Source: a bacterium (GTDB lineage Bacteria; Electryoneota; Electryoneia; Electryoneales; Electryoneaceae). From it: a stretch of 64,000 bases of DNA. The position numbers and the translations under genes are program-made. The notes below the pieces were generated by a model. That model was not told the origin of the DNA and searched no databases. It was given only the letters and a program-made list of their open reading frames with translations. The DNA lies in contig JAHLLH010000003.1 in the NCBI GenBank assembly GCA_020444265.1, forward strand, positions 62,001 through 126,000. The letters are read 5' to 3'. Below are positions 1 through 64,000 of this stretch, piece by piece (the stretch's first letter is position 1; the number at the start of each line of letters is the position of its first letter).

Positions 1-241
1 CGTAAACACCATCTCCCGTGATGTTTGTTACATTCCCTGCTGTGAAAGAGTATGATACTCCTGTAGCATCAATTTTTGCGTGAAGTACTTCGTCATCCTG
101 AGCCAGGGCGGCAGCGATCGGGTACAGCGCAGTATTGCTTTGTGGATCAGGCTGAAGCTCCGAGTAGTGTTGCCAGGCAAAACAGGGTGCACTAATCATT
201 AGTACGATCAGTGCTGCGAGTAACAACCAAATGTTTTTTTT
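1..241 (-). CDS. Secreted protein of unknown function, C-terminus cut by window edge
   Basis: The minus strand is open from 241 to the window edge. Its translation looks like a signal peptide: a Lys/Asn start, a long hydrophobic run (WLLLAALIVLMI) and a cleavage-like CFA, then a polar mature part (HYSELQPDPQSNTALYP). The product is probably exported. No domain can be recognised in the 75 or so visible residues. The odd point is the start. The Lys codons fall in a run of ten A (plus strand 234-243), an in-frame TAA lies just upstream, and no ATG, GTG or TTG sits at a sensible distance from the AGGAG-like site. A change in the length of the A run, or an assembly error there, would explain this. 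Confidence 0.5.
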
Positions 242-244
242 TTA

Positions 245-626
245 TCTTACTACTCTCCTGAACTAGTATTGCATATATGAAATACTCGGAGTGGATGTCT
301 ATTCACACAATCCACCCCGTACTGCATGATATACGTATGATTGTTTTTACATAATACAGATGAAGGTTCGTGTACAGTTAGCAGATATGATTTGTTTGTG
401 AAATTGTGAACTCCAGGAGGGTCTGGTCAGTGGACTTGCAGGTATAAGCCTTTTGAAAACCATGTCGAATTTTGTGCAGACACAAACGGAGCGAAGGTGA
501 GGATGAGTCGTTGCTCCATCCCCCCTTCACTCCGTACGTTCCCTGATCTGGTAAACGACTGTAAACATGTGTCCGGACGGTGGAAACCGTGGACCGGACT
601 GACGAGTTGAATAGGGAGAGTAGAAC
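245..626. other. Non-coding gap before yajC
   Basis: About 380 bases separate the divergent secreted-protein gene and yajC. I see no convincing gene on either strand; the minus-strand reading frame at 378-848 runs antisense into yajC and looks like a shadow. The left part is AT-rich and should hold the promoter of the minus-strand gene. The right part should hold the promoter and leader of the yajC operon, including the hairpin at 571-599. Confidence 0.5.
571..599 (+). promoter_or_regulatory. Stem-loop in the yajC leader
   Basis: The two arms GTCCGGACGGT and ACCGT...CCGGAC pair around a GGAA loop, with a small bulge on the right side. It ends 28 bases before the yajC ATG and is not followed by a T tract, so it is more likely a leader structure than a terminator. 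Its role is unknown. Confidence 0.4.
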
Positions 627-959
627 ATGGTGCCGATGAGCTTCATTCTGATGATGGCGTCCAACCCGGAGGCGGCTCCGCAGGGCGGCGCGGCGGGCGG
701 GATCCTCGGTTTCTTGCCGTTCCTGCTGATTTTCGCGGTCCTCTATTTCCTGATGATCCGTCCCCAGGCCAAGCGTCAGAAAGAGCAGCAGAACATGCTG
801 AAGGAGCTGAACCAGGGCGACGATATTGTCACCATCGGCGGCATGCACGGCACCATCGCCGGCATCCGTGAGCAGGATAACACCCTGATTGTCAAGGTCG
901 CCGACAACACGAAGATCATTATCGACCGCAGCGCGGTCGGGCGCAAGGTGACCGCCTGA
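627..959 (+). CDS. yajC: Preprotein translocase accessory subunit YajC
   Basis: Small inner-membrane protein that accompanies SecDF in the Sec translocon. The 110-residue product has one hydrophobic helix at about residues 26-45 (ILGFLPFLLIFAVLYFLMI), followed at once by the family signature RPQAKRQKE and a small domain with GDDIVTIGGMHGTI, all typical of YajC. Length is normal. The ATG at 627 follows a GGGAG ribosome site. It is the first gene of a co-directional run yajC-def-fmt-rsmB-PASTA protein-rpe with short gaps or 4-base overlaps, so it is probably transcribed with them. Confidence 0.95.
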   Translation: MVPMSFILMMASNPEAAPQGGAAGGILGFLPFLLIFAVLYFLMIRPQAKRQKEQQNMLKELNQGDDIVTIGGMHGTIAGIREQDNTLIVKVADNTKIIIDRSAVGRKVTA

Positions 960-984
960 CCCGCCGTTTCAGGAGTAAAGCGTA

Positions 985-1503
985 GTGGCAGAGATGAAGA
1001 TACGCATCTACGGTGATCCGGTTCTGCGTGAACCCGCCGAAGATGTTACCGAATTTGGCAGCAAGCTCGAGGACCTGGCCGGGCAAATGGTCCAGGCGAT
1101 GATCGAGGCGGATGGTATCGGCCTGGCCGCCCCACAGGTTGGGCTATCGCTCCGCTTTCTTGTGGTCGGTCTTCCGACCGGCGAGGATGCGACCCGCCGT
1201 CGTGTGTTCGCGATGGCGAACCCGGAGATCATCGACGAGGGCGACGAGATGATCATCATGGAAGAGGGCTGTCTCTCGATCCCCGGGATCAGTGAAGAAG
1301 TGGAACGTCCCGAAAAAATCACCATCCGCTTTCAGAACCTGAAAGGTGAGACGGTGGAGATGGAGGCGAACGATATCCTCGCACGTGTGGTTCAGCACGA
1401 AATGGACCACCTCGATGGTGTCCTCTTCACCGACCGCATCAGCCCGTTGAAAAAGACCATGCTGCGAGGACGATTGAAACGTCTTGCGCAGGATGGCGCT
1501 TGA
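985..1503 (+). CDS. def: Peptide deformylase
   Basis: Removes the formyl group from the N-terminal methionine of new proteins in the cytoplasm. All three family motifs are present: GIGLAAPQVG, EGCLSIPG (metal-ligand Cys) and HEMDHLDG (the HExxH metal site). At 172 residues it is of ordinary length. Translation starts at GTG 985, behind an AGGAG site. It stands 25 bases after yajC and 15 before fmt. The def-fmt pairing is widespread and logical, because Fmt adds the formyl group that Def later removes. Confidence 0.97.
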   Translation: MAEMKIRIYGDPVLREPAEDVTEFGSKLEDLAGQMVQAMIEADGIGLAAPQVGLSLRFLVVGLPTGEDATRRRVFAMANPEIIDEGDEMIIMEEGCLSIPGISEEVERPEKITIRFQNLKGETVEMEANDILARVVQHEMDHLDGVLFTDRISPLKKTMLRGRLKRLAQDGA

Positions 1504-1518
1504 TAAAAGGCAACACCT

Positions 1519-2448
1519 ATGCGACTCGCATTCTTCGGTACTGCCGGGTTTGCCTTGCCGATTTTAGACCGTCTCCTCGCAAGCGACCATGAGGTCGTGG
1601 GAGTGGTTACCGGCCCGGACAAACCTGTTGGCCGGGGCCGAAAGTTGACCCCTACTGTTATAAAGCAGCGAGCCCTCGACGAGGGCTTGCCTGTTTTGAC
1701 CCCGGAACGTCTCAAAGACCAGGATTTCCTCGACGACTATGCCGAGTGGGAACCGGAGGTGGCAGTTGTTGTCGCTTTCCGTATCCTGCCGCGCGAAGTT
1801 TTCGATTTGCCCCGCCATGGCACTTTGAATGTTCACCCCAGCCTGCTGCCCAAGTATCGCGGCCCCGCGCCATTGAACTGGGCGATCATCAAGGGGGAAC
1901 GCGAGACAGGTGTCAGCATCATCCGCATCAGCGAAAAGGTGGATGGTGGCGGAGTGGTGTTACAAGACCGTTTCCCGCTCGACCCGACCATCACCGCCGG
2001 AGAGTTGAGCGAGAAAGCATCTAAGCTTGGGGCAGACCTCATTGTTGAGGCGCTCGAAGGTTTGGAAGAGAGTCGTCTTAAGCCCATTCCACAGGACGAG
2101 GCGATGGTGACCAAGGCGCCGAAACTGAGCCGCGACGATGGAAAGATCGATTGGACCCAGTCGGCGCACGACATTCACAATCTCGTACGCGGGCTGCATC
2201 CATGGCCCGGGGCCTTTACGACGTTGCGTGGTAAAACCATCAAGCTCTTCGACTCGCATGTGATCAACGAGTGGTCGAAGGGACGGCCCGGGCAGGTGAT
2301 CAAAGTGGACGAGGAAGGGCTGTACGTGGTCACCGGCGACGGCATCATTGTCTTCCGTGAGTTGCAGCTCGAAGGCAAGAGACAAATGGGGGCGCATGAT
2401 CTGGCCCGAGGGCTGGATCAGTTGAAACGTGGGCGATTGGGGGATTGA
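1519..2448 (+). CDS. fmt: Methionyl-tRNA formyltransferase
   Basis: Transfers a formyl group from 10-formyltetrahydrofolate to initiator Met-tRNA. The 309-residue protein begins with the Rossmann-type strand and loop MRLAFFGTAGFALPIL and carries the folate-binding/catalytic signature HPSLLPKYRGPAPLNWAI with its Asn-His-Asp set, then a C-terminal OB-fold-like part (GRPGQVIKVDEEGLYVVTGDG). Length is normal. Its last four bases overlap the rsmB start (ATGA), which points to translational coupling. Confidence 0.97.
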   Translation: MRLAFFGTAGFALPILDRLLASDHEVVGVVTGPDKPVGRGRKLTPTVIKQRALDEGLPVLTPERLKDQDFLDDYAEWEPEVAVVVAFRILPREVFDLPRHGTLNVHPSLLPKYRGPAPLNWAIIKGERETGVSIIRISEKVDGGGVVLQDRFPLDPTITAGELSEKASKLGADLIVEALEGLEESRLKPIPQDEAMVTKAPKLSRDDGKIDWTQSAHDIHNLVRGLHPWPGAFTTLRGKTIKLFDSHVINEWSKGRPGQVIKVDEEGLYVVTGDGIIVFRELQLEGKRQMGAHDLARGLDQLKRGRLGD

Positions 2449-3770
2449 TGGGGGACAAGGTTCACAACCCACGGCGTATCGCGGCGCAAATCATCGCCGA
2501 ATGGTCGAAGGGCAACCGGAAGATCGACGAGATCCGTGACAAGCAGCTCGGCAGCGATGAGGGCTGGGATGAGCGGGACCGTGGCCTGGTCACTGAAATC
2601 GCCTATGGGGTCGTTCGTCAGGCCGCCTCGATTGATCTCGAACTTGAAGGCCTCGTCACCTCCGGTCTTTCCAAGATGCAGCTTCCGCTCGCCGCGATTC
2701 TGCGTGTCGGTTTGTACCAGATCCGTTACCTAGACCGTGTCCCTTCGCATGCCGCCGTCTCCGAAGCAGTGGACCACGCCAAAGCACTCTTTGGCGACAA
2801 GGCGGGCGGGCTGGTCAATGCGGTGCTTCGTCGTGCCGCGGCGGACAGCGGGCGGCGTCCTGTCGATGCTTTCTATGTTCCTGCATCGCCACTCGGTTTG
2901 TGGCGACGGAAATGGCTTGAGCAATGGGGCGAGGAGAAGACGGATGAGCTGATCCGTGCCTTCGAGACCATCCCGCCGATTGGTTTGCGACGTAACCTGT
3001 TGAAGAGTGAATCGGACGAAGCGTGGCTCGAGCTGCTGAAGCAGGAAGGGGTGGAAGCAACCCCGTTTGAAGGATGGCCGGGCTTTGCCTATGCGCGTGG
3101 CATTAAGCCGGGGAACCTGCCCTCGTTTGAGGCGGGCATTACGACCGTACAGGATCCAGCGACTGGCATTTCGGTCCGTGCGCTTGATCCCCAACCGGGC
3201 GAGTCGATCCTCGATCTCTGCGGCGCACCCGGCGGCAAGGCTGCGCATATCTGGGAACGTATGCAGGGCAAAGGCAGCTTGCTGACTGTCGATAAAAACA
3301 TGAAGCGGAACAAACTGAGCCGTGAGGGGTTGAAACGGCTTGGGCATGAGTCCGTTGAAGTGCGGACGGAAGATGTAATCCACTGCACGGAAGGTCAGTA
3401 TGACCGTGTGTTGATCGACGTTCCCTGTTCGGGGACCGGTGTGGCGCACCGTCGGGCCGATTTGCTGATCAACCGTCACCCCTTGCAGGTGGATAAGCTT
3501 GCACGAATGCAGCGAATGTTGTTGGCGCACGCTTCCAAGCTGGTGAAGCCTGGTGGTATCCTGGTCTACAGCACGTGCAGTCTCGAACCTCAGGAGAACA
3601 TGAATCAGGCTCGGGGCTTCGACAAGAAATACGGCGATCAGTTTGTCCGGGACGAGTTGCCGTCCGACATTCCCGATGCATGGCGAGGTGAAACTGGAGA
3701 AGCCTCTACCTGGCCTCCCGATCATAAGGTGGATGGTGCGTACGTGGTGCGTTGGAGACGAGTTGCATGA
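2445..3770 (+). CDS. rsmB: 16S rRNA m5C967 methyltransferase (RsmB/Sun)
   Basis: Methylates a cytosine of 16S rRNA using S-adenosylmethionine. The first 140 or so residues form a NusB-like RNA-binding domain (RDRGLVTEIAYGVVRQ, AILRVGLYQIRYLDRVP, AAVSEAVDHAK). The second half is the methyltransferase: the SAM loop DLCGAPGGKAAH, the catalytic DVPCSGTGV and the second cysteine YSTCSLEPQEN. Length (441) fits RsmB. It overlaps fmt by 4 bases upstream and the PASTA gene by 4 bases downstream. The fmt-rsmB order is common in bacteria. Confidence 0.95.
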   Translation: MMGDKVHNPRRIAAQIIAEWSKGNRKIDEIRDKQLGSDEGWDERDRGLVTEIAYGVVRQAASIDLELEGLVTSGLSKMQLPLAAILRVGLYQIRYLDRVPSHAAVSEAVDHAKALFGDKAGGLVNAVLRRAAADSGRRPVDAFYVPASPLGLWRRKWLEQWGEEKTDELIRAFETIPPIGLRRNLLKSESDEAWLELLKQEGVEATPFEGWPGFAYARGIKPGNLPSFEAGITTVQDPATGISVRALDPQPGESILDLCGAPGGKAAHIWERMQGKGSLLTVDKNMKRNKLSREGLKRLGHESVEVRTEDVIHCTEGQYDRVLIDVPCSGTGVAHRRADLLINRHPLQVDKLARMQRMLLAHASKLVKPGGILVYSTCSLEPQENMNQARGFDKKYGDQFVRDELPSDIPDAWRGETGEASTWPPDHKVDGAYVVRWRRVA

Positions 3771-4507
3771 ACAACAGCAGTGACACCATGATGAGTTGGC
3801 TCGGCAGGATCGCGGTAATGCTCGGCATCTGGGCCGCGGCAGCCTTGCTCATCAATTTTGTCGTCATGCCACTCTACACTCGTCAGGGGAATGAAATCCG
3901 TGTGCCCGATGTCCGTGGCCAGACCATCAGCGAAGCGCGTCAGCAGTATGGACGGCGTGGGTTCCGTTTGGTAGTTGACGATGAACGTTTCGAGGCGGTC
4001 ACACCGCCGGGAGTAATCCTCGACCAGTTCCCCGCACCGGGCGGCTGGACGAAACGAGGTCGTCGCATCCACCTTGCCGTCTCCGCCGGACCCCCCACCG
4101 CCGAAGTACCGGATGTCGTTGGCGAACCGAAAGATGATGCTATTTTCAAAGTGCAGGCGAACGGTCTGAAGGTGGATACGGTGGGCTATGCCTTCAGCGA
4201 TAGCCTCTTTGAGGGGTTGGTTCTTGATCAAAGGCCACTTTCGGGAGCGATTGTTGACAAGCATACGTTGGTCCAACTTGTTGTAAGCCTTGGACGTGCA
4301 CCATCAGAGGTCGTGGTCCCGAATGTTGTAGGACTGCCTGATCAGCAGGCACGATATCTTGTCCTCAAGGCAGGGCTGAATGTGGGCGACGTGCAGTATG
4401 ACAGCTATGTAAAACGACGGAACGGTGTAGTGGTCATCCAGTCCCCCTTCGCAGGAACAAAGGCCACACGCGAGGACAGTGTAAACCTTGTCGTAAATAG
4501 ACGTTAG
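3767..4507 (+). CDS. Membrane-anchored PASTA-domain protein
   Basis: The 246-residue product has a short cytoplasmic N-terminus, one transmembrane helix at about residues 12-32 (IAVMLGIWAAAALLINFVVMP) and three successive PASTA repeats outside (VPDVRGQTISEA, VPDVVGEPKDDA, VPNVVGLPDQQA). PASTA repeats bind muropeptides or peptidoglycan in Ser/Thr kinases and class-A PBPs. Here no kinase or transpeptidase domain is attached, so a sensor or scaffold role in cell-wall work is inferred. I chose ATG 3767, which overlaps the rsmB stop as ATGA, over an in-frame TTG at 3752. The position between rsmB and rpe mirrors the PASTA kinase position in some bacterial rRNA/translation clusters. Confidence 0.85.
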   Translation: MNNSSDTMMSWLGRIAVMLGIWAAAALLINFVVMPLYTRQGNEIRVPDVRGQTISEARQQYGRRGFRLVVDDERFEAVTPPGVILDQFPAPGGWTKRGRRIHLAVSAGPPTAEVPDVVGEPKDDAIFKVQANGLKVDTVGYAFSDSLFEGLVLDQRPLSGAIVDKHTLVQLVVSLGRAPSEVVVPNVVGLPDQQARYLVLKAGLNVGDVQYDSYVKRRNGVVVIQSPFAGTKATREDSVNLVVNRR

Positions 4508-4520
4508 CGAGGCGATCCCC

Positions 4521-5231
4521 ATGAGCACATCCAGCAACGATACTCCCCTGATTGCCGGCAAGGTCCGATTGCTTCCTTCGCTCCTCGCAGCTGATTTCAG
4601 CCAGCTTGGCGCACAGGCGAACCTCGCACTCGAAAGTGGTGCCCATGGGTTGCATGCGGATGTGATGGATGGTCGTTTTGTCCCGCCAATCACCTTCGGG
4701 GCCGACATCACCAAGGCGGTGGTGGATGCCACCAATGGGGCTCGTGTTGATGCCCACCTGATGATCGTCGAACCGGAACGTCAGATCGAAGCCTTCGCGA
4801 AAGCGGGTGTCAGGGGGATTACAGTCCATGCGGAAACCTGTCCGCACTTGCACAGGGTTTTAGGGCAGATTCGTGATGCCGGCCTCGAGGCGGGGGTCGC
4901 GATCAATCCCGGCACTCCGGTGACTGAAGTATTGCGTTACCTGGTCCCCTTGATTGACCGTGTGCTGGTGATGACCGTCAACCCCGGCTGGGGCGGCCAG
5001 AAATTCATCCAGGAAGGGCTGGATAAGGTGCACAAGGTGTCGCGCATTCTACACGCCTACGGGTCCGATGCCTGGATCCAGGTGGATGGTGGTGTGAGCC
5101 CAGCGAATGCCGCCGCCCTCGCCAAACATGGCGCCACCGAACTGGTCGCCGGATCGGCGGTTTACAAGGGCGATGTGAAAGCGAATATTGAGGCGATCAA
5201 GCAGGCAATTGAAACAGAATTGAGCGTGTAG
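4521..5231 (+). CDS. rpe: Ribulose-phosphate 3-epimerase
   Basis: Interconverts ribulose-5-phosphate and xylulose-5-phosphate in the pentose phosphate pathway; metal-dependent TIM barrel. Family signatures are all visible: LLPSLLAADFSQL, HADVMDGRFVPPITFG (metal-ligand His and catalytic Asp), DAHLMI, VNPGWGGQKFI and the second catalytic Asp in QVDGGV. At 236 residues the length is usual. It follows the PASTA gene after 13 bases and ends the operon, since a strong terminator begins nine bases past its stop. The split transketolase at 6241-8089 uses the same sugar phosphates. Confidence 0.96.
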   Translation: MSTSSNDTPLIAGKVRLLPSLLAADFSQLGAQANLALESGAHGLHADVMDGRFVPPITFGADITKAVVDATNGARVDAHLMIVEPERQIEAFAKAGVRGITVHAETCPHLHRVLGQIRDAGLEAGVAINPGTPVTEVLRYLVPLIDRVLVMTVNPGWGGQKFIQEGLDKVHKVSRILHAYGSDAWIQVDGGVSPANAAALAKHGATELVAGSAVYKGDVKANIEAIKQAIETELSV

Positions 5232-5239
5232 GAGGCTGG

Positions 5240-5264
5240 CCCGACACTTCAGTGTCGGGTTTCT
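5240..5264 (+). terminator. Rho-independent terminator after rpe
   Basis: The 8-bp perfect stem CCCGACAC / GTGTCGGG has a TTCA loop and is followed by TTTCTT. It ends the yajC-rpe operon. It also lies just past the end of the convergent DUF190 gene. Confidence 0.85.
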
Positions 5265-5287
5265 TCGGAGCAACGGTTCAGGACGCT

Positions 5288-5614
5288 CTATCCATCCTTC
5301 CTGAAGTATTTGATCTTCACCTTCTCCATCGTCACCAACCCCTCCGGGACAAGGGCATCGAGTTCGGGCAGGAAAGCATCGATTTGCTCAGACTCGTCGA
5401 CGATCTCGACAATCATCGGCATGTCCTCGGAGAGGCGAAGGATTTTGGCGGTGTGGACGCGTCCCAGGGCACCGTAGCCCATCACCCCGCGAAGTACGGT
5501 CGCCCCGGATAGCCCCAGTTCCTTCGCTCGATTGACAATCGCCTCGTAGACAGGTCTGCTGTCGACTCGGTCCCCTTCACCAACATAGATACGCAACATC
5601 GTCGCTTCTGTCAT
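5288..5614 (-). CDS. DUF190 protein, partner of the fluoride channel
   Basis: The 108-residue protein is of the DUF190 family: MLRIYVGEGDRV near the start, then YEAIVNRAKELGLSGATVLRG and GYGALGRVHTAKILRLSEDMPMIVE in PII-like order. DUF190 genes very often sit beside crcB/fluC, which supports a regulatory or accessory role in fluoride resistance; the biochemical role is not established. The ATG (5612-5614) overlaps the fluC stop as ATGA and has an AGG ribosome site 8 bases upstream. A longer reading frame to 5971 exists but only covers fluC in the wrong frame. Confidence 0.88.
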   Translation of the reverse strand: MTEATMLRIYVGEGDRVDSRPVYEAIVNRAKELGLSGATVLRGVMGYGALGRVHTAKILRLSEDMPMIVEIVDESEQIDAFLPELDALVPEGLVTMEKVKIKYFRKDG

Positions 5615-6012
5615 ACCAGCCTCCCAAGCATCAAGCCGAGAACCAGGGTTACGGCACTGATCACAAGCTGACCGCCGAGGTTTCCAGCGGCGGCGAGGTA
5701 TTGCCCGGCACGGACCAGTTCGACCGATTCGAACATGTAGGTCGAGAAGGTTGTGAAGGCGCCCATGAAACCAATCAGCAGCGCTGCTCGCATCCCGGTG
5801 GGGAAGTTGATGTGACGGTCCGCGATCATCCAGATCAGGCCAAAAAGGAAGCAGCCGAGGGCGTTGACGATAAACGTTCCCCACGGAAACCCTTCCCCGG
5901 CGATGCGTTGCACCAATCCGGCGAGGCCATACCTCGAAAGCGTCCCCACCGCCCCCGCAATCGCAATCCACAACAGTTTCGCACCCATCGTTCTCGTTCC
6001 CAAAGCGTCCAT
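5611..6012 (-). CDS. fluC: Fluoride ion channel FluC/CrcB
   Basis: Exports fluoride across the inner membrane as a small dual-topology dimer. The 133-residue product has four hydrophobic helices and the family motifs GAVGTLSRYGLA, FPWGTFIVNALGCFLFG (the conserved Asn-containing helix) and GFMGAFTTFSTYMFE (the TFST track and break). It is the first gene of a two-gene minus-strand operon with DUF190. The 60 bases upstream do not match the fluoride riboswitch as far as I can see, so the usual sensor of this gene seems absent here. Confidence 0.93.
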   Translation of the reverse strand: MDALGTRTMGAKLLWIAIAGAVGTLSRYGLAGLVQRIAGEGFPWGTFIVNALGCFLFGLIWMIADRHINFPTGMRAALLIGFMGAFTTFSTYMFESVELVRAGQYLAAAGNLGGQLVISAVTLVLGLMLGRLV

Positions 6013-6240
6013 TCAGCCTGACCCCGACAGCTTGATGTCAGGGCACCACCCTTTTCCCTGCATAAAACATAGTGATTGCAGCCTCAAATTCCTTCCCTGC
6101 CTATCCCTCCGGGACCATACCAGAGCAACACCCCGCCTCGGTTGCACGAGAACCGGGAGAGCCGCTACCTTTCCCCCTCGAATCCATGCGCGATGAGCAT
6201 ACGCGCATGATGATGAATGGCTTCCCCCGGGGGCACTGCA

Positions 6241-7139
6241 TGAGTGTGCATGAACGTTGGGTCGCGGGCCGTCTACGCTGGTCCGCCGATGCTCTGGAAC
6301 AGGTCGCACGAGATGTCCGGTGCGATATTCTCACCCTGCTCGCCAATGCGGGCAGCGGTCATACGGGCGGTTCACTGTCCGGCACAGATTATCTCACCGC
6401 CATTCTTTTCCATGAAGCGGCGATTGATCCCGGTCAGCCCAACTGGGCAGATCGTGATTTCTGGCATGTTTCCAATGCACATGTGAGCCCGTTGATTTAT
6501 AGTGTCATGGCGGAACGTGGCTACTTCCCCCTGCGTGACCTACTCGGCTTTCGCAGTTTCGAGGGGCATTTGCAAGGTCATCCCTCGGCCCATGATACAA
6601 TTGGCCTCGAGGTATCCGCCGGATCGCTGGGGCAAGGATTGAGTGTGGCCATCGGAGTGGCGTTGGCCGCCAAGATGGATGGGCACCCGCGCCGTTGCTA
6701 CCTCTGCATGGGCGATGGGGAACAGCAAGAAGGATCGGTTTGGGAAGCGGCGATGAGTGCCGCCCATTACAAGCTGGACAACCTGCTTGCGATCATCGAT
6801 GTCAACCGCATGCAAATCGATGGTCCCACGGACAAAATCCTCAACATCGAACCACTTGCCGACAAGTACCAAGCGTTCGGCTGGCATGTGATTAACATTG
6901 ATGGCCATGATATGAATACCATCCTGGCCGCGTTTGAAGAGGCACGGTCGGTGAAAGGCAAGCCGACGGTGATCCTCGCTCAGACCATCATGGGTAAGGG
7001 ATGGTCGGCGATCGAGGATGATTACACCTGGCATGGTCGGCCACCGACAAAGGAAGAAGCGGATGAAGCTCTTCTTGGGCTGGATGCCAACTATGGCGGC
7101 TGGTGGGCGCGTCTTGAAGCGAATGGGATGATGCCATGA
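6241..7139 (+). CDS. Transketolase, N-terminal (thiamine diphosphate) subunit
   Basis: First half of a split transketolase; transfers two-carbon units between sugar phosphates using thiamine diphosphate. The catalytic-pocket sequence is GSGHTGGSLSGTDYLTA, and the cofactor-binding stretch starts GDGEQQEGSVWEA and ends at IDVNRMQ (the GDG...N motif). I place the start at ATG 6241, which gives the usual short N-terminus before the ARDVRCDILTLL helix. An in-frame ATG at 6186 and a longer frame from 6072 are possible but add only low-complexity residues. It overlaps the C-terminal subunit gene by 4 bases. Confidence 0.92.
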
Positions 7140-8089
7140 GCGGACGAATCTTCGAACAGCGAACAACCCGTGAGGGATGGGGTCGAGGCCTGGTTGACCT
7201 TGGCCAGAAACACGATGATGTTGTGGTCCTCGTCAGCGACAACACCACCTCCACCCAGGTGCATTTCTTCGAGGAGATTTTCCCGGACCGTTTCTTCCAG
7301 ATGGGTATCTCCGAACAAAATATGGCCGGTGTAGCGGCAGGATTGTCACGGTTTGGCAAGGTCCCGTTTTACGTGACCTACAGCGCTTTCGGAGTTGGAC
7401 GTGCCCTCGACCAGTTGCGAGTCACCATCGGCTACACTCCCTGCAATGTGAAGGTGGGAGGGGGGCATTCAGGGATCTCGGTGGGGCCGGATGGCGCCAC
7501 GCACCAGATGCTGGAAGACATCGCGATCGTACGGGCGATTCCGAACTTCACTGTTTTGGTCCCCGCAGACTTCGATCAGACGAGAAAAGCGGTTGTCGCT
7601 GCCTATTCCATCGATGGACCTGTGTATATTCGCTTCGGTCGTGAAAACGTGCCGTGTGTAACCGGGCCAAACGATCCTTTCGAGGTCGGAAAGGCTCAGA
7701 TGATGGCTGATGGCAACGACTGCACCTGTATCGCGATGGGCCAGATGGTCAGCGAAGCACTGCTGGCGCACGATGCCCTTGCTGAAGAAGGCATCAGACT
7801 CCGTGTCCTGAACATGCACACGGTAAAGCCGTTGGACGAGGAAGCGATCCACAAAGCGGCACGTGAAACAGGTGCCATTGTCACGGCCGAGGAACACCAG
7901 CTTTATGGTGGTCTCGGAAGCGCGGTGGCCCAAGTGGTTGCGGCAAATTACCCGGTCCCAATGGATTATGTTGCCATTCAGGATCATTTTGGCGCATCAG
8001 GGCAGCCGGACGAGCTGCTGGATGCATTTGGTCTGCGGGCGGTTGACATTGTCATGAAGGTCAAATCGACCCTCGAACGAAAAGCGTAA
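7136..8089 (+). CDS. Transketolase, C-terminal (pyrimidine-binding) subunit
   Basis: Second half of the split transketolase (317 residues). The pyrimidine-binding domain carries the catalytic Glu in MGISEQNMAGVAAGLSRFGK, then YSAFGVGRALDQLR and GGGHSGISVGPDGATHQ. The C-terminal transketolase domain follows (GAIVTAEEHQLYGGLGSAVAQ). The start codon overlaps the stop of the N-terminal subunit as ATGA, so the two halves are probably made in equal amounts and act as a heterotetramer. Split transketolases of this kind are common outside proteobacteria. Confidence 0.93.
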   Translation: MSGRIFEQRTTREGWGRGLVDLGQKHDDVVVLVSDNTTSTQVHFFEEIFPDRFFQMGISEQNMAGVAAGLSRFGKVPFYVTYSAFGVGRALDQLRVTIGYTPCNVKVGGGHSGISVGPDGATHQMLEDIAIVRAIPNFTVLVPADFDQTRKAVVAAYSIDGPVYIRFGRENVPCVTGPNDPFEVGKAQMMADGNDCTCIAMGQMVSEALLAHDALAEEGIRLRVLNMHTVKPLDEEAIHKAARETGAIVTAEEHQLYGGLGSAVAQVVAANYPVPMDYVAIQDHFGASGQPDELLDAFGLRAVDIVMKVKSTLERKA

Positions 8090-8165
8090 GTAATCCGGCA
8101 GTAGCCGGTGATTGATAGGAATCTGTTCTGCCCGACAGGCAGGCGCGAACCAGGAGGAGCACGCC

Positions 8166-9254
8166 ATGGAAGGCGTGAAGACAGCACTATACGAGAAACA
8201 TGTGGCGGCCGGCGCAAAACTTGTACCCTTCGCGGGCCACATCATGCCGATCCAGTACCACAGTATTAATGCGGAACACGAACGTGTCCGTACCACCGTC
8301 GGTGTCTTTGATGTCTCCCATATGGGCGAAATCTGGGTCAAAGGCGATCGGGCGATAGACTTTGTCAACAAGGTGACCGTCAACAACGCTACCAAGCTGC
8401 AAGTCAACCAGGCGCAGTATTCGGCCATGCTGTATGAAGATGGCGGGATTATTGACGATCTGATCGTCTACCGCTTCCCGGATCGTATCATGCTGGTCGT
8501 GAATGCAGCCAACCGTGAAAAAGACTTCGAATGGCTACAGAAACATGCTCCGGGCGATGTCATCCTCGATGATGCCAGCGACCGTATGAGCCTGCTCGCG
8601 GTGCAGGGACGTCACGCTAAGGATGTGATCCAGAAGTTGACTGACACCAACCTGGACGAGATAAAATTCTACTGGTTCCGTGACGGAATCGTCGCCGGCC
8701 ACCGTACCATCATCAGCAGCACGGGGTACACGGGTGAAGCAGGCTTCGAGCTGTATGTGGACAATGAGAACGCTGCCTCACTCTGGGATGCCATCTTCGA
8801 AGCGGGCAAGGAATTCGACATTGAGCCTGTTGGCCTCGGAGCACGTGACACCTTGCGACTCGAGATGAAGTTCGCGCTGTACGGCAATGATATTGACAAG
8901 ACGACCAACCCGATCGAAGCTGGCTTAGGCTGGATCACCAAGGTCAACAAGGGCGAGTTTGTCGGTCGTGATGCGATCCTCGAGGTCAAGAGCAAGGGGC
9001 TTACTCGCAAGCTGATTGGCTTCGAAATCGAAGGCAAAGCGATCCCTCGTCACGAGTACAAATGTTTCCAGGGTGATGCGGAAATCGGGCATGTCACCAG
9101 CGGCTGCTGGTCCCCGAGCCTTGATAAAGGCATTGGCATGGCTTACCTCGAAACCGAGTTTGCGCAGGTTGGGACTCGGTTCGAAGTGGAGATTCGCAAC
9201 AAGCGAGTCGCGGCCCATGTGGTCGAAACTCCCTTCTACAACCGACCGTACTGA
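8166..9254 (+). CDS. gcvT: Aminomethyltransferase, glycine cleavage T protein
   Basis: Transfers the aminomethyl carbon of glycine to tetrahydrofolate in the glycine cleavage system, releasing ammonia. The 362 residues are a full T protein: PFAGHIMPIQYHSINAEHE, VFDVSHMGEIWVKG, then GYTGEAGFELYV and GLGARDTLRLEMKFALYGND with the catalytic Asp in the RDTLRLE stretch. I start it at ATG 8166, which has a near-perfect AGGAGG 9 bases upstream, not at 8112. gcvH and gcvP are not in the window. A terminator follows 30 bases after the stop. Confidence 0.95.
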   Translation: MEGVKTALYEKHVAAGAKLVPFAGHIMPIQYHSINAEHERVRTTVGVFDVSHMGEIWVKGDRAIDFVNKVTVNNATKLQVNQAQYSAMLYEDGGIIDDLIVYRFPDRIMLVVNAANREKDFEWLQKHAPGDVILDDASDRMSLLAVQGRHAKDVIQKLTDTNLDEIKFYWFRDGIVAGHRTIISSTGYTGEAGFELYVDNENAASLWDAIFEAGKEFDIEPVGLGARDTLRLEMKFALYGNDIDKTTNPIEAGLGWITKVNKGEFVGRDAILEVKSKGLTRKLIGFEIEGKAIPRHEYKCFQGDAEIGHVTSGCWSPSLDKGIGMAYLETEFAQVGTRFEVEIRNKRVAAHVVETPFYNRPY

Positions 9255-9284
9255 TTGATTAGAGCTTCATTCCATAGATGGGCA

Positions 9285-9312
9285 ACCCGGGGCTTCAGCC
9301 CCGGGTTTCTTC
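9285..9312 (+). terminator. Rho-independent terminator after gcvT
   Basis: The 10-bp perfect stem ACCCGGGGCT / AGCCCCGGGT has a two-base loop and is followed by TTCTTC. It has the same tail (GGGTTTCTTCG) as the terminator after rpe. Confidence 0.85.
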
Positions 9313-9498
9313 GTTGCGAGCTGTTTGTTCAGCTTGACTTGGGTGGTCCTGGCAGTCCCCTGCCGAGACCCACTCCCAGGTTGTGAGGAATCAAGCTGGG
9401 AATGATCCGAGTTCCCCTCTCCGTACCGAACCCCGGAGCACGGCAAAAGAGGGTTCCTCGCCCTATATTCCATGTGCACGGCAATTCTGGAGACGTTG

Positions 9499-10497
9499 AT
9501 GCACCTCCCGATGCTGCACATCTCAAATCGTGAGCCGATGCCGACCTTTGATGATGACCCGCTTCACCTGGGAACCATCGAGGGACGTGACCTCATTCCC
9601 TGGCTTGCTGATCCAGTCGAAGCGATCCGTCGCGCTGAGAAGCGCATTCCGATCCTCGATGTGGCATCGCTCAGCCTGGCAGCAATCGGCAGCGAGATCA
9701 CCTACTTCGCTGTCCTGGGCGGTATGTTCAGTGCGTACAACCGTGAGGATGCTCTCTCCTTTGCAGCTGTGATTGTCCCCTCGGTTGCGATCAACCAGCT
9801 TGTAAAAGCGCGTTTCAAATTCCCGCGTCCCCCTCGTGTCGCGCAGCATCCCTGGGCTTATATCGCCCCCGGCGATTTCACCTTCCCCAGCGGGCATGCC
9901 CAGAATGCAGTCGTACTCGGCATGTTCGTCGCATACAAGGCACGGAAAGGGTGGCTGCGAGTCCTCGGGGTGACCTTGGCGACCGCGGTTCCGCTGTCAA
10001 GGATCTATCTCGGTGTGCATTATCCGCGTGACGTGATCACCGGAGTTTTGTTGGGATTGGGGACCGTCGCTGGTGTGAAGGTGCTCAAGAAACCCTTCCG
10101 CAGGTGGTGGGATGATGCTCCTCGTGGTCCTCGCGGCTTCACCCTGGCCTTCGCCTTCAGCATCGCCGGCTTGTTGACGGGTACTCCCCTCGCCGCATTT
10201 CCACTTGGAGTGGGCGGTGGGTTTGCTGTCGGCCATGACCTGTCTGGTAGCACGAGATTTAAACTGGATACTCCGAGTCCTCGTGGACGAATCGCGCAGG
10301 GTGCGATAGGGGTAGGAGTGATTCTCGGTGCCGGCTATGCAATTCGACCCCTGCTGAAAAGAGAAACTCCGATGGCGGCTGTGCTTGGTGGCAACTTGCT
10401 AGGTGTCGCCCTGACGTTCGGGGCACCTTTTGTAACGAGCCTGGCACGACGGGTGAAGTATTGGCGGAAACGAAAGAAGAAACGGGTTCGACGTTGA
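9499..10497 (+). CDS. PAP2-family membrane phosphatase
   Basis: Lipid-phosphatase fold: removes phosphate from a lipid such as phosphatidic acid or undecaprenyl diphosphate. The three catalytic motifs are intact: KARFKFPRP (KxxxxxxRP), FPSGHAQ (PSGH) and SRIYLGVHYPRDV (SRxxxxxHxxxD). Several hydrophobic helices surround them, and a C-terminal extension of about 100 residues is also hydrophobic and ends in a basic tail (RRVKYWRKRKKKRVRR). I start at ATG 9499, seven bases after TGGAG; an in-frame ATG at 9472 is less well placed. The substrate cannot be told from the sequence. Confidence 0.85.
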   Translation: MHLPMLHISNREPMPTFDDDPLHLGTIEGRDLIPWLADPVEAIRRAEKRIPILDVASLSLAAIGSEITYFAVLGGMFSAYNREDALSFAAVIVPSVAINQLVKARFKFPRPPRVAQHPWAYIAPGDFTFPSGHAQNAVVLGMFVAYKARKGWLRVLGVTLATAVPLSRIYLGVHYPRDVITGVLLGLGTVAGVKVLKKPFRRWWDDAPRGPRGFTLAFAFSIAGLLTGTPLAAFPLGVGGGFAVGHDLSGSTRFKLDTPSPRGRIAQGAIGVGVILGAGYAIRPLLKRETPMAAVLGGNLLGVALTFGAPFVTSLARRVKYWRKRKKKRVRR

Positions 10498-10514
10498 CCC
10501 GGAGCGATCATAGA

Positions 10515-10543
10515 GGGCACCCATTCCGGTGCCCGCCATTCTT
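10515..10543 (+). terminator. Probable terminator after the PAP2 gene
   Basis: The 7-bp stem GGGCACC / GGTGCCC has a six-base loop. A weak T-rich tail (ATTCTTT) comes after a short GCC spacer. The HD-domain gene starts 19 bases later. Confidence 0.5.
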
Positions 10544-10561
10544 TAGAAAAGGAACCTTCCC

Positions 10562-11104
10562 ATGCGTGAACGTCTTCTGGACTTGATTCCCGAGTTCAAT
10601 GAGATTCGTGACGAGGAGCTGCGCACGAACGTGATCAATTGCTGGACCGATGCGATGGAGCGTGGCGGCTGGAACCCGGATCAGCTCGCGAAATTCCCTT
10701 TCAGCCTGCTGATCGAAGGGCTGGAAGTGAGCTTCCTCGAACATATCCGTGCCTGTGCCAAGATGAGCGCATCAATCCATGACCTGCTGATCGATCACTA
10801 TGGCTCCAAGTTGAGCCTGAATCGTGATCACCTGATGGCAGGTGCCTTGATCGCGGATGTCGGCAAGCTGCTGGAATATCGACCGGATGAGACGGCCGGT
10901 GCGGCGAAGGCCGAGCATGGCAATTTCCTGCGTCATCCCTTCAGCAGTGTTGGCCTCGGCTGGAAGCAGAATCTGCCTGATGAGGTTCTGCACATCGCAG
11001 CTGTCCACAGCAAGGAAGGCGCCGGGTTTAAAAGGACCCCGGAAGCAATTATTTTTCACCATGCAGACTTTATTGACTTCCAGGTTTTTGGTGGTGGGTA
11101 CTAA
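10562..11104 (+). CDS. HD-fold protein with altered catalytic doublet
   Basis: The 180-residue protein resembles small bacterial HD-domain phosphohydrolases: H61 in the FLEHIRACAKM helix, LMAGALIADVGKLLEY, FLRHPFSSVGLG, HIAAVHSKEG and PEAIIFHHADFIDF are in the usual order. In the family the fourth segment normally reads HDVGKLLE; here it is ADVGKLLE (residues 98-99), so the His of the HD doublet is Ala while the Asp stays. Metal binding may therefore be altered. Substrate unknown. ATG 10562 follows AAGGAA. A terminator follows the gene. Confidence 0.7.
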   Translation: MRERLLDLIPEFNEIRDEELRTNVINCWTDAMERGGWNPDQLAKFPFSLLIEGLEVSFLEHIRACAKMSASIHDLLIDHYGSKLSLNRDHLMAGALIADVGKLLEYRPDETAGAAKAEHGNFLRHPFSSVGLGWKQNLPDEVLHIAAVHSKEGAGFKRTPEAIIFHHADFIDFQVFGGGY

Positions 11105-11122
11105 ACAGTAAAACGTCAATTG

Positions 11123-11161
11123 CGGGCGGATTCCGCGCGGGGGTCCGCCCGATTTTTTTTT
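11123..11161 (+). terminator. Rho-independent terminator after the HD gene
   Basis: An 8-bp stem, CGGGCGGA with TCCGCCCG, closes a GC-rich loop and is followed by a run of nine T. It lies 18 bases past the stop of the HD-domain gene. Confidence 0.85.
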
Positions 11162-11285
11162 CGTCTCTCTGGAGTCCCCCAGTGGCCCAGGCTCTTGATC
11201 TCAGGTTCCCTCCGCCCTAAGTTTACGCGCTGTCGAAACGGCCCCATCGGTTGCCGGTACCGTTTTAGCTGACAAGCGATCACGA

Positions 11286-11358
11286 GCGCCATTAGCTCAA
11301 TTGGTAGAGCAGCGGACTCTTAATCCGTTGGTTCGGGGTTCGAGTCCCTGATGGCGCA
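11286..11358 (+). tRNA. tRNA-Lys (anticodon CTT), island integration site
   Basis: A full cloverleaf can be drawn: acceptor stem GCGCCAT / ATGGCGC, D-arm TAGCTCAATTGGTAGAGCA, anticodon loop with CTT (CTCTTAA) and T-arm GGTTCGAGTCCC-like, discriminator A. The anticodon CTT reads AAG (lysine). The bases after the discriminator are CT, not CCA, so the 3' end must be added by tRNA nucleotidyltransferase. The 3' half, from the anticodon loop on, is the left copy of a 43-bp repeat whose right copy (47365-47407) is followed by CA, giving CCA. The 3' half seen here is therefore island-derived. Confidence 0.95.
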
Positions 11359-11359
11359 C
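11317..11359 (+). repeat. attL: 43-bp direct repeat, left copy
   Basis: It begins CTCTTAATCCGTTGG and ends TGATGGCGCAC, and is identical over 43 bases to 47365-47407. It spans the anticodon loop, T-arm, acceptor 3' strand and discriminator of the tRNA. It is the left product of site-specific recombination. Confidence 0.95.
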
Positions 11360-11368
11360 TGGAAAAAC

Positions 11369-11399
11369 AAGGGGTTACGCTGAAAAGCGTGACCCCTTT
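11369..11399 (+). terminator. Terminator behind the rebuilt tRNA-Lys
   Basis: A 13-bp stem (AAGGGGTTACGCT with AGCGTGACCCCTT, one T-G pair) has a GAAA loop and is followed by TTTG. It lies inside the island, so the element supplies a new terminator for the tRNA it split from its own. Confidence 0.75.
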
Positions 11400-11417
11400 G
11401 TCGTCTATTTTGCCCGT

Positions 11418-11440
11418 GAGGTACACTTTAGGTACACATG
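11418..11440 (+). repeat. GGTACAC repeats near the left island end
   Basis: GAGGTACACT is followed after two bases by AGGTACAC, giving two GGTACAC units 13 bases apart between attL and the integrase. The same 10-mer GAGGTACACT occurs at 31745-31754 and at 47238-47247 near the right end. They are candidate integrase arm-binding or excisionase sites. Confidence 0.45.
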
Positions 11441-11504
11441 ACCTCTGTTTTCCGTATATTAGCTCTATACCTATGGCATCATTTACCAAGTGCGGAGGTG
11501 GGCT

Positions 11505-12548
11505 ATGGCGACCATCCAGAAGCGAGTCCTAAAGGACGGTACCATCAGGTATAGAGCTATCGTGCGGATCCGAGGCACCTCGCGCCAGGAGATGACGTTC
11601 GACCGGAAGACGGACGCCAAGAACTGGGCGAACAAGATCGAGACTGAAATCCGTGACGGCAAAGTCATCCTTACCTCTCAGGCCAGCCGTCACACCTTTG
11701 GCGAACTCATCGACAGGTATACCGAGTCCATCCTTCCCAGGAAAAAGAGCAGCAAGGATCAGAAGAGGCATCTGGATTGGTGGAAGACAGAACTCGGTGA
11801 TCGTTTCCTCTGCAATATCACTCCATCGCTCCTCGCAGAATACCGCGACTCTCTGCTGAAAGGTGGACGGTCGAAGTCCACCGCCAATCGCTATCTCGCT
11901 TCCCTCGGTCATCCCTTCACGATTGCCATCCGTGAGTGGGGGTGGGTCTCGGACCATCCTGTACATAAAATCTCCAAGCTACCCGAGCCACGCGGGCGTA
12001 TCCGGTTCCTGTCGAAGGAGGAGCTGAAGAAGCTCGTCGAAGCCTGCAAGAACCAGAAAAACCCTGACCTGTTGCACAGCGTGGTGCTGTCGCTGGCCAC
12101 CGGTGCCCGTCAAGCTGAAATCTTCGGACTCGAATGGGAACGTGTAGATCTCGAGAAGGGACGGCTCACATTCACCGAGACGAAGAACAAGGAGATAAGG
12201 ACGGTCCCCATACGCGGATATGCACTCGAGTTGATACGCGAGCGAGGGAGGGTCCAGAGGTTGGATACGGATCTGGTGTTCCCAGGCCGTAAGCTTCCGA
12301 CGAAACCGGTATCAGTCAGGGGAGCATTTGAGAATGCTCTGGAGGAAGCAGGTATAGAGGACTTTCGCTGGCATGATCTCCGCCATACCGCCGCTTCGTA
12401 CCTTGCGATGGACGGGGCCAATGCTTCAACTATCGCTGCGGTGCTGGGTCACAAAACGCTGGCGATGGTGAAACGATATGCTCATCTCAGCGAAGACAGC
12501 CTGGGACTGCAGATCGAGTCGATGAACAAGTCACTATTTGGAGGGTAG
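11505..12548 (+). CDS. int: Tyrosine recombinase/integrase of the island
   Basis: Site-specific recombinase that inserts and, with an excisionase, removes the island at tRNA-Lys. The 347-residue protein has an N-terminal arm-binding part (IQKRVLKDGTIRYRAIVR), a SAM-like core-binding domain (FGELIDRYTESILP) and a catalytic domain. Catalytic residues are visible as the Arg of ATGARQAEI, the Lys of ETKNKEIR, HDLRH (His and Arg), the His of LGHKTLAM and the nucleophilic Tyr in KRYAHLS. ATG 11505 sits seven bases after GGAGG; a GTG at 11490 is in frame but lacks a site. It lies 147 bases from the tRNA, the usual place. Confidence 0.95.
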   Translation: MATIQKRVLKDGTIRYRAIVRIRGTSRQEMTFDRKTDAKNWANKIETEIRDGKVILTSQASRHTFGELIDRYTESILPRKKSSKDQKRHLDWWKTELGDRFLCNITPSLLAEYRDSLLKGGRSKSTANRYLASLGHPFTIAIREWGWVSDHPVHKISKLPEPRGRIRFLSKEELKKLVEACKNQKNPDLLHSVVLSLATGARQAEIFGLEWERVDLEKGRLTFTETKNKEIRTVPIRGYALELIRERGRVQRLDTDLVFPGRKLPTKPVSVRGAFENALEEAGIEDFRWHDLRHTAASYLAMDGANASTIAAVLGHKTLAMVKRYAHLSEDSLGLQIESMNKSLFGG

Positions 12549-12553
12549 GGAAC

Positions 12554-13036
12554 ATGCCAGAACATGTCTATGATCCTAGCCTCTCTGATGCGGAAAACCA
12601 CTTCCTACTTTTCAAATCACAGGCAGAGGACGGACAGACAGAGGCTGCAAGGCAGATGCTTGCCTTACTCTATCCATACTTGGGCGAGACGTTTCAGACG
12701 CCTCCACCAGTAATTAAAGACTGGATAAGAGAGTCCCTAAATCGGTTAATCCGTGGCGAAAGAGCCGGTAGAGTACTTCTCTTAGAGCGTGGTAGAGGTC
12801 AGCATGATAAAAGCGAGCTGACGACGAAGCACTTCCAATATGCACTTCGTATTTGGAATGAAACGAAGGATAACAATCGAACTGTAGAGGACGTGATAAC
12901 TGAAATCGACGCAGAAGAAACAGAGAAGTGGGCTAATGGCAAGCATCCGCGAGGGGAGGGACTCAAAAGAACAAGACTGAATGAGATATGGCGAGCTTAC
13001 AAACCCATTTTCGAAGATTTCTATTCATCCAGCTAA
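12554..13036 (+). CDS. Island protein of unknown function
   Basis: The 160-residue hydrophilic protein starts five bases after the integrase, so it is probably co-transcribed with it. No family is recognised. The sequence is rich in charged residues and predicted helix (SDAENHFLLFKSQAEDGQTEAARQ is cut here to its flavour: acidic, Gln-rich), with no signal peptide or membrane segment. The C-terminal part GEGLKRTRLNEIWRAYKPI is basic and could touch DNA or a partner. Codon use is more AT-rich than in the core genes. Confidence 0.65.
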   Translation: MPEHVYDPSLSDAENHFLLFKSQAEDGQTEAARQMLALLYPYLGETFQTPPPVIKDWIRESLNRLIRGERAGRVLLLERGRGQHDKSELTTKHFQYALRIWNETKDNNRTVEDVITEIDAEETEKWANGKHPRGEGLKRTRLNEIWRAYKPIFEDFYSSS

Positions 13037-13084
13037 ATAGTCGCATTTAAGCGTTAAACAAATAGAACCCTTCTCTCCTACGTT

Positions 13085-13114
13085 GCCCTCCACAGACGTG
13101 ATCTGTCGGAGGGC
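13085..13114 (+). promoter_or_regulatory. Hairpin that covers the ribosome site of the excisionase-like gene
   Basis: GCCCTCCACAGA pairs with TCTGT-C-GGAGGGC (12 bp, one bulged C, CGTGA loop). The right arm contains GGAGGG, the only good ribosome-binding site of the gene that starts at 13121, seven bases further on. The structure could hide that site, or act as a weak terminator for the integrase transcript; the tail TTATTC is only partly T-rich. Confidence 0.6.
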
Positions 13115-13120
13115 TTATTC

Positions 13121-13345
13121 ATGGAAAATACCAGGCACCCAAAACGATTGATACCACTCACCATGTGGCCGCGATACCACCCTTGGCCGACGGTCAGTTC
13201 TCTCCGTCATTTTGTGTTCAACGAGCACGAAAACGGGTTTGATCGAGTCCTCCGCCGTGTTGGGCGTCGAGTCCTAATTGACGAACAAGCCTTCTTCGAA
13301 TGGGTAGAGAAACAGAATCAACGGGATGTGGACTATCAGATGTAG
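13121..13345 (+). CDS. Excisionase-like helix-turn-helix protein
   Basis: The 74-residue protein reads LTMWPRYHPWPTVSSLRHF, then NGFDRVLRRVGRRVLIDEQAFFEWV. This is the pattern of small winged-helix/AlpA-like proteins of integrative elements: a tryptophan-rich start, a recognition helix near SSLRHF, and a basic wing RRVGRRVLID. Such proteins act as recombination directionality factors or transcription activators. Its size and its place next to the integrase support this role; DNA binding is inferred. Its ribosome site lies inside a hairpin (13085-13114). Confidence 0.65.
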   Translation: MENTRHPKRLIPLTMWPRYHPWPTVSSLRHFVFNEHENGFDRVLRRVGRRVLIDEQAFFEWVEKQNQRDVDYQM

Positions 13346-13547
13346 AAAAGGAGAGGAATAGATATAGATGAAAATACGTTTTCGATTCCTTCCTAAGTGA
13401 AGGTGGAGGATTTCGCGCCTAACGATGCTTGATAGGCAGAGATAGGCGATTCTCGAAAATTTTCAGGATTGTGGTCAAATCGAACTGGCTGTAGATGATG
13501 TAGATCTACAACTGGTTTTTCGTTGGTGACAAAACATGGAGTGAAAC

Positions 13548-14720
13548 ATGAGAAACGTACTTGTTCTTGGCGCTGGGAAACTGGGTGTGGCTGTTGCCTA
13601 TACCTTGGTCGACGAAAATCGAATCCGTCTATTGGAGAAGGATGCGGACACCCTTGAAAGGAAGCTAGCGATGGATGGGCTTGGTTCCTGTGAGGGCATT
13701 GTATTGGATGTTGCAAATAAAAAGAAGGTGATGGAGCACTTAAAGTGGGCAGATATTGCAGTCTTTGCCGTTGATGCTAGCCTCAATCTCGATTTGACAC
13801 GATGGTGCATCGAGGCTGGGTGCCATGCTATTGACTTCGGAGGAAATGAACAAATAGCAATTGAACAGCGGCTATACGATCCCCTAGCGTCGAAGGCAGG
13901 AGTGACGATTATCCCTGAGGTTTCTTTCCTTCCAGGCCTTGCTAGTTTTTTCATCTCCGATGGGATTTCAGAGCTCGATATCCCAGAGTCTGCGACAGTC
14001 TTTTTCGGTTGTCTACCAACTGAACCGATAGCACCACTTAATTTTGGACTGTATGATGCACCAGAGAGGATCGCAAAGGAGTATGTGGGCACAGTCAAGA
14101 CCCTGTGTGGTGGGGGAGTCATGATGTCGTCGCCTTATTTAGGTTCAACCAAATGCTTCCAACTAGGGCACGACATTTATGAGGCTTTTCTAGCGGGTGG
14201 GGCTTTTGCTACTCTGGCAGAGAAGTTCGAAGGCAAGCTTGAGACTCTAGAAAGCAGAGCGATAAGATTCAAAGGTCATCTAGCAGAAATCGAAAAAATG
14301 CCTTGTATCCAATCGGTGGGTGAATTTCCACTTGATGAATCAGATTCACTTGTTGCTGAGTTAGCCGGTCACCTGGCAGAATCGCTCCCAAGTAAGTATG
14401 AAGATTATATTATGCTACTTGTCAGTGTTGAAGGGAAATCAGGTGGATTTTCCAAACGGATATACTATCAAATGACGGATAATGAAAAGAATGATTCCTA
14501 CTATGGATCTGTGTATGAATCTGTACTAGCCTCCATAGTAGGTAGCATCATCGAACGAATTCTTACCGGGAGGACGTCCCGTTCAGGAGTCTATGGAATG
14601 GAGTCTGTTGATGATCGTACAGCGCTTGCTGAGGATTTCAGCCGGTGGCGATTATGCGTCCTAAAGACGATAGCTCAACCAGAGTGGGGTCACACCGTCG
14701 CACTAGATATTGTTGATTAA
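13548..14720 (+). CDS. Saccharopine-dehydrogenase-like oxidoreductase
   Basis: The 390-residue protein starts with a Rossmann nucleotide-binding loop, VLVLGAGKLGVAVAYTL (GxGxxG type), followed by the acidic-end strand RIRLLEKDADTL and VLDVANKKKVMEHLKWADIAVFAVD. The GCHAIDFGGN segment and the PEVSFLPGLASFF segment match saccharopine dehydrogenase/carboxynorspermidine synthase relatives. It probably reduces or oxidises an amino-acid-like imine with NAD(P)H, but the substrate is not known. It stands alone in the island, has its own terminator, and no lysine- or polyamine-pathway partner is near. Confidence 0.72.
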   Translation: MRNVLVLGAGKLGVAVAYTLVDENRIRLLEKDADTLERKLAMDGLGSCEGIVLDVANKKKVMEHLKWADIAVFAVDASLNLDLTRWCIEAGCHAIDFGGNEQIAIEQRLYDPLASKAGVTIIPEVSFLPGLASFFISDGISELDIPESATVFFGCLPTEPIAPLNFGLYDAPERIAKEYVGTVKTLCGGGVMMSSPYLGSTKCFQLGHDIYEAFLAGGAFATLAEKFEGKLETLESRAIRFKGHLAEIEKMPCIQSVGEFPLDESDSLVAELAGHLAESLPSKYEDYIMLLVSVEGKSGGFSKRIYYQMTDNEKNDSYYGSVYESVLASIVGSIIERILTGRTSRSGVYGMESVDDRTALAEDFSRWRLCVLKTIAQPEWGHTVALDIVD

Positions 14721-14793
14721 TGTTAATATCCCCTGGATGAGCGGTGAACAATAGGATATTGAGGTAGCTGCTCAGGGATAGAAAGATATACTA

Positions 14794-14830
14794 GCGGGAA
14801 ATGGCGAATAGCCTTTCCCGCCTGTCTTTT
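14794..14830 (+). terminator. Rho-independent terminator after the oxidoreductase gene
   Basis: The 8-bp stem GCGGGAAA / TTTCCCGC has a 12-base loop and is followed by CTGTCTTTT. It lies 73 bases after the stop of the saccharopine-dehydrogenase-like gene. Confidence 0.75.
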
Positions 14831-14843
14831 GGGGCCGACAGGA

Positions 14844-15020
14844 ATGCAGGACCATAGCAACACGGAAGTGGCTTGGGGAGCGTGGTTCTATACTATGGGG
14901 TACGAACGCAAATACCCCTCATCACTCGAAGAGAGGTGGCCAGTCGGCCCATCGCAGGACACCAGCCCACTGTGGCTCGAGATGGCGAGGGTTCTCGTGA
15001 GAAGAGAAGAAGAGAGGTGA
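14844..15020 (+). CDS. Small island protein upstream of the Rep-like gene
   Basis: The 58-residue product begins MQDHSNTEVAWGAWFYTM and is polar, Trp-rich at the start and basic at the end. No family is recognised. It is probably real because its stop lies only three bases before the next ATG, whose ribosome site (GAGAGGTGA) overlaps the end of this gene. I prefer ATG 14844; a TTG at 14829 is in frame. It may be a regulator or accessory factor of the following gene. Confidence 0.45.
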   Translation: MQDHSNTEVAWGAWFYTMGYERKYPSSLEERWPVGPSQDTSPLWLEMARVLVRREEER

Positions 15021-15023
15021 GTC

Positions 15024-16043
15024 ATGAAACTCACGCGGAAGAGAGATGAGGGGCTCAAGCTGCGCAACAAGCTCTACAGGTCCAAGCCAGAGTCTATCGC
15101 CGTAGGACTAGACAGGATCAAGATCTCAGTTCCTGTGGACAGGCGGCTAATAACCTGGAACCCGAAACGCACCCAGCCCCGGTATAGGGTTATTCGGAGG
15201 GCGGATGGGGGTATCACATCGAAGCGTGAGGTAAGCTACAAGTGCTGGAAGCATGATGACCACTTACGCTTGCTCTATAACAAGAGCGGCTACCTGATTG
15301 TCGACTTTGAACCTGACCACCAGGGAGTGCGTGAGGGGACAGATCTCCTGCCTTTTCACATGTGGGCGGAGGTGTGGAAAACCGTCAAGGAAACAGTTGA
15401 GAAGGCGCTGCAGGCTCCTGGGCTATTTGCAAGTAATACCGTGAACCTCAGTTACTGTGAAATAGCGTTCGACATTTTTCTGCCTTTCGATCCGGGCACT
15501 CTGATACACAGCATGAATGGGATGCCAGTCTCCAAACGATTCTCTGTGATATCGAGTTTCAATGAGAATAAAAATGTAAAGAGGGAGACCAAATCGAGAA
15601 GACGGACGGCAACTCTCTACCACCGCGTGGAGAAGAGCGGTGGCTATCCTGTGGCGCGGCTGGAGTTCCGCCTGAAATCCAAGACTCTCAAGTATGCGCT
15701 GCGGATTGACAGGAGTATAAACGATCAGGCAACAGCATTGAGCAGCCGCAATCGAATGGACCACTGTTTATTGAGTTGCCTCAAGTCCGCTTACATTTAC
15801 CCTGGGACCCTGATTCTGCCTTACAGTTTCGCAATCTTGGACGTAGCAAACGCCACAATAGCAGCGCGACTGGAGCGGTATGAGGAGTGGCCGGATGATA
15901 AGAAATACAGGTACTACGTCAACAGGCTGAGGAGAGTTGAGCAGGTCGTGGTTGGTACCTCACGCACCACATCAGTTGTTGGAATCGCGGGGCTGTACGA
16001 AGCCATGATCCAAGCGTACGATGAGGCGTGGTGCAGGATGTAA
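15024..16043 (+). CDS. Possible replication-initiation-like protein
   Basis: The 339-residue soluble, basic protein has an N-terminal part with VGLDRIKISVPVDRR and a middle part with LYHRVEKSGGYPVARLEFRLKSK. This order, a strand-rich start and a later (V)ARLEFRLKSK strand, is reminiscent of phage or plasmid Rep proteins of the Rep_trans/filamentous-phage gene II kind, in which a Tyr nucleotidyl transferase acts on an origin. I do not see an undisputed HUH or catalytic-Tyr motif, so this is a suggestion from memory only. It forms a two-gene unit with the small gene at 14844. If right, the element may replicate after excision. Confidence 0.4.
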   Translation: MKLTRKRDEGLKLRNKLYRSKPESIAVGLDRIKISVPVDRRLITWNPKRTQPRYRVIRRADGGITSKREVSYKCWKHDDHLRLLYNKSGYLIVDFEPDHQGVREGTDLLPFHMWAEVWKTVKETVEKALQAPGLFASNTVNLSYCEIAFDIFLPFDPGTLIHSMNGMPVSKRFSVISSFNENKNVKRETKSRRRTATLYHRVEKSGGYPVARLEFRLKSKTLKYALRIDRSINDQATALSSRNRMDHCLLSCLKSAYIYPGTLILPYSFAILDVANATIAARLERYEEWPDDKKYRYYVNRLRRVEQVVVGTSRTTSVVGIAGLYEAMIQAYDEAWCRM

Positions 16044-16113
16044 AGGATGATCCCCTAGTGCAAGTATATTACAGGAGTTCATTCTCCGTCGCCTGGTAAA
16101 GCCAATAGGGACC

Positions 16114-16159
16114 TAGGGGCAAAATGTGGCATAAAAGTGGGGGGCACACCTTGCCCCTA
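16114..16159. promoter_or_regulatory. Inverted repeat upstream of hsdM
   Basis: Nine-base perfect arms TAGGGGCAA and TTGCCCCTA are separated by 28 bases. It lies in the 259-base gap between the Rep-like gene and hsdM. It could terminate the upstream transcript or bind a regulator of the restriction operon; no T tract follows. I see no gene in the gap. Confidence 0.4.
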
Positions 16160-16302
16160 ACTCACCCCATTTCATAGCTTGCAAAATGCTTTTCGTGATC
16201 GGCCTTGAGCGATGAACTCTACATCCACTCGATGATCCCTCAAAGTCTGATTCCAACACGTTGCTGACACTGGCGCATACAAGAAATGAGGCGGGTTCTG
16301 AA

Positions 16303-18417
16303 ATGGCTCAGATGGAACATATCGAGGCAATCGAAAAACGGCTATGGAGCGCGGCGGACACTCTGAGGGCAAACTCCAATTATGCTAGCAACGAGTATTT
16401 CCTTCCCGTCATGGGCCTTGTTTTCCTTCGACACGCATATAGCCGCTACCTCGGCGTCAAGAATAGTATCGAGGCCAACCTGCCTACACGTGGTGGGAAG
16501 GCACGCCCCCTGACGAAAGAGGACTTCTCCCAGAAGAGCGCCATCTACCTGCAGCACAAAGCCCAGTTCGACACTCTCGTCGCTTTACCCGACAGCGCTG
16601 ACCGAGCGAAAGCCATCATCGAAGCGATGGAGTCGATCGAGTCGGACTACGAGAGCCTCCGGGGTGTCCTGCCCAAGAACGAGTACCAGGAGCTCGACAA
16701 CGATGTCCTCGGCCAACTCCTGCGCACTCTCAACCCAGACGAGCTCAAGCGCGTCTCGGGGGATGTCTTCGGTCGCATCTACGAGTACTTCCTGACCCAG
16801 TTTGCCGACCAGAAGGCTCACGATGGCGGCGAGTTCTTCACACCGATCTCGCTCGTCTCCTTGATCGCCAATGTCATCGAGCCTGAAAGTGGAACGGTGT
16901 TGGATCCCGCGTGTGGTTCCGGTGGTATGTTCGTCCAGAGCGCCCGTGTGGTGGAGCGGAAAGACGAGAACCCGACCGAGAAGCTTACGTTCTACGGGCT
17001 CGAGAAGAACGCTACCACAATCCGCCTTGCGAAGATGAACCTCGCCGTACATGGTCTCGAAGGCGACATCCAGAAGGCGATCACCTATTACGAGGATCCG
17101 CACGAGCTTCTGAACAAGGCCGACTTCGTGATGGCCAACCCGCCCTTCAACGTCGACGAGATCGACGCTGACAAGGTGAAGCGGGATCCTCGTTTGCCCT
17201 TTGGTTTACCGGGTGTGAACAAGAAGGAGAAGGTCAGCAACGGCAACTATATCTGGATCAGCTACTTCTACAGCTACCTGAACGAGCAGGGCCGTGCTGG
17301 CTTCGTCATGTCCTCCCAGGCATCGAGCGCGGGGCGCGACGAGGCGAAGGTCCGCCAGAAGCTGGTCGAGACGGGTGATGTGGATGTCATGGTCGCCATA
17401 CGTTCGAACTTCTTCTACACCCGCACCGTCCCCTGCGAGCTCTGGTTCCTGAACCGTGGCAAACCCGAGAAGCACCGGGACAAGGTGTTGATGATCGATG
17501 CGCGGAACATCTACCGCAAGGTCACACGCAAGATCTACGACTTCAGTCCTGAGCAGGAGCAGAACATCCTCGCTATCGTCTGGCTCTACCGGGGCCAGAC
17601 AGAACGTTACCTCGACCTCGTCGCGGGGTACAGCCTGCGCATGCTGGATGAGGCGGCAGGCTGTTTCTCGTCGCATGAAGACAACGGCTCATCCATCGAA
17701 CCCCTGCCCGATTTCATCCACTCGCTGGCAAGCCAGCGGAGTGCCCTCGATCCGTTCCTGAAGACGCTTGATGAGGACGCAGCCCATACCGAACCACTGA
17801 AGGAGCTGGTCGAGGCGGCTGCGACGTTCAACGCGGACGTCCAGAAGTTTCAGGCAACGATCACCGAGGAACAGACCGCTTGGAAGAACCAGAAGACCAG
17901 CAACGGCGAGCTCAAGAAAGCCGTCGACCGACTGGCACCCCTTGCAGAAACCAGCCGCAACTTGGTGAAGCAATCCGATCTGCTCTACAAGCTCGTCAGT
18001 CGCATCATCGAGATCTGCGAGACCGAGCTCGACGCCCGCGACAGCCATGTGTGGGAAAACTCCGCCATTACTCGCGCCCGCAAGGCAGCCGACGTGGCAC
18101 GCGCACTGGCCGTCGAGCAGCTCAAGCAGGTCCGCTACTTCTGGCGGCAGGGCCACTGGCTTACCGAACGCTTCCCGGATGCAGAGCTGCGCGACGTAGA
18201 AGGCTTGGTCAAGCTGGTAGAAAGAGCCGAGATCGAAGCCAACGACTGGTCCCTCACCCCGGGCCGTTATGTCGGCGTTGCCCCCGAGGAAGAGGACGAG
18301 GACTTCGACTTTGAAGAAACCCTGCGCGAGATCCATGTCGAGCTGAACGACCTCAACGACGAAGCTACGCGTCTAGCCAAGACAATTAATAAGAACTTCA
18401 AGGAATTGGGGATATGA
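16303..18417 (+). CDS. hsdM: Type I restriction system DNA methyltransferase subunit HsdM
   Basis: N6-adenine methyltransferase of a type I restriction-modification complex. The protein (704 residues) has the N-terminal HsdM helical domain (ANSNYASNEYFLPVMGLVFL), the SAM motif DPACGSGGMF (201-210) and catalytic NPPF (279-282), followed by FGLPGVNKKEKVSNGNYIW and a long helical C-terminal region of about 250 residues. That tail makes it longer than classic HsdM (about 500). ATG 16303 follows GAGG; a TTG at 16261 is in frame but unlikely. It overlaps hsdS by 4 bases (ATGA), and is the first gene of the restriction operon. Confidence 0.95.
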   Translation: MAQMEHIEAIEKRLWSAADTLRANSNYASNEYFLPVMGLVFLRHAYSRYLGVKNSIEANLPTRGGKARPLTKEDFSQKSAIYLQHKAQFDTLVALPDSADRAKAIIEAMESIESDYESLRGVLPKNEYQELDNDVLGQLLRTLNPDELKRVSGDVFGRIYEYFLTQFADQKAHDGGEFFTPISLVSLIANVIEPESGTVLDPACGSGGMFVQSARVVERKDENPTEKLTFYGLEKNATTIRLAKMNLAVHGLEGDIQKAITYYEDPHELLNKADFVMANPPFNVDEIDADKVKRDPRLPFGLPGVNKKEKVSNGNYIWISYFYSYLNEQGRAGFVMSSQASSAGRDEAKVRQKLVETGDVDVMVAIRSNFFYTRTVPCELWFLNRGKPEKHRDKVLMIDARNIYRKVTRKIYDFSPEQEQNILAIVWLYRGQTERYLDLVAGYSLRMLDEAAGCFSSHEDNGSSIEPLPDFIHSLASQRSALDPFLKTLDEDAAHTEPLKELVEAAATFNADVQKFQATITEEQTAWKNQKTSNGELKKAVDRLAPLAETSRNLVKQSDLLYKLVSRIIEICETELDARDSHVWENSAITRARKAADVARALAVEQLKQVRYFWRQGHWLTERFPDAELRDVEGLVKLVERAEIEANDWSLTPGRYVGVAPEEEDEDFDFEETLREIHVELNDLNDEATRLAKTINKNFKELGI

Positions 18418-19652
18418 TGTCAATACCAGGCGGATACTCAAGACGGCCGATACCCGATGTTATTTTCTACCAGGAAGGACCTGGTTTAAGGAAATGGCAA
18501 TGGGCTGAAGCTGGAATGAAGGTTATTAATGTAACCAATATACTTCGTGATGGTTCTGGAACGGTAGATACAACAAACACAGACAAGTACATTTCTCTCC
18601 TAGAATTCGAGGAACGCTACAAGCATTTCGCGGTTGAATTAGATGATATCGTAGTTGCTAGCTCTGGAAATACCTATGGAAAAGTGGGTCGGATAACGGA
18701 AGAAAATTTACCAGTGATGATGAATACGAGTGTAATTCGTTTTCATAGTCACAATAAAGACATTCTTGATGATGAGTACCTATACGCTTTTCTTCGCTCG
18801 ACGGATTTTAAGAATCAAATCCATCAATTTGTGATCGGGGGAGCACAACCTAATTTTGGGCCTTCTCATATAAAGAAAATGACTATACCGATGCCAAGTA
18901 TTGATTTACAGAGGAGAATAGGAAGAACAATAGCAAACTATGACCGTCTAATAGCGAACAATAAACGGCGGATACAGTTGCTGGAGGAGTCGGCGCGGCT
19001 GCTCTACAAGGAATGGTTCGTCCACCTCCGCTTCCCCGGCCACGAACACACCCCCATCCAAGACGGCATCCCCGAAGGCTGGGAGAAGAAAAGTGCCATC
19101 GAGGTTATGGATGTTCTTAGTGGCGGAACACCGAAGACATCGAATCCGTCTTATTGGAATGGTGAAATACCATTCTATACCCCGAAAGACTCAACTGATT
19201 TCGCCTATGCTCAGGACACTGAAAAAACCATAACTGATGCTGGATTAAAGAACTGCAACAGCAAGCTCTATCCGAAGGATACCGTATTCATCACTGCGCG
19301 AGGAACGGTTGGCAAGGTTAACTTAGCTCAACGCCCTATGGCGATGAACCAGTCCTGCTACGCTCTTGTCGCTCATCCACCTCTTAGCCAGCAGATTCTC
19401 TATTTCGCCATGGTGGATGGAGTAGAACAATTACGCAGCCGAGCAGTCGGTGCGGTCTTCGATGCCATCATTCGAGATACGTTCAAGATGATTCCTTTCG
19501 TTGTTCCCGACACAAGGTTAATCTCTGCCTTCACAGAGCATGTATCACCCATTCTCGCGCAGATAGATACCTTGTCCACCCAAATTCGAAACCTCCGAGA
19601 TGCTCGCGATCTCCTCCTCCCCAAACTAATGAACGGAGAAATCCAGCCATGA
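18414..19652 (+). CDS. hsdS: Type I restriction system specificity subunit HsdS
   Basis: Chooses the DNA target of the type I complex through two target-recognition domains. The 412 residues read as TRD1 (about 1-165, ending in NFGPSHIKKMTIPMPS), a central helix with DRLIANNKRRIQLLEESARLLYKEWF trimmed here to its key part LLEESARLLYKEWF, TRD2 (about 225-370, with LSGGTPKTSNPSYW), and a final helix. The TRD1 coding part is visibly AT-rich while the central helix (about 18960-19085) is GC-rich, which shows domain exchange. It overlaps hsdM and the following ATPase gene by 4 bases each. Confidence 0.95.
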   Translation: MMSIPGGYSRRPIPDVIFYQEGPGLRKWQWAEAGMKVINVTNILRDGSGTVDTTNTDKYISLLEFEERYKHFAVELDDIVVASSGNTYGKVGRITEENLPVMMNTSVIRFHSHNKDILDDEYLYAFLRSTDFKNQIHQFVIGGAQPNFGPSHIKKMTIPMPSIDLQRRIGRTIANYDRLIANNKRRIQLLEESARLLYKEWFVHLRFPGHEHTPIQDGIPEGWEKKSAIEVMDVLSGGTPKTSNPSYWNGEIPFYTPKDSTDFAYAQDTEKTITDAGLKNCNSKLYPKDTVFITARGTVGKVNLAQRPMAMNQSCYALVAHPPLSQQILYFAMVDGVEQLRSRAVGAVFDAIIRDTFKMIPFVVPDTRLISAFTEHVSPILAQIDTLSTQIRNLRDARDLLLPKLMNGEIQP

Positions 19653-21697
19653 GTAGCATGAATACCAATCTTGCCGGTCGGCTACGCAATACCAATCTAC
19701 CCTACAGTCATGGACTGGCCCCTCTATTCGAAGCCGTCGTGAACTCCATTCACGCCATTGACGAGGCGAAACTATCCCTTGGCGATGGACGGATCACCGT
19801 CGAGATCGTCCGAGACAAGCAGGAATCGCTGAAGCCAGAAGAAAAGTCGCCCGGGCGTGAACCTACTCCCGACATCCTGAACTTCAAGATCACGGACAAT
19901 GGTATCGGTTTCGACGAAAAAAACATGACTTCGTTCATGACGCTGGACAGTGATCATAAGGCTCATATTGGTGGACGTGGAGTTGGGCGGTTATTGTGGC
20001 TGAAAGCCTTCGATAGTGTCAGCGTGGAAAGCGTTTACCTCGGGGATGATGGAGATTTGAAGCGTCGCAAGTTCCAGTTCAATGAGCAAACTGGAGTCTC
20101 CAGCGAAGATCCCAAATCTGCAGCAGAAGGAAGTGTCCGTTCGACTATCGTCCAGCTCTCCTACTTCAAAGCGAGATATCGCGATGCGTCCAGGAAACAA
20201 ACAGACATCATCGCCCGCAATATTCTTGAACACTGCTTGTGGTATTTCATCCGACCAGGTGGCGCGCCGCAGATCACTGTGCATGATGAGGAGAATACAA
20301 TCAGGTTGGATGACCTGTACGAGGAAGTGATACACGCCGACGCGACGAGCAAAACGATCACGATAAAAGGAGAAGAGTTTGATCTAACCCATGTTCGCCT
20401 CGAGTCTATGATTTCGAAGAAACACTATGTGGCTTATGGTGCTGACAGTCGACTGGTGCTTGAAGAACACCTCCGTGGTAAAATTCCCGGTTTATTCGGC
20501 GCACTGAAGGACGACGAGGGTGAATTCATCTATGCCTGCTATGTAGCATCCAAATTCCTGGATTCACATGTACGTTCTGAGCGAACTGAATTTGATATAC
20601 CTGAGGAATCTCTTGGGCTTCTTGAGGGAGTAGAACTGACCTGGCCTAAAATCCAAGAAGGGGTCAGGAAGGAAATAGTCGAGCACTTGCAAGACTATCT
20701 GGACGAGAATAAAAAGCAGGGCAAAGCCCGGGTTGAGGAATTTGTCGCCCAAAAAGCTCCACGCTACCGACCTATCTTAAAACACATACCAGAAGATGAT
20801 CTCGCGGTCGACCCGGAGATGTCCGACAAGGATCTGGACATGACTCTGCACCGGCACCTGTCTGATATCGAGAACAAGATGTTGGAAGAAGGCCACGATA
20901 TCATGCACCCAAAAAAGGAAGAGAACTTCCCTGATTACAAGCGTCGTGTAGCGGAATACCTGAAGCGTGCTGGGGAGTTGAAGCAGTCCGACCTGGCTAA
21001 CTATGTGTCTCATAGGAAGGTGATTCTTGATCTGTTGGCCGTCGCCGTGCAGCGAAAAGACGATGGTACGTACAACAGGGAAGACATCATTCACAATCTG
21101 ATCATGCCGATGGGTGAGGATTCGAATGGCGTGATGTTCGAAAGCACTAACCTGTGGATTATCGACGAGAGTCTGGCATTCCACGACTACCTGGCTTCTG
21201 ATAAGCAGATCAGGAAAATGCCAATATCAGATTCCGAAGATCAAAAGGAACCGGATATAGTCGCGTTGAACGTCTATGACAATCCAATGCTGGTTGCAGA
21301 GGGTGAACGGCTCCCGCTAGCGGCGATCCAAGTTGTAGAAATCAAGAAGCCGATGCGCAACGATGCCCAAGAAGGGGAGGAAAAAGACCCCATCGAACAA
21401 GCATTGGGCTACCTGAAGAGAATCCGCAAGGGTGAGGTGACAACGGCAACTGGCCGACCGATCCCACAATCTGATAGTATTCCGGGGTTCTGTTACGTCC
21501 TAGCGGATCTCACTCCCAAGGTTAAAGAACGGTGTCTAATTCATGACGCAATTCGTACCAGCGACGGGCTAGGGTATTTCTTCTATCACAAAGGTCTGAA
21601 TGCGTATGTGGAGATCATTTCCTTCGACCGGCTCGTGAATCTGGCGAAGGAGCGGAACCGTGCGTTTTTCGACAAGCTGGGGCTGCCAACGAATTAG
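19649..21697 (+). CDS. GHKL ATPase with C-terminal PD-(D/E)XK-like domain
   Basis: The 682-residue protein starts with a Hsp90/MutL/MORC-type ATP-binding fold: N-box LFEAVVNSIHAI (E28, N32), Mg/adenine motif ITDNGIGFDEKN (D83-G87) and the lid GGRGVGRLLWLKAF (108-121). A long middle part follows. Near the end, DIVALN (D536) and VVEIKKP (E563-x-K565) fit the PD-(D/E)XK nuclease pattern, followed by DPIEQALGYLKRI. MutL/MORC-like ATPases linked to restriction systems have been described; this looks like such a protein with its own nuclease-like end. It is translationally coupled to hsdS (ATGA), so it is probably part of the restriction operon. Role (extra restriction, DNA loading or alternative effector) is inferred. 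Confidence 0.8.
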   Translation: MSSMNTNLAGRLRNTNLPYSHGLAPLFEAVVNSIHAIDEAKLSLGDGRITVEIVRDKQESLKPEEKSPGREPTPDILNFKITDNGIGFDEKNMTSFMTLDSDHKAHIGGRGVGRLLWLKAFDSVSVESVYLGDDGDLKRRKFQFNEQTGVSSEDPKSAAEGSVRSTIVQLSYFKARYRDASRKQTDIIARNILEHCLWYFIRPGGAPQITVHDEENTIRLDDLYEEVIHADATSKTITIKGEEFDLTHVRLESMISKKHYVAYGADSRLVLEEHLRGKIPGLFGALKDDEGEFIYACYVASKFLDSHVRSERTEFDIPEESLGLLEGVELTWPKIQEGVRKEIVEHLQDYLDENKKQGKARVEEFVAQKAPRYRPILKHIPEDDLAVDPEMSDKDLDMTLHRHLSDIENKMLEEGHDIMHPKKEENFPDYKRRVAEYLKRAGELKQSDLANYVSHRKVILDLLAVAVQRKDDGTYNREDIIHNLIMPMGEDSNGVMFESTNLWIIDESLAFHDYLASDKQIRKMPISDSEDQKEPDIVALNVYDNPMLVAEGERLPLAAIQVVEIKKPMRNDAQEGEEKDPIEQALGYLKRIRKGEVTTATGRPIPQSDSIPGFCYVLADLTPKVKERCLIHDAIRTSDGLGYFFYHKGLNAYVEIISFDRLVNLAKERNRAFFDKLGLPTN

Positions 21698-21714
21698 GAT
21701 GGAAGGTACATAGA

Positions 21715-23859
21715 ATGAAAGAGCGTGCAACTCTAGAAGATGTATTCAATCGTAGCATCTTTCGTATCCCCGACTATCAGCGGGGGTACGCCTGGAAGGA
21801 GAAACAGTATAAGGATTTCTGGGAAGATCTGATCAACCTGCAGGATGGTCGCTCTCACTATACTGGTCTACTTACACTGAAGAGAATCGACCCAGATACC
21901 ATTAGCGAGGCAGATGACGAGTTCTGGCTCATCAACGACCAGCAGTATGAGATGTTTCACATCGTTGATGGTCAGCAGCGTCTGACAACCTTCATCGTTT
22001 TCATCAAAGCACTTCTCGATTTCTACATGGAGCTCGAGAAGAATCGTGATAAAGAGCCGGATGAGGTGTACGTCAAGGGGACAGTCACCGCGAGCGCTAT
22101 CACCGAACGTTTCCTCTATAAGTACAAACCACCGCAGAACCTGTTTCGGACATATAAGTTCGGCTACGTGAAAGACACACCGAGTGATGAGTTTTTCCGG
22201 TACGACGTGCTTGATGAGGAGGGCCCCGGAACTGTTCAGAAGTCGTTCTACACCCTGAATCTCAAGAATGCGCTGACCTTCTTCAAGAAGCAGATCGAAG
22301 CCCTTTACGAGACCGAAGGCGAAGATGGTCTCAAGAACATTTACAGGAAGCTGACCTCAAATCTCCTCTTCAACATCTATACAATTCACGATGAATTTGA
22401 TGAGTTTGTGACATTCGAGACGATGAACAACCGGGGAAAGAAGCTATCGGACCTCGAACTACTGAAGAACCGCCTGATCTACCTGACCACTCTCTATGGG
22501 TGTGACCAGCTCAAGGTAGCTGAACTGCGAAAACTCCGGGAACGGATCAACGACACGTGGAAAGAGGTCTACTACCAGCTAGGTAGAAACCCAAGCAAAC
22601 CTCTGAATGACGACGACTTCCTGCGCGCACACTGGATCATGTATTTCACCTACTCGAGGAAAACCGGTCAAGACTACATTCAGTTCCTGCTCGACAAGTA
22701 CTTCTCTCCACAACAGGTTCACGAGAAAGTTGTGATCCAGGTCGAGCTTGAGGAGGCTGAAGAGCAGCGATCAGGGTTAGGTTTTGACGATGATGACGAT
22801 TTTTCTGAACAGGCTCTGGAGAATTCCGTAGAAAGGGAGGTTTCCAATCTTACCCCCGAGAACATCAGGGACTATGTGAACAGCCTTAAAGAATCTGCGC
22901 AACACTGGTTCTGTGCACACTACCCACGATTGGCCAATTCACTTCCCTCTGAAGAAATCGAAGCCATTGAGAAGCTGAACCGAATCGGGATGGGGTATTT
23001 CCCGCCCCTGGTGATGTCGATCTTGAAGAATGTGTCAGACTCTGCGAAACGCGTGAAAGCCATTCAAAGCATCGAGCGATTCATCTTCCTTGCTTTCCGA
23101 ATCGGCGGGGCACGTGGAAACTATCGAAGCAGCGAATACTATGGAGAAGCCCGGAAGCTGGATTTGGGCAAATCGACAATTGAATCCATCATTGACAGCT
23201 TCGAACCCAACCTCAGCTACCTGGTCAGTGAAGAGGGCATCATCAATGCCACGTACTTCTACACGTATCTGCAGAAGAAGTTCAAGGATAAAGAGGGGTA
23301 CTATGCATGGTACGGATTACGGTATTTCCTCTATGAATATGAGCTAGACCTCCTGAGCGACAGCATCCAGCAGAAAGTCACTTGGGACTCGCTACTGAAG
23401 ACGCCACGGGAATATCTCTCCATCGAGCATATCTGCCCTCAGAGTATGCCTGAGCATTGGCAAAAAGTGTTCTCGGGGGTTCCAGAGGACCACTACCACT
23501 TGTACTACGGTTCACTCGGCAACCTGCTCTTGCTCTCCTCTTCTATCAACTCCTCTCTACAGAACGACAGTTACGAGAGCAAGCTCCACCCAAAATTTGA
23601 CGGCGATGGTAGGCGAAAGAGGACTGGCTATTCCGACGGTTCTCATTCGGAGATCGAAGTCGCCAGGTTGTACAGCCAGTGGGGCCCGGAAGAAATTCGG
23701 GATCGTGGCATGCGGCTCCTGTCATTCATGGAGCGTCGGTGGGGTTTCCGCTTCCGCGACGAGGAGACGAAAGAATCGTTTCTGTTTCAACCTACTGAAC
23801 AGGGCGAGGAGGATGAGGTAGGCCGTCCTGAAAGTACAAGCGGCATGGAGAATGCCTGA
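21715..23859 (+). CDS. GmrSD-like protein (DUF262 plus DUF1524)
   Basis: The 714-residue protein joins two domains known from the type IV restriction enzyme GmrSD. The N-terminal DUF262 domain has FRIPDYQRGYAWKEKQY and IVDGQQRLTTF (84-93, ParB-like nucleotide-handling motif), and NRGKKLSDLELLKN further on. The C-terminal DUF1524 HNH-type nuclease has SIEHICPQS (E571, H572) and GSLGNLLLLSSSIN. GmrSD enzymes cut DNA with glucosylated or otherwise modified bases. Lying between hsdS and hsdR, with a 17-base gap before it and a 1-base overlap after it (TGATG), it would complement type I restriction, which modified phage DNA can escape. Confidence 0.88.
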   Translation: MKERATLEDVFNRSIFRIPDYQRGYAWKEKQYKDFWEDLINLQDGRSHYTGLLTLKRIDPDTISEADDEFWLINDQQYEMFHIVDGQQRLTTFIVFIKALLDFYMELEKNRDKEPDEVYVKGTVTASAITERFLYKYKPPQNLFRTYKFGYVKDTPSDEFFRYDVLDEEGPGTVQKSFYTLNLKNALTFFKKQIEALYETEGEDGLKNIYRKLTSNLLFNIYTIHDEFDEFVTFETMNNRGKKLSDLELLKNRLIYLTTLYGCDQLKVAELRKLRERINDTWKEVYYQLGRNPSKPLNDDDFLRAHWIMYFTYSRKTGQDYIQFLLDKYFSPQQVHEKVVIQVELEEAEEQRSGLGFDDDDDFSEQALENSVEREVSNLTPENIRDYVNSLKESAQHWFCAHYPRLANSLPSEEIEAIEKLNRIGMGYFPPLVMSILKNVSDSAKRVKAIQSIERFIFLAFRIGGARGNYRSSEYYGEARKLDLGKSTIESIIDSFEPNLSYLVSEEGIINATYFYTYLQKKFKDKEGYYAWYGLRYFLYEYELDLLSDSIQQKVTWDSLLKTPREYLSIEHICPQSMPEHWQKVFSGVPEDHYHLYYGSLGNLLLLSSSINSSLQNDSYESKLHPKFDGDGRRKRTGYSDGSHSEIEVARLYSQWGPEEIRDRGMRLLSFMERRWGFRFRDEETKESFLFQPTEQGEEDEVGRPESTSGMENA

Positions 23860-26800
23860 TGCCCGCCTACACTGAAGACACACTCGTCCAGCAGACGACA
23901 GCCGACTACCTGGAGCAGGAGCTCGGCTGGGAGTCGGTGTATGCTTACAACCACGAGGACTTCGGGCCGGACAGCTTGCTGGGGCGGGAGTCGGACCGTG
24001 AGGTTGTGCTGACTCGTACTCTCCGTGCCAAGATCGAGGTGCTGAACCCTGGACTGCCTGCGACTGCCTATGAAGACGCTGTCCGCAAGATTGTGACCGT
24101 ATCTGCGTCACAAACCCTGGCTGCTACCAACCGCGAGAAGTACCAGCTGATCAAGGATGGCGTTCAGGTTTCCTTCCGTAACGCTGAGGGTGAGCGTGTG
24201 CGTGAACGGCTCCGGGTCTTTGATTTCAATGACGCGCTGAACAACGATTTCCTCTGCGTGCGTGAGCTGTGGATGAGAGGTGACCTCTATCGCCGCCGTG
24301 CGGACATCGTCGGGTTCGTGAATGGCCTCCCCCTGCTCTTCATGGAGCTGAAGAACATCAACCGGGATATCCGTGCAGCCCACCATCAGATCTTCCATGA
24401 CTACATGGACACGGTAACCCATTTCTTCCATCACAACGCAGTGATCGTGCTCGCGAACGGTGTAGATGCTAAACTCGGGTCGCTCACCAGTCGCTACGAG
24501 CATTTCCACGAGTGGAAACGTCTCGATGAGGAGGATCCGGGTGCCGTGGACATGGAGACGTTGCTGAAGGGTATCTGCGACAAGCGCAACTTCATGGATC
24601 TGATCGAGAACTTCATTCTCTTCGATGAGTCTGCGGGTGAACCTAGAAAGATCCTTGCCCGCAACCACCAGTACCTCGGTGTCAATCGCGCTGTTGAGGC
24701 TGTGAAGAATCGTGAAGACAGGAAGGGAAAGCTAGGCGTATTCTGGCATACCCAGGGCGCAGGGAAAAGCTATTCGATGGTCATGTTCACGAGAAAGGTA
24801 CACCGCAAGATCGGCGGGAATTTCACCTTCCTCGTCCTGACGGACCGCGATGACCTGGACACACAGATATACAAGACTTTCGCCGGATGCGGCGTGGTCG
24901 ACAATGATCGAGATCCTTGCCGGGCGTCCAGCGGCGAGCATCTCAGCACACTTCTTGCCCAGCACAAGTCACACGTCTTCTCCCTGATTCAGAAGTTCAA
25001 TCAGAATGTGGCACCAGGAGAGAGCTACTCGCAGCGTAACGACATCATCGTCATCACCGATGAAGCCCATCGCACACAGTACGGTACGCTGGCGCTCAAC
25101 ATGCGCAACGCTCTCCCCAACGCCAGCTATATAGGGTTTACGGGGACGCCGCTGTTCAAGGACGACGAGATCACGCGCCGTGTCTTCGGTGATTATATCT
25201 CAACCTATGACTTCCAGCGTGCGGTCGAAGACAAAGCAACTGTCCCCCTCTACTACGATGCTCGCGGCGACAAACTCGGTGTGGCGATCGGCGACCTGAA
25301 CGATCGGATCGCAGAGAAGCTCGAGGAAATCGAAACGGATGATATTGATGTCGAGCAGCGGTTGGAGAAAGAACTAAAGCGCGACTATCACATTATCACA
25401 GCCGAGAAACGTCTTGACCAGGTTGCCCGAGATTTTGTGCGTCACTACTCGACATCTTGGGAGACCGGCAAGGCCATGGTGATCTGCATCGACAAGATCA
25501 CGTGTGTTCGCATGTACAACCTGGTTGCCAAGTATTGGGCTGAAAGAATTGCTGCCCTAGAGGCCGAGCTTCCCTCTGCGACGGATGAGCAGGACGAACT
25601 GTACCGGTTGCGACAGCTGGCATGGATGCGGCAAACACGTTCAGCTGTGGTGGTCAGCGAAGAACAGGGTGAGGTTGACAAGTTCCGCAAGTGGGATCTG
25701 GACATCACACCGCACCGGCGCCTGATCAAAGAAGGCATCGACCTGCCAGAAGAGATGCGACAGCAGCCGCAGTTCCAGAACATGCAGCGTTTGTCGCTGG
25801 ATGAAGCATTCAAGGCTGAGGAGCACCCCTTCCGTATCGCGATTGTCTGCGCGATGTGGTTGACGGGGTTTGATGTACCCAGCCTCGCAACCCTCTACTT
25901 GGACAAACCCCTCAAAGCGCACACACTGATGCAGGCGATTGCACGTGCGAACCGCGTGAACGAGGGGAAGAACAACGGGATGATCGTCGACTACTGCGGC
26001 ATCCTGAAGAACCTTCGGAAGGCGCTGGCCACGTTTGCCGGAGAAGGCGCTGGTGGACATGGCGGTGATGATGAGATCGAACCAGCCAAGCCCGATGAAG
26101 AGCTGCTGGCTGACTTGGAAGAGGCTATCAGCCTGGCACGGACCTTCCTCTCGGACCGCAGCACATCGCTTGATGACATCATCCAACAAACAGGGTTCGC
26201 TCGCAACGCTGCGATCCTTGCAGCGAAAGAAGCGGCAAACGAGAATGACGAGACTCGTAAACGCTTCGAGATCATGTGCAGGGCTGTGTTCACGAAATTC
26301 AAAGCCTGCATCACCGTGGATGGAGTGAACGCCTTTCGTCAGGACTACGAGGCAATCAACATTGTCTATAAGAGTCTCCAACGCGATCGTGAACAGGCTG
26401 ACATCACCGATATCATCCGCCAACTGCACCGAGTTGTAGACGACGCGATCGATACGCACGCTGATGGTGCGGACGAAGATTCGGAAGTCTATGACATCAG
26501 CAAGATTGACTTCGACCGATTGCGTCAGGAGTTCGAGCGCAGCACTTCCAAACGTACTACGGTGCAAAACCTCAAGACTGCTGTTGAACAACGTCTCCAG
26601 AAATTGCTGCAGCAGAATCCCTTGCGCACCAATTTCCAGGCTCACTACGAAGAGATTGTCGAAGAGTACAATCGCGAGAAGGACCGCGCCACCATCGAAA
26701 AGACCTTCGAGGCACTCCTCCTGTTTGTGGACGAGATGGGGCAGGAGGAGAGTCGCGCCCTCCGTGAGGGACTCAACGAGGAATCCCTAGCCCTGTTCGA

Positions 26801-27098
26801 CCTGCTGAAGAAGCCTGACTTGTCATCCAAAGAGATCAAGCAAATAAAAGGGGTCGCTGTAGAACTTCTTGAGAACCTGAAAGCAGAAAAACTGCGTGTC
26901 GATCACTGGCGCGATAAGGAGGCAACAAGGGACGCAGTTCGGCTTACCATCCACGATTATCTGTGGAGCGATGGAACAGGGCTACCCGAGGTATTCTCCG
27001 AAGAGGATATTGAGGATAAAACCGATGCTGTTTTCGCACATGTCTTCCGGGTTTACCCAACCGTACCATCGCCATATTATACAAGTCTGGCGTCTTGA
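23859..27098 (+). CDS. hsdR: Type I restriction endonuclease subunit HsdR
   Basis: Motor and nuclease subunit of the type I complex. The 1079-residue protein has an N-terminal PD-(D/E)XK nuclease (RRADIVGFVNGLPLLFMELKN region, D149, E163, K165), then a superfamily 2 helicase: Walker A TQGAGKS (298-304), the DEAH-type ITDEAHRTQYG, GFTGTPL, and motif VI-like MQAIARANRVNEGKNNG. A helical C-terminal domain binds the methyltransferase. Length is normal. In most type I loci hsdR is adjacent to hsdM or hsdS; here two nuclease-type genes are inserted between. Its start overlaps the GmrSD-like gene, so all five genes form one coupled operon. Confidence 0.96.
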   Translation: MPAYTEDTLVQQTTADYLEQELGWESVYAYNHEDFGPDSLLGRESDREVVLTRTLRAKIEVLNPGLPATAYEDAVRKIVTVSASQTLAATNREKYQLIKDGVQVSFRNAEGERVRERLRVFDFNDALNNDFLCVRELWMRGDLYRRRADIVGFVNGLPLLFMELKNINRDIRAAHHQIFHDYMDTVTHFFHHNAVIVLANGVDAKLGSLTSRYEHFHEWKRLDEEDPGAVDMETLLKGICDKRNFMDLIENFILFDESAGEPRKILARNHQYLGVNRAVEAVKNREDRKGKLGVFWHTQGAGKSYSMVMFTRKVHRKIGGNFTFLVLTDRDDLDTQIYKTFAGCGVVDNDRDPCRASSGEHLSTLLAQHKSHVFSLIQKFNQNVAPGESYSQRNDIIVITDEAHRTQYGTLALNMRNALPNASYIGFTGTPLFKDDEITRRVFGDYISTYDFQRAVEDKATVPLYYDARGDKLGVAIGDLNDRIAEKLEEIETDDIDVEQRLEKELKRDYHIITAEKRLDQVARDFVRHYSTSWETGKAMVICIDKITCVRMYNLVAKYWAERIAALEAELPSATDEQDELYRLRQLAWMRQTRSAVVVSEEQGEVDKFRKWDLDITPHRRLIKEGIDLPEEMRQQPQFQNMQRLSLDEAFKAEEHPFRIAIVCAMWLTGFDVPSLATLYLDKPLKAHTLMQAIARANRVNEGKNNGMIVDYCGILKNLRKALATFAGEGAGGHGGDDEIEPAKPDEELLADLEEAISLARTFLSDRSTSLDDIIQQTGFARNAAILAAKEAANENDETRKRFEIMCRAVFTKFKACITVDGVNAFRQDYEAINIVYKSLQRDREQADITDIIRQLHRVVDDAIDTHADGADEDSEVYDISKIDFDRLRQEFERSTSKRTTVQNLKTAVEQRLQKLLQQNPLRTNFQAHYEEIVEEYNREKDRATIEKTFEALLLFVDEMGQEESRALREGLNEESLALFDLLKKPDLSSKEIKQIKGVAVELLENLKAEKLRVDHWRDKEATRDAVRLTIHDYLWSDGTGLPEVFSEEDIEDKTDAVFAHVFRVYPTVPSPYYTSLAS

Positions 27099-27198
27099 AA
27101 AGGGCATCGTAGGATCGAAGAATTGGCGAGTATGTGAGCATTAAGAGAGGCATGAGTAGCAGAAGAATGCACTTGGCGCGTTAAATGGGAGTACCCAG

Positions 27199-30100
27199 AT
27201 GGATGAGCCGGTCCGTGTGCGAAAGATCAACGATCCGACAAAGGTTGGCGTTTTGACGGGCCGTGAACAGATGCGTGGTCCAGGTAGGATACTCAACGTT
27301 TTATACACCAACGGCAGTACGGCATGGGTACCGGAGGATCAACTTGAGGTAATCGAGAGCTTTAGGTTATCCCCGCTGGACATGCTTGATAAGGGCCAAC
27401 TAGGAAGCCCCGTAGACTTGAGGCGGACATTGGCTCATGCAAAAATATCAGGCAAATTGACCGATGTCATTTATAGCATGGAAGCGACCAGAACGGATTT
27501 CTATGCGTATCAGTTCAAACCCGTTTTAAAGCTACTAGAATCTCCCTCCAATGGCCTCCTGATCGCTGACGAAGTTGGTTTGGGTAAAACGATCGAAGCT
27601 GGGCTGATCTGGACAGAGCTACGTTCGCGATTTGACATGCATCGTCTGGTGGTTCTCTGTCCATCAGCACTGCGCGAGAAATGGGAAGACGAGCTCAAGT
27701 CGAAAATGGGGGTTCGTGCAACACTTTGTGATGTTCGCGATGTCCTTAAGACCCTCACGAGCCTCGATTCTCAGGCAGAAGGGTTTGCACTGATTTGCAG
27801 CATGCAAGGTTTGCGGCCACCCAAAAAATGGGAAGACAATGAAGATGACCGATCTGCACGAGCTATGCTTGCCCGCTTCCTCAGATCTCATGAGAACGAT
27901 GAACGATTGATTGATCTGCTTGTCATTGATGAAGCGCATCACTTGCGGAATCCTGAGACAAAGACGAACGAACTGGGTGAGTTATTCAAGGCTGTTTCAG
28001 AGTATGCGGTCTTTCTTACAGCGACCCCAATTCACAACAAGAACAATGATTTATTCTCTCTTTTGCACCTACTGGACCCAGACACATTTACTCGTATGGA
28101 TGTCCTTGAAACAGTTTTACGAGCAAATGCACCATTGGTTCGTGCTAGAGATATTCTGCTGAATCGAGAATCCAACCTGGCAGACGTAATTGAGCAGATC
28201 GAGATCGCAAAATCTCATCCACTTCTCTACGACAATCGTCAGTTGGCATTCATTGAGGCAGAACTCGCGAAGGAAGGGTTACTGCAAAGTAAAGAGGGGC
28301 GAGGGCGACTTGCATATCGACTAGAAACTGTGAACCTGCTTGCCCATGCCATCACTCGTACACGAAAGCGCGAAGTCAAAGAGTGGCGAGTTGTGCGTGA
28401 GGTGATTAGTGAACTCGTACCGATTTCAGACCCAGTAGAGAGAGAGTTCTATGATCGTGTCACAGGCATTGTTGCTGAGTACGCCGCACGGAGCGATGCG
28501 AATGAGGCATTCCTTCTTTCACAGCCTCAAAGACAAATGACGAGTAGTATGGCTGCAGCACTACACGCATGGCAGACTACAGGGGATATGCTGGAAGAAG
28601 TAGAGCTAGAAGACAATTACAAGAAAGCAAAGAAAAAGATTGGACCTCTCGTTAGGGAGGTGGTTGAACGTACGCGAGATGTTGATTTGACGTTGCTGGA
28701 ACAGAATGATAGTAAATTCAAAAAACTAAATGATATACTATCAAATTTTGTGAGTGAATACCCCGAAGAAAAGGTGGTTCTGTTCTCGTCATTTAGGGAG
28801 ACTCTGCAATACCTGAAGCGGCGCCTTGAGGAATCCTCCCTTAGGACCATCCTTCTGATGGGTGGGCAACGTGAGACAAAGGCAGATGTCATCCAGCGAT
28901 TCCAAAAGTCGCCTGGTGGAACTGTTTTGTTGACTTCAGAGGTAGGTGGCGAGGGTGTCGATATTCAGTTCTGTAGGGTGATGATCAATTATGATTTACC
29001 GTGGAATCCGATGCGGCTTGAGCAACGTATAGGTCGTATCGATAGACTCGGACAGATGGCCGATAGCATCCAGATATGGAACATCATGTACGATGGTACC
29101 ATTGACGCCAAGATATACACTCGACTCTACAACAAACTGGACTTGGTCAAAAATGCCCTAGGGGATTTTGAAGCAATCCTTGGGGAGGAGATTAGAAAAC
29201 TCACCATTGAGCTTCTTTCTGGTAACCTTACGCCAGAACAACAAGATGAGCGTGTAGAGCAAACAGCACAAGCTCTTGAAAATATAAGAATTCAGGAGCA
29301 AAAGCTGGAGGAAAATGCTTCAAGTTTGATAGCCTATGGCAATTACATCCTCGACAGGATCAAAGATGCGAAGCACAATCATCGCTGGATTAGCAAGAAT
29401 GACCTGAAGGTTTACGTTACCGATTTCTTGAAGCTGAAGTATCCTGGATGCACGATTCAACAACTAGCAAAAGGTAGCGATGTCTATGAATTGTCACTCT
29501 CGCCAGATGCAAGATTTGATCTTGAGGAGTTCGTGCGTTCGAGGCGATCATCATTTGTAACTCGTCTCACAGGGGTCAATACAAGTCCACCAAAGTGCCG
29601 ATTCGACAACCACGTTACAGAATATATCATAGGTTCCGTCGAGATCATTTCCCAGTTTCACCCCCTAGTACAAATGATCAGTCAGCAGATTGCTGAATCT
29701 GACGAGCAACTGACACCAGCCATAGCTGCAAAGGTTGCTTGGGTCGCAGGACTGAAAGTCAAACCCGGTGTCTACGTGGTTGCGATAGAACGATGGTCAT
29801 TTAAGGCACTCCAGAGCATCGAGAAGCTGGCTTATTCGGGCGCTAGCTATGACAAACCCCAATCAATCCTTACTTCAGCTGAGGTTGAAGGCCTTGTCGC
29901 CACTGTTTTCGAACGTGGCCAAAATTGGCTTGAGGTAGTAGCCGATATCGAGGTAGGGAGGGCATATGATATCGCGAATGAGATTGTCTTCTTGGCATTG
30001 CAAAAAAATTACGAAGAGTACAAGGAGGAGCTAGATGCCAAGAATCAGGACAGGGCAAGCGTCCAGCTGAAGATGTTGGATAAACATATGCAGGAACAGG

Positions 30101-30291
30101 AAAGGAAGCTTCTGGAGATTAAGCAGCGGTTGATTGACAAGGGCAAGGATTCGCTTGTGAAAGCGACTCAGGGTAGAATAGAAAAATTGAAGGACAGAGT
30201 CGAACAGCAACGTACCCGAATCGAGCGTGGAAAAGAGATGAGGACAGACCATGAAGAAATTGCGATTGCTGTCATTTCTGTGGAGAAATAA
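27199..30291 (+). CDS. SNF2/RapA-like helicase
   Basis: A 1030-residue superfamily 2 ATPase of the SNF2 kind. Residues 1-50 are a small strand-rich part; then Walker A IADEVGLGKTIEAG (DEVGLGKT, 124-131), VIDEAHHLRN (DEAH 244-247), FLTATPIHN and, in the second lobe, LTSEVGGEGVDIQ and RLEQRIGRIDRLGQ. The last 350 residues are unlike RapA, with a C-terminal coiled coil (LDAKNQDRASVQLKMLDKHM). SNF2 ATPases move along DNA or remodel protein-DNA complexes, and several phage-defence systems use them. It begins 100 bases after hsdR and overlaps the Hsp70-like gene by 41 bases, so the two probably act together. Confidence 0.88.
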   Translation: MDEPVRVRKINDPTKVGVLTGREQMRGPGRILNVLYTNGSTAWVPEDQLEVIESFRLSPLDMLDKGQLGSPVDLRRTLAHAKISGKLTDVIYSMEATRTDFYAYQFKPVLKLLESPSNGLLIADEVGLGKTIEAGLIWTELRSRFDMHRLVVLCPSALREKWEDELKSKMGVRATLCDVRDVLKTLTSLDSQAEGFALICSMQGLRPPKKWEDNEDDRSARAMLARFLRSHENDERLIDLLVIDEAHHLRNPETKTNELGELFKAVSEYAVFLTATPIHNKNNDLFSLLHLLDPDTFTRMDVLETVLRANAPLVRARDILLNRESNLADVIEQIEIAKSHPLLYDNRQLAFIEAELAKEGLLQSKEGRGRLAYRLETVNLLAHAITRTRKREVKEWRVVREVISELVPISDPVEREFYDRVTGIVAEYAARSDANEAFLLSQPQRQMTSSMAAALHAWQTTGDMLEEVELEDNYKKAKKKIGPLVREVVERTRDVDLTLLEQNDSKFKKLNDILSNFVSEYPEEKVVLFSSFRETLQYLKRRLEESSLRTILLMGGQRETKADVIQRFQKSPGGTVLLTSEVGGEGVDIQFCRVMINYDLPWNPMRLEQRIGRIDRLGQMADSIQIWNIMYDGTIDAKIYTRLYNKLDLVKNALGDFEAILGEEIRKLTIELLSGNLTPEQQDERVEQTAQALENIRIQEQKLEENASSLIAYGNYILDRIKDAKHNHRWISKNDLKVYVTDFLKLKYPGCTIQQLAKGSDVYELSLSPDARFDLEEFVRSRRSSFVTRLTGVNTSPPKCRFDNHVTEYIIGSVEIISQFHPLVQMISQQIAESDEQLTPAIAAKVAWVAGLKVKPGVYVVAIERWSFKALQSIEKLAYSGASYDKPQSILTSAEVEGLVATVFERGQNWLEVVADIEVGRAYDIANEIVFLALQKNYEEYKEELDAKNQDRASVQLKMLDKHMQEQERKLLEIKQRLIDKGKDSLVKATQGRIEKLKDRVEQQRTRIERGKEMRTDHEEIAIAVISVEK

Positions 30292-31705
30292 GACTGAAGA
30301 TTCGTCCGAAGGCAATGGGGAAAGGAATGAGACTATGGCTACAACAGGCGGTGGTCGAGTCGAACTCGTAATCGGACTAGACTTTGGAACCTCTTCATCG
30401 AAAGTGGTTGTGCGTGCACCTGATCTCCAAGGCAGTCCAGCCTACCCTATGGACTTCGGCGATTTCGGGCATCCCGCCATGCCGCAACTTCTCCCGACTT
30501 CCCTCTGGGTAGATAGTAGTGGTATTTGCTCTCTTCGGAGTAAAGCTGGTAGCAGAATGTATCAAGATCTAAAGATAAAACTCCTAAGTGAGATGAACCC
30601 AAATCTTGCCGTTTCAATGAGCGTAGAGGGAGGGGATAACTTCGATGAAGCCAGGGCAGCGGCATATCTCGGATTGGTTCTTCAGAAGGTCAGGACGTGG
30701 TTTCTCATCACACACGAGAAACTAGTGGCGAGATTTGATAAGATTGTCTGGTCTTTTAATCTTGGAGTTCCATCTGCGAGCATGGGTGAAAACGCGGAGA
30801 ATGATCGGTTCTTCCGAGTAGGGAATGCAGCCTGGTTACTCTCGTTTGCCAAAGATGAGATTACGATCATCGGGGCATCCAAGTGCCTGGCAGACGTGGC
30901 TGGGAAAGCGAACAAACAACCTTTTAAAAAGTATGAGGCTGAAGAATGTTACTTCCAAATAATCCCTGAAATCGCTGGGGGAGCGATCAGCTATGCCATG
31001 TCTGAACTGCGCACAGAGGGTTTGCATCTTATGCTGGATTTTGGGGCATCGACTGTTGATGCCTGCAGTTTCATTCTCCGCAATCGTGAAGGAACTGATC
31101 GCTATTCACTCATGGTGACTGATGTGCAACCTTTGGGTGTTGCTGAAATGCACCGTAGGCAACTTGCAGCGCTTGAATTGGCTGAGATGGAAAATCCTGA
31201 GGACTCTGTTTACTATCAAAAGGTCGATCCACTCGATCCGTTCCCTGAAGAGCGGGATAACGTCGAAGAACCGTTTATTAGGGAAGTTGCTCAGGTAAAC
31301 GAACAGTTTCGTGATGAATGTTCTACTCATTTAAGGCGTGTGTTGGAAAAGACGAGAACGGAAAGAGCCCCTAACGAGGACGAATGGACTACCAAACCAT
31401 TGCCAGTGCTCCTGATTGGAGGTGGTAGTGTTGTTGACCAGTATGAAAGAGTTGTTGACGAGTTGGACTACTGGTTTCGGAACGAGCACATCCGCAACCA
31501 ACATGGGATGAAGCTGCTTCCCATGCCAGTTCAAAGTACCCCTGACGGTGAAGAGGTAGCATACATGCGACTGGCAGTAGCTTATGGACTTAGCTACCGG
31601 GAGTTCGATATAGGCGAAATTACTCCAGCTGATAGGATAGCGAACATGATAAAAGAGCCGCCCGCTGAGATCATGGGAACATACATAGGCTCGGAACAAA
31701 CCTGA
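30251..31705 (+). CDS. Hsp70/actin-fold ATPase
   Basis: The 484-residue protein has the sugar kinase/Hsp70/actin signatures: phosphate-1 IGLDFGTSSSKVVV (D44), phosphate-2 LMLDFGASTVDACSF (D263) and an adenosine-binding VLLIGGGSVVDQYE. The usual Hsp70 substrate-binding beta domain is absent, so it is a stand-alone nucleotide-binding domain. It may act as an ATP-driven partner or chaperone for the SNF2 helicase encoded just before. ATG 30251 (AGGA seven bases upstream) lies inside the helicase gene; ATG 30335 with AAAGGA is an alternative that avoids the overlap. The pair resembles a two-gene defence module; no named system is claimed. Confidence 0.8.
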   Translation: MKKLRLLSFLWRNKTEDSSEGNGERNETMATTGGGRVELVIGLDFGTSSSKVVVRAPDLQGSPAYPMDFGDFGHPAMPQLLPTSLWVDSSGICSLRSKAGSRMYQDLKIKLLSEMNPNLAVSMSVEGGDNFDEARAAAYLGLVLQKVRTWFLITHEKLVARFDKIVWSFNLGVPSASMGENAENDRFFRVGNAAWLLSFAKDEITIIGASKCLADVAGKANKQPFKKYEAEECYFQIIPEIAGGAISYAMSELRTEGLHLMLDFGASTVDACSFILRNREGTDRYSLMVTDVQPLGVAEMHRRQLAALELAEMENPEDSVYYQKVDPLDPFPEERDNVEEPFIREVAQVNEQFRDECSTHLRRVLEKTRTERAPNEDEWTTKPLPVLLIGGGSVVDQYERVVDELDYWFRNEHIRNQHGMKLLPMPVQSTPDGEEVAYMRLAVAYGLSYREFDIGEITPADRIANMIKEPPAEIMGTYIGSEQT

Positions 31706-31733
31706 ACTAGAGGATCGGGTCTTGTTGGCGTAT

Positions 31734-31860
31734 GGGTTACAATCGAGGTACACTCGAGACTGAAAAACGTGGATCGTGGGTGGTTATCGAGGGCAAATCG
31801 ACTCGGGCAAATTCACAGCGAAAGAAAAGACTTCTTCATTGTCGATACTGAATAAAGGCA
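31734..31860 (+). repeat. Degenerate internal copy of the island right end
   Basis: The stretch aligns with 47227-47335 just inside attR: both read GGGT-ACAA-CGAGGTACACTC, then TGAAAAACG-GGAT, GGGTG, AAATCGA and later TGTC-AT-CTGAAT. The identity is clear in the first 60 bases and patchy after. No tRNA fragment follows here. It marks the join between the restriction/helicase half and the transporter half, and fills most of the 243-base gap 31706-31948, in which I see no gene. Confidence 0.6.
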
Positions 31861-31948
31861 ATTGGAACCAGAGTAGCATTCGTCATTGTGAGTGTGGAAC
31901 GTAATGTCCACCAAGCTCCAGAGTTCCGCCTAAATATGGGAGGGTTGA

Positions 31949-33013
31949 GTGTCTACGAATCTTGAAAGATTACAGAATAGAATTAGCTTCCTCCGCGACG
32001 AAGCTATCTACCTCAGCGGTCGCGACCATGACCCCAGCGACTTCGCGGCGCTGCTGAAGAACGCGGGAGGCATGTTAGAGACATTTTTGAAGGCCCACAT
32101 ACATCCGACAGGAAGGAACTGGAACTTCGAACGGCTTATCGATGAGTTGGCATCAATGGGTATCTCTGCCCAGGGTATTAGCTCACTGCACTTGCTGCGG
32201 CGGCGGTATAACGCAGCGAAACATGATCCCGCGTATGACGCTGGCATGGATGAGGTGATTGAGGCACTGGATGGGGCTGTCTCTGCGTTGAGCGAGATGC
32301 TTGGGAGGAGCATTGGTAGTAGCGAGCATGACGCGGTTTCTGCTTACCGTCGCAGAGTATGGCTAGCATCATGGGACCACTTCGTCCACGGTGATGGTGA
32401 GGTCCATGTCATCTTGCCAGTAGCCGAAAACGATTGTGATTTCCCATTTTCGATCGACGTAATCTATCTCAAGGGACTCGCCTGGCCGGACGTTCTTCTA
32501 CCTCTCGGTGATTCAATACACCCGGCCCAAGGACTGATACCACAGAAGTTCCTCGACATGTGGGAAAAGGAAGAGGACTTTGCCGGGGCCCGAGTTTTCG
32601 ATGGTGTTTACAAGGATCTGCTACGCGCGCTAGTTGGCGCAGAGCTTCGCTTGGATTTGCTGCCTTTTCTCAAGCGAGAAAATGACCCGATGGCGATGCT
32701 GACGGCGATCGCGTTTGCGAGCGTCGACGCTTTGTCTGAACACGGTGCATTTTCGTCGATTGAGGAGATGAAGAATGAGGTGTTAGCGTACGGCGCACGA
32801 GACTATGCGGCGCCGCGTACATCACCGCTAGCAATCAAGGCGGCCGAACGCTTCTGCAGCCTCCTTGACGAAGTGCCGAGTGCTACGCAGTCAGAGATCT
32901 CCGGACCGCGCTTCGTGTCTGCACATCGATTCGAACAGGCACTTGCTCAAGCGGTTGCCCACGACGATGGTGCGGCCATTACAGACGAGCTTGAATTAGT
33001 GCTTCGCCTTTGA
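31949..33013 (+). CDS. HEPN-like protein of unknown function
   Basis: The 354-residue soluble protein starts at GTG 31949 behind GGGAGG. Residues 1-120 look like a HEPN helical domain: FAALLKNAGGMLETFLKAHI, then LIDELASMG and LHLLRRRYNAAKHDP, which holds an R-x5-H motif of the kind that is catalytic in HEPN RNases. The remaining 230 residues (AYRRRVWLASWDHFVHGDGEVH onward, trimmed) are not recognised. If active, it could be an RNase effector, but some HEPN domains only bind partners. It stands alone on the plus strand between the repeat and the transporter operon. Confidence 0.55.
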   Translation: MSTNLERLQNRISFLRDEAIYLSGRDHDPSDFAALLKNAGGMLETFLKAHIHPTGRNWNFERLIDELASMGISAQGISSLHLLRRRYNAAKHDPAYDAGMDEVIEALDGAVSALSEMLGRSIGSSEHDAVSAYRRRVWLASWDHFVHGDGEVHVILPVAENDCDFPFSIDVIYLKGLAWPDVLLPLGDSIHPAQGLIPQKFLDMWEKEEDFAGARVFDGVYKDLLRALVGAELRLDLLPFLKRENDPMAMLTAIAFASVDALSEHGAFSSIEEMKNEVLAYGARDYAAPRTSPLAIKAAERFCSLLDEVPSATQSEISGPRFVSAHRFEQALAQAVAHDDGAAITDELELVLRL

Positions 33014-33066
33014 AGAACACGAGCGAGATAGCGCAGAAGCGGTAGAGAAAAGGCACCTCGGATGAT

Positions 33067-33213
33067 ATGCTCGGCGTTGAATCTAACTTTGCCAGAGGCG
33101 AGGACACAGCAATTGCACTCGTGATGCTAGAGGAGGTCCGACAGAAGTGGCGTAGCGTGCGTTTGGACAGCATACAGTTGTTGACGATCCACTGCGGGGA
33201 GATGAACAACTAA
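33067..33213 (+). CDS. Small open frame, possibly the end of a lost gene
   Basis: A 48-codon frame from ATG 33067 reads MLGVESNFARGEDTAIALVM and then LEEVRQKWRSVRLDSIQLLT before its stop. The sequence has good protein-like composition and looks like the C-terminal part of a longer protein. There is no convincing ribosome site and an in-frame stop lies just upstream. The rest of the 320-base gap between the HEPN gene and livJ holds only the inverted repeat at 33270 and the livJ ribosome site. Confidence 0.35.
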   Translation: MLGVESNFARGEDTAIALVMLEEVRQKWRSVRLDSIQLLTIHCGEMNN

Positions 33214-33269
33214 GGAAAAGTGTGGGGTAACGAGCGACATAGTTGGTAGCTATCTGGAAACCGCGTAGT

Positions 33270-33288
33270 TTACATTACTCGAATGTAA
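33270..33288. promoter_or_regulatory. Inverted repeat in front of the Liv operon
   Basis: Perfect 7-base arms TTACATT and AATGTAA flank ACTCG. It is centred 56 bases before the livJ start and has the form of a dimeric-regulator operator. No regulator gene is adjacent, so the cognate protein is unknown. Confidence 0.4.
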
Positions 33289-33334
33289 GTCACATTCTCA
33301 CCAAATTTCGAGACACGACCACAGGAGGCAACAT

Positions 33335-34462
33335 ATGAAGAATAAGCTGATCGGCGTGATCGTGGTGGTCATCGTGACTGCGGCGGCGTTGGTATTGATC
33401 CTTCGGAAACCTGGCGCGGGTGATCAGGACATTACTGTCGGTGCACTCCTGCCCCTTACAGGACAGGGAGCCGCCTATGGAGAGGCCGCAAAGAGCGGCA
33501 TGGACCTGGCCTTGCAGCAGGTGAACTCCAGCGGAGGCATCGATGGAAAAACGCTACGCATCATCTATGAGGATACGCAAGGCGACCCCAAAGTCGGGGT
33601 GTCCGCGTTCCAGAAACTGGTCACGGTCAATCACGTCCCGGCGGTTCTAGGCGACCTGCTCAGCTCTGTAACGTTGTCGGTTGCCCCCATCGCGAATAGG
33701 CGTGAAGTAGTTCTCTTATCTCCGGCCTCGTCCTCACCGAAGCTTACTGAGGCGGGCGCATATGTATTCAGGAATTGCCCCTCCGATGTCTATGAGGGTA
33801 CAGTGATGGCAGACTATGCCTCCAAAACCCTGGGACTGAAGCGCGTTGCGATCTTGCGTATCAACAATGAATACGGCGTCGGGATAGGGTCAGTTTTCAA
33901 GAAGGAGTTTGTCGAGAACGGCGGAACAATCGTGGCCGAGGAGTCCTATGCTGAAGACGCCACAGATTTCCGCACCCAAATTGCGAAGGTCGCGGCTCAG
34001 AACCCCCAGGCTATCTACCTGCTTGGGTACAAGCAAATGGGCTACATCTTACGGCAAGCGAGCGAACTTGGCCTGAAGACCCAGTTCTTGAGCACCGTCA
34101 CATTTGAAGACCCCGAAATCCTGAAGCTTGCCGGAGATGCTGCAGATGGGGTCATCTACTCTGCAAGCAAGTTCAGTCCTGACAACGCAGACGAAACGGT
34201 CCAGCGTTTCGTGGACGCGTATGAGGCCGCTTACCAGTCCGAACCGAACATATTTGCAGGCTTGAGCTATGATGCGGCGCAAATCCTCGTCATTGCCATG
34301 CGTGATGGCGGCACAAGTGGCCCGCAGATTCGGGAAGCACTGCACAGGGTGAAGGATTATCCGGGGGTAGCTGGCGAGACAGCCATTGACGAAAATGGTG
34401 ATGCAGTGCTTACCCCGGTTCTCAAGACGGTAAAGGACGGCGAGTTCGTCTTCCTCAAGTAG
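33335..34462 (+). CDS. Branched-chain amino-acid-type ABC transporter, substrate-binding protein
   Basis: Periplasmic or membrane-tethered binding protein of the LivJ/receptor-ligand-binding type (375 residues). A hydrophobic N-terminal anchor (IGVIVVVIVTAAALVLIL) has no lipobox Cys, and is followed by ITVGALLPLTGQGAAYGEAA, GMDLALQQVNSSGGIDGKTL and IYEDTQGDPK, all classic for the family. A strong AGGAGG site precedes ATG 33335. It is the first gene of an eight-gene operon. The ligand is uncertain: this family also carries amides, urea and aromatic compounds, and the odd neighbours hint at a special substrate. Confidence 0.92.
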   Translation: MKNKLIGVIVVVIVTAAALVLILRKPGAGDQDITVGALLPLTGQGAAYGEAAKSGMDLALQQVNSSGGIDGKTLRIIYEDTQGDPKVGVSAFQKLVTVNHVPAVLGDLLSSVTLSVAPIANRREVVLLSPASSSPKLTEAGAYVFRNCPSDVYEGTVMADYASKTLGLKRVAILRINNEYGVGIGSVFKKEFVENGGTIVAEESYAEDATDFRTQIAKVAAQNPQAIYLLGYKQMGYILRQASELGLKTQFLSTVTFEDPEILKLAGDAADGVIYSASKFSPDNADETVQRFVDAYEAAYQSEPNIFAGLSYDAAQILVIAMRDGGTSGPQIREALHRVKDYPGVAGETAIDENGDAVLTPVLKTVKDGEFVFLK

Positions 34463-34477
34463 ACAAGGTCAGTCAGC

Positions 34478-35557
34478 GTGGACAAATCCCGTTACTTCGA
34501 CTTAATGCGAGAGACATCGGAAGAGGCCTTGCCTCTAATCCGGCGGCACATCGACTCGTTGCGAGAAGTTGAGCCCGAGCTTCACGGCATCATGCGCTAC
34601 GTGTTGGATCGTCGGAATGGCGAGCTGATGCTGAAACCGTTTCTTTTAAGGTTGACGTACGAACTGTGCGGAGGAACAGACTGGCACAAGACAATTCCAG
34701 TCGGGGCCGCATTCGAAATGCTAAACCTCTCCTCCTACCAGGCGAACGCCGCGTTCGACGACAAGCATGCGGTTCTTTCAACGCCTCAAAAATGGTCCCA
34801 ATTCATGGCGGCAATGATTACCCGGGAACTTGCGCTTGAGTGCCTGGCGGCTGCTGAACAGGACTTCGCTGCTTCATTGCTTGACGCAGTGCGGACCGAT
34901 CTGAGCACTTGCAACAAGCATATCTACATTGCGCAACACTACGATATGAACGTCCTGAATTTGGAAAATCTTGGACACTATGCGGACAGAGACGCCTTCC
35001 TCGTTGACTACAACGCACGATGCTATCATGGGAGCGGTGTTTTCAATGGTAACTGCGCTCGTGCGGGGGCAATCTTGGCAGGAGCATCGGCTAATGCCGC
35101 ATCTAGTGCTCTTCGCTACGGGGAAGAATTCGGCACGGGAATCCAGGTGATGAATGACTTGGCCGATTTCGTACCTCCGGGCGTCGACGGAGTCGTCGGG
35201 CGTGGGTTCCAAGATCAGCTCAGCGACATTAGAAACGGACGTTTGACCTTCGGATGCTATCTGCTTTTCAGAGAGGAAGGGCGAAGCGGTGAAGACCTCC
35301 TGTCGTTACTGAAACATGGGGACGGCTTGAACGAGAGAGAACTGCAAGAAGTCGCTGCTCTCCTTGTTAACTCTGGAGCATTGGATACGGTGACAGGATA
35401 TGCTAAAGGATTTTCGGCTCGCGCAAAGGATGCCTTGTCTGGCTTTCCAGATTCCCTTGAGAAATCAGCTCTCTCACTCATGGTTCGTGTGTGCCACGAC
35501 AACAAGTTTGTCAAAGCGCTGCGCAAGTGTTCCAGTGAGAAAGGTGAGGTTTTATGA
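34478..35557 (+). CDS. Divergent polyprenyl-synthase-fold protein
   Basis: The 359-residue protein resembles trans-isoprenyl diphosphate synthases: MLKPFLLRLTYELCGG, AAFEMLNLSSYQANAAFDDK and, later, FGTGIQVMNDLADF followed by QDQLSDIRNGRLTFGCYLL. The Asp-rich motifs are degenerate. The first is FDDKHA (93-98) rather than DDxxD; the second is NDLAD (226-230), with SDIRNGR in place of the usual DDxxGK. It may make or bind an isoprenoid or may have lost catalysis. Start is GTG 34478, 15 bases after livJ. It overlaps the next gene by 4 bases (ATGA), so it belongs to the transporter operon. Confidence 0.7.
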   Translation: MDKSRYFDLMRETSEEALPLIRRHIDSLREVEPELHGIMRYVLDRRNGELMLKPFLLRLTYELCGGTDWHKTIPVGAAFEMLNLSSYQANAAFDDKHAVLSTPQKWSQFMAAMITRELALECLAAAEQDFAASLLDAVRTDLSTCNKHIYIAQHYDMNVLNLENLGHYADRDAFLVDYNARCYHGSGVFNGNCARAGAILAGASANAASSALRYGEEFGTGIQVMNDLADFVPPGVDGVVGRGFQDQLSDIRNGRLTFGCYLLFREEGRSGEDLLSLLKHGDGLNERELQEVAALLVNSGALDTVTGYAKGFSARAKDALSGFPDSLEKSALSLMVRVCHDNKFVKALRKCSSEKGEVL

Positions 35558-36642
35558 GACTAGAGCTACAAAAAGGCCGGGATGCTATTAATAATCGCAA
35601 CCCATGGGCCATCGCCTCGGTTGTTCTGGGGGCCGTTGGCCCACCAGGGTTCGTCACCAGACTAACGAATGATCCCATATTATGGCTGCTGTCAGTGCTA
35701 GTGGGCTTCATACTAGTACCATTCACCCTTGCATTGATCGGGCGTAACCAACTCCAAGCGTCTGCCACTGCCGAGGAACACAGTCGAGAAGAGTCTGTCG
35801 CTGCTGGAGAGTTTGCCACCACTGGAGAGTCTGTCGCTGCCAGAGAGTCTGTCGCCGCCGAGGAGCACATTCGAGAAATGCGTAGGTATGTACTCGAACA
35901 ATCTCACTTGGGGTGCATGCCAGCGATTACACGAGTCGCGAAGTTATCTACAGCGAACTTCACAACGACCATCGGTTTCGATGTGAAACTTAATGAGTAT
36001 TTAGCAATGCTGCAAGAGAGCGCAGACTACGAACATTTGCGAGATGTCACCTTTCTGGCGCGTGTAGAGCCCTCCGATTGGGGACGAGAAGAAGACGGGG
36101 GACAAAAAGGAATGGCATGGGTTTTTCTGCGGAATCTTGGTAGGATCAAAGACAAACATCCAAACATCAAAATGAGGCGCATTCTTGTTTTGGAAGACAG
36201 TATACATGACGTCGAAAAGCAGAAAACCGAAGACTACAATTATTTCAAAAACAAACACAAAGAAGTAAAAGTAGACTTGATTCACATGACACCAGCACAG
36301 TTGGCATCGGCACGATTAACGATGAGGCCAGATCATCAGAACGGTGATTGGCAAGAAGACATTGCCGTTTTCATAGGAGAAGACGACGACCACCGCGGTT
36401 GGATTCTCGAGTCTAATTACAACTATAACATGGACCCATCTCCTGAGACGATTGTAAAAACCTGGATGTGGCGTGATGAGAACGTCTGTATGGAGCATTT
36501 TCCTCGGCTATTTGCTGTTGTCTGCAACCTATACAACTATGAGATGCCCGGCCAATTCATCCATAGGGTTCAAGAAGATGGGTACTCGAACGCACCAGAT
36601 CAGGACTATCTGCTGAAATCATGCATTATAACGAGCGGTTAG
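35554..36642 (+). CDS. Two-helix membrane protein with repeat linker, unknown function
   Basis: The 362-residue protein has two N-terminal hydrophobic helices at about 18-35 (WAIASVVLGAVGPPGF) and 43-62 (ILWLLSVLVGFILVPF), then a polar linker made of six-residue repeats (ESVAAG, EFATTG, ESVAAR, ESVAAE) and a cytoplasmic domain of about 250 residues that I cannot assign. That domain has alternating strands and helices (MRRILVLEDSIHDVEKQK, EVKVDLIHMTPAQLAS, DIAVFIGEDDDHRGWI) and may be an alpha/beta enzyme or sensor fold. It is coupled to the isoprenoid-synthase-like gene by ATGA and is followed 23 bases later by the phosphatase-like gene. Confidence 0.6.
   Translation: MRLELQKGRDAINNRNPWAIASVVLGAVGPPGFVTRLTNDPILWLLSVLVGFILVPFTLALIGRNQLQASATAEEHSREESVAAGEFATTGESVAARESVAAEEHIREMRRYVLEQSHLGCMPAITRVAKLSTANFTTTIGFDVKLNEYLAMLQESADYEHLRDVTFLARVEPSDWGREEDGGQKGMAWVFLRNLGRIKDKHPNIKMRRILVLEDSIHDVEKQKTEDYNYFKNKHKEVKVDLIHMTPAQLASARLTMRPDHQNGDWQEDIAVFIGEDDDHRGWILESNYNYNMDPSPETIVKTWMWRDENVCMEHFPRLFAVVCNLYNYEMPGQFIHRVQEDGYSNAPDQDYLLKSCIITSG
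35791..35862 (+). repeat. Four 18-bp tandem repeats inside the membrane-protein gene
   Basis: Four units in frame begin GAGTCTGTCGCTGC (unit 2 diverged to GAGTTTGCCACCAC), each coding six residues. The blocks on both sides (GCCGAGGAACACAG / GCCGAGGAGCACAT with TCGAGAA) are also similar, so a larger duplication is likely. Changes in copy number would lengthen the linker without breaking the frame. Confidence 0.75.
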
Positions 36643-36665
36643 TCGAAATAGGGAGGGCCTGAACT

Positions 36666-37301
36666 ATGCGGATTCTCTTTGTCCGAAACGCCGAGCACGC
36701 AAATCACGGGAAAGGCAAGTGGCCTGAAAAGGTGACGGCACTCTCTGCTGTAGGCGCACAACAAGCTGCTGCACTTGCAGGAGTGCTGGCAAATGGTGTC
36801 AATGGGCGCATTCTTTCTTCACCAACTGAGCGCGCATTAGCAACGGTCCGTCACCTTGCTGAGAGAATGAACTGCCAAGTTGAACATGACGCTGCGTTTG
36901 CGCCTCTGAATGTAGGTGGACATGTAGGGAAGCCCTATGAGGAGACCCGCAAGGCCTTTGGGGATATAATCTTCACTGAGATACTCACCAACCCATCAGC
37001 GGACCGGCTGTATTTTGATGGTGGTGAGACCCTGTCTGAAATGGCGGAACGCGCATGGGCACGCGTTCTCGAACTGGTCGATCAAGATGGTGAGAGTAAC
37101 AAGGTCATCGTGATCTGCAGCCATGAAGAAGTTATTGGAGCACTACTCTGTAAGATGGCTGGAATGCCGTTACCCAATCTCTGGTGGTGGGGAGGAAGGT
37201 TCACTCCCCCTTTGTACGCAAACGTGTCCGAGGTCTTGTGGACAGGTGCGAACTGGCGGCTGGTTAGTTTCGGCAACATATCACATTTGCACGCCGTATG
37301 A
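36666..37301 (+). CDS. Histidine-phosphatase-fold protein lacking the catalytic His
   Basis: The 211-residue protein has the phosphoglycerate-mutase/histidine-phosphatase layout: MRILFVRNAEHANHG, LSAVGAQQAAALAGVL, ILSSPTERALATVRHL, YFDGGETLSEMAERAWARV and VIVICSHEEVIGALL. The family signature RHG is RNA here (R7-N8-A9), so the His that carries the phosphate is Asn; R56 and the second His (H153) remain. It is probably not a working phosphatase and may bind a phosphorylated ligand or a partner. It lies between the membrane protein and livH, overlapping livH by 4 bases. Confidence 0.78.
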   Translation: MRILFVRNAEHANHGKGKWPEKVTALSAVGAQQAAALAGVLANGVNGRILSSPTERALATVRHLAERMNCQVEHDAAFAPLNVGGHVGKPYEETRKAFGDIIFTEILTNPSADRLYFDGGETLSEMAERAWARVLELVDQDGESNKVIVICSHEEVIGALLCKMAGMPLPNLWWWGGRFTPPLYANVSEVLWTGANWRLVSFGNISHLHAV

Positions 37302-38176
37302 TTACGCAACTCACGGTCAATGGCATCATAGCAGGCTGTACCTATGCATTGGTCGCCATGGGCTTCACCATCATCTATGGAACAGTTCGGTTCTTTCATT
37401 TCGCACATGGTGCTATCGTTGCTGTCGCTGCCTATACAGCTTGGGCGTTCATGGCTTACCTCGGCATGCCGTTCGCGATGGCTGCCATCATTTCGGTTGT
37501 TGCAGCGGGTGGGCTGGGCGTATTGATGGATCGGTTCGTCTATCGCCCGCTTCGTCAACGGAAGTCCCCGAGCCTCATCCTGCTACTCGCTTCGTTCGGA
37601 ATGTTCCTCGTGGTCCAGAACATACTCCAGTTCGTCTTTGGGTCAGATATTAAAATGCTGCGGGGCGGTGCTGCATCTGAGGGACACAGGTTGTTCGGTG
37701 CCGTCATTACCAGCACGCAACTCTGGATCGTCGCTTCAAGCGTGATTCTCGCAGTGGCGGCGCTCTGGTTTCTTCGCAAGACGGGCTTCGGAAAGTCAAT
37801 CCGCGCCGTTGCCGACGATCAGGTCGCGGCAAGCCTGGTGGGCATCAACTCCGAGCGAACAGTCAGCATGGCATTCTTCCTGGGGTCGGCCTTGGCTGGC
37901 GTCGCGGGCATTCTTGTCGCGCTAGAATCGAATGTCTATCCGGCCATGGGGCTGAATGCAGTGATCAAAGGGATCATCGCCGCGCTGATTGGCGGAATGG
38001 GCAGCATACCTGGCGCTTTGCTTGGGGGCCTATTGATAGGGTTCGCCGAGAATGTGGGAGTGTGGGGTATTTCGTCCGGGTGGAAGGATGCGATCTCGTA
38101 CGCGGTTCTCGTTGCGTTTCTATTGTTTCGTCCCGGCGGCATTTTCCATACAGATTTGGAACTAAGAAAGGTCTGA
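37298..38176 (+). CDS. livH: Branched-chain amino-acid-type ABC transporter permease (LivH family)
   Basis: Inner-membrane permease of 292 residues with about eight hydrophobic helices. Family features are QLTVNGIIAGCTYALVAMGF, IIYGTVRFFHFAHGAIVAV, the EAA-like loop with GKSIRAVADDQVAASLVGI, and KGIIAALIGGMGSIPGALLG. It pairs with the next permease, LivM. It starts inside the end of the phosphatase-like gene (ATGA) and the next gene starts directly after its stop. The gene symbol marks family membership only; the substrate is not proven. Confidence 0.92.
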   Translation: MITQLTVNGIIAGCTYALVAMGFTIIYGTVRFFHFAHGAIVAVAAYTAWAFMAYLGMPFAMAAIISVVAAGGLGVLMDRFVYRPLRQRKSPSLILLLASFGMFLVVQNILQFVFGSDIKMLRGGAASEGHRLFGAVITSTQLWIVASSVILAVAALWFLRKTGFGKSIRAVADDQVAASLVGINSERTVSMAFFLGSALAGVAGILVALESNVYPAMGLNAVIKGIIAALIGGMGSIPGALLGGLLIGFAENVGVWGISSGWKDAISYAVLVAFLLFRPGGIFHTDLELRKV

Positions 38177-39046
38177 ATGGAGTACATCATCCATATCCTT
38201 GTGCTTGCGGGGCTCTTCGTCATCATGACGGTGAGCCTGAACATAGTGCTTGGATTCGCCGGGCTTCCGGCGATGGGACAGTCTGCTTTCTTTTGTGTGG
38301 GTGCTTACGCGTCATCTCTTGCTTGCTTGCATTTGGGACTGTCCCCGTGGATTACTCTTTGTCTTGCCGCTGGTTTGGCTTGGGGAGTCGGTTGGCTGGT
38401 GAGCCTGAGTGCGTCGCGACTAGCTGGGGACTTTCTTGCATTGGCGACATTCGGACTTGCTGCGGTAACTTACTCCCTGGCTGTTAACTGGGATGCGATG
38501 ACGCACGGCCCATTGGGGCTATCTGCAATCCCTCCTTTCTCTGCCTTCGGTTATACGCTTGATACGGCGTGGTCTTTCTTCCCCATCGTCACTTTCTTCT
38601 GCTTGGTCACAATTCTTGCGTCGCGTCGTCTCGTTACTTCCCCGTTCGGTCGAGTTATTCAGGGGATGCGTGAAAGCAACATGCTTTGTGAATCGGTCGG
38701 TATAGACGTTGGACGTTTCACGCGAACGGTGTTTTCCACCGGCGCTCTCTTCGCTGGAATTGCAGGGGCTCTGTATGCCCACTACGTGACATACATCGAC
38801 CCTACCAGTTTCACGCCGATGGAATCGGTGACGATCCTGCTCATGGTGGTGTTCGGGGGCATGGGCAGCATCTCCGGATCGGTTCTAGGGGCCACAATTC
38901 TTGTTGTCTTGCCCGAAGGACTGCGTTTTATAGGCCTACCAAGCTCTTTAGCGGCTCCGGTTAGGCAAATGCTGTATGGGAGCATTCTTGTAGCACTCAT
39001 GCTGATTCGTCCCAGTGGACTCCTGGGGAAGTACAAATGGCGATGA
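38177..39046 (+). CDS. livM: Branched-chain amino-acid-type ABC transporter permease (LivM family)
   Basis: Second permease subunit (289 residues), with the typical LivM opening VSLNIVLGFAGLPAMGQSAF, FGRVIQGMRESNMLCESVGI (EAA-like contact with the ATPases) and SVTILLMVVFGGMGSISGSV. Its ATG follows the livH TGA with no gap, and its end overlaps livG by 10 bases. The length is somewhat short compared with E. coli LivM (about 425) but normal for the short LivM group. Confidence 0.92.
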   Translation: MEYIIHILVLAGLFVIMTVSLNIVLGFAGLPAMGQSAFFCVGAYASSLACLHLGLSPWITLCLAAGLAWGVGWLVSLSASRLAGDFLALATFGLAAVTYSLAVNWDAMTHGPLGLSAIPPFSAFGYTLDTAWSFFPIVTFFCLVTILASRRLVTSPFGRVIQGMRESNMLCESVGIDVGRFTRTVFSTGALFAGIAGALYAHYVTYIDPTSFTPMESVTILLMVVFGGMGSISGSVLGATILVVLPEGLRFIGLPSSLAAPVRQMLYGSILVALMLIRPSGLLGKYKWR

Positions 39047-39822
39047 ATACCTCTGTCCTACAATTGCACGATCTATCCGTGTCTTTCGACGGAGTGCATG
39101 CCGTGGTCGACTTATCGGTCGAAATCCCGTCGGGTTGTATCGTTGCGCTGATTGGTCCGAATGGAGCGGGAAAGACAACGGTATTCAATCTGGTCTGCGG
39201 TTACGTTGTCGCCAACAAAGGAAGCTTCTCAATAGCAGGGGTAGACGCCACAGGTAGAGTCCCTGAACAGGTTGCACGTCTCGGCTTGGGCCGCTCATTC
39301 CAAGATGGCAAGGTCTTCGAACAAATGACCGTGCTGGACAATGTACTGTTGGGAATGCGCGATCCAAAGGCTGAATCGATGACGGCGGCCCTCTTCCGGC
39401 GTGGGGCGTTGCAGGAGGGTAAAGAAGAACAAACACGGCGAGCTATGCAGCTACTGCAGGAGGCCTCGCTCGAGTCGAAGGCGGAATCGCTGGCATGCGA
39501 CCTGTCCTACGGACAACGGAAGTTGCTGGAACTGTGTCGAGTCCGGGCATTCGAGCCTTCGGTTTACCTGTTGGATGAGCCCTTCTCTGGCCTCTTCCCA
39601 GACACTGCGACTGAAATGACGAGGATGATACGGGGGCTTCGTGAAGCGGGAAAGACAGTGGTCTTCATTGAGCATGACATACAGACCGTTTCGGACCTAT
39701 CTGACCGCGTCGTTGTCCTCGATTTCGGGCGCAAGATAGCGGACGGAACACCCGAAGAGGTTCTGAATGATCCAGCGGTGCTGGACGCATATCTCGGAAG
39801 GGTCGGTCACGATGCTCCTTAA
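39037..39822 (+). CDS. livG: Branched-chain amino-acid-type ABC transporter ATPase (LivG family)
   Basis: Cytoplasmic ATPase subunit (261 residues). Walker A is GPNGAGKTT, the signature is LSYGQRKLLELCR (a LSYGxxRxLE type usual for LivG), and Walker B is VYLLDEPFSGLFPD, followed by the switch His in VVFIEHDIQTVSD. The C-terminal stretch DFGRKIADGTPEEVLNDPAV is typical of LivG. It overlaps livM and livF by about 10 bases each, indicating tight translational coupling. Confidence 0.93.
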   Translation: MAMNTSVLQLHDLSVSFDGVHAVVDLSVEIPSGCIVALIGPNGAGKTTVFNLVCGYVVANKGSFSIAGVDATGRVPEQVARLGLGRSFQDGKVFEQMTVLDNVLLGMRDPKAESMTAALFRRGALQEGKEEQTRRAMQLLQEASLESKAESLACDLSYGQRKLLELCRVRAFEPSVYLLDEPFSGLFPDTATEMTRMIRGLREAGKTVVFIEHDIQTVSDLSDRVVVLDFGRKIADGTPEEVLNDPAVLDAYLGRVGHDAP

Positions 39823-40534
39823 AGTGAACAGTCTGAGCGCGGGATACGGCCATACGGAGGCCGTCAAAGATGTGACATTCAACATCGACGTGGGCCACAT
39901 CACCGCCCTGATAGGTCCGAACGGGGCTGGAAAGTCCACGTTGCTGAAGGCGTTAAGTGGTACGCTGGAATCCTACGGTGGGACGATTACGCGAGGGGAC
40001 ATACTGCTGGATGAGGAACCAATTGCCGGGCTACGTGCCGATCAACTGGTGGCGAAGGGTTTGACGCTGGTTCCTGACGGTCGACGCCTATTTACGCACA
40101 TGACGGTGCAGGAGAATTTGGAAATGGGCGGGTTTACCGTGAGAGACAAGGAACTCTTCGGCATCAATTTCAACCGCGTATTGACGCTCTTCCCGGAAAT
40201 TGCTCCCTTACGCCCTCGGAAGGCGGGAAGCCTGTCCGGAGGCGAGCAACAGATGCTCGCCATCGGACGCGCCTTGATGATCAACCCTAAGCTTCTCCTG
40301 ATTGATGAGCCGTCTCTGGGTCTTGCGCCACGTCTACTTGATAATGTTTTCGAGAAGATCGCGAATCTGAGGAACGAGCAGATCATCGGGGTCGTGGTCG
40401 TGGAGCAGAATGTTCACGAAGTTCTCAAAATTGCCGATAGTGTGGTAGCCTTGAAGCTTGGTGAGGCGGCATACGTCGGTAACGCAGCGGATTTGCGCAA
40501 CGATGATGCGAAGCTGAAAGAGGTCTTTTTGTAA
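39812..40534 (+). CDS. livF: Branched-chain amino-acid-type ABC transporter ATPase (LivF family)
   Basis: Second ATPase subunit (240 residues): Walker A GPNGAGKSTLLK, signature LSGGEQQMLAIGRALM, Walker B LLLIDEPSLGLAP and switch His replaced by Gln as is normal in LivF (VVVEQNVHEVL). I start it at ATG 39812, ten bases after GGAAGG and inside the end of livG, rather than at the longer in-frame 39767. It is the last gene of the operon; no clear terminator follows. Confidence 0.93.
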   Translation: MLLKVNSLSAGYGHTEAVKDVTFNIDVGHITALIGPNGAGKSTLLKALSGTLESYGGTITRGDILLDEEPIAGLRADQLVAKGLTLVPDGRRLFTHMTVQENLEMGGFTVRDKELFGINFNRVLTLFPEIAPLRPRKAGSLSGGEQQMLAIGRALMINPKLLLIDEPSLGLAPRLLDNVFEKIANLRNEQIIGVVVVEQNVHEVLKIADSVVALKLGEAAYVGNAADLRNDDAKLKEVFL

Positions 40535-41288
40535 ATCTTGTTAATTCGCAAACCTATACATAGTCTAGGCTAGAACAGTATATGCTGAGGGGGCAAAGAT
40601 ACTAGTCATAGCATTAAGAAGGGTGCGCGAATCATTCATAGATGTCAAAGACGAAATTCCGTTAGCTGATCAATATGTTTTCCCTTGCACTAGATCCGAT
40701 CATTTCGCTGTACTCACGAGGCTGAACGGCAATTCTAAAGCAGTATCTCAAAGTTTGTCTATTTCGCGTTGAAAGTCATAAGAAGCTCAATCACCTATGG
40801 TGGGTGAGTTTGAAGAAAATGGGTCCCACTTAAGAGCGCGGAATGTAGGGGAAGCGGGGTAAATGCACATTAGGAAAAAGATCGAGTTGGATTAAGTAAG
40901 ACAGTCTACACTTAGATGGTCCCCAGTGAACCCTGTTAACACTTCCGTGCATTATTATGGTTGGGTCGATCGGAACAAAAATATCAATTCGGAGTCTTGA
41001 TATAGCTTTCACAATCTCCAGGATCACTGGCACGTAAATCACTACCGCGTTCCGCACGCCGCCGACGGGTTTACGAATGAACTGCCTTATATCAACGGTG
41101 TTGAGGGCGCTTAGGGATGTCCAAATGCTTGATTGGCGAAGTTTAAAGTAGATCAATCAGTCACGTTCTGCTTCAACCTTGAAAAACGTGGGCTCACATT
41201 CAACGACAGCGAGGCTGTATAATTCCAATAGTTGCAGAAATATCTTAGAGCCTGTTACTTTCGGGATGTTATTTGTTTAGTGTTCTAA
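40535..41288. other. Gap of about 750 bases with decayed coding sequence
   Basis: No intact gene is convincing. On the minus strand one reading frame is open from 41276 down to 40830 with a single TGA at 41157-41159. The upper part looks truly protein-like (see the fragment at 41157-41276). The lower part (about 108 codons from a TTG at 41156, with VPVILEIVKAISRLRIDIFV) may be its continuation or chance. The first 290 bases after livF show nothing. Confidence 0.4.
41157..41276 (-). pseudogene. Fragment of a lost gene (C-terminal end)
   Basis: The frame reads PKVTGSKIFLQLLELYSLAV, then VECEPTFFKVEAERD and a stop, which has the look of a protein C-terminus. An in-frame TAA lies directly upstream and there is no start. 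I do not recognise the family. Confidence 0.3.
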
Positions 41289-41303
41289 TTGGAGATGGTC
41301 GAC

Positions 41304-41864
41304 ATGTTACCAGATCAACTGAATACAGTTTTTATAACGGCAGTTACAACGTTACTCGTATCTGTTGTCTCGGCTTTTATTGTTAGGTTGCCAAACCACA
41401 TTGCCATGAGGCGTGTAGGTAATAACCTAGCTGGTTTGTGGTATAGTTATCACCTAACCATGCGAGCTGGGAAAGTGTATATGTTGCACTCGACGATAAA
41501 CTTTAAAAAGAAAAATGTGTTCGATCCGGCCGTTCGAGGTGTACTCATTCATAGAAAAACCGATACAGATCATTATGAAATTAATTTTAAATGTTATAGA
41601 CACAAAGGTCAGTTATATGTACTGGAAAGAGACAATGGGGATACATATCCTATTTTGGTTATGCATGATGATAGTTTAAATAAGATCGTATATGGATTCT
41701 GGCAGGGCGAGGATTGGGATCACAACAAATTATCGGCACCAGTGATATATTCCGGCACTTTTATGACGCAAGATGATGTTATTTCTATGATAAAAAGCAG
41801 TTCTACCTATCGTTTTATTGATAAAACACTGTTAAACTCCTCTATTACACCTCAGGGTTTCTAA
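41304..41864 (+). CDS. Membrane-anchored beta-rich protein
   Basis: The 186-residue protein has one or two N-terminal hydrophobic helices (VFITAVTTLLVSVVSAFIV) followed by a strand-rich domain: NNLAGLWYSYHLTMRAGKVY, HYEINFKCYRHKGQLYVLER, NKIVYGFWQGEDWDHN and PVIYSGTFMTQDDVISMI. A helix anchor plus a G-x-W-start beta domain recalls the small membrane beta-barrel effectors of CBASS-type systems (S-2TMbeta/Cap15-like), but no nucleotide cyclase is encoded nearby. The gene is very AT-rich compared with the neighbours, a sign of separate transfer. ATG 41304 has GGAG eight bases upstream. Confidence 0.5.
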   Translation: MLPDQLNTVFITAVTTLLVSVVSAFIVRLPNHIAMRRVGNNLAGLWYSYHLTMRAGKVYMLHSTINFKKKNVFDPAVRGVLIHRKTDTDHYEINFKCYRHKGQLYVLERDNGDTYPILVMHDDSLNKIVYGFWQGEDWDHNKLSAPVIYSGTFMTQDDVISMIKSSSTYRFIDKTLLNSSITPQGF

Positions 41865-41972
41865 GTAATAATAAACAAGGAGATGAAGTATCATATAGAA
41901 TAACGAGGTATATGTTGTGATATTAATTTTAATCAATAGGTCAAAGAAAATATATAGTGGAATAATATGATA

Positions 41973-42167
41973 TTAGGTCGTTATCTGTTGGAGAGTCGTT
42001 TCAGAAAAGGATGCCGAGATGTACTCCTTGTACTCCGAGGCGTCCATATTCCCACGAAGAATATCGCACGCACTCAGCAACCTCGTAGTCAAGCGATCCA
42101 AGGTCAGTTTCTGCCCCTTTCGACCGTTCCCATTACCATTACCGTTCGAACTTCCATTCCGAGCCAT
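41973..42167 (-). pseudogene. Remnant of a second type I hsdM, double frameshift
   Basis: From ATG 42167 (GGAG upstream) the frame reads [19 protein letters not shown], then [20 protein letters not shown] and [10 protein letters not shown], which is the N-terminus of an HsdM protein. After YKEYI the next codons make sense only with one base restored (FGILF) and then another (LKRLS), giving the well-known HsdM segment IFGILFLKRLS. Two single-base deletions about 15 bases apart have therefore broken it, and the remaining 450 or so codons are gone. The start and ribosome site are intact, so a short peptide may still be made. Confidence 0.75.
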
Positions 42168-42214
42168 ATCTATACTCCAAAAGGAATCCTGCCTGTCAAG
42201 GCAATCCTGTGACC

Positions 42215-42949
42215 TTACTCTGCATCGAGGGGATTCTTGATGAACCTCAGAAAATCAAGCCCAATTCGTGTGGTCTTCATTTTGGGCCGTTCTTGTATCT
42301 CGCGCGTGATCACTCTCCCAGTATTCTCAGGCACCTTCTTTCGGACGACACGCTGATCGTCGATCTCACTACTAATTTCGATCAAATCACGGCGGTCCAA
42401 ATCCTGAATTAGCAGTGTGATCTCGTTCGCTTTGATACCAGATCCAGTGTCCTTTTGAAATTTAATCCTGATTCCTTCAAACGAGTTCACCTGCAGAAAC
42501 TTGTCCATGTTCCTGTAGAGGTATTGTAGAATCTGGATATGGGAAACGGTTAGCTCGTCGATCCAGCGTAAGAACTGCTGCTGGAAATCGGGGTCAATAT
42601 CGATCCCCTTCGCGGAGTTGAGAGCAGCGTTCCTGAGCGCCTCGCGTTTCTCCTTCCGTTGGTCTTGCCAAGCAATGAAGTTTGCTTTGATCAGGATAGT
42701 AATGAATTCTTCGTCAGTGCTCAGCTTCTCGTAGTCAACAATCTCGCGATCAAGTAACTCATTCAATGCTTCGGACACGGCCTCCTGCCACTCCTGGTTT
42801 CGTTTATCGAAGGCTGGGAGGATGATAGCCTTGTAAAGCTCATTCGCGGCTGCTCCAGCAACAGGGATTAATCCAGTTGTGCCTGCTACAGCAGCATGTA
42901 CGATGTCACGACCATCTTTCTGCGGTGGAACGAGCTTGCTTTTGTCCAT
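42215..42949 (-). CDS. Accessory protein of unknown function, 244 residues
   Basis: The start (GGGGAA upstream) reads [20 protein letters not shown], then [20 protein letters not shown] and [19 protein letters not shown]. This fits, from memory, a widespread unnamed family in accessory regions, with a small hydrophobic glycine-rich segment followed by a helical domain ([20 protein letters not shown]). The C-terminal half ([16 protein letters not shown]) resembles a winged helix. It lies 47 bases upstream of the hsdM remnant on the same strand, so it may be what is left of a second restriction locus. The cellular role is unknown. Confidence 0.65.
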
Positions 42950-43006
42950 TTGATTTCCCCAGAATTTGAGATGATCAGAAGGTAGGGAACGTACAGGTAA
43001 AGCCAA

Positions 43007-43058
43007 AGCCCCGAGAGGGCAGCTACATGCTCATGTGTAGCCACTCTCTCTCGGGGCT
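43007..43058 (-). terminator. Strong hairpin, probable minus-strand terminator
   Basis: Eleven-base perfect arms AGCCCCGAGAG and CTCTCGGGGCT enclose a smaller stem (CTACA / TGTAG). Read on the minus strand it is followed by TTTGGCTTT and lies between the decayed small frame at 43088-43253 and the gene at 42949. It is most simply a terminator; a structured RNA is possible. Confidence 0.5.
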
Positions 43059-43087
43059 GAATAACTCTCAACGATGATTAACGCCCG

Positions 43088-43253
43088 CTATATGCGCCCC
43101 TTCACGCAAAGCCTGCGATAGTGCTCCCCCAACACAGTGAGCTTACACGCCTTACTCTCGATAGCTGCATGCCACATGTGGGGCGCATCCACGGGCACAA
43201 CAAGGTTTACCCGATTGTACTTCTACCGTACAGCAGATTTTGAGGTATTTCAT
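43088..43253 (-). pseudogene. Small frameshifted frame
   Basis: The downstream frame reads [20 protein letters not shown], then [20 protein letters not shown] and a stop; upstream, in another frame, [12 protein letters not shown] follows an ATG at 43253. One base change would join them into a protein of about 55 residues. There is no good ribosome site. The rest of the gap 43059-43569 shows nothing else that I can support. Confidence 0.3.
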
Positions 43254-43569
43254 AGCAAGGGAGGGTGTTTAGTCAATTCTCGGCTCTGACGCGAGTCGCT
43301 ATAATCGTTTGCGGGTGTTAGAAACAACTCCGAGACCCCGCCAAGTATTTGCAAATCAGTAAAAACATGGAGCTTGCGTAGTAAGCAATATTTAAATGGA
43401 GGAAATGGTCAAGGAAAGTGATTTGTTTTTTACTGTTGCGAGTTGTTGAAGCGGAGACTCTTCGGTAGCTTTGTCTTGCTATTGACTGTCTATTTCTGAG
43501 CAAGCAGGGAACCACAATTGATCGATCATTGTGCTGATATGTATTACGATTGAAATGCGAGGAGGGGGT

Positions 43570-43779
43570 ATGGCCGGAAGAAATGCCATTTACAAGTGCA
43601 ATCGCTGTGGCCACAAGTGGAGGTGGAAGCGCCACCACGATGGGATTGCGCCTACTTGCAAGAATTGTGGTTCATCTGATGTTTCCAGAAAGGACGTCAA
43701 GTCGGGTGGTCGTTTCATAGGTTTTGTCTTTATCATCACAGCGGCCTACGTGGTCTTATGTTTTCTCCTTGGCGGCTAA
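43570..43779 (+). CDS. Small zinc-ribbon membrane protein
   Basis: The 69-residue protein has a zinc ribbon formed by YKCNRCGHKW and PTCKNCGSSDV (two CxxC pairs), then a basic linker and one C-terminal transmembrane helix (FIGFVFIITAAYVVLCFLL). Such tail-anchored zinc ribbons are common small proteins without known function. ATG 43570 sits two bases after the GGAGGGG site, which is close; a longer in-frame start at 43531 is less likely. Confidence 0.6.
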   Translation: MAGRNAIYKCNRCGHKWRWKRHHDGIAPTCKNCGSSDVSRKDVKSGGRFIGFVFIITAAYVVLCFLLGG

Positions 43780-43861
43780 GAAAGCGTGCGAGATTGAACC
43801 CGAGATAGAATGGGGTCATCTGAAGATGACCCCCGCACCGACCTTTGTGACCATCACAAGC

Positions 43862-44092
43862 TTAGTGCTTTGTGTCCCTGGGCGGACACGGATCGTTGCC
43901 GTAGCTGTCCGAATCGCGAATCTGGCCGTTCGGACGATGGATGATCTGCTCGCTGTGATCGTTCTTCGCGATCTCGCGGCCACGGTCGATGGCAGCACCT
44001 TGTGTCGGCAGGATCGCCGATGGGCGCTGCGCGTGTGGGCGTTTGACAGCCCACTGACCGTTGTGAGGTACAACGTGAACATTCTTGGCCAT
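43862..44092 (-). CDS. DUF2188 protein
   Basis: The 76-residue protein reads MAKNVHVVPHNGQWAVKRPH, then TQGAAIDRGREIAKND and IIHRPNGQIRDSDSYGNDP, which is the complete DUF2188 pattern (HVVPH..GWAVK, T..AI..aR.iA, IH...G.I....SYG.DP). The family is small, cytoplasmic and of unknown function. A GGAGG ribosome site lies six bases before the ATG. Two longer overlapping frames on the same strand are shadows. It is divergent from the sigma-like gene. Confidence 0.8.
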   Translation of the reverse strand: MAKNVHVVPHNGQWAVKRPHAQRPSAILPTQGAAIDRGREIAKNDHSEQIIHRPNGQIRDSDSYGNDPCPPRDTKH

Positions 44093-44163
44093 TGACGGCC
44101 TCCATCTGTAGGGGGGATCAGACCATTCTGTCCCTTCACCCTATGGAATTGACGAGATCCGGT

Positions 44164-44203
44164 TTTGTGCCGTGGAGACATGAGAGACATGTCGTGGCAC
44201 AAA
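44164..44203. promoter_or_regulatory. Inverted repeat between DUF2188 and the sigma-like gene
   Basis: Outer arms TTTGTGCC / GGCACAAA (8 bp) and inner arms ACATG / CATGT flank AGAGA. It lies in the 248-base gap between two divergent genes and may be a shared operator; no gene is seen in the gap. Confidence 0.4.
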
Positions 44204-44340
44204 GCGCCAACTGGCCAATTTCTATATATGAGAAGGAGGGACTATTCGAGGGTTCCTCCCACAGATAATTAGGAGCCCATGTGGCGCAAAAGGAAAACTC
44301 AGCAGTTAGTAACACTACCACAATGGAAGGAGAAGTATTT

Positions 44341-44877
44341 ATGGGATTTGATCTCAATGCGTATCAAAAACTCATGGACCAGCAGGATTGGACAACATTA
44401 CGCAACCTGATGCTCCGTGATGGGCCGTCCCCGAACGGCTGGAAAATCAAAGATCCAGGTTTGAAGGAAGAACATGTCTCCGAGGCTATCGCGAAGGTCT
44501 ACACAGGTGACCAGGCTTGGGATGCAACGAAAGGGGCATTGATTACGAAACTCCGCCAGGTACTCTGGAGTGTGATCAGCAACGAGCAAACACGTATGGA
44601 AAATGCTGCTCGGGCCTTCGATGTCCTTGATGAGGATGGTAATATGGTCAACCCAGTTGACCTCGTAGTTAATTCTAATCCAGCCCAGGATGTAGAACTC
44701 GAAACGAGGTTAGAATGGGAAGCCGTGCTCAAGGCAAATGAAAACGATGAGGAAGCGATGATCGTCCTGATGGCAGTAGAGGATGGGTGTCGTGGACCTC
44801 AGGAGTTGAGTGAAGAAACGGGTTATCCCATAAAAACTGTGCGAAATGTGCTGAAACGAATCAGGCGTAAGAGGTAG
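44341..44877 (+). CDS. Sigma-factor-like protein with C-terminal HTH
   Basis: The 178-residue protein has a helical N-terminus with KGALITKLRQVLWSVISNEQ, similar in pattern to sigma region 2 of ECF-like proteins, and a clear C-terminal helix-turn-helix GPQELSEETGYPIKTVRNVL followed by KRIRRKR, as in sigma region 4. It probably binds a promoter or RNA polymerase; this is inferred. ATG 44341 has AGGAG eight bases upstream; an in-frame GTG at 44281 is less likely. It is followed by two genes with short spacing: an unknown coiled-coil protein and an ImmA/IrrE peptidase. Confidence 0.6.
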   Translation: MGFDLNAYQKLMDQQDWTTLRNLMLRDGPSPNGWKIKDPGLKEEHVSEAIAKVYTGDQAWDATKGALITKLRQVLWSVISNEQTRMENAARAFDVLDEDGNMVNPVDLVVNSNPAQDVELETRLEWEAVLKANENDEEAMIVLMAVEDGCRGPQELSEETGYPIKTVRNVLKRIRRKR

Positions 44878-44898
44878 TCCAAAGTAAGGAGGGAGAGT

Positions 44899-45339
44899 AT
44901 GAGCCAGGAAAAACTGAAGTACGGAGAGTTCCTTCGGAACCTGAACGACTCCATAGACGAGGTGTTCTACAGTGACATCGAGGAACAAAAAGCCGTATTG
45001 CGTGAGCTGGGTCATGATCCTGAGAAAGTGATCCGCGAAGGTGCGGAACAGATCGCTTATCTACGTGCAAAGCAGTTGCGAAAGATAAAGGCTGAACGAA
45101 CCCAAGCCTTTCTTGAGAAGATGCAAGAAAAGCTTCGCAGTGTCTCCGAGTCAGCCGGAGTTGCCAGACAGCGATTGGAGGAGTGGCTGTCCGGGGGCGC
45201 AGGAGATCCAGCAATAGCCATGTTTCGAGATTCAACCGCACTTGAAGATGAAGATGTTCGTGCGTTGTTAGAGGACATTGATATGTTGGAAGAGTTTAAG
45301 AGGTTCCTCGAAGATGACGGCAGCGTGGACGGCAAGTAA
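44899..45339 (+). CDS. Helical partner protein of the ImmA/IrrE peptidase
   Basis: The 146-residue protein is highly charged and almost all helix (AEQIAYLRAKQLRKIKAERT, FLEKMQEKLRSVSESAG, LLEDIDMLEEFKRFLEDD). No family is recognised. It sits 21 bases after the sigma-like gene and overlaps the peptidase gene by 26 bases. Small proteins in this position are often the substrate or DNA-binding partner that an ImmA/IrrE peptidase cleaves, so that role is a guess from context. Confidence 0.65.
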   Translation: MSQEKLKYGEFLRNLNDSIDEVFYSDIEEQKAVLRELGHDPEKVIREGAEQIAYLRAKQLRKIKAERTQAFLEKMQEKLRSVSESAGVARQRLEEWLSGGAGDPAIAMFRDSTALEDEDVRALLEDIDMLEEFKRFLEDDGSVDGK

Positions 45340-46102
45340 GCCCGCTAATGAGTCCAGAGCCAGAACGGTGGCTCTGGGCTTTTTGCGCGCAGAACACATC
45401 AAGGACATCACTCTCGAAGACCTCGATGAACTGATGAGGTCACAGAACATTATTGTGCGTTATCGTCCCCTCACGAACGCTGCCTCACAAATCGTCCAGA
45501 AGGGGGCAGCGGCTTTCGTCACAGTCGACTCGGGGATTACCTCACAAGGGAGAAGACGGTTCTGCGTGGTACATGAATTCGGGCACTTCATGCTTGGTCA
45601 CGTTGCAACTGCAATGAGATGTACGGAAGAAAAGTTCCACACCTGGTATCGAACCAACGGCCAAGAAATTGAGGCGAATGCCTTTGCTTCTGAGTTTCTC
45701 ATGCCCGAGGATCTTTACAAAGCCGCAATCGCTGGTCGACCTCCCAAACGAGAGGTGCTCAATAACCTTGCTGACAAATTTGGTGTCTCGATGACGGCAG
45801 CTTGTGTTCGCTACGCTGAGGTAGGGTCACATCCCTGTGTCTTATTCGTGAGTCGTGCGGGGGAAGTCCTTTGGTATCGAGCAAGCCAAGACGCCGTTGG
45901 CAAGCACCTGCGTCGTGGAGATAAGGTGAGTTCGTGGAGTGCGGCTGGGCAGTACTATGCGGACGGGGAGATGGACGAATCTGACGATCTCGTTGACTAT
46001 CATGCCTGGTTTGTTGATGACGATGAGGGGCAGCGAATTCACGAGACGCCGATATTCATGCCTGCAGTAAACACAGTTCTCAGTATGGTCTGGTTTGAGT
46101 AA
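45314..46102 (+). CDS. ImmA/IrrE-type zinc metallopeptidase
   Basis: The 262-residue protein carries the zinc-peptidase motif VVHEFGHFMLGH (HExxH with H further on), then EANAFASEFLMPEDLYKAAI, all typical of ImmA/IrrE. These enzymes cleave repressors or anti-regulators in response to stress or phage. The start ATG 45314 (GAGG upstream) lies inside the preceding gene. The C-terminal half (VLFVSRAGEVLWYRASQDAV) is not assigned. With the sigma-like and helical proteins it forms a plausible three-part regulatory switch. Confidence 0.85.
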   Translation: MTAAWTASKPANESRARTVALGFLRAEHIKDITLEDLDELMRSQNIIVRYRPLTNAASQIVQKGAAAFVTVDSGITSQGRRRFCVVHEFGHFMLGHVATAMRCTEEKFHTWYRTNGQEIEANAFASEFLMPEDLYKAAIAGRPPKREVLNNLADKFGVSMTAACVRYAEVGSHPCVLFVSRAGEVLWYRASQDAVGKHLRRGDKVSSWSAAGQYYADGEMDESDDLVDYHAWFVDDDEGQRIHETPIFMPAVNTVLSMVWFE

Positions 46103-46130
46103 GGTGAGCGGACTCGGGCAGAGGTGATAG

Positions 46131-47186
46131 ATGGGGGCAGCCGTGAAAGAGTTTTACACCAGAATCTGCAATAACTCTCAAGGTTGGCAGCAGCCTACTG
46201 GTCTCGACGAGAAGCAGGAGTCGAAGGAGTCTTATACATCCAAGCATGGGTTCGGTCACGAGGAGTGGCTGTTCAACCCGAAATTTCAGATTGATGGGTT
46301 TCAATATGGGATGATAGAAGGGTTTCGGATATCGCACAAATTACAGCAAGGGGAAGTTGTAAAAGTCTACCTCTACACAATTGTTCCTGTGGTTGGTAAA
46401 GGCGATAGAATTCGTTTATACGTGGGGACAATTAACAAATGTGAAATTCTTGGGGCTAATGAGGCTGTAAAAGCTATCGAAAAGTTTGATGAAAAAAGTC
46501 TTATAGATCTTATGATAGGGCATGTTAAGCAACTCAAGGCAGATATTAAACCATTTAAAAATCGATACTCCTCACCACTTTCTATTTTCAATATCCGTTT
46601 TCGCATGGAAGATGTTGATCTTTACGATCCTCCAGTATCAGCAGATCCAAGGGACCCCATCTTTACCTACAATCGGTACAGAATCGTAGGTAAGAAGCCA
46701 TCGGATACTCCAAACATTCCCCATTCTCGTCATGTTCACTCTCAAGGATCAACTGAACCTCTTGATCTTTCAAAGCCCAGGGTCTCCTACCATAAGCCCA
46801 TAGTTCAGAATGGTACTCGAGATCTGATGCACAGTGAAATCCAGAATGATCTGCTTCTCCAACTTCAGAAGAAGTACGGGAAAGCAAAGGTGAAGCGGGA
46901 AGAATATGATGTAGATGTACTCATTAAACAGCAGGACAAGTGGGTTTTTATCGAGATCAAGAATGAGACTACTGCCCGACAGGCTATACGACTTGCTATC
47001 GGGCAGCTACTCGAGTACTGCTACTATTACCCCGAGATCGAGCATCCGCCAGCTGAGTTCTACATTGTGAATCCGGCTCCTCTAAAACCAGAGGACACCG
47101 CGTATCTGAAGCTACTTAACACGCTTTATAGGCTCAGAGTAGAGTATCGGAAACACATGCCAGGTTCCGACAATATTAATATCTGA
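46131..47186 (+). CDS. PD-(D/E)XK nuclease with an N-terminal unknown domain
   Basis: The 351-residue protein ends in a restriction-like nuclease: LMHSEIQNDLLLQLQKKYG, VKREEYDVDVLIKQQDKW (Asp) and VFIEIKNETTARQAIRLAIG (ExK, Gln), then QLLEYCYYY. Residues 1-200 form a separate domain with SKHGFGHEEWLFNPKFQIDG and VVKVYLYTIVPVVGKGDRI; this GHEEWLF pattern recurs, from memory, in front of nucleases and may sense DNA or a modified base. It is the last gene before the right end of the island, 28 bases after the peptidase gene. A role as a restriction enzyme is inferred. Confidence 0.78.
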   Translation: MGAAVKEFYTRICNNSQGWQQPTGLDEKQESKESYTSKHGFGHEEWLFNPKFQIDGFQYGMIEGFRISHKLQQGEVVKVYLYTIVPVVGKGDRIRLYVGTINKCEILGANEAVKAIEKFDEKSLIDLMIGHVKQLKADIKPFKNRYSSPLSIFNIRFRMEDVDLYDPPVSADPRDPIFTYNRYRIVGKKPSDTPNIPHSRHVHSQGSTEPLDLSKPRVSYHKPIVQNGTRDLMHSEIQNDLLLQLQKKYGKAKVKREEYDVDVLIKQQDKWVFIEIKNETTARQAIRLAIGQLLEYCYYYPEIEHPPAEFYIVNPAPLKPEDTAYLKLLNTLYRLRVEYRKHMPGSDNINI

Positions 47187-47226
47187 GTTGGAAGCTGTAA
47201 GCAGTAACACGTCGCTGAGTTTATCC

Positions 47227-47335
47227 TGGGTACAAACGAGGTACACTCAAGGGTGAAAAACGAGGATAGAGGGTGATCGGGGAGGATAAATCGAACGAGA
47301 GTTCAACAAGTATTTGTCTATCCTGAATGATCCTC
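47227..47335 (+). repeat. Island right-end sequence (copy of 31734-31860)
   Basis: It contains GAGGTACACT at 47238-47247, the 10-mer also found near the left end and at the internal copy, and TGAAAAACG. It lies between the nuclease gene and attR, and is a candidate integrase arm-binding region. No gene is seen in 47187-47479 apart from this repeat, attR and the terminator. Confidence 0.55.
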
Positions 47336-47364
47336 ATTTATCGTAAGTTATTGTAAACACAGGT

Positions 47365-47407
47365 CTCTTAATCCGTTGGTTCGGGGTTCGAGTCCCTGAT
47401 GGCGCAC
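47365..47407 (+). repeat. attR: 43-bp direct repeat, right copy
   Basis: Identical over 43 bases to 11317-11359. It is the displaced 3' half of the host tRNA-Lys gene. It continues with CA, so the original tRNA gene encoded its CCA end; the left copy continues with T. It is not a complete tRNA. Confidence 0.95.
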
Positions 47408-47417
47408 CAGTATTTTC

Positions 47418-47451
47418 AAGGGCTTACGGAGAAATTCGTGAGCCTTTTTTC
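47418..47451 (+). terminator. Original tRNA-Lys terminator, now orphaned
   Basis: An 11-bp stem with two G-T type pairs (AAGGGCTTACG with CGTGAGCCTTT) is followed by six T. It lies right after attR, so it was the host terminator before integration. Confidence 0.65.
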
Positions 47452-47479
47452 TGTGGGTGGTTCGAATAACGTGTCTGGA

Positions 47480-48262
47480 TCAATCAGTAGCGGGTTGGCG
47501 AACATAGAGGGCCAGGTTGGCGCTATTGTCTGTGACTACATAAAGAGTGTCATGGACGAGGGCAAGACCTTCAGGGGATGAGATTTTCTCGAGATCATGG
47601 GCCGAAAGGATGGTCCCATCCTCTATGATCAGTGTGACAGATTCGTCCTCGTCACTCAAGACGAGCAGGGAATCGCCGCCGAGTGACGTCAGGTCTGAGT
47701 AGTCCGATGCAAAACCCAATTCCATCTCTTCCTGGATGGTGCCATCCATATCCACTCTCAGTAGCAGGCCAGGATCAGATTCTTTCAACAGGTAGAGGCA
47801 ATCCTGATCGGGACGATAGCTGATCCCCTCGAACCCATGATTGCCGCCGTAAATCAGGCTGTCGAATTGAAACGTATTGAGATAGTGGCCGTCAGCATCG
47901 AGATGGTAGACGGCTGCGGTACGTTCTTCCGTCACATAAAACGATCCATCCTGCGGATCGATGGTAATGGCTTCAAGGTCGGCACCGACCCAGGGAAGGG
48001 TTTGGAGCACAATACCCTTCTTTGAAAGGGCATGCAACTGGCCGGTGTTGTCGCTGACAATCCAGAAGCGTTCACGTGCCTCATCGTAGACGAGGCCGGA
48101 TGGTTCGGGGATTGTCAGGTCATATTCTTCGATCTGGACCCATGTGTAGGTTGAGTCTACGGGCCCTGGTTTGACGGGATCGCCATTTCCAGACCCACAA
48201 CAGAGCAGCAGGAGAGAGATCCCGCTTACCAAAAGCGCAAGGGATACATTGTTGGGCTTCAT
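47480..48262 (-). CDS. SdiA-regulated-like beta-propeller lipoprotein
   Basis: The 260-residue protein has a lipoprotein signal (LLVSGISLLLLCCGSGNG) and then propeller-like repeats: IPEPSGLVYDEARERFWIVS, LEAITIDPQDGSFYVTEERT, FEGISYRPDQDCLYLLKE and SPEGLALVHDTLYVVTDNSA. This matches the SdiA-regulated/esterase-like phytase-like family of secreted beta-propellers. Enzyme activity is unproven. It is the second gene of a minus-strand pair, overlapping the lamin-tail gene by 4 bases. Confidence 0.78.
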   Translation of the reverse strand: MKPNNVSLALLVSGISLLLLCCGSGNGDPVKPGPVDSTYTWVQIEEYDLTIPEPSGLVYDEARERFWIVSDNTGQLHALSKKGIVLQTLPWVGADLEAITIDPQDGSFYVTEERTAAVYHLDADGHYLNTFQFDSLIYGGNHGFEGISYRPDQDCLYLLKESDPGLLLRVDMDGTIQEEMELGFASDYSDLTSLGGDSLLVLSDEDESVTLIIEDGTILSAHDLEKISSPEGLALVHDTLYVVTDNSANLALYVRQPATD

Positions 48263-49584
48263 GGCGCGTTACTCGTGCCTGGGGTAGGTGTACTCAGGAA
48301 GACCCAATTTGAGCTGCCATCCGGCACACGGCCCTCAGAGATATCCTCCTCCTGCGCGTCAAAAGTATAGCTGTCGATCATCACATTTTCGTTCTGATCA
48401 GATGCATGCAGAAGAATCGACTCGCCATCCGCACTCAGTTTGAAATTCGTATGCAACGCACCCTCTTCCACCTCATTATCCGCCCAGATCAGCAAAAAAC
48501 CGCCCGCTGGAATGGTCGTTGTGGCAGGATTATCCATTGGGAACTGGAAGATGTAGGGGTCGCTGGGTGTGTCGGAGAGGTACATACCGGCAACATCAAT
48601 GGCCACAGAGCCGGAATTATACAGTTCGATCCAGTCATCGAAATCACCCGCTTCATCACTGTGGGTGCCCCCGTTTGAGGCGAGGAACTCATTGATGAAA
48701 ATCGGTGGGGCATAGTCCGTAACAGGGATTGAATAGGAGTAATTGCTGGCGGGTGCGAACTGCGGGTCGGTGACGGATAGACCTTCAACGTCCGCTACCG
48801 CAACATAGTAACGTACGATGGCGCCACGGTCTTGACCTGGCAGGAAGGCTTTCCAATCGCCATCATCTTCTGCCATCGTTATTACCTCAAACGGTCCATC
48901 TCCAACAGAATAGCTTAGAGTGGCAGATTCAATCGTTTTGTCATCAAAACCCTCAACGTGAACCAGAACTGCCTGACCTTCACGAGGGACAACAGGAGTA
49001 TGCTGGACCTCTGTGACGACGGGTTCCAAATTGTCGATGGGCACATTATTCGGGCTACCTGGGCTTGGAACGTTCAGAAAGTGCCAATCAGAACTACCGT
49101 TTGGCGAACGGCCCATGCTGATGTTCGAATACTGGTGTTCATAATGGACCAGATCCATTGGTGTCCCATCCGGTTTGAACAGCCCAATATCTTCGCCATT
49201 GTCACTGAGGCCAAAATCAACATGCAGTACGCCCTGAAGGGTATCACTGTCCGCCCACAGGACAAGATAGCCGCCAGCAGGAATGGTCGTCAGGTCAGGT
49301 TGATTGTCCGGGATTCGCCACTTTGTCGGCTCGGCTGGGTCATCAGTAACTGTATACCCACCAATGTCTGCTTCGACCGAGCCACGATTGTAAATCTCGA
49401 ACCAATCATCATAATCACCATATTCATCTACGACTGTGGAATCGTTCTTCGCGATAAACTCGTTGATCACCAAGTCGATGGTCTCATCTCCAGGGGTTGG
49501 ATTTGATGGATTGTCGTCATTGGAGCAACCGACCAGGAAAAGAAAGAGACCAGGAAGTGCATAAGAAAGAAAACGGCGATACAT
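48259..49584 (-). CDS. Lipoprotein with two lamin-tail domains
   Basis: A signal with lipobox (FLFLVGCSND) starts the 441-residue protein. Two lamin-tail domains follow, recognisable as INEFIAKNDSTVVDEYGDYD...WFEIYNRGS near residue 40 and INEFLASNGGTHSDEAGDFD...WIELYNSGS near residue 300, with an Ig-like stretch between (EGQAVLVHVEGFDDKTIESA). Such domains are found on secreted surface and nuclease or CotH-linked proteins, and the CotH gene at 57008 also ends in one. It is divergent from the beta-helix lipoprotein gene. Confidence 0.85.
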   Translation of the reverse strand: MYRRFLSYALPGLFLFLVGCSNDDNPSNPTPGDETIDLVINEFIAKNDSTVVDEYGDYDDWFEIYNRGSVEADIGGYTVTDDPAEPTKWRIPDNQPDLTTIPAGGYLVLWADSDTLQGVLHVDFGLSDNGEDIGLFKPDGTPMDLVHYEHQYSNISMGRSPNGSSDWHFLNVPSPGSPNNVPIDNLEPVVTEVQHTPVVPREGQAVLVHVEGFDDKTIESATLSYSVGDGPFEVITMAEDDGDWKAFLPGQDRGAIVRYYVAVADVEGLSVTDPQFAPASNYSYSIPVTDYAPPIFINEFLASNGGTHSDEAGDFDDWIELYNSGSVAIDVAGMYLSDTPSDPYIFQFPMDNPATTTIPAGGFLLIWADNEVEEGALHTNFKLSADGESILLHASDQNENVMIDSYTFDAQEEDISEGRVPDGSSNWVFLSTPTPGTSNAP

Positions 49585-49717
49585 GGGGACTCCGATCCAT
49601 CAACAGTTGGCTGTTCGCGGGGAAGTAGAAGTATATAACCCTCATATCCACATGGGTGACAACGGGTCTGTATATTTTAATATAGTGTGATTAGAAACAG
49701 AAAAGACAGGATCAGGA

Positions 49718-51286
49718 ATGGAAGCATTGAACCTTAGGTACAGGTGGGTCTACTTCAGTTCCAAAGGAGTAATAGCAGGTTTTCTGCTTTTCCTTGCAAC
49801 CCTTGTCTCGTTGTCAGGATGCGACAAAAACCCTGCGGACCCAAAAAATTCAGATCCTCCATCATCCGATTATCAAATCATTGCCCCACTTCAAGCTATT
49901 CGTGGATCGTCCATACCGGTCCTGGTCCGGGATCATGGAGCCCAACCCCGTCGTTCAGGAAGTTATTCGGAAACAATCTCTCTTTCGGGAGCAGTATCTG
50001 AAAATTCGGACCTCGTTCTCATGCGTCGTGGAGCTGGCCTGACAATGGTTACAGCAGGGCAGGGGAGCGAAGCAGGAGTTGGGGTGGATGGAGTGGAATG
50101 CTTTATTACTCTCATTCCTGAAGAATCGAATGGACAAACCTTTGCTTCAGAAACATTGAGTGGGGCGAGCCTCCGGTGGTCCGCTGGTGAAATCGTAACC
50201 ATTCAGGGAGAAGTGACCATCTCGGCTGGCGACGAACTCATTCTCGAGCCGGGAGTACTGGTCCGGATGGGAGCACTGGCGGAACTCAACGTGGAGGGGA
50301 CATTATCCATCCAGGGGAAATCCGACTCCCTGGTTAGCTTCATGCCGCTCATCGAAGGGGAACCCTGGGGCGAAATCAACTGCAATGGTGGCAACATGGT
50401 GGCTTCATGGGCCTTGTTCACAGGTGGTGGAGGAAACGAACAGAAAGCGTTTGGTCACTCGGACAGTCAGCCTGTTTTGCGGTGCTTTGAAGGGCGATTA
50501 ACAGCTACAAACCTGTTTCTGCTCAACAATCCGGGTAAAGCAATTGGCTCGAGCGATGGCATCGTCCAGCTCGATTCCTGTGTGATCAGCCGTTGTGATA
50601 CAGGTGGTGAGTATCGTCGAAGTCTCGTTATCATTCAGGATTCCTGGTATTTCGACATCCCGGATACGACAACAAGTCTCGTAGATGACGACAATGACGC
50701 CGGATATTTTAACGGTCCTTGGAGCGATGGGGAGGAGGAGTCGGTTGTGCGGAGGTCTATTTTTGTGCGTGGCAAGGATGATGCAATCGACCACAATGGT
50801 GCAAACCTTCGTGTCGAGGATTGTGTGATTGATGACTTCGATCACGAAGGAATCGCCTGTTCAAATGAAAACACAGCAACCATCCTAAATACCCTTATTA
50901 TCGCTTGCGGGCAGGGGATTGAAGCGGGTTACGGTGCACCGACTGTTACCGTAGATCACTGCACGCTCGTTGGAAACGGAGTAGGGTTGCGTTTCGGTGA
51001 TGAATACCTCTGGGGAGAACACATGGGGACATTGGCCGTCACCAACAGCATCTCACAGGACAATACGGAGCACGATGTTTTTGACTATGATCCAAATCTT
51101 GAGGGGCCATCTGGTCGGATCACAATTACTTACAGCATTGTAAATACAGCTCAGTATGATACCCTGACAGGAAATCTTGCAGGTTTGGCACTCTTCACAC
51201 CCGATTTCCTCCTTCAACCCGGTTCGGTCGGTATTGGCATGGCATCTGATGGCAGCAACATGGGAATATCACCGGATCACCCCTGA
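49718..51286 (+). CDS. Right-handed beta-helix lipoprotein
   Basis: The 522-residue protein has a lipoprotein signal (FLLFLATLVSLSGCDKNPAD) and many short strand-turn repeats of a parallel beta-helix: VTISAGDELILEPGVLVRMG, ELNVEGTLSIQGKSDSLVSF, AIDHNGANLRVEDCVIDDF and TVTVDHCTLVGNGVGLRFG. It is probably a surface carbohydrate- or metal-linked adhesin or lyase-like protein; no catalytic residues are clear. The CotH protein at 54052 contains a similar beta-helix, which suggests a common surface function. A possible promoter (GTGACA, TATAGT, 19-base spacer) lies near 49650-49690. Confidence 0.78.
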   Translation: MEALNLRYRWVYFSSKGVIAGFLLFLATLVSLSGCDKNPADPKNSDPPSSDYQIIAPLQAIRGSSIPVLVRDHGAQPRRSGSYSETISLSGAVSENSDLVLMRRGAGLTMVTAGQGSEAGVGVDGVECFITLIPEESNGQTFASETLSGASLRWSAGEIVTIQGEVTISAGDELILEPGVLVRMGALAELNVEGTLSIQGKSDSLVSFMPLIEGEPWGEINCNGGNMVASWALFTGGGGNEQKAFGHSDSQPVLRCFEGRLTATNLFLLNNPGKAIGSSDGIVQLDSCVISRCDTGGEYRRSLVIIQDSWYFDIPDTTTSLVDDDNDAGYFNGPWSDGEEESVVRRSIFVRGKDDAIDHNGANLRVEDCVIDDFDHEGIACSNENTATILNTLIIACGQGIEAGYGAPTVTVDHCTLVGNGVGLRFGDEYLWGEHMGTLAVTNSISQDNTEHDVFDYDPNLEGPSGRITITYSIVNTAQYDTLTGNLAGLALFTPDFLLQPGSVGIGMASDGSNMGISPDHP

Positions 51287-51318
51287 AAGCACTCGAGTCT
51301 GAAATCAACATCATTGTG

Positions 51319-51347
51319 TTGTTAGGATTGTATTAGTATTATATAAC
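51319..51347 (+). promoter_or_regulatory. Sigma-70-type promoter of the HlyD/VTC/DUF4956 operon
   Basis: A -35 box TTGTTA and a -10 box TATAAC are separated by exactly 17 bases. The predicted transcript start near 51355 leaves a leader of about 185 bases before the first gene at 51538. I see no gene in that leader. Confidence 0.6.
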
Positions 51348-51537
51348 GATACGGTTCTACCGTTACTGATGATCGAACTACAGCCGGTGCATCAATTTGC
51401 CCAGTCTGGACATCATCAGTTTGGTAAAGAATCAGCACATTCCTCCCCGCAGACACTTCAGCCGCAGGAAGACCTTTTTGACTGCTGCAAGGGCTGAGTG
51501 CGAGCGGACCTTGGAATTCTGGATACTTGGCGAATAG

Positions 51538-52602
51538 ATGACTTCCGCACATAAACGTCGCATTGTGGTAGGCATTACCCTATTCCTGCTTTTCCTGTTT
51601 GGAGCAGTTGTCCCCTACCAGCAAAACCTGAGCGCGAATTGCGTGGTCCGTCCTGCAACGGTTTGGAGCTTGCGTCATGAGGGTTCTGGACTCCTTACAA
51701 CTGGTCTTGAATTGAATCAAACCGGGATGCAGACCGATCTACAGTTTTTCCAGCTTGAACGACCTGATGTATTTGACCTGAAGATTGCTTCGGGCTTGAG
51801 TGAGGGATCGTTTGTACAGGCAGGGGATACGCTTGCCACCCTGCATTCTCGCGGTGCTGAAATGCGGACGTCCGAAGTTCAGGACGAGTTACAAGTCGAA
51901 ATGCGTAAACGGGATGCCTTGCTGGCCGGATCAAGACAGGAAGAAATTGAGGTAGCACGAGAAGACGTCAAACGTGCCCAGATTCGGCTGAATACCTATC
52001 TGCCTACCTATGAACGTGCGTTGGCACTTCAGGATTCAAATATGATTTCTGATGCGCGCTACGATGAAACCGAAGCACGGTACATGGAATTACAGGCGGA
52101 TCTTGACCTGAAAAAGGCTGAGCTTCGTGCCCTTGTTGCTGGTGCACATCCTGCTGAAATTCGTGTCGCGGATGCTGAAATCACTCGGTTGGAACGTTTA
52201 TCCGAAGCGAATCGGGATTTGATGCCCCTGAGTACGCCTATTATCGCCCCTTTCTCTGGAATTTTTCGGGGTGGCAACTCAAACTCGATTGGTCTCTTTT
52301 CAGTTGAAAGAAGTGATTCACTCCTGGTTCATATCCGAATACCTGAGCCCATTGCCGGGCAGCTGAACAAGGGGACCGAAGTTCGTTTCAGCTTCAACGC
52401 TCTGCCAGATATCACAATTTCAGCATCGCTGAAGAATCTTGCCTTTGTTGAGGGAGATTCTGTAGGTGCTTTCGCGACCGCCTTGCTCGGCAATCAGGAT
52501 CAGCTGCTGCAGCCCGGGATGACCGGAATCGCCAGCCTGCCGCTGGGGAGGACGACCCTCTTTGGCCGGTTGTTCAGACAATTCGGCACAGGTACTAACT
52601 GA
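51538..52602 (+). CDS. HlyD-like membrane-fusion protein
   Basis: The 354-residue protein has an N-terminal membrane anchor (VVGITLFLLFLFGAVVPYQQ), a lipoyl-like domain (DLKIASGLSEGSFVQAGDTL), a coiled-coil hairpin of about 120 residues (EIEVAREDVKRAQIRLNTYL; RALVAGAHPAEIRVADAEI) and a beta domain (PIIAPFSGIFRGGNSNSIGL, EVRFSFNALPDITISASL). That is the layout of periplasmic adaptors in tripartite efflux or secretion systems, yet no inner-membrane pump is adjacent. It may serve the VTC/DUF4956 proteins encoded next. The ribosome site before ATG 51538 is weak. Confidence 0.75.
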   Translation: MTSAHKRRIVVGITLFLLFLFGAVVPYQQNLSANCVVRPATVWSLRHEGSGLLTTGLELNQTGMQTDLQFFQLERPDVFDLKIASGLSEGSFVQAGDTLATLHSRGAEMRTSEVQDELQVEMRKRDALLAGSRQEEIEVAREDVKRAQIRLNTYLPTYERALALQDSNMISDARYDETEARYMELQADLDLKKAELRALVAGAHPAEIRVADAEITRLERLSEANRDLMPLSTPIIAPFSGIFRGGNSNSIGLFSVERSDSLLVHIRIPEPIAGQLNKGTEVRFSFNALPDITISASLKNLAFVEGDSVGAFATALLGNQDQLLQPGMTGIASLPLGRTTLFGRLFRQFGTGTN

Positions 52603-52618
52603 CGGGAAGCTACGATAC

Positions 52619-53365
52619 GTGGAGAGGTTTGAGCGAAAAGAATACAAGTACTATGTACCGGGCGCCCTGTTGGCGTCGCTACGGGAGCGTGTGCAGAACC
52701 ACATGGTGCACGATCCGTTTTGCAGGAATCATCCGGCCAACAGGTATGTTGTGCGTAGCATTTACCTCGATACGGATAATCTGCTCTTTTATTATGAGAA
52801 GATGGATGGTCAGAAGTACAGGAAAAAATTGCGTGTTCGTGTCTACGATGATCTGACCGAAGAGAGCATTGCTTTCCTCGAGATTAAACGTAAAGTTGAT
52901 GATACCATCCTGAAGGAACGTGCGCTGATCGACTGGCCTGAGGCGTTCAAACTGGGTAATGGTGCGGATATACAGCTCGCAAAGGACAGGGGTGAAACCG
53001 AAGCGGGACGGATTACACGTGACCGATTCATCTACCTTACCAAACGGTTACTACTCGAACCAAAAGCCCTTATTACCTATGAGCGTGAAGCGTTCATGGA
53101 CGAGGAAAACCCCGATCTCAGGATCACATTTGACATGAATGTACGCAGCTATTATCAGCCGACGTTCGAACAGATGTTCGAAGAGAAAGATCTGCGTGCT
53201 TTTTCTGATCCCTACTTTATCCTCGAAGTGAAATTCTCTACCGTTCTACCCCTCTGGATGAGGGAAGTGATTCGCGACTATCGTCTCCACCAGCAGTCCA
53301 TCTCGAAATATTGTCTCGGCCTGGACAGTTGGCAGGACTATACAAGTAAAATGGACCAGGCATGA
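52619..53365 (+). CDS. VTC-domain protein (polyphosphate-polymerase-like)
   Basis: The 248-residue protein is a stand-alone VTC tunnel domain: ERFERKEYKYYV, NRYVVRSIYLDTDN, KKLRVRVYDDL, IAFLEIKRKVDDTILKERAL, LITYEREAF and PYFILEVKF. The alternating Arg/Lys/Glu strands line the polyphosphate channel in yeast VTC4. In bacteria this domain is often found next to CotH and DUF4956, and its product is not settled. I start at GTG 52619, nine bases after GGGAAG; a frame from TTG 52562 would overlap the previous gene. It is coupled to DUF4956 by ATGA. Confidence 0.85.
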   Translation: MERFERKEYKYYVPGALLASLRERVQNHMVHDPFCRNHPANRYVVRSIYLDTDNLLFYYEKMDGQKYRKKLRVRVYDDLTEESIAFLEIKRKVDDTILKERALIDWPEAFKLGNGADIQLAKDRGETEAGRITRDRFIYLTKRLLLEPKALITYEREAFMDEENPDLRITFDMNVRSYYQPTFEQMFEEKDLRAFSDPYFILEVKFSTVLPLWMREVIRDYRLHQQSISKYCLGLDSWQDYTSKMDQA

Positions 53366-54045
53366 ACTTCCCTTTTTCCCTCGCTTCGACCAGCCAGGCG
53401 CTGACGATTGAAGCTGTGGTGATCAACCTCCTGCTGGCTTTCACCCTCAGCATGCTGATTGTTGGTGTCTACCGGGTGACAAACCGTCACAAGGCGATCA
53501 ACATCTCGTTCCTGATGACAATGCTGATTCTCTCGATGGTTGTTGCGCTGGTGATGATGGTGATTGGTAACAGCATCGCCAGGGCATTCAGTCTGGTTGG
53601 CGCACTCTCGATTATTCGATTTCGCTCCGTTGTCAAAGATAACCGTGACATCGCATATATCTTTTTCTCACTCTCAGCAGGTATGGCAGCGGGAATCGGA
53701 TTGTACTCGGTGGCAATTTTCGGAGTCGGTACCATCCTCGCCATTCTGCTTTTGCTCGATTTTGTGAAGTTTGGTCAGTCGATGCACGGTCTCTTCTTAC
53801 TCCGTTTTCAGTATTTTACTTCCGATACCGATGAAGCAACGTTTATGCCTGTGTTCGATGAATTTTTATCCACGTACCGTCGAATCAGCGTGAAAACGGT
53901 ACGTATGGGGCAGTTTGTCGAGCACTCCTACCTCGTACGACTTCGAAAAGATGCCAATGAGGAGAGATTGATCACGAGGTTGAGTGCTTTGGAGGGAATG
54001 GAACGAGTGACACTTCTTGCTGAAGATGTTGAAACGGAAGTCTAA
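53362..54045 (+). CDS. DUF4956 membrane protein
   Basis: The 227-residue protein has four hydrophobic helices (LTIEAVVINLLLAFTLSMLI, FLMTMLILSMVVALVMMVIG, SLVGALSIIRFRSVVKDNRD, AGMAAGIGLYSVAIFGVGTI) and a cytoplasmic C-terminal domain of about 80 residues. The ARAFSLVGALSIIRFR segment is the family mark. DUF4956 proteins are known mainly as neighbours of VTC and CotH genes. It overlaps the VTC gene by 4 bases and ends six bases before the end of the convergent CotH gene. Confidence 0.85.
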   Translation: MNFPFSLASTSQALTIEAVVINLLLAFTLSMLIVGVYRVTNRHKAINISFLMTMLILSMVVALVMMVIGNSIARAFSLVGALSIIRFRSVVKDNRDIAYIFFSLSAGMAAGIGLYSVAIFGVGTILAILLLLDFVKFGQSMHGLFLLRFQYFTSDTDEATFMPVFDEFLSTYRRISVKTVRMGQFVEHSYLVRLRKDANEERLITRLSALEGMERVTLLAEDVETEV

Positions 54046-54051
54046 GAAGGT

Positions 54052-56982
54052 TTAGCGAACCAGTAACAGCCGCATGGTTCGCTGATTTCCTGCCTGGTTC
54101 AACCTGACAAAATAGAGCCCCGACGCAAGTTCCGCTCCAGCTGAACTCCGCCCCGACCAGGTGAAATGGTACCTCCCCGCCGCACGGTTTTTCCAGGTAG
54201 TCCCGTACACCTTTCTGCCGAGTAAATTGAAGATCGTCAGCTTGACGTCGGATGTCGCATCTACGTCAAACAAGATTTGAGTGCTGCTGTTGAATGGATT
54301 GGGGTAGCTGAAGAGGGGATAACCCTCACCTGGAACAGGGGGAGGGGTACCTGGTGGTGGGACAAAGCCTGCCTGGTTCTCAAAGAGTCCGATATCAATA
54401 TAATTGGTCGCACCAATTCCGCTGTTGAACACTGTGCCGATGTCGAGACGGGGATTACCTGCACCATCGAAGATTGGTATGTCTATTCCATATCCACTAT
54501 CGATCAGGGGCGAATTTGTGCTGGGATAATACAAGCCATTTGTCCCGTCCACAAAGCCAGGCGTGGGTCCGGTGACAAGGAAAATACCAGTATCAACTGA
54601 ATCCTCTGGCACATAGCACCAACCGAGGTGTAGCTGGGATTGATCGATTTCCCAATCTCTTTGGTTTGCCCAGAAAACGACATTCTTGATCTCCACGCGC
54701 CCATGGAAGGCATTGTCAGCATCAAGTGCGCTTCCATTGTAAACCAAAAGGCCATTTCGGATGTCGAGGTGAGCACTTCCTCCAGTGAGATCAAGTCCTG
54801 TTTCGTATCCCTCTACGAGTAGATTCCAGAATCTGATCGAATCAACCTCAAGAGCGCTCTCCAATCCAGTCTGTCCTGCTGATCCATGCAAGAAGAGACG
54901 GTTCACATACACGCTTTCCGGATCGCCCGCGAGTCGAATTCCAGAACCGGCAAACTGATTAATTTCGCAGTCTACTAGGGCGAGAGAATCCGCGTTTGAA
55001 CCTTCGTACGAGAGGAATCGACAGCTGGCGTCTGTCAACAATGCTGCCACATTCGAAAAGTGGGCAGAACTTCCTTGAAGTTGAATGAGGTCGCCACCTG
55101 TGGAGTAGAACTGGCTCGACTGAATGTCGAGGGCAGCACGGTTCCCGGTGAGGAATGCACCTTTGGATCGTACCGTGGTCGACGCAATTGCGAGCGTTGC
55201 GCCATCATTCAGACGGAGGGTTATTCCCGGGTCAATTGATGTATAGGTCAATGTCAGTGATGCAGTCTCACCTTCGATGAGAATCTCATTTCGTAGGGGG
55301 GCTTCGGGGTTCACCGCACCAATGTGTACGGAATCAGCTTCCGTTCCATCAAACCTCAGCGTTCCATTTATTGTGAGTGAAGAACTATCCTCGAATAGGA
55401 GTGACACCCCAGGGTCAATGCTCACCTCTGCACCTTCGGTGACGACAATATCACCGCTGATGAGGTAAGGGCTGTCCGAGACCTGCAAAACAGTCGTCCC
55501 CGAAAATGATTCATCGATTCTTGTCGTTGCACGAGGCAGGGTTAAGGTGCGAAAGAAACGGAAACTGCGGGTCGCCGGCCAACCATCCGTTTCCGCGTAA
55601 ACATTCCAGTACCATAGTCCCGGTGGGAGGCCTCCAACGGCTAGGGTTGTATCAGTCCCTGCATCAAAACTCTGAGCGGTACCAAAGGTCTTATTTGTGT
55701 CAACTGTTACGCGATATCGTATTGCTGCCCCATTCGCGATCTTTGCCGGTTCCCAGGAGAGGAGCAGAGTGTCATTTCGTACGAAGGAGGGATGCAGGTC
55801 AAAGGGTAAAGGGGTCTCAACATTTGCTTCGACCAGGTACTCGCCTCGTTCCTCAAGTCTTGCTGGAATGGTCCGGATGGCGTTGTGAAAATCATCAAGG
55901 GTGAACTGTTTATTCGGGTCTTCCTCGATCGCGTCGGACAACAGTGTGTCAAGCTGGTCAACAGTTTCCTGATACCATTGCCTGGTCATCAAGCTGTCGA
56001 GCATGCCTGCCATATGGGAAAAGATTTCGTCCCGCATCTGGTCGTCTTGCCAACAACGGACGATCAGCGGGTTAATTTCCTCGAGGGCGGGAGAAGAGGT
56101 CAGGTAATAAAAAGGTTGATGATACATGCTGCCCCAAGGGAAGTTGCTTCGATCCATATCCCAAGGCACAATCGACCACTTCCCATCGGCAGACAAGTCA
56201 TGGACGAGATAGTAATTATGGTAGTAGGTTGAGGAGTTGCAGATAATGGCGTTAAGAGCCATGTGTCGTGCCAAAAGTGGACGATCAAATACATCCCCGA
56301 GGTCGGAGTAGAAATTCGAGCTTGGCGTGACATGGATCCATTCAATCAGGTCGTTCAAGTCGTAAAAGCCAGTCTCAGTGTTTGTCTCCTTCTCCCACAA
56401 CTCTTCAACCGGTTCACCCAGGTTGAGCATGGATCGATCTCGTGCTGCTTTATAAAGTGTGGCACCCTCGGGGAAGCCCATACGATCCAGCGAGATGTCG
56501 TCTACCTGTTCTACGTCCAGGTAGAGGCCAAAGTAGTCACCATTGATGAAGAGGCGGGTATACCAGCAGCGAGATGAGGGAAGACCGACATTCGCAAATG
56601 CCGAGTAAGCGAGAAACTCTTTGGCAAATGTTGGATCGAGCCATTCTGAGTTCAGGTTAATTTTGTCACGTTCTCCAAATCGTTCATCTTTATCGAAATT
56701 GATCTTGTACGACTTTTTTGGATAATTCCGACTCGAGTCACCCCTTAGACGAAGTCGGACATCATGCCAGACATTTCCATTGAACTGGAATTCGCATGGG
56801 ATATAAATATCCTCTTGAGGGTTATCATGGATCCGTGCAAGGTCGACCGGATCACAAAACACGTGGTAATCACGAACCTGAATCGGTGCTGCACAGAGCA
56901 GTATCGGCAGGATCAGGAGGGATATCCAACCCGTCATGAGGCGATGTGGAAAGCGATATTGTTGAAGCAGGATTGGAAGCAT
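54052..56982 (-). CDS. Secreted CotH-kinase protein with beta-helix and C-terminal sorting domain
   Basis: The 976-residue protein starts with a signal peptide (LMTGWISLLILPILLCAAPI), then a CotH kinase domain: RLRGDSSRNYPKKSYKINF (about 78-96), NLNSEWLDPTFAKEFLAY and WSIVPWDMDRSNFPWGSM (catalytic Asp pair). It continues with a fibronectin-like part, a parallel beta-helix (VTEGAEVSIDPGVSLLFEDS) and a C-terminal YPNPFNSSTQILFDV...GLYFVRL sorting domain. CotH kinases phosphorylate secreted proteins. I start at ATG 56982 (AGGG upstream), 26 bases after the second CotH gene, instead of the longer frame from 57108. It acts at or outside the cell surface. Confidence 0.87.
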   Translation of the reverse strand: MLPILLQQYRFPHRLMTGWISLLILPILLCAAPIQVRDYHVFCDPVDLARIHDNPQEDIYIPCEFQFNGNVWHDVRLRLRGDSSRNYPKKSYKINFDKDERFGERDKINLNSEWLDPTFAKEFLAYSAFANVGLPSSRCWYTRLFINGDYFGLYLDVEQVDDISLDRMGFPEGATLYKAARDRSMLNLGEPVEELWEKETNTETGFYDLNDLIEWIHVTPSSNFYSDLGDVFDRPLLARHMALNAIICNSSTYYHNYYLVHDLSADGKWSIVPWDMDRSNFPWGSMYHQPFYYLTSSPALEEINPLIVRCWQDDQMRDEIFSHMAGMLDSLMTRQWYQETVDQLDTLLSDAIEEDPNKQFTLDDFHNAIRTIPARLEERGEYLVEANVETPLPFDLHPSFVRNDTLLLSWEPAKIANGAAIRYRVTVDTNKTFGTAQSFDAGTDTTLAVGGLPPGLWYWNVYAETDGWPATRSFRFFRTLTLPRATTRIDESFSGTTVLQVSDSPYLISGDIVVTEGAEVSIDPGVSLLFEDSSSLTINGTLRFDGTEADSVHIGAVNPEAPLRNEILIEGETASLTLTYTSIDPGITLRLNDGATLAIASTTVRSKGAFLTGNRAALDIQSSQFYSTGGDLIQLQGSSAHFSNVAALLTDASCRFLSYEGSNADSLALVDCEINQFAGSGIRLAGDPESVYVNRLFLHGSAGQTGLESALEVDSIRFWNLLVEGYETGLDLTGGSAHLDIRNGLLVYNGSALDADNAFHGRVEIKNVVFWANQRDWEIDQSQLHLGWCYVPEDSVDTGIFLVTGPTPGFVDGTNGLYYPSTNSPLIDSGYGIDIPIFDGAGNPRLDIGTVFNSGIGATNYIDIGLFENQAGFVPPPGTPPPVPGEGYPLFSYPNPFNSSTQILFDVDATSDVKLTIFNLLGRKVYGTTWKNRAAGRYHFTWSGRSSAGAELASGLYFVRLNQAGNQRTMRLLLVR

Positions 56983-57007
56983 GAATGCCCTGTGAATCGT
57001 CTGCTCG

Positions 57008-59695
57008 CTACCGCAGCAAAAGGAGACGTTTTGCCGGCAGGTTGACCGGTTCTTTCGCGACGAGGATGTACAATCCTGACGCAAGTGGGGCCTTTGCAAA
57101 GGACCCATCCCAGAATATGGGAACTATCCCCGGTTGGAGCACAGAATGTTCAATTGTTCCGACTTGCTGCCCGAGCACGTTGTAGACATCGATTTGAAAG
57201 TATCCAGCCTCCGGAGCAGCGAGAAGAATCGTGACCTGAGAGTTGAATGGATTCGGATAAATCTTCTCGATCCCCCATCTGGATGGAAGGGTTGGGAGTG
57301 GGGGCGGAGGTGGGGGGTCAACTGTATCAGGGAAGACTGAATTCAACCTCCCTGGTGTACCGTATGGGCTGTTCTCCAGGGAAGCTCCCCAGAACCTGTA
57401 CCCAAAGTTGGCGGAGTCGGGATGCATCAGTTCCAACGTTGCTCCACTCCCGTCAGGTTGATCGGGCCAGGGTGCCGCATCCAGATAATCAACGATATCA
57501 ACCAGTAGCTGTGAGTCATCAAAGAGGCGGACTCGATCCCCACCGTTCCCGAATGAGTAGTCAAACCCACCCAGCAATTCGCCTTCAAATCCTGTAACAG
57601 CGCGGAAACGATCAGGATCTTCTGCCACAATCAGGAAACTGTTCTGTGGCATCAACGTCAAATCGGGAAATTCATATCGATGGTCATCTTCGCTGTCAAG
57701 TAAGGACCATCCAGACAGGTTGACACTTCCACCACGGGCAAACAGTTCGACCCAATCTCCCGTGTCATAGCTGTTTGCGGAATGATAGTTTATCTCGTTG
57801 ACCACCACCCTTCCGGTTTCTTCAACTTGGGTATCGAATTCTACTTTTTTTGCAGTGATTCGTTGACCTCCCGCATCGAAAAGGAACAGTGAATCCGCAG
57901 GTTGTGCCAGACCATAAAACGATGAAGGAGCGAGTGGTGCATCAAGTTGAGTCTGCACGTGGGCTCGATTCTCGGGCAGGATAAACTCATCGCCCGGATC
58001 CAACAGGGGCAACCCTTCAAAGCGCAACAGCAGGTAAGAACTATCAAGCTGGACGTAAGAACCGTTGAGGTCTAGAATTTCTTCGGATTCATTTCGCAGA
58101 ACAACCAGATGGGTACCACCTGGGCCTCCATCGATCATCTGTGTGATACCAACGGATTGCGGGGTCGGTGCATACACACTGGAACGAATTGAGGGCAGGC
58201 TTGAAAGGTAGTTGGCCCAATAAAGAGAGCCGCATGCAGGAGAAGGAAACAGCAGGTCACCCTGAAGTCGACCTTCACCCACGTAGTACATCGGAGTTCC
58301 GTAGTCCGATAAATCTGCGACACGAGAATAGATTCCGTCCCCCGCAACCGGATCCCCTAAAGAGCCATCATCACGCATCGAAAACAGATGATAATCCAGG
58401 GTATCGGCATCGGTATGGATCAGGTAAAGACGAGCATAGTGAAGCGGTTGAGAGGAGGTCATTTCGAAAAGGATGGACTCTCCCGATGAGTCTAAATAAG
58501 CGTGGCTCGTTTGCACCTTTCCCGGCACTGGATTTTGGAATCCTTCGATGTCTCGGAGGACGTTCCCCTTACGCTGAAGGTAGATATGCAAGCTGTCGCG
58601 CTCAGCAAGGAACTCCGCGTTGCTGCCCACCTTGAATGGGTCCGCGAGAACATCATGCTCGATCAAGGCGTACAGGCTGTCGATGATCGGGGCTAGTTGG
58701 GAAAACCTGTGGTCACCGATATTGTGAAGCATCAGGAGGAAACTGGTGTGGTATTCCGGGATGGCCATCAACCTTGAAAACAGCACATTACTGCTCAACG
58801 ACCCGATGTGACCCAACGTGCCATAATCAATTTTCCAATCACCACGCCAGTCCACCCCAAAGCTTGCATCGCAGTCCCATGGATAGATCCTATAGAGACG
58901 GTCCGCATGTTGTGCGAAATAGTAATTCTTGTTTATACCATCGAAATTTGTGATCGCATTTTGCAGTGCGAAAAAACTGAGGATGTTTGAAATGTCTATT
59001 TGCTGATTGATCTGTTCACGGAACAATGATGTGCTCGCATTCAAGAAAAACATGCAGTCAATGTGGAACTGTTCGAGCATGCCACCGTGGGCTTCTTTGA
59101 TCTCGTAAGCATCCTCAAAATCATCTTCATACAAAAGGGGCGTAAACCGAGCACTATGGCGAATGGCCTGGAGCAGCAGGTCTGGTTCAGGAAAACTGCG
59201 TCGTTCAAAAAAAGCTTCATCAATATCTTCTATTTCATGATACACCCCAGCGTATTCATCATTTACAAAAAGGGACACAAAAAATCCTTCCGGGCTGTCC
59301 AAGCCGATCTTTTCGCCCAGGATCATGCTAAGCCGGTTACGGATCAGGGATCGATCACGGTATTCTGCATTAAGGTTCGTCGATTCCCATGATCGAGGTC
59401 CATGATCCTCAAACTTGACGTTCCACGACCGTTTTGGCAGGTTTCTAGAGGTTCGCCCTCTGAATCGAACTTGTGCGTGGTAGTCAACAGACTGGAATTC
59501 GATCACTGCTGGATAGGTCTCATTCGAGAAGGGGTCTTCCTCGAGACGAGCCAGGTCTGCAGGATCAATTGTCATACGATAGACTGGAAGAGTTGGCTCA
59601 AAATCATCAGCCAATGCATCGTTTGCAGTCCAGCTTAAACCTGTGAGCAAGAGGATAGCCCACAGCCAGCTTTGTTTATTGGCCCGGGTTAGCAT
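57008..59695 (-). CDS. Secreted CotH-kinase protein with lamin-tail and sorting domains
   Basis: The 895-residue protein begins with a signal peptide (WLWAILLLTGLSWTANDALA), then the CotH kinase domain: VRFRGRTSRNLPKRSWNVKF (about 76-95), NLNAEYRDRSLIRNRLSMIL and RIYPWDCDASFGVDWRG (catalytic Asp pair). A lamin-tail domain follows near residue 640 (VVNEINYHSANSYDTGDWVE), then the same type of C-terminal sorting domain (YPNPFNSQVTILL...GLYILV). It is the first gene of a minus-strand pair with 54052. The second catalytic core differs enough from its neighbour to make different targets likely. Confidence 0.87.
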   Translation of the reverse strand: MLTRANKQSWLWAILLLTGLSWTANDALADDFEPTLPVYRMTIDPADLARLEEDPFSNETYPAVIEFQSVDYHAQVRFRGRTSRNLPKRSWNVKFEDHGPRSWESTNLNAEYRDRSLIRNRLSMILGEKIGLDSPEGFFVSLFVNDEYAGVYHEIEDIDEAFFERRSFPEPDLLLQAIRHSARFTPLLYEDDFEDAYEIKEAHGGMLEQFHIDCMFFLNASTSLFREQINQQIDISNILSFFALQNAITNFDGINKNYYFAQHADRLYRIYPWDCDASFGVDWRGDWKIDYGTLGHIGSLSSNVLFSRLMAIPEYHTSFLLMLHNIGDHRFSQLAPIIDSLYALIEHDVLADPFKVGSNAEFLAERDSLHIYLQRKGNVLRDIEGFQNPVPGKVQTSHAYLDSSGESILFEMTSSQPLHYARLYLIHTDADTLDYHLFSMRDDGSLGDPVAGDGIYSRVADLSDYGTPMYYVGEGRLQGDLLFPSPACGSLYWANYLSSLPSIRSSVYAPTPQSVGITQMIDGGPGGTHLVVLRNESEEILDLNGSYVQLDSSYLLLRFEGLPLLDPGDEFILPENRAHVQTQLDAPLAPSSFYGLAQPADSLFLFDAGGQRITAKKVEFDTQVEETGRVVVNEINYHSANSYDTGDWVELFARGGSVNLSGWSLLDSEDDHRYEFPDLTLMPQNSFLIVAEDPDRFRAVTGFEGELLGGFDYSFGNGGDRVRLFDDSQLLVDIVDYLDAAPWPDQPDGSGATLELMHPDSANFGYRFWGASLENSPYGTPGRLNSVFPDTVDPPPPPPLPTLPSRWGIEKIYPNPFNSQVTILLAAPEAGYFQIDVYNVLGQQVGTIEHSVLQPGIVPIFWDGSFAKAPLASGLYILVAKEPVNLPAKRLLLLR

Positions 59696-59924
59696 TCCTG
59701 AGATTCCTACTGTTCTGAATGGACATGAAGCGCGTCACTGTCAGATGTCCATATCGGCAGTCGAGCGGGGGTAAGGTGCTGTAAGATCTCACTCTACGTC
59801 ATACTTGAATAATGTAACAATTCCAAAAGGACAATCAATGATTGAAGTGACGAATCCCTCTTGTGTGTTGCTTACTTCCTGCCAGGCTGTCTTCGTGTAC
59901 AAAGCAGATGATCCTTCAAGCGTC

Positions 59925-59938
59925 TCAAACCGCTTCGG
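59925..59938. promoter_or_regulatory. Weak third LacI-type operator-like site
   Basis: TCAAACCGCTTCGG matches the pattern TCGAANCGNTTCGA (seen twice further on) at all but two of the fixed positions. It may be an auxiliary site or chance. The gap 59696-60184 otherwise shows no convincing gene. Confidence 0.3.
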
Positions 59939-60070
59939 TTCTGCAGTCCGAAGTGGTTTTACTGTTTCAAAAGGAAAGAGGGCCACGGAAAAGAGAGTCC
60001 TTTAAAATATCAGAATTTTGTGAAAGGTATCAGGGCAGCTTGACTCTGTTGAAAAGCGTGTGTATGCTTT

Positions 60071-60088
60071 TATCGAACCGGTTCGATA
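60071..60088. promoter_or_regulatory. Perfect 18-bp palindromic operator upstream of the lacI-type gene
   Basis: TATCGAACCGGTTCGATA is fully self-complementary, with the central CG typical of LacI-family operators. It shares the core TCGAANCGNTTCGA with the site at 60185. Confidence 0.7.
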
Positions 60089-60184
60089 CACATGTGATCT
60101 AAGACTGGGAGGCGCATTCCAAGACTATCAGGCTACATTTAGTAGTTGGTGTCGAATGCGTCGCCTTTGTCATCGGACGATTTT

Positions 60185-60198
60185 TCGAAGCGCTTCGA
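60185..60198. promoter_or_regulatory. Perfect 14-bp palindromic operator at the start of the lacI-type gene
   Basis: TCGAAGCGCTTCGA ends eight bases before the ATG at 60206 and covers the ribosome-site area. Binding here would shut off the regulator and the downstream sugar operon, so autoregulation is likely. Confidence 0.7.
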
Positions 60199-60205
60199 GA
60201 AACTT

Positions 60206-61234
60206 ATGGCCCCTACAATCCGTGATGTAGCAAAACTGGCGAACGTTGCCCCGTCTACGGTCTCTGCCGTTTTGAATGATAAACGGTATATCAAGGCGGA
60301 GACGCGTGCGCGCATCCTCTCGGCAATCCAGAAGCTTGACTACACGCCAAGTCGTTCCGCCCGAGGGTTGGCGAACCGTACCAGTGGCAACATCGGTTTT
60401 ATTGTCGCCAATACCCACTTTTCCCATGCGGAACCCTTCTATACCCGTGTCTTTCTCGGTGTCGAATTTGAAGCGCGACACCATGACCTCTACGTCCTCC
60501 TCACCTCGGTGAATGGGAAGGCTCAGAAGCCTGAACCGATGCCGAGGTTTTTACTCGAGCAGAATGTTGATGGAGTCCTGATCGCGGGACGTGTGCCGGA
60601 TAAGCTGCTCAAAGAAGTGATGCAGCGGAAGGTGCCTACAGTGCTTGTCGATTACGACGGCAAGGCATGTGACTGCTCCAAGGTGCTGATCGACAACGAA
60701 GAAGGTGCACGAGCCGCGACAGCTCATCTCCTCGATCTTGGCCACCGTGACATCGCCTTCGTTGGTGGTGAAAAGGACCACCCGAGTGCCGTGGAACGAC
60801 TTCGTGGCTACCACCAGGCCCTTGCCACTGCAAAGGTTGCCCCTTCCGAAGAGCTGGAAGTGTTCGAGGGGGATACGATGAGTACGGAAAACGGGAGCAA
60901 GGCATTCACCCGGATGTGGAAATCCGGGACTCATCCGACTGCAGTGGTCTGCGCGAATGATGCAACGGCGTTTGGTGTTCAGCTTGCCGCCAAGGAACTA
61001 AAGCTGAAGCTGCCGGAAGATCTGTCGCTGATGGGGTTTGATGATGTTGTGATGAGTGGTTTGGTTGATCCACCGTTAAGCACGATTCGTGTCGACAAGG
61101 AGGAGCTGGGCGCAACCGCCCTGCGTGTCCTCGTGGACCGGATCCGACGGGGTGGAGGGGCGACTACCACACGTGTTGGAGTTGAATTGATTCAACGTGG
61201 GTCGACGATGCCGCCCCGCGAAAAAAAGAATTGA
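60206..61234 (+). CDS. LacI-family transcription regulator
   Basis: The 342-residue protein starts with the standard helix-turn-helix MAPTIRDVAKLANVAPSTVS, AVLNDKRYIKAETRARIL and the hinge SARGLANRTSGNIGFI, and then the periplasmic-binding-protein-like sensor domain (HLLDLGHRDIAFVGG, LSLMGFDDVVMSGLVDPPLS). It should repress the GH130/transport operon until a sugar binds. I start at ATG 60206, which gives the normal N-terminus; the longer frame from TTG 60146 would cross the operator. Two matching palindromes lie upstream. Confidence 0.93.
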   Translation: MAPTIRDVAKLANVAPSTVSAVLNDKRYIKAETRARILSAIQKLDYTPSRSARGLANRTSGNIGFIVANTHFSHAEPFYTRVFLGVEFEARHHDLYVLLTSVNGKAQKPEPMPRFLLEQNVDGVLIAGRVPDKLLKEVMQRKVPTVLVDYDGKACDCSKVLIDNEEGARAATAHLLDLGHRDIAFVGGEKDHPSAVERLRGYHQALATAKVAPSEELEVFEGDTMSTENGSKAFTRMWKSGTHPTAVVCANDATAFGVQLAAKELKLKLPEDLSLMGFDDVVMSGLVDPPLSTIRVDKEELGATALRVLVDRIRRGGGATTTRVGVELIQRGSTMPPREKKN

Positions 61235-61258
61235 CCTTGTCGGGAAGGAGTACCCGTT

Positions 61259-62290
61259 TTGATCAAAGCCCCCGAACTCTTTAACAGAAGGCTGTTTCTC
61301 GAGCCGGGTGATCAGTATTTCGAGCAACAAGCGGTGCTGAACCCAACTGTCCACGAGGACAATGGGGATCTGCATGTGCTATATCGCGCGGTCGATCCGA
61401 AGATGGTATCGTCCATTGGTTATCTCCGAGCACGGTACAATGGCAATGCCATTGATGTAATTGAAAAGATGGATACACCGCTTTATGGTCCGGAGCATTC
61501 GTTTGAAGATCATGGGGTAGAGGATCCACGTCTTGTTTACTTCGAAGGTGAGTATCACCTCTTTTACACCGCCTACGACGGTTATAACGCGCGGTTGGCG
61601 CATGCAAGCGGCCCCGATTTTCGCTCGGTGGCAGGACGTAAACTCGCGGGCCCGACCTTCACCAACGCGGAAGCAATTAAGCTGGTCGAGGACAATCCGA
61701 AGTTGAAACGTTATGCGGATCGCTGGGCAGAAGATCCGGGCGATCAGGCGCTGTGGGAAAAGGATGCAACCATACTGCCGCGCCGTGTCAATGGGAAAAT
61801 CGTCTTTATACACCGTCTGCGTCCCGATGTACAGATCGCTTATCTCGATTCCATCGATCAGTTGTCAGACCCCTCCTTCTGGGAGGACTATCTGCGCAAT
61901 ATGGACAAGTACATCATGATGGAACGAGTCTCCTGGTGGGAAGAAAGCCACATGGGCATGGGAGCGGTTCCGATTGAGACTCCGGATGGTTGGCTGATGA
62001 TTTACCATGGTGTAAATCGTACCACCCACCAGACCTACCGTGCGGGCGCAGCCCTGTTTGACCTTGATGATCCCCAGAAATGCATCGGACGTACCCCGGA
62101 ACCCCTCTTCGAGCCGGAGGAGGATTGGGAGATTGTGGGTGATGTCAATCATGTCGTCTTCCCGGAGGGAGTCTCGCAGCGTAATGGTGTACTGGACATC
62201 TACTACGGTGGCGCGGATAAGGTGATCGGCTTGATTTCGGTCCGTATGGATGAACTGGTCGACTATTTGAAGAAGGTTGGCACGAAGTAG
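61259..62290 (+). CDS. Glycoside hydrolase family 130 phosphorylase-like protein
   Basis: Probably a phosphorylase that splits beta-mannosidic links with phosphate (GH130). The 343-residue five-bladed propeller has AVLNPTVHEDNGDLHVLYRA, FEDHGVEDPRLVYFEGEYHL (with the conserved EDPR, the likely acid Asp), LWEKDATILPRRVNGKIVFI and LMIYHGVNRTTHQTYRAGAA. Start is TTG 61259, eight bases after AAGGAG. It follows lacI by 24 bases and is in line with the transport genes; together they fit uptake and phosphorolysis of a mannose-containing oligosaccharide. Exact substrate unknown. Confidence 0.88.
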   Translation: MIKAPELFNRRLFLEPGDQYFEQQAVLNPTVHEDNGDLHVLYRAVDPKMVSSIGYLRARYNGNAIDVIEKMDTPLYGPEHSFEDHGVEDPRLVYFEGEYHLFYTAYDGYNARLAHASGPDFRSVAGRKLAGPTFTNAEAIKLVEDNPKLKRYADRWAEDPGDQALWEKDATILPRRVNGKIVFIHRLRPDVQIAYLDSIDQLSDPSFWEDYLRNMDKYIMMERVSWWEESHMGMGAVPIETPDGWLMIYHGVNRTTHQTYRAGAALFDLDDPQKCIGRTPEPLFEPEEDWEIVGDVNHVVFPEGVSQRNGVLDIYYGGADKVIGLISVRMDELVDYLKKVGTK

Positions 62291-62311
62291 GTGCCGAACG
62301 AACGAGGGCAG

Positions 62312-63634
62312 ATGAGACAAAAGGTCGCATACTGGGCAGTGATGTTGACGGCACTCCTTTTTGCCGCGATGCTGTCGCTTTCCTGCAGTGGAGCGAAGCG
62401 TTCCACACGTGGGGAAGGTGTGCGCCTGACCTACTGGCCCTCGTCCAACCCACATGAGATCGATCTGGCACGTCGGCTTGTCGCTGAGTGGAATGAAGCT
62501 CACCCGGATACGACTGTCGTACTGCAGCCGCTGCCGGAGGGACGTAGTGGGGAAGAGGTATTGATTATCTCTGCGGCTGGCGGAACCGCTCCGGACATCT
62601 GCTCAAATGTTTCCCCGGTGATTACTCCCTTGCTCGCGAAAGCTGGTGTGCTGGTACCTCTGGATGATTTCCCGGATGGCCGCCAGGTGATGGATGAGCG
62701 AATGCCGGACGGGATGCTGGACAATTTCATCGCCCCTGATGGCAAACTCTACCAGGTGCCCTGGAAGGGCAATCCGATCATGGTTGAGTACAATATGGGC
62801 ATCCTCAAACGTGCCGGGGTGACCGATCTACCGCAAACGTGGTCCGAGTGGGATGAGGTAGCTGAAAAGGTTTGCCAGGATTGGAACGGAGATGGGCGAC
62901 AGGATGTCTGGATGGCGGACATCAACATTATTGCGGAATGGCGTCAACGCCTTTTCGATTTTTACCCCCTCTACATCGCTGCAACCTCCGGTTCCACCCT
63001 GCTGACTCCCGACCACCAGATCGCCTTCGACAACCAAGCCACCCTGGAAGTTTTTAATTTCTTCGCCCGTGGGTTCCGTGAAAAGTGGTATGCACGGTCC
63101 GTTTACGTGGGCGATGTTTTTCTCAAGGGATACATGGCCGCGCATATCACCGGACCGTGGAACATCGCTCATACGGAACGATTCAAGCCAAAAGGGTTCG
63201 AGTACGCTTTCGGACCGATTCCAGTTCCGGATGATTACGAGGGCCCGGTATACACCTTCGGTGATCCGAAGAGCATCGGTATTTTCGCAACGAGCGAGCA
63301 TCCGGATGCCGCCTGGGCGTTTGTCCGTTTCCTTATCTCACGAGAAGCGGACCTTGGCCTGCTTGAAACCTGTACCCAGTTCCCCTTGCGCAAGGGTTTG
63401 CTGGAAGATTCGCTGTTCACGGACTATTTTGAGCAGAACCCGGTGATGGTGCAGTTTGCCGAACTGGTTCCGCAGACACGCGGCTTCGATCAAAATCCAG
63501 CCTTGCAGGAAGTGTTCGATGCGATAAACGCTCAGTTTGATGCCGCCTGCATCCAGGGCGCACGTGACCCGAAGCTGGCGATCGAAAAAGCTGTGAAGCG
63601 TTCGAAGAACATCCTAGACGCGAGGGGGTTCTGA
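62312..63634 (+). CDS. Sugar ABC transporter substrate-binding lipoprotein
   Basis: The 440-residue protein has a lipoprotein signal (AVMLTALLFAAMLSLSCSG) and the family-1 solute-binding fold: VRLTYWPSSNPHEIDLARRL, GGTAPDICSNVSPVITPLLA, VPWKGNPIMVEYNMGILKRA and AHITGPWNIAHTERFKPKG. Such proteins capture oligosaccharides. I start at ATG 62312, with GAGGG just upstream; GTG 62291, right after the GH130 stop, is an alternative. It is followed one base later by a permease gene. Confidence 0.9.
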   Translation: MRQKVAYWAVMLTALLFAAMLSLSCSGAKRSTRGEGVRLTYWPSSNPHEIDLARRLVAEWNEAHPDTTVVLQPLPEGRSGEEVLIISAAGGTAPDICSNVSPVITPLLAKAGVLVPLDDFPDGRQVMDERMPDGMLDNFIAPDGKLYQVPWKGNPIMVEYNMGILKRAGVTDLPQTWSEWDEVAEKVCQDWNGDGRQDVWMADINIIAEWRQRLFDFYPLYIAATSGSTLLTPDHQIAFDNQATLEVFNFFARGFREKWYARSVYVGDVFLKGYMAAHITGPWNIAHTERFKPKGFEYAFGPIPVPDDYEGPVYTFGDPKSIGIFATSEHPDAAWAFVRFLISREADLGLLETCTQFPLRKGLLEDSLFTDYFEQNPVMVQFAELVPQTRGFDQNPALQEVFDAINAQFDAACIQGARDPKLAIEKAVKRSKNILDARGF

Positions 63635-63635
63635 G

Positions 63636-64000
63636 ATGAACGCTGCCACTCAGAAAACTGGCAAGATGAAGGTCAGAGGTGCCAGCGCACGTGAAGCGCA
63701 AGCTGGGTTCTCGTTGACCACCCCCTATTTTATCTTCTTCGGTCTATTTGTCGCCTACCCCTTGATCTTCTCCTTCGTACTAGTGTTTCATCACTGGTCG
63801 ATTGTCGGCCCCCTCGAGTGGGCGGGGTTGAATAATTTCAAAGAGTTGATGGGAGATGGCCTCTTCTGGCGGTCGATCCTCAACACACTCTACTTCATCA
63901 TCATCCATGTGCCGTTGCAGGTAGCCGTGGCGCTGGTATTGGCATCCGTTCTGAACAGCAAAATACCCGCGCGTGGCTTCTTCCGTGCGGCCTTTTTCCT
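63636..64000 (+). CDS. Sugar ABC transporter permease (MalF/UgpA type), cut by window edge
   Basis: The visible 121 residues show a short N-terminal tail and then TTPYFIFFGLFVAYPLIFSF, HHWSIVGPLEWAGLNNF and FWRSILNTLYFIIIHVPLQV, typical of the first permease of a sugar ABC transporter (the FIFFGLFVAYPLIFSF and GLNNF...L...F.N.L signature). The coding frame continues beyond the right end. The usual second permease should follow. Confidence 0.9.
   Translation, partial: MNAATQKTGKMKVRGASAREAQAGFSLTTPYFIFFGLFVAYPLIFSFVLVFHHWSIVGPLEWAGLNNFKELMGDGLFWRSILNTLYFIIIHVPLQVAVALVLASVLNSKIPARGFFRAAFF

Follow-up and report, generated by a model that had tools for sequence, protein, structure and literature searches.

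Defence genes embedded in type I restriction operons

Type I restriction–modification operons have been shown to carry additional defence genes in the interval between hsdS, which encodes the specificity subunit, and hsdR, which encodes the restriction subunit. In Vibrio cholerae, the GmrSD-like system TgvAB is embedded between these two genes on VPI-2; the protection against phage that it provides is unchanged by the K172A substitution in HsdR, indicating that restriction by HsdR is not needed, and it was suggested by the authors that type I and GmrSD systems complement each other (PMC11411939). In Campylobacter jejuni, the DUF262 protein RloF is encoded by an R-linked open reading frame (ORF) in the same interval, and type I domains are given as the commonest defence neighbours of GmrSD homologues (PMC4619093). 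DarTG2 has been found between hsdS and hsdR in a type I operon of EPEC, and the authors suggest that the site may be a hotspot where defence systems gather (PMC12255303). A GmrSD enzyme embedded in a BREX operon has likewise been found to act alone, without pglX (PMC12373910).

The locus described here lies in a 64,000-nucleotide stretch of bacterial DNA, referred to as the window, and resembles TgvAB in having a GmrSD-type gene between hsdS and hsdR, in the DUF262 and DUF1524 motifs and in the five-gene operon. TgvAB, however, consists of two DUF262 proteins that are mutually required, whereas this operon contains a single DUF262 gene, encoding one complete GmrSD-type protein, together with an unrelated GHKL nuclease. 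The likeness to RloF and other R-linked ORFs is one of position, in that the same slot holds a DUF262 gene, and a GHKL partner is not reported in the sections of that source seen here. DarTG2 occupies the same defence-cargo slot, but there the cargo is a toxin–antitoxin pair. We consider it probable that the locus is a type I restriction–modification operon with two autonomous defence genes in its hsdS–hsdR cargo slot, carried on a 36-kb island in a tRNA-Lys gene. What is new is the exact pairing of the GHKL and GmrSD genes, which was seen in no other locus examined; each of the parts, and this kind of slot, were already known.

Organization of the operon and its type I core

The operon consists of five genes on the forward strand: hsdM (16303–18417; 704 aa), encoding the N6-adenine methyltransferase subunit, hsdS (18414–19652; 412 aa), a gene for a paraMORC3-like GHKL-S5 ATPase with a C-terminal PD-(D/E)XK nuclease (19649–21697; 682 aa), a gene for a single-chain GmrSD-type (DUF262+DUF1524) restriction enzyme (21715–23859; 714 aa) and hsdR (23859–27098; 1079 aa), whose product joins a PD-(D/E)XK nuclease to an SF2 motor. 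The hsdM/hsdS and hsdS/GHKL junctions are 4-base overlaps, the GHKL and GmrSD genes are separated by a 17-base gap, and the GmrSD gene overlaps hsdR by 1 base. These genes, their coordinates and their junctions are exactly as given in the initial annotation, the gene identities proposed there were borne out by Pfam, NCBIfam, motifs and fold, and the translational coupling is right as well. Since both are correct, shared expression is likely, and the overlaps suggest that the five genes are likely to lie on one transcript; scans for promoters and terminators returned hits that were no more numerous than in shuffled sequence. None of the five encoded proteins is truncated, and HsdM, HsdR, GmrSD and GHKL all have intact catalytic motifs. 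Third-position GC is 0.77 in hsdM, 0.47 in hsdS, 0.57 in the GHKL gene, 0.63 in the GmrSD gene and 0.67 in hsdR, a spread (0.47–0.77) that is expected of a mosaic, with the caveat that hsdS genes vary in any case.

The three hsd genes carry the methylase, target-recognition and nuclease-motor domains that define a type I system at the gene level. HsdM matches N6_Mtase (1.3e-78) and HsdM_N (2.8e-13) in Pfam and MTase_I (4.5e-267) in PADLOC, and contains the motifs DPACGSG and NPPF; HsdS matches Methylase_S in two stretches (1.1e-31). HsdR matches HSDR_N (2e-33) and SWI2_SNF2 (7e-71) in Pfam and TIGR00348 in NCBIfam (487.9 bits against a cut-off of 284.55), and has the motifs ELK, QGAGKS and DEAH.

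The GHKL ATPase/nuclease

The first of the two cargo genes encodes a protein that is only weakly recognized as a GHKL ATPase by Pfam (HATPase_c, E 0.0031, below the cut-off). Its ATPase motifs (E28xxxN32, D83xG85xG87 and G111xG113) are nevertheless invariant in 18 close members and in a 31-sequence set that extends to 25% identity, and residues 1–357 of the structural model match Hsp90, MORC2/MORC3 and SMCHD1 with Z of about 16–17. At the C-terminus, D536, E564-x-K566 and Q584-xxx-Y588 are invariant in all 31 sequences. The arrangement D-ExK-QxxxY is the pattern of RecB-type PD-(D/E)XK nucleases. Use of the 31 sequences gave a model with a mean pLDDT of 80.9, compared with 70.3 for a first model that was poor in the C-terminus; the nuclease half found no fold match of its own, the Foldseek and VIA lists being filled by the GHKL-S5 half. 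The motifs and fold thus identify the protein as a GHKL+S5 (MORC/Hsp90-like) ATPase with a C-terminal nuclease, the nuclease half being assigned by motif. A search of PDB sequences with the protein matched only immunoglobulin chains, which were taken as chance.

This architecture, with the GHKL-S5 half seen by fold and the nuclease half by motifs, is that of paraMORC3, a group of GHKL-S5 proteins with a C-terminal nuclease of the RE fold that has both restriction–modification-linked and standalone members (PMC2292703). The two are likened by description: the GHKL+S5 module and the C-terminal nuclease are common to both, but the paraMORC3 nuclease is characterized by E-D-ExK and that of the window by D-ExK-QxxxY. 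A second comparison is with VcSduA, a type I-D Shedu protein in which a GHKL ATPase is fused to a C-terminal PD-(D/E)XK nuclease; it adjoins the GmrSD-like GrwAB and provides phage defence independently of it (PMC12137116). VcSduA differs in carrying DUF4263 (SduA_C), which was matched by none of the 26 scanned members of the window's GHKL family. A Shedu identity for the nuclease was rejected for this reason: PF14082 (DUF4263/SduA_C) was absent from the genome itself (E 10), from 19 close family members (E 10) and from seven distant ones (E 1), whereas a true Shedu protein scored 1.3e-25.

The family is rare and patchy. A peptide-pattern search of the genome collection recovered 25 relatives, and at E 1e-20 relatives were present in 6 of 345 genomes of one phylum and 6 of 369 of another, counts that include the genomes used as centres; among 39 genomes of the window's own phylum, none was found outside the window. 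For many relatives the neighbourhood lacks type I genes; one stand-alone copy, on a plasmid of Acinetobacter, is flanked by IS elements, and another is near CBASS-like genes. At one further locus (L005:4275-8265), the gene directly after a solo GHKL-nuclease gene encodes another GHKL ATPase (608 aa).

The GmrSD-type enzyme

The fourth gene encodes what is, from its domains and motifs, a complete single-chain GmrSD-type enzyme. It matches GmrSD_N (9.2e-31) and GmrSD_C (2.6e-14) in Pfam, and the DUF262 motifs QR, DGQQR and FxxxN and the DUF1524 motif EH..N..N, the H..N..N of which is typical of this class, are intact and common to three relatives. Its best PADLOC model is HEC-06. A relative that is about 40% identical is the DUF262 gene between pglX and pglZ in an Acinetobacter BREX operon, and BrxU, BREX-embedded GmrSD and HEC-06 are among its nearest described counterparts, except that its host system is type I and not BREX or Hma. 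Relatives that stand alone came from a single genome of the sampled Desulfobulbus phylum (L068) and from a plasmid of a cyanobacterium, the latter at 54% identity. No close relative was found in viral contigs, nor was there a copy outside the window among the 39 genomes of its own phylum.

The hsdS–hsdR interval as a cargo slot

The interval was surveyed in an hsdM-anchored sample made up of 395 genomes of the Desulfobulbus phylum and the genomes of loci already collected. It was found that 19 of the 21 operons with a related hsdM, and with hsdM and hsdR both on the contig, carry additional genes, from widely differing families, between hsdM/hsdS and hsdR; the slot is empty in the other two (L047 and L053). 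The cargo includes SLFN_AlbA_2 helicase-like, RhuM, AAA_14/DUF4143, DUF1016/YhcG nuclease, Bro-N and DEAD helicase families. A pair consisting of an AAA ATPase and a subtilase occupies the slot in three operons and a GHKL gene in two, the latter share being biased upward since both operons were found through GHKL. A different GmrS-type cargo, a divergent GmrSD_N fused to SLFN_AlbA_2, is present within the same hsdM group (L055:5311-7563), and a plasmid of E. coli has RecQ and DprA in the slot. The hsdS–hsdR gap of this hsdM group is a cargo slot.

A four-sequence profile of the window's GmrSD subfamily, which missed the divergent DUF262 of L055, found no member in any other hsdM or GHKL locus examined, and DUF262 was absent from the ten neighbours of GHKL genes that were scanned with Pfam. 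Within the loci examined, the GHKL and GmrSD pair is one more cargo combination and not a conserved unit. The case adds a double cargo to the growing evidence that additional defence genes land in the hsdS–hsdR gap of type I operons.

Association of the GHKL gene with type I operons

The link between GHKL and type I genes is the sole non-trivial part of the association. The GHKL gene directly follows hsdS with the same 4-base overlap in the window and in four other loci (L003, L004, L006 and L007), and lies within 12 bases of hsdS in two more (L014 and L104); it follows hsdS even where hsdR is upstream. In a tree that was built from 34 GHKL proteins and analysed by a quick method, type I linkage requires 5 changes, compared with a mean of 10.1 after shuffling, and none of 500 shuffles was as low. 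The lineage that includes the window protein spans several phyla; seven of its members are linked to type I genes and two stand alone. A position directly behind hsdS is the tendency both here and in other lineages. Well-supported branches force at least three changes of linkage, which means that the link arose, or was lost, several times, although it still clusters. GHKL genes also occur beside unrelated hsd families (hsdM 27% in L002; hsdR 28% in L023), and on a Vibrio fluvialis plasmid (L031:6622-10016) the order is hsdR-AAA-hsdM-hsdS-Shedu-GHKL, with the Shedu gene between hsdS and GHKL. Taken from gene order and the tree, this pattern fits repeated capture of the GHKL gene at a favoured site, though it is equally compatible with a looser tie in function. 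A MORC-like ATPase-nuclease has thus returned to type I operons in several phyla.

Proposed mechanism and alternative explanations

The type I, GmrSD and GHKL activities are probably independent of one another, and the activity and targets of each enzyme would probably be as follows. HsdM2S would methylate the host's own sites and, with HsdR, cut unmethylated incoming DNA. In the GmrSD-type enzyme, the DUF262 NTPase/sensor domain would recognize base modifications in phage DNA, most probably those of cytosine, and the DUF1524 His-Me domain would cut; as its substrate would be DNA with modified bases, it would cover phages that escape HsdMSR by such modification. For the GHKL protein, ATP-driven dimerisation via its GHKL-S5 clamp is probable and would license its own C-terminal PD-(D/E)XK nuclease.

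The initial annotation had read the five genes as a single integrated system, with joint action of its type I, GmrSD and GHKL components. In favour of such a system are the tight translational coupling of all five genes and the complementary DNA targets known for the type I and GmrSD families. A single transcript is indeed reasonable given the overlaps, and in that sense so is joint control, but the layered function, and any physical or regulatory interplay, found no support. That annotation had proposed a search for the five-gene order in other genomes and had held that its absence would refute the reading; the order was sought and found nowhere else among the loci examined. The slot is modular, both cargo genes have stand-alone relatives, and published embedded GmrSD-like genes work without HsdR restriction or without the surrounding BREX system, all of which makes joint action very improbable. 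Scarcely more probable is that the GHKL-nuclease and GmrSD genes form a two-gene system that was inserted as a unit, like TgvAB or GrwAB. Two-protein GmrSD-like systems are known and the two genes are adjacent, with 17 bases between them; the pairing, however, occurs in no other locus examined, both genes have solo relatives, and TgvAB and GrwAB each pair one DUF262 protein with another, with no GHKL protein as partner.

One observation speaks for the annotation's view that these are 'not simple neighbours': GHKL is repeatedly found beside hsdS across phyla. Its position after hsdS with the same overlap, together with the clustering on the tree, means that the tie of GHKL to HsdMS may go beyond position. 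The GHKL protein could be a true accessory effector that engages HsdMS, or DNA marked by a stalled HsdR, and supplies an additional nuclease output, the GmrSD enzyme being independent cargo. The adjacency to hsdS (overlapping or within 12 bases) and the clustering of type I-linked proteins from several phyla speak for this, but many relatives lack nearby type I genes, some lie between IS elements, the gene occurs with unrelated hsd families, and a Shedu gene intervenes after hsdS in L031; we regard such an effector as unlikely, and give a looser functional tie of GHKL to type I operons the same low probability. Slightly more doubtful again is a stronger form, in which GHKL-S5-PD-(D/E)XK proteins would be recurrent, functionally coupled partners of HsdMS, forming a 'type I + MORC-like nuclease' subtype in several phyla; recognition or translocation by the type I enzyme would set off the ATP-clamp nuclease, and in the present operon GmrSD would add a further layer. 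Were GHKL to depend on HsdMS, type I restriction would be tied to the world of MORC/MutL ATPases, a link hitherto based mainly on gene neighbourhood. Two autonomous cargo genes in a type I operon remain the reading that we prefer.

The probable genomic island and the genes after hsdR

The operon is most likely part of the cargo of a 36-kb integrated island in tRNA-Lys. A tRNA-Lys(CTT) gene (11286–11359, forward strand; ARAGORN) is directly followed by a gene for a tyrosine integrase (11490–12548, forward strand), an ORF whose product is about 30% identical to integrase-like ORFs in other loci. The last 46 bases of the tRNA gene (11314–11359) form the left attachment-like repeat and recur on the forward strand at 47362–47407 as the right one, a direct repeat in which 45 of the 46 bases agree with the 3′ end of tRNA-Lys, and it is this repeat, with the adjoining integrase, that points to an island. 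In a search for an empty site, relatives were found to keep the left-flank gene, without tRNA-Lys beside it.

The range given in the initial annotation ends at hsdR, but two further genes continue on the same strand. The first (27199–30291; 1030 aa), 100 bases after hsdR, encodes an SNF2-type helicase of the DrmD/RapA kind, with a PADLOC DrmD match of 7.5e-258 and an NCBIfam DrmD score of 432 bits, less than the equivalog cut-off of 610. The second (30335–31705; 456 aa, with an alternative open start at 30251) encodes an Hsp70/actin-like ATPase with the motifs DFGTS, DFGAS and IGGGS, which matched no Pfam family. DISARM combines DrmD with drmMI/MII, drmA, drmB and drmC, and in none of the eight genes scanned, from hsdM to 33013, was drmA, drmB or drmC the best PADLOC match, which does not fit a DISARM system. 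The helicase and Hsp70-like pair recurs apart from type I genes, on plasmids of Aminobacter, Sphingobium, Leptolyngbya and Shinella, and was therefore treated as a separate module; the Aminobacter copy is close to Hachiman and nuclease genes, and the pair is a candidate defence pair. Further along the island (33335–40534), ORFs named from their translations alone make up what looks like a complete ABC transporter set for branched-chain amino acids (a substrate binder, two permeases and two ATPases), which is interleaved with unrelated ORFs and is unusual for a defence island.

Follow-up and report, generated by a model that had tools for sequence, protein, structure and literature searches.

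Liv-type ABC importers are usually regarded as nutrient uptake systems. LivKHMGF transporters consist of five subunits with the gene order K-H-M-G-F, and binding proteins (SBPs) of the Liv type are known to bind many compounds other than amino acids. In type I restriction systems, by hsdS exchange, and in polymorphic-toxin cassettes a specificity block is swapped on a constant core. In ComQXPA, a pheromone locus of Bacillus, an exchangeable block combines the receptor with a polyprenyl-synthetase homologue, and the two co-vary. The operon described here lies at positions 33335–40534 of a 64,000-nucleotide stretch of DNA (the window, to which all coordinates refer). It has the five subunits and the gene order of LivKHMGF, but differs from it in carrying genes inserted between K and H.

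As originally predicted, eight ORFs on the same (forward) strand form one tight operon. The gene of the SBP, which is of the Liv/HAAT type (33335–34462; Peripla_BP_6, E 9e-65; 3td9, E 7e-51), is followed after 15 bp by that of a polyprenyl-synthetase-fold protein (34478–35557), which overlaps by 4 bp with the gene of a membrane protein that profiles assigned to no family (35554–36642). After 23 bp, the largest gap inside the cassette, follows a histidine-phosphatase-like protein (36666–37301; His_Phos_1, E 1.5e-25), the gene of which overlaps by 4 bp with that of PermH, a LivH-like permease of the FFHFAHG clade (37298–38176; BPD_transp_2 and clade alignment). The latter abuts the gene of the LivM-like permease PermM (38177–39046; BPD_transp_2 and tree), which overlaps by 10 bp with that of a LivG-like ATPase (39037–39822; ABC_tran and BCA_ABC_TP_C). 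The two ATPase genes overlap by about 11 bp, given a start of the second, LivF-like one at 39812 (39812–40534; ABC_tran). Judging from the junction sequence, this start (MLLKVNSL...) is likelier than the one at 39767 in the mechanical ORF listing. The expectation that all genes are coupled by overlaps was thus slightly overstated, given the two gaps and the abutting permease genes. Promoter and terminator scans of the operon gave nothing above shuffles. The GC content is lowest in the membrane-protein gene (48%), a shift that is not diagnostic.

With a Peripla_BP_6 SBP, two BPD_transp_2 permeases and two ABC_tran ATPases in one operon the predicted complete Liv/HAAT-type transporter is present. 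It departs further from LivKHMGF in that its proteins reached none of the NCBIfam Liv and Urt equivalog cut-offs (LivH 156.5 of 379 bits, UrtB 147.3 of 250.3, UrtD 192.8 of 304.1); a urea transporter is ruled out by these scores. In addition, the SBP has no lipobox and is membrane-anchored by an N-terminal helix. At the pocket position where the structures 3td9, 3ip5 and 4gnr and the ordinary SBPs L112 and L113 read GDG, the window SBP reads VTF. In relatives that bind amino acids, the acidic residue at this position binds the alpha-ammonium group. Since this Asp or Glu is replaced by Val in the window SBP and is also missing from the other polyprenyl-synthetase cassettes, an ordinary amino acid is an improbable ligand. 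This agrees with the original prediction of an unusual compound; its proposals of export and of a phosphate link were not supported or remained unproven.

Searching with the permease proved productive and gave 28 related operons of the Liv type in which the junction could be read; they come from at least eight phyla. The SBP and PermH genes are separated by 1.8–4.4 kb of extra genes in 26 of these 28 cassette-clade loci, whereas in the ordinary Liv operons L112, L124, L126 and L128 the gap measures 51–70 bp and holds none. Whether homologous operons lack the extra genes, a condition set against the original prediction, thus has a split answer: ordinary ones lack them, and the cassette clade has them with changing enzymes. 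The usual insert consists of a membrane or effector-type protein, including sigma-54-type AAA, metallophosphoesterase and HD-CE proteins, plus an enzyme. According to Pfam the enzyme is a polyprenyl synthetase in seven loci from five phyla, including the window; others are radical SAM proteins, SAM methyltransferases, SDRs etc. In open-access full-text literature, which offers weak evidence as it comprises open-access papers only, we found no description of such an architecture.

The synthase-like protein of the window matches polyprenyl_synt with E 5e-7 (29.5 bits; gathering score 27). Its AlphaFold model (pTM 0.84) has the all-alpha isoprenoid-synthase fold, and Foldseek aligned it to polyprenyl diphosphate synthases (octa/decaprenyl, GGPP) with TM scores as high as 0.76. 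It is about 20–24% identical to the other cassette copies, and close relatives were found neither in genome contigs, plasmids, phages and viral contigs nor in 39 genomes of its phylum. All six other cassette copies keep both Asp-rich DDxxD motifs. In the window copy the first one (FARM) is missing and reads NAAFD, the second (SARM) reads NDLAD, and the protein looks catalytically degenerate by motif alignment. A family-2 encapsulin polyprenyl-transferase cargo was considered and rejected, the score for NCBIfam NF041169 (50.2 of 450 bits) being below the cut-off. ComQ combines a FARM with an NDxxx pseudo-SARM (PMC5331326). The window SARM reads NDxxx as well, but the FARM that ComQ needs is lost, so that the ComQ motif pattern is not present as a whole. 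Furthermore, unlike ComQXPA the window locus has no precursor-peptide gene and no histidine kinase domain, and elsewhere among the Liv cassettes the enzyme is a different one or the SARM is an intact DDxxD. With no gap above 23 bp in the cassette there is no room for a ComX-like peptide, which is thereby ruled out.

Histidine phosphatases of branch 1 have a catalytic RHG motif plus an acid. Aligned to 4ij5, the histidine-phosphatase-like protein has RNA in place of RHG and lacks the catalytic Glu; it is a probable pseudo-phosphatase, as the original prediction had called it. For both window enzymes, which lack key catalytic residues, activity is thus unsupported or unproven. The membrane protein has one or more N-terminal hydrophobic helices, a repeated ESVAA-type linker and a cytosolic domain of about 250 aa according to a TM scan, and its gene contains 18-bp repeats at 35790–35861. 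It matched nothing in Pfam, NCBIfam or PADLOC, and no close relatives were found in genome contigs, plasmids, phages, viral contigs and 39 genomes of its phylum. Visual inspection of the strand pattern and a trace of MIT_C (E 0.31) raised the suspicion of a PLD-like fold; the AlphaFold model has a pLDDT of 40 and we do not claim this fold. The membrane proteins of the cassettes appear only weakly relatable to one another: a leave-one-out HMM among 57 sequences linked that of the window to the others with E 1e-4.

These losses bear on another explanation, an ordinary Liv operon that acquired unrelated genes and carries them as degenerate passengers without common function. The catalytic motifs are lost in both the synthase and the phosphatase, the phosphatase gene was seen at no other locus among those inspected, and ordinary relatives do without such genes. 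Against this stand the presence of genes at the same position in 26 of the 28 operons, the spread of mostly intact polyprenyl synthetases over phyla and an agreement of SBP and enzyme that exceeds shuffles (below), and we regard this explanation as already very unlikely. The extra genes are no chance assortment, given that six further operons have a polyprenyl synthetase at this position; the phosphatase was seen in the window operon only.

The SBP tree follows enzyme type and the permease tree follows phylum. For the 16 shared loci, enzyme type requires 5 changes on the SBP tree (mean of shuffles 8.6; so low a value in 4 of 2000) and 9 on the PermM tree (1688 of 2000); phylum requires 8 changes on the PermM tree (26 of 2000) and 9 on the SBP tree (250 of 2000). 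The sample is small (16–19 loci), and we assigned the enzyme types from Pfam families, in part with knowledge of the trees. SBPs group across phyla with SDRs (KSB1 and Gammaproteobacteria, support 100/99), polyprenyl synthetases (Armatimonadota, Planctomycetota and Nitrospirota, 97/90), B12 radical SAM proteins (L014 and L088, 100/98) and radical SAM proteins plus methyltransferases (L097 and L110, 98/95). When all polyprenyl-synthetase loci were forced into one clade this was not rejected for the SBP (AU p 0.07) and rejected for PermM (AU 4e-32). The window SBP is most similar to SBPs of polyprenyl-synthetase cassettes (46% identity to L019, 45% to L015); it falls outside the polyprenyl-synthetase clade marked in the tree, and a single clade of all seven is only marginally tolerated at this p-value. 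Adjacent genes moving together would produce such congruence without any functional link. Changes in gene order and partners argue otherwise: L009 is arranged SBP-TM-SDR and L011 SBP-SDR-AAA, and the two share 53% identity in the SDR and 52% in the SBP.

Whole-block replacement is seen directly in the KSB1 strains L009 and L087. Their DNA is 99.94% identical over 3.2 kb downstream and 93.8% upstream, and between these flanks lie unrelated cassettes, the entire SBP/membrane/enzyme block having been replaced; L010 represents a third cassette allele. The L087 cassette is lysine-aminomutase-like, which makes a beta-amino acid its candidate ligand. This resembles the restriction and toxin systems mentioned above, but the Liv block comprises a solute receptor, a membrane or effector-type protein and an enzyme. 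Uptake or salvage, in which the SBP binds an exogenous compound that the cassette enzymes convert after import, so that cassettes are different catabolic or salvage specialities served by one transporter, would equally lead us to expect co-variation of SBP and enzyme; it also fits the normal importer core and the broad ligand range of Liv-type SBPs. We nevertheless consider it unlikely: a cassette holds only one to three enzymes, polyprenyl synthetases, radical SAM proteins or methyltransferases often giving them a biosynthetic character, those of the window look inactive, and catabolism has no need of a membrane or effector-type protein.

The original prediction of island cargo was borne out. 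The operon is carried by a 36-kb tRNA-Lys island, bounded by a perfect 43-bp direct repeat of the tRNA-Lys 3' end, one copy (11317–11359, forward strand) inside tRNA-Lys(CTT) and the other (47365–47407, forward strand) in a partial tRNA-Lys, with a tyrosine integrase at 11490–12548 (forward strand; Phage_integrase, E 1.4e-32). The island also bears type I RM, GmrSD-like and DrmD-like genes. Such company would suit a role in self/non-self recognition or defence, where phages or competitors would be the target of the membrane or effector protein, triggered by the imported or sensed compound, and the enzyme would neutralise that compound or label self. Strains have exchanged cassettes, some effector-type proteins (HD-CE, metallophosphoesterase) resemble those of conflict systems, and L104 adjoins DNA-methylase/Vsr-like genes and L101 an AbiE-like pair, both judged from ORF starts in a defence-neighbor check that covered a minority of loci. 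PADLOC, however, matched no known defence system in the window cassette genes, and the island location may reflect hitch-hiking; we rate this role as quite improbable.

We see an even chance that the window operon belongs to a cross-phylum class of Liv/HAAT-type systems. Two permeases and two ATPases would form its constant core, and the region from the SBP to the first permease an exchangeable specificity cassette, in which the SBP is joined by a membrane or effector-type protein and at least one metabolite enzyme. It is rather probable that the ligand of the SBP corresponds to the chemistry of the enzyme, so that the SBP would recognise the product, the substrate or a derivative; where the enzyme is a polyprenyl synthetase, one would expect a prenyl-derived compound and not an amino acid. 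More tentatively, the most likely mechanism would be that the enzyme makes a diffusible compound, perhaps a self-made signal, which the membrane-anchored SBP binds at the cell surface and passes to the importer, while the membrane or effector protein responds according to whether ligand is bound. Swapping cassettes would then change the "language". As FARM and RHG motifs are lost, the window copy is unlikely to be a producer and may be a receiver or regulatory variant.

A polymorphic small-molecule recognition system, in which cassettes pair a compound-making enzyme with a membrane-anchored receptor for its product on a constant Liv-type ABC core, in many uncultivated phyla and sometimes in defence islands, is a somewhat doubtful generalization. 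That receptor, biosynthetic-type enzyme and membrane or effector protein are swapped as a unit, while the transporter stays constant, points to matched receptor-enzyme chemistry. If the enzyme makes the ligand, uncultivated phyla would possess a family of private channels for small molecules, in which the ligand class is indicated by the cassette itself, such as a prenyl compound, a methylated compound or a radical-SAM product.

The eight ORFs of the original prediction, at 33335–40534 on the forward strand, are all present as described, and their junctions consist of overlaps or else of gaps of at most 23 bp. Pfam and NCBIfam assign the substrate-binding protein (SBP) to Peripla_BP_6, ORF2 to the polyprenyl synthetases as a divergent member, the phosphatase gene to the branch-1 histidine phosphatase homologues, the two permeases to BPD_transp_2 and the two ATPases to ABC, and leave ORF3 as an orphan membrane protein. 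The transporter reached none of the NCBIfam equivalog cut-offs for Liv and Urt and is therefore Liv-like rather than a recognised leucine or urea system.

Close relatives of ORF2 and ORF3 were found in none of the collections searched. Searching with the LivH-like permease PermH (motif FFHFAHG) returned 18 loci, and profile searches across 39 to 395 genomes per phylum added about 30 more. These loci define a modular operon class: in 26 of the 28 operons with a readable junction, SBP and PermH are separated by 1.8–4.4 kb filled with genes, while ordinary Liv operons on the clade's margin (L112, L124, L126, L128) leave only 51–70 bp. This cassette usually comprises a membrane protein and an enzyme. 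The enzyme is a polyprenyl synthetase in the window, L015, L019, L089, L093, L103 and L104; a radical SAM protein, including B12-binding, SPASM and lysine-aminomutase types, in L004, L059, L086, L087, L088, L096, L097, L102, L105, L107 and L110; a methyltransferase in L008, L059, L085, L097 and L110; and an SDR in L009 and L011. L098 has an alanyl-tRNA-synthetase-like protein, and effector-type proteins include HD-CE (L085), metallophosphoesterase (L107) and sigma-54-type AAA (L011, L109). In L003, whose contig begins just upstream, a methyltransferase precedes PermH. On the reverse strand of L101 the site directly before PermH seems to be filled by a putative AbiE-like toxin-antitoxin pair, judging from ORF starts. 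We found no description of this architecture in the open-access literature, and there is a real chance that the cassette operons constitute a new class.

Cassettes are exchanged. Three KSB1 genomes (L009, L010, L087) share upstream (93.8–94.7%) and downstream (98–99.9%) DNA around three unrelated SBP/membrane/enzyme blocks. In L088 a truncated PermH (codons 1–92, 7819–8094) is followed by a full copy (9147–10031), which is the scar of a cassette insertion. Since 5' remnants of PermH (45–92 codons) remain at the cassette ends of L016, L017, L018 and L088, we infer that exchange may use homology in the first part of PermH. An identical T9 tract, CTTTTTTTTTGCCTC, lies near codon 60 in seven of the LivH-like genes, which come from different genomes (L105, L107, L108, L109, L110, L125, L127), and shifts the remainder of the otherwise conserved ORF out of frame; in L108, at a contig end, PermH is visible only near the tract. 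L102 and L103 read T9GGCC, in frame. The tract is a candidate for programmed slippage or phase variation.

SBP and enzyme co-vary. Loci cluster by enzyme type across phyla in the SBP tree and by phylum in the tree of the second permease, PermM. For 16 shared loci the enzyme type changes five times on the SBP tree versus nine on the PermM tree (shuffles: 4/2000 and 1688/2000, respectively), numbers that serve as a guide and not as a preregistered test, the types having been set from Pfam by the analyst with the trees partly in view. When the polyprenyl-synthetase loci were forced together, the SBP tree tolerated the constraint (p 0.07); for PermM it was rejected (p 4e-32). The link persists when gene order or the third gene is altered (L009/L011; L015, L019, L093 vs L103, L104; L014/L088) and is thus not only physical.

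Within their GDG motif, three structures that bind amino acids (3td9, 3ip5, 4gnr) and the ordinary L112/L113 have an acidic residue that, in the SBP alignment, is replaced in the window (VTF) and in all other polyprenyl-synthetase cassettes (TVAM, TVAF, TTVM, TGLL). With this residue lost, canonical binding of branched-chain amino acids is unlikely. Wherever the N-terminus of a cassette SBP can be read, it shows either a lipobox-like Cys or a helix that stays uncleaved, a feature compatible with a receptor at the cell surface.

The ORF2 model is confident (pLDDT 78, pTM 0.84) and matches solved polyprenyl diphosphate synthases over its full length (Foldseek E ~1e-10, TM up to 0.76). Its first Asp-rich motif reads NAAFD and its second NDLAD; both motifs remain DDxxD in six relatives encoded by other operons. 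In the window phosphatase RHG has become RNA and the catalytic acid is absent. By their residues, both proteins are probably inactive or of altered function in this copy.

The operon is carried by a 36-kb integrative element at tRNA-Lys(CTT) (11286–11359), with a tyrosine integrase (11490–12548) and, at 47365–47407, a perfect 43-bp copy of the tRNA's 3' end; the complete island spans 11317–47407. Other cargo comprises HsdM, HsdS, a type I restriction subunit, a GmrSD-type protein and a DrmD-like helicase. Large proteins lacking a Pfam match lie within the RM/DrmD cluster (19649–21697, 30251–31705, 31949–33013), one of them between HsdS and the GmrSD-like gene, and are possible unrecognised defence components. 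Elsewhere, on the minus strand, 54052–57108 and 57008–59695 encode an adjacent pair of secreted, CotH-kinase-like proteins whose C-termini are of the type IX sorting type.

Membership of the Bacillus pheromone locus ComQXPA was rejected for the window operon, which has no peptide and no kinase and has lost the first Asp-rich motif (PMC5331326). ComQXPA is nevertheless the closest functional analogue of the cassette operons. Less probable alternatives see the operon as a salvage system, a defence system or a set of passengers. It is rather probable that SBP ligand and enzyme chemistry are matched. More tentatively, the enzyme might act as a signal synthase, the SBP and ABC transporter as receptor-importer and the membrane or effector protein as output, an arrangement that would make the window copy a receiver-type variant.
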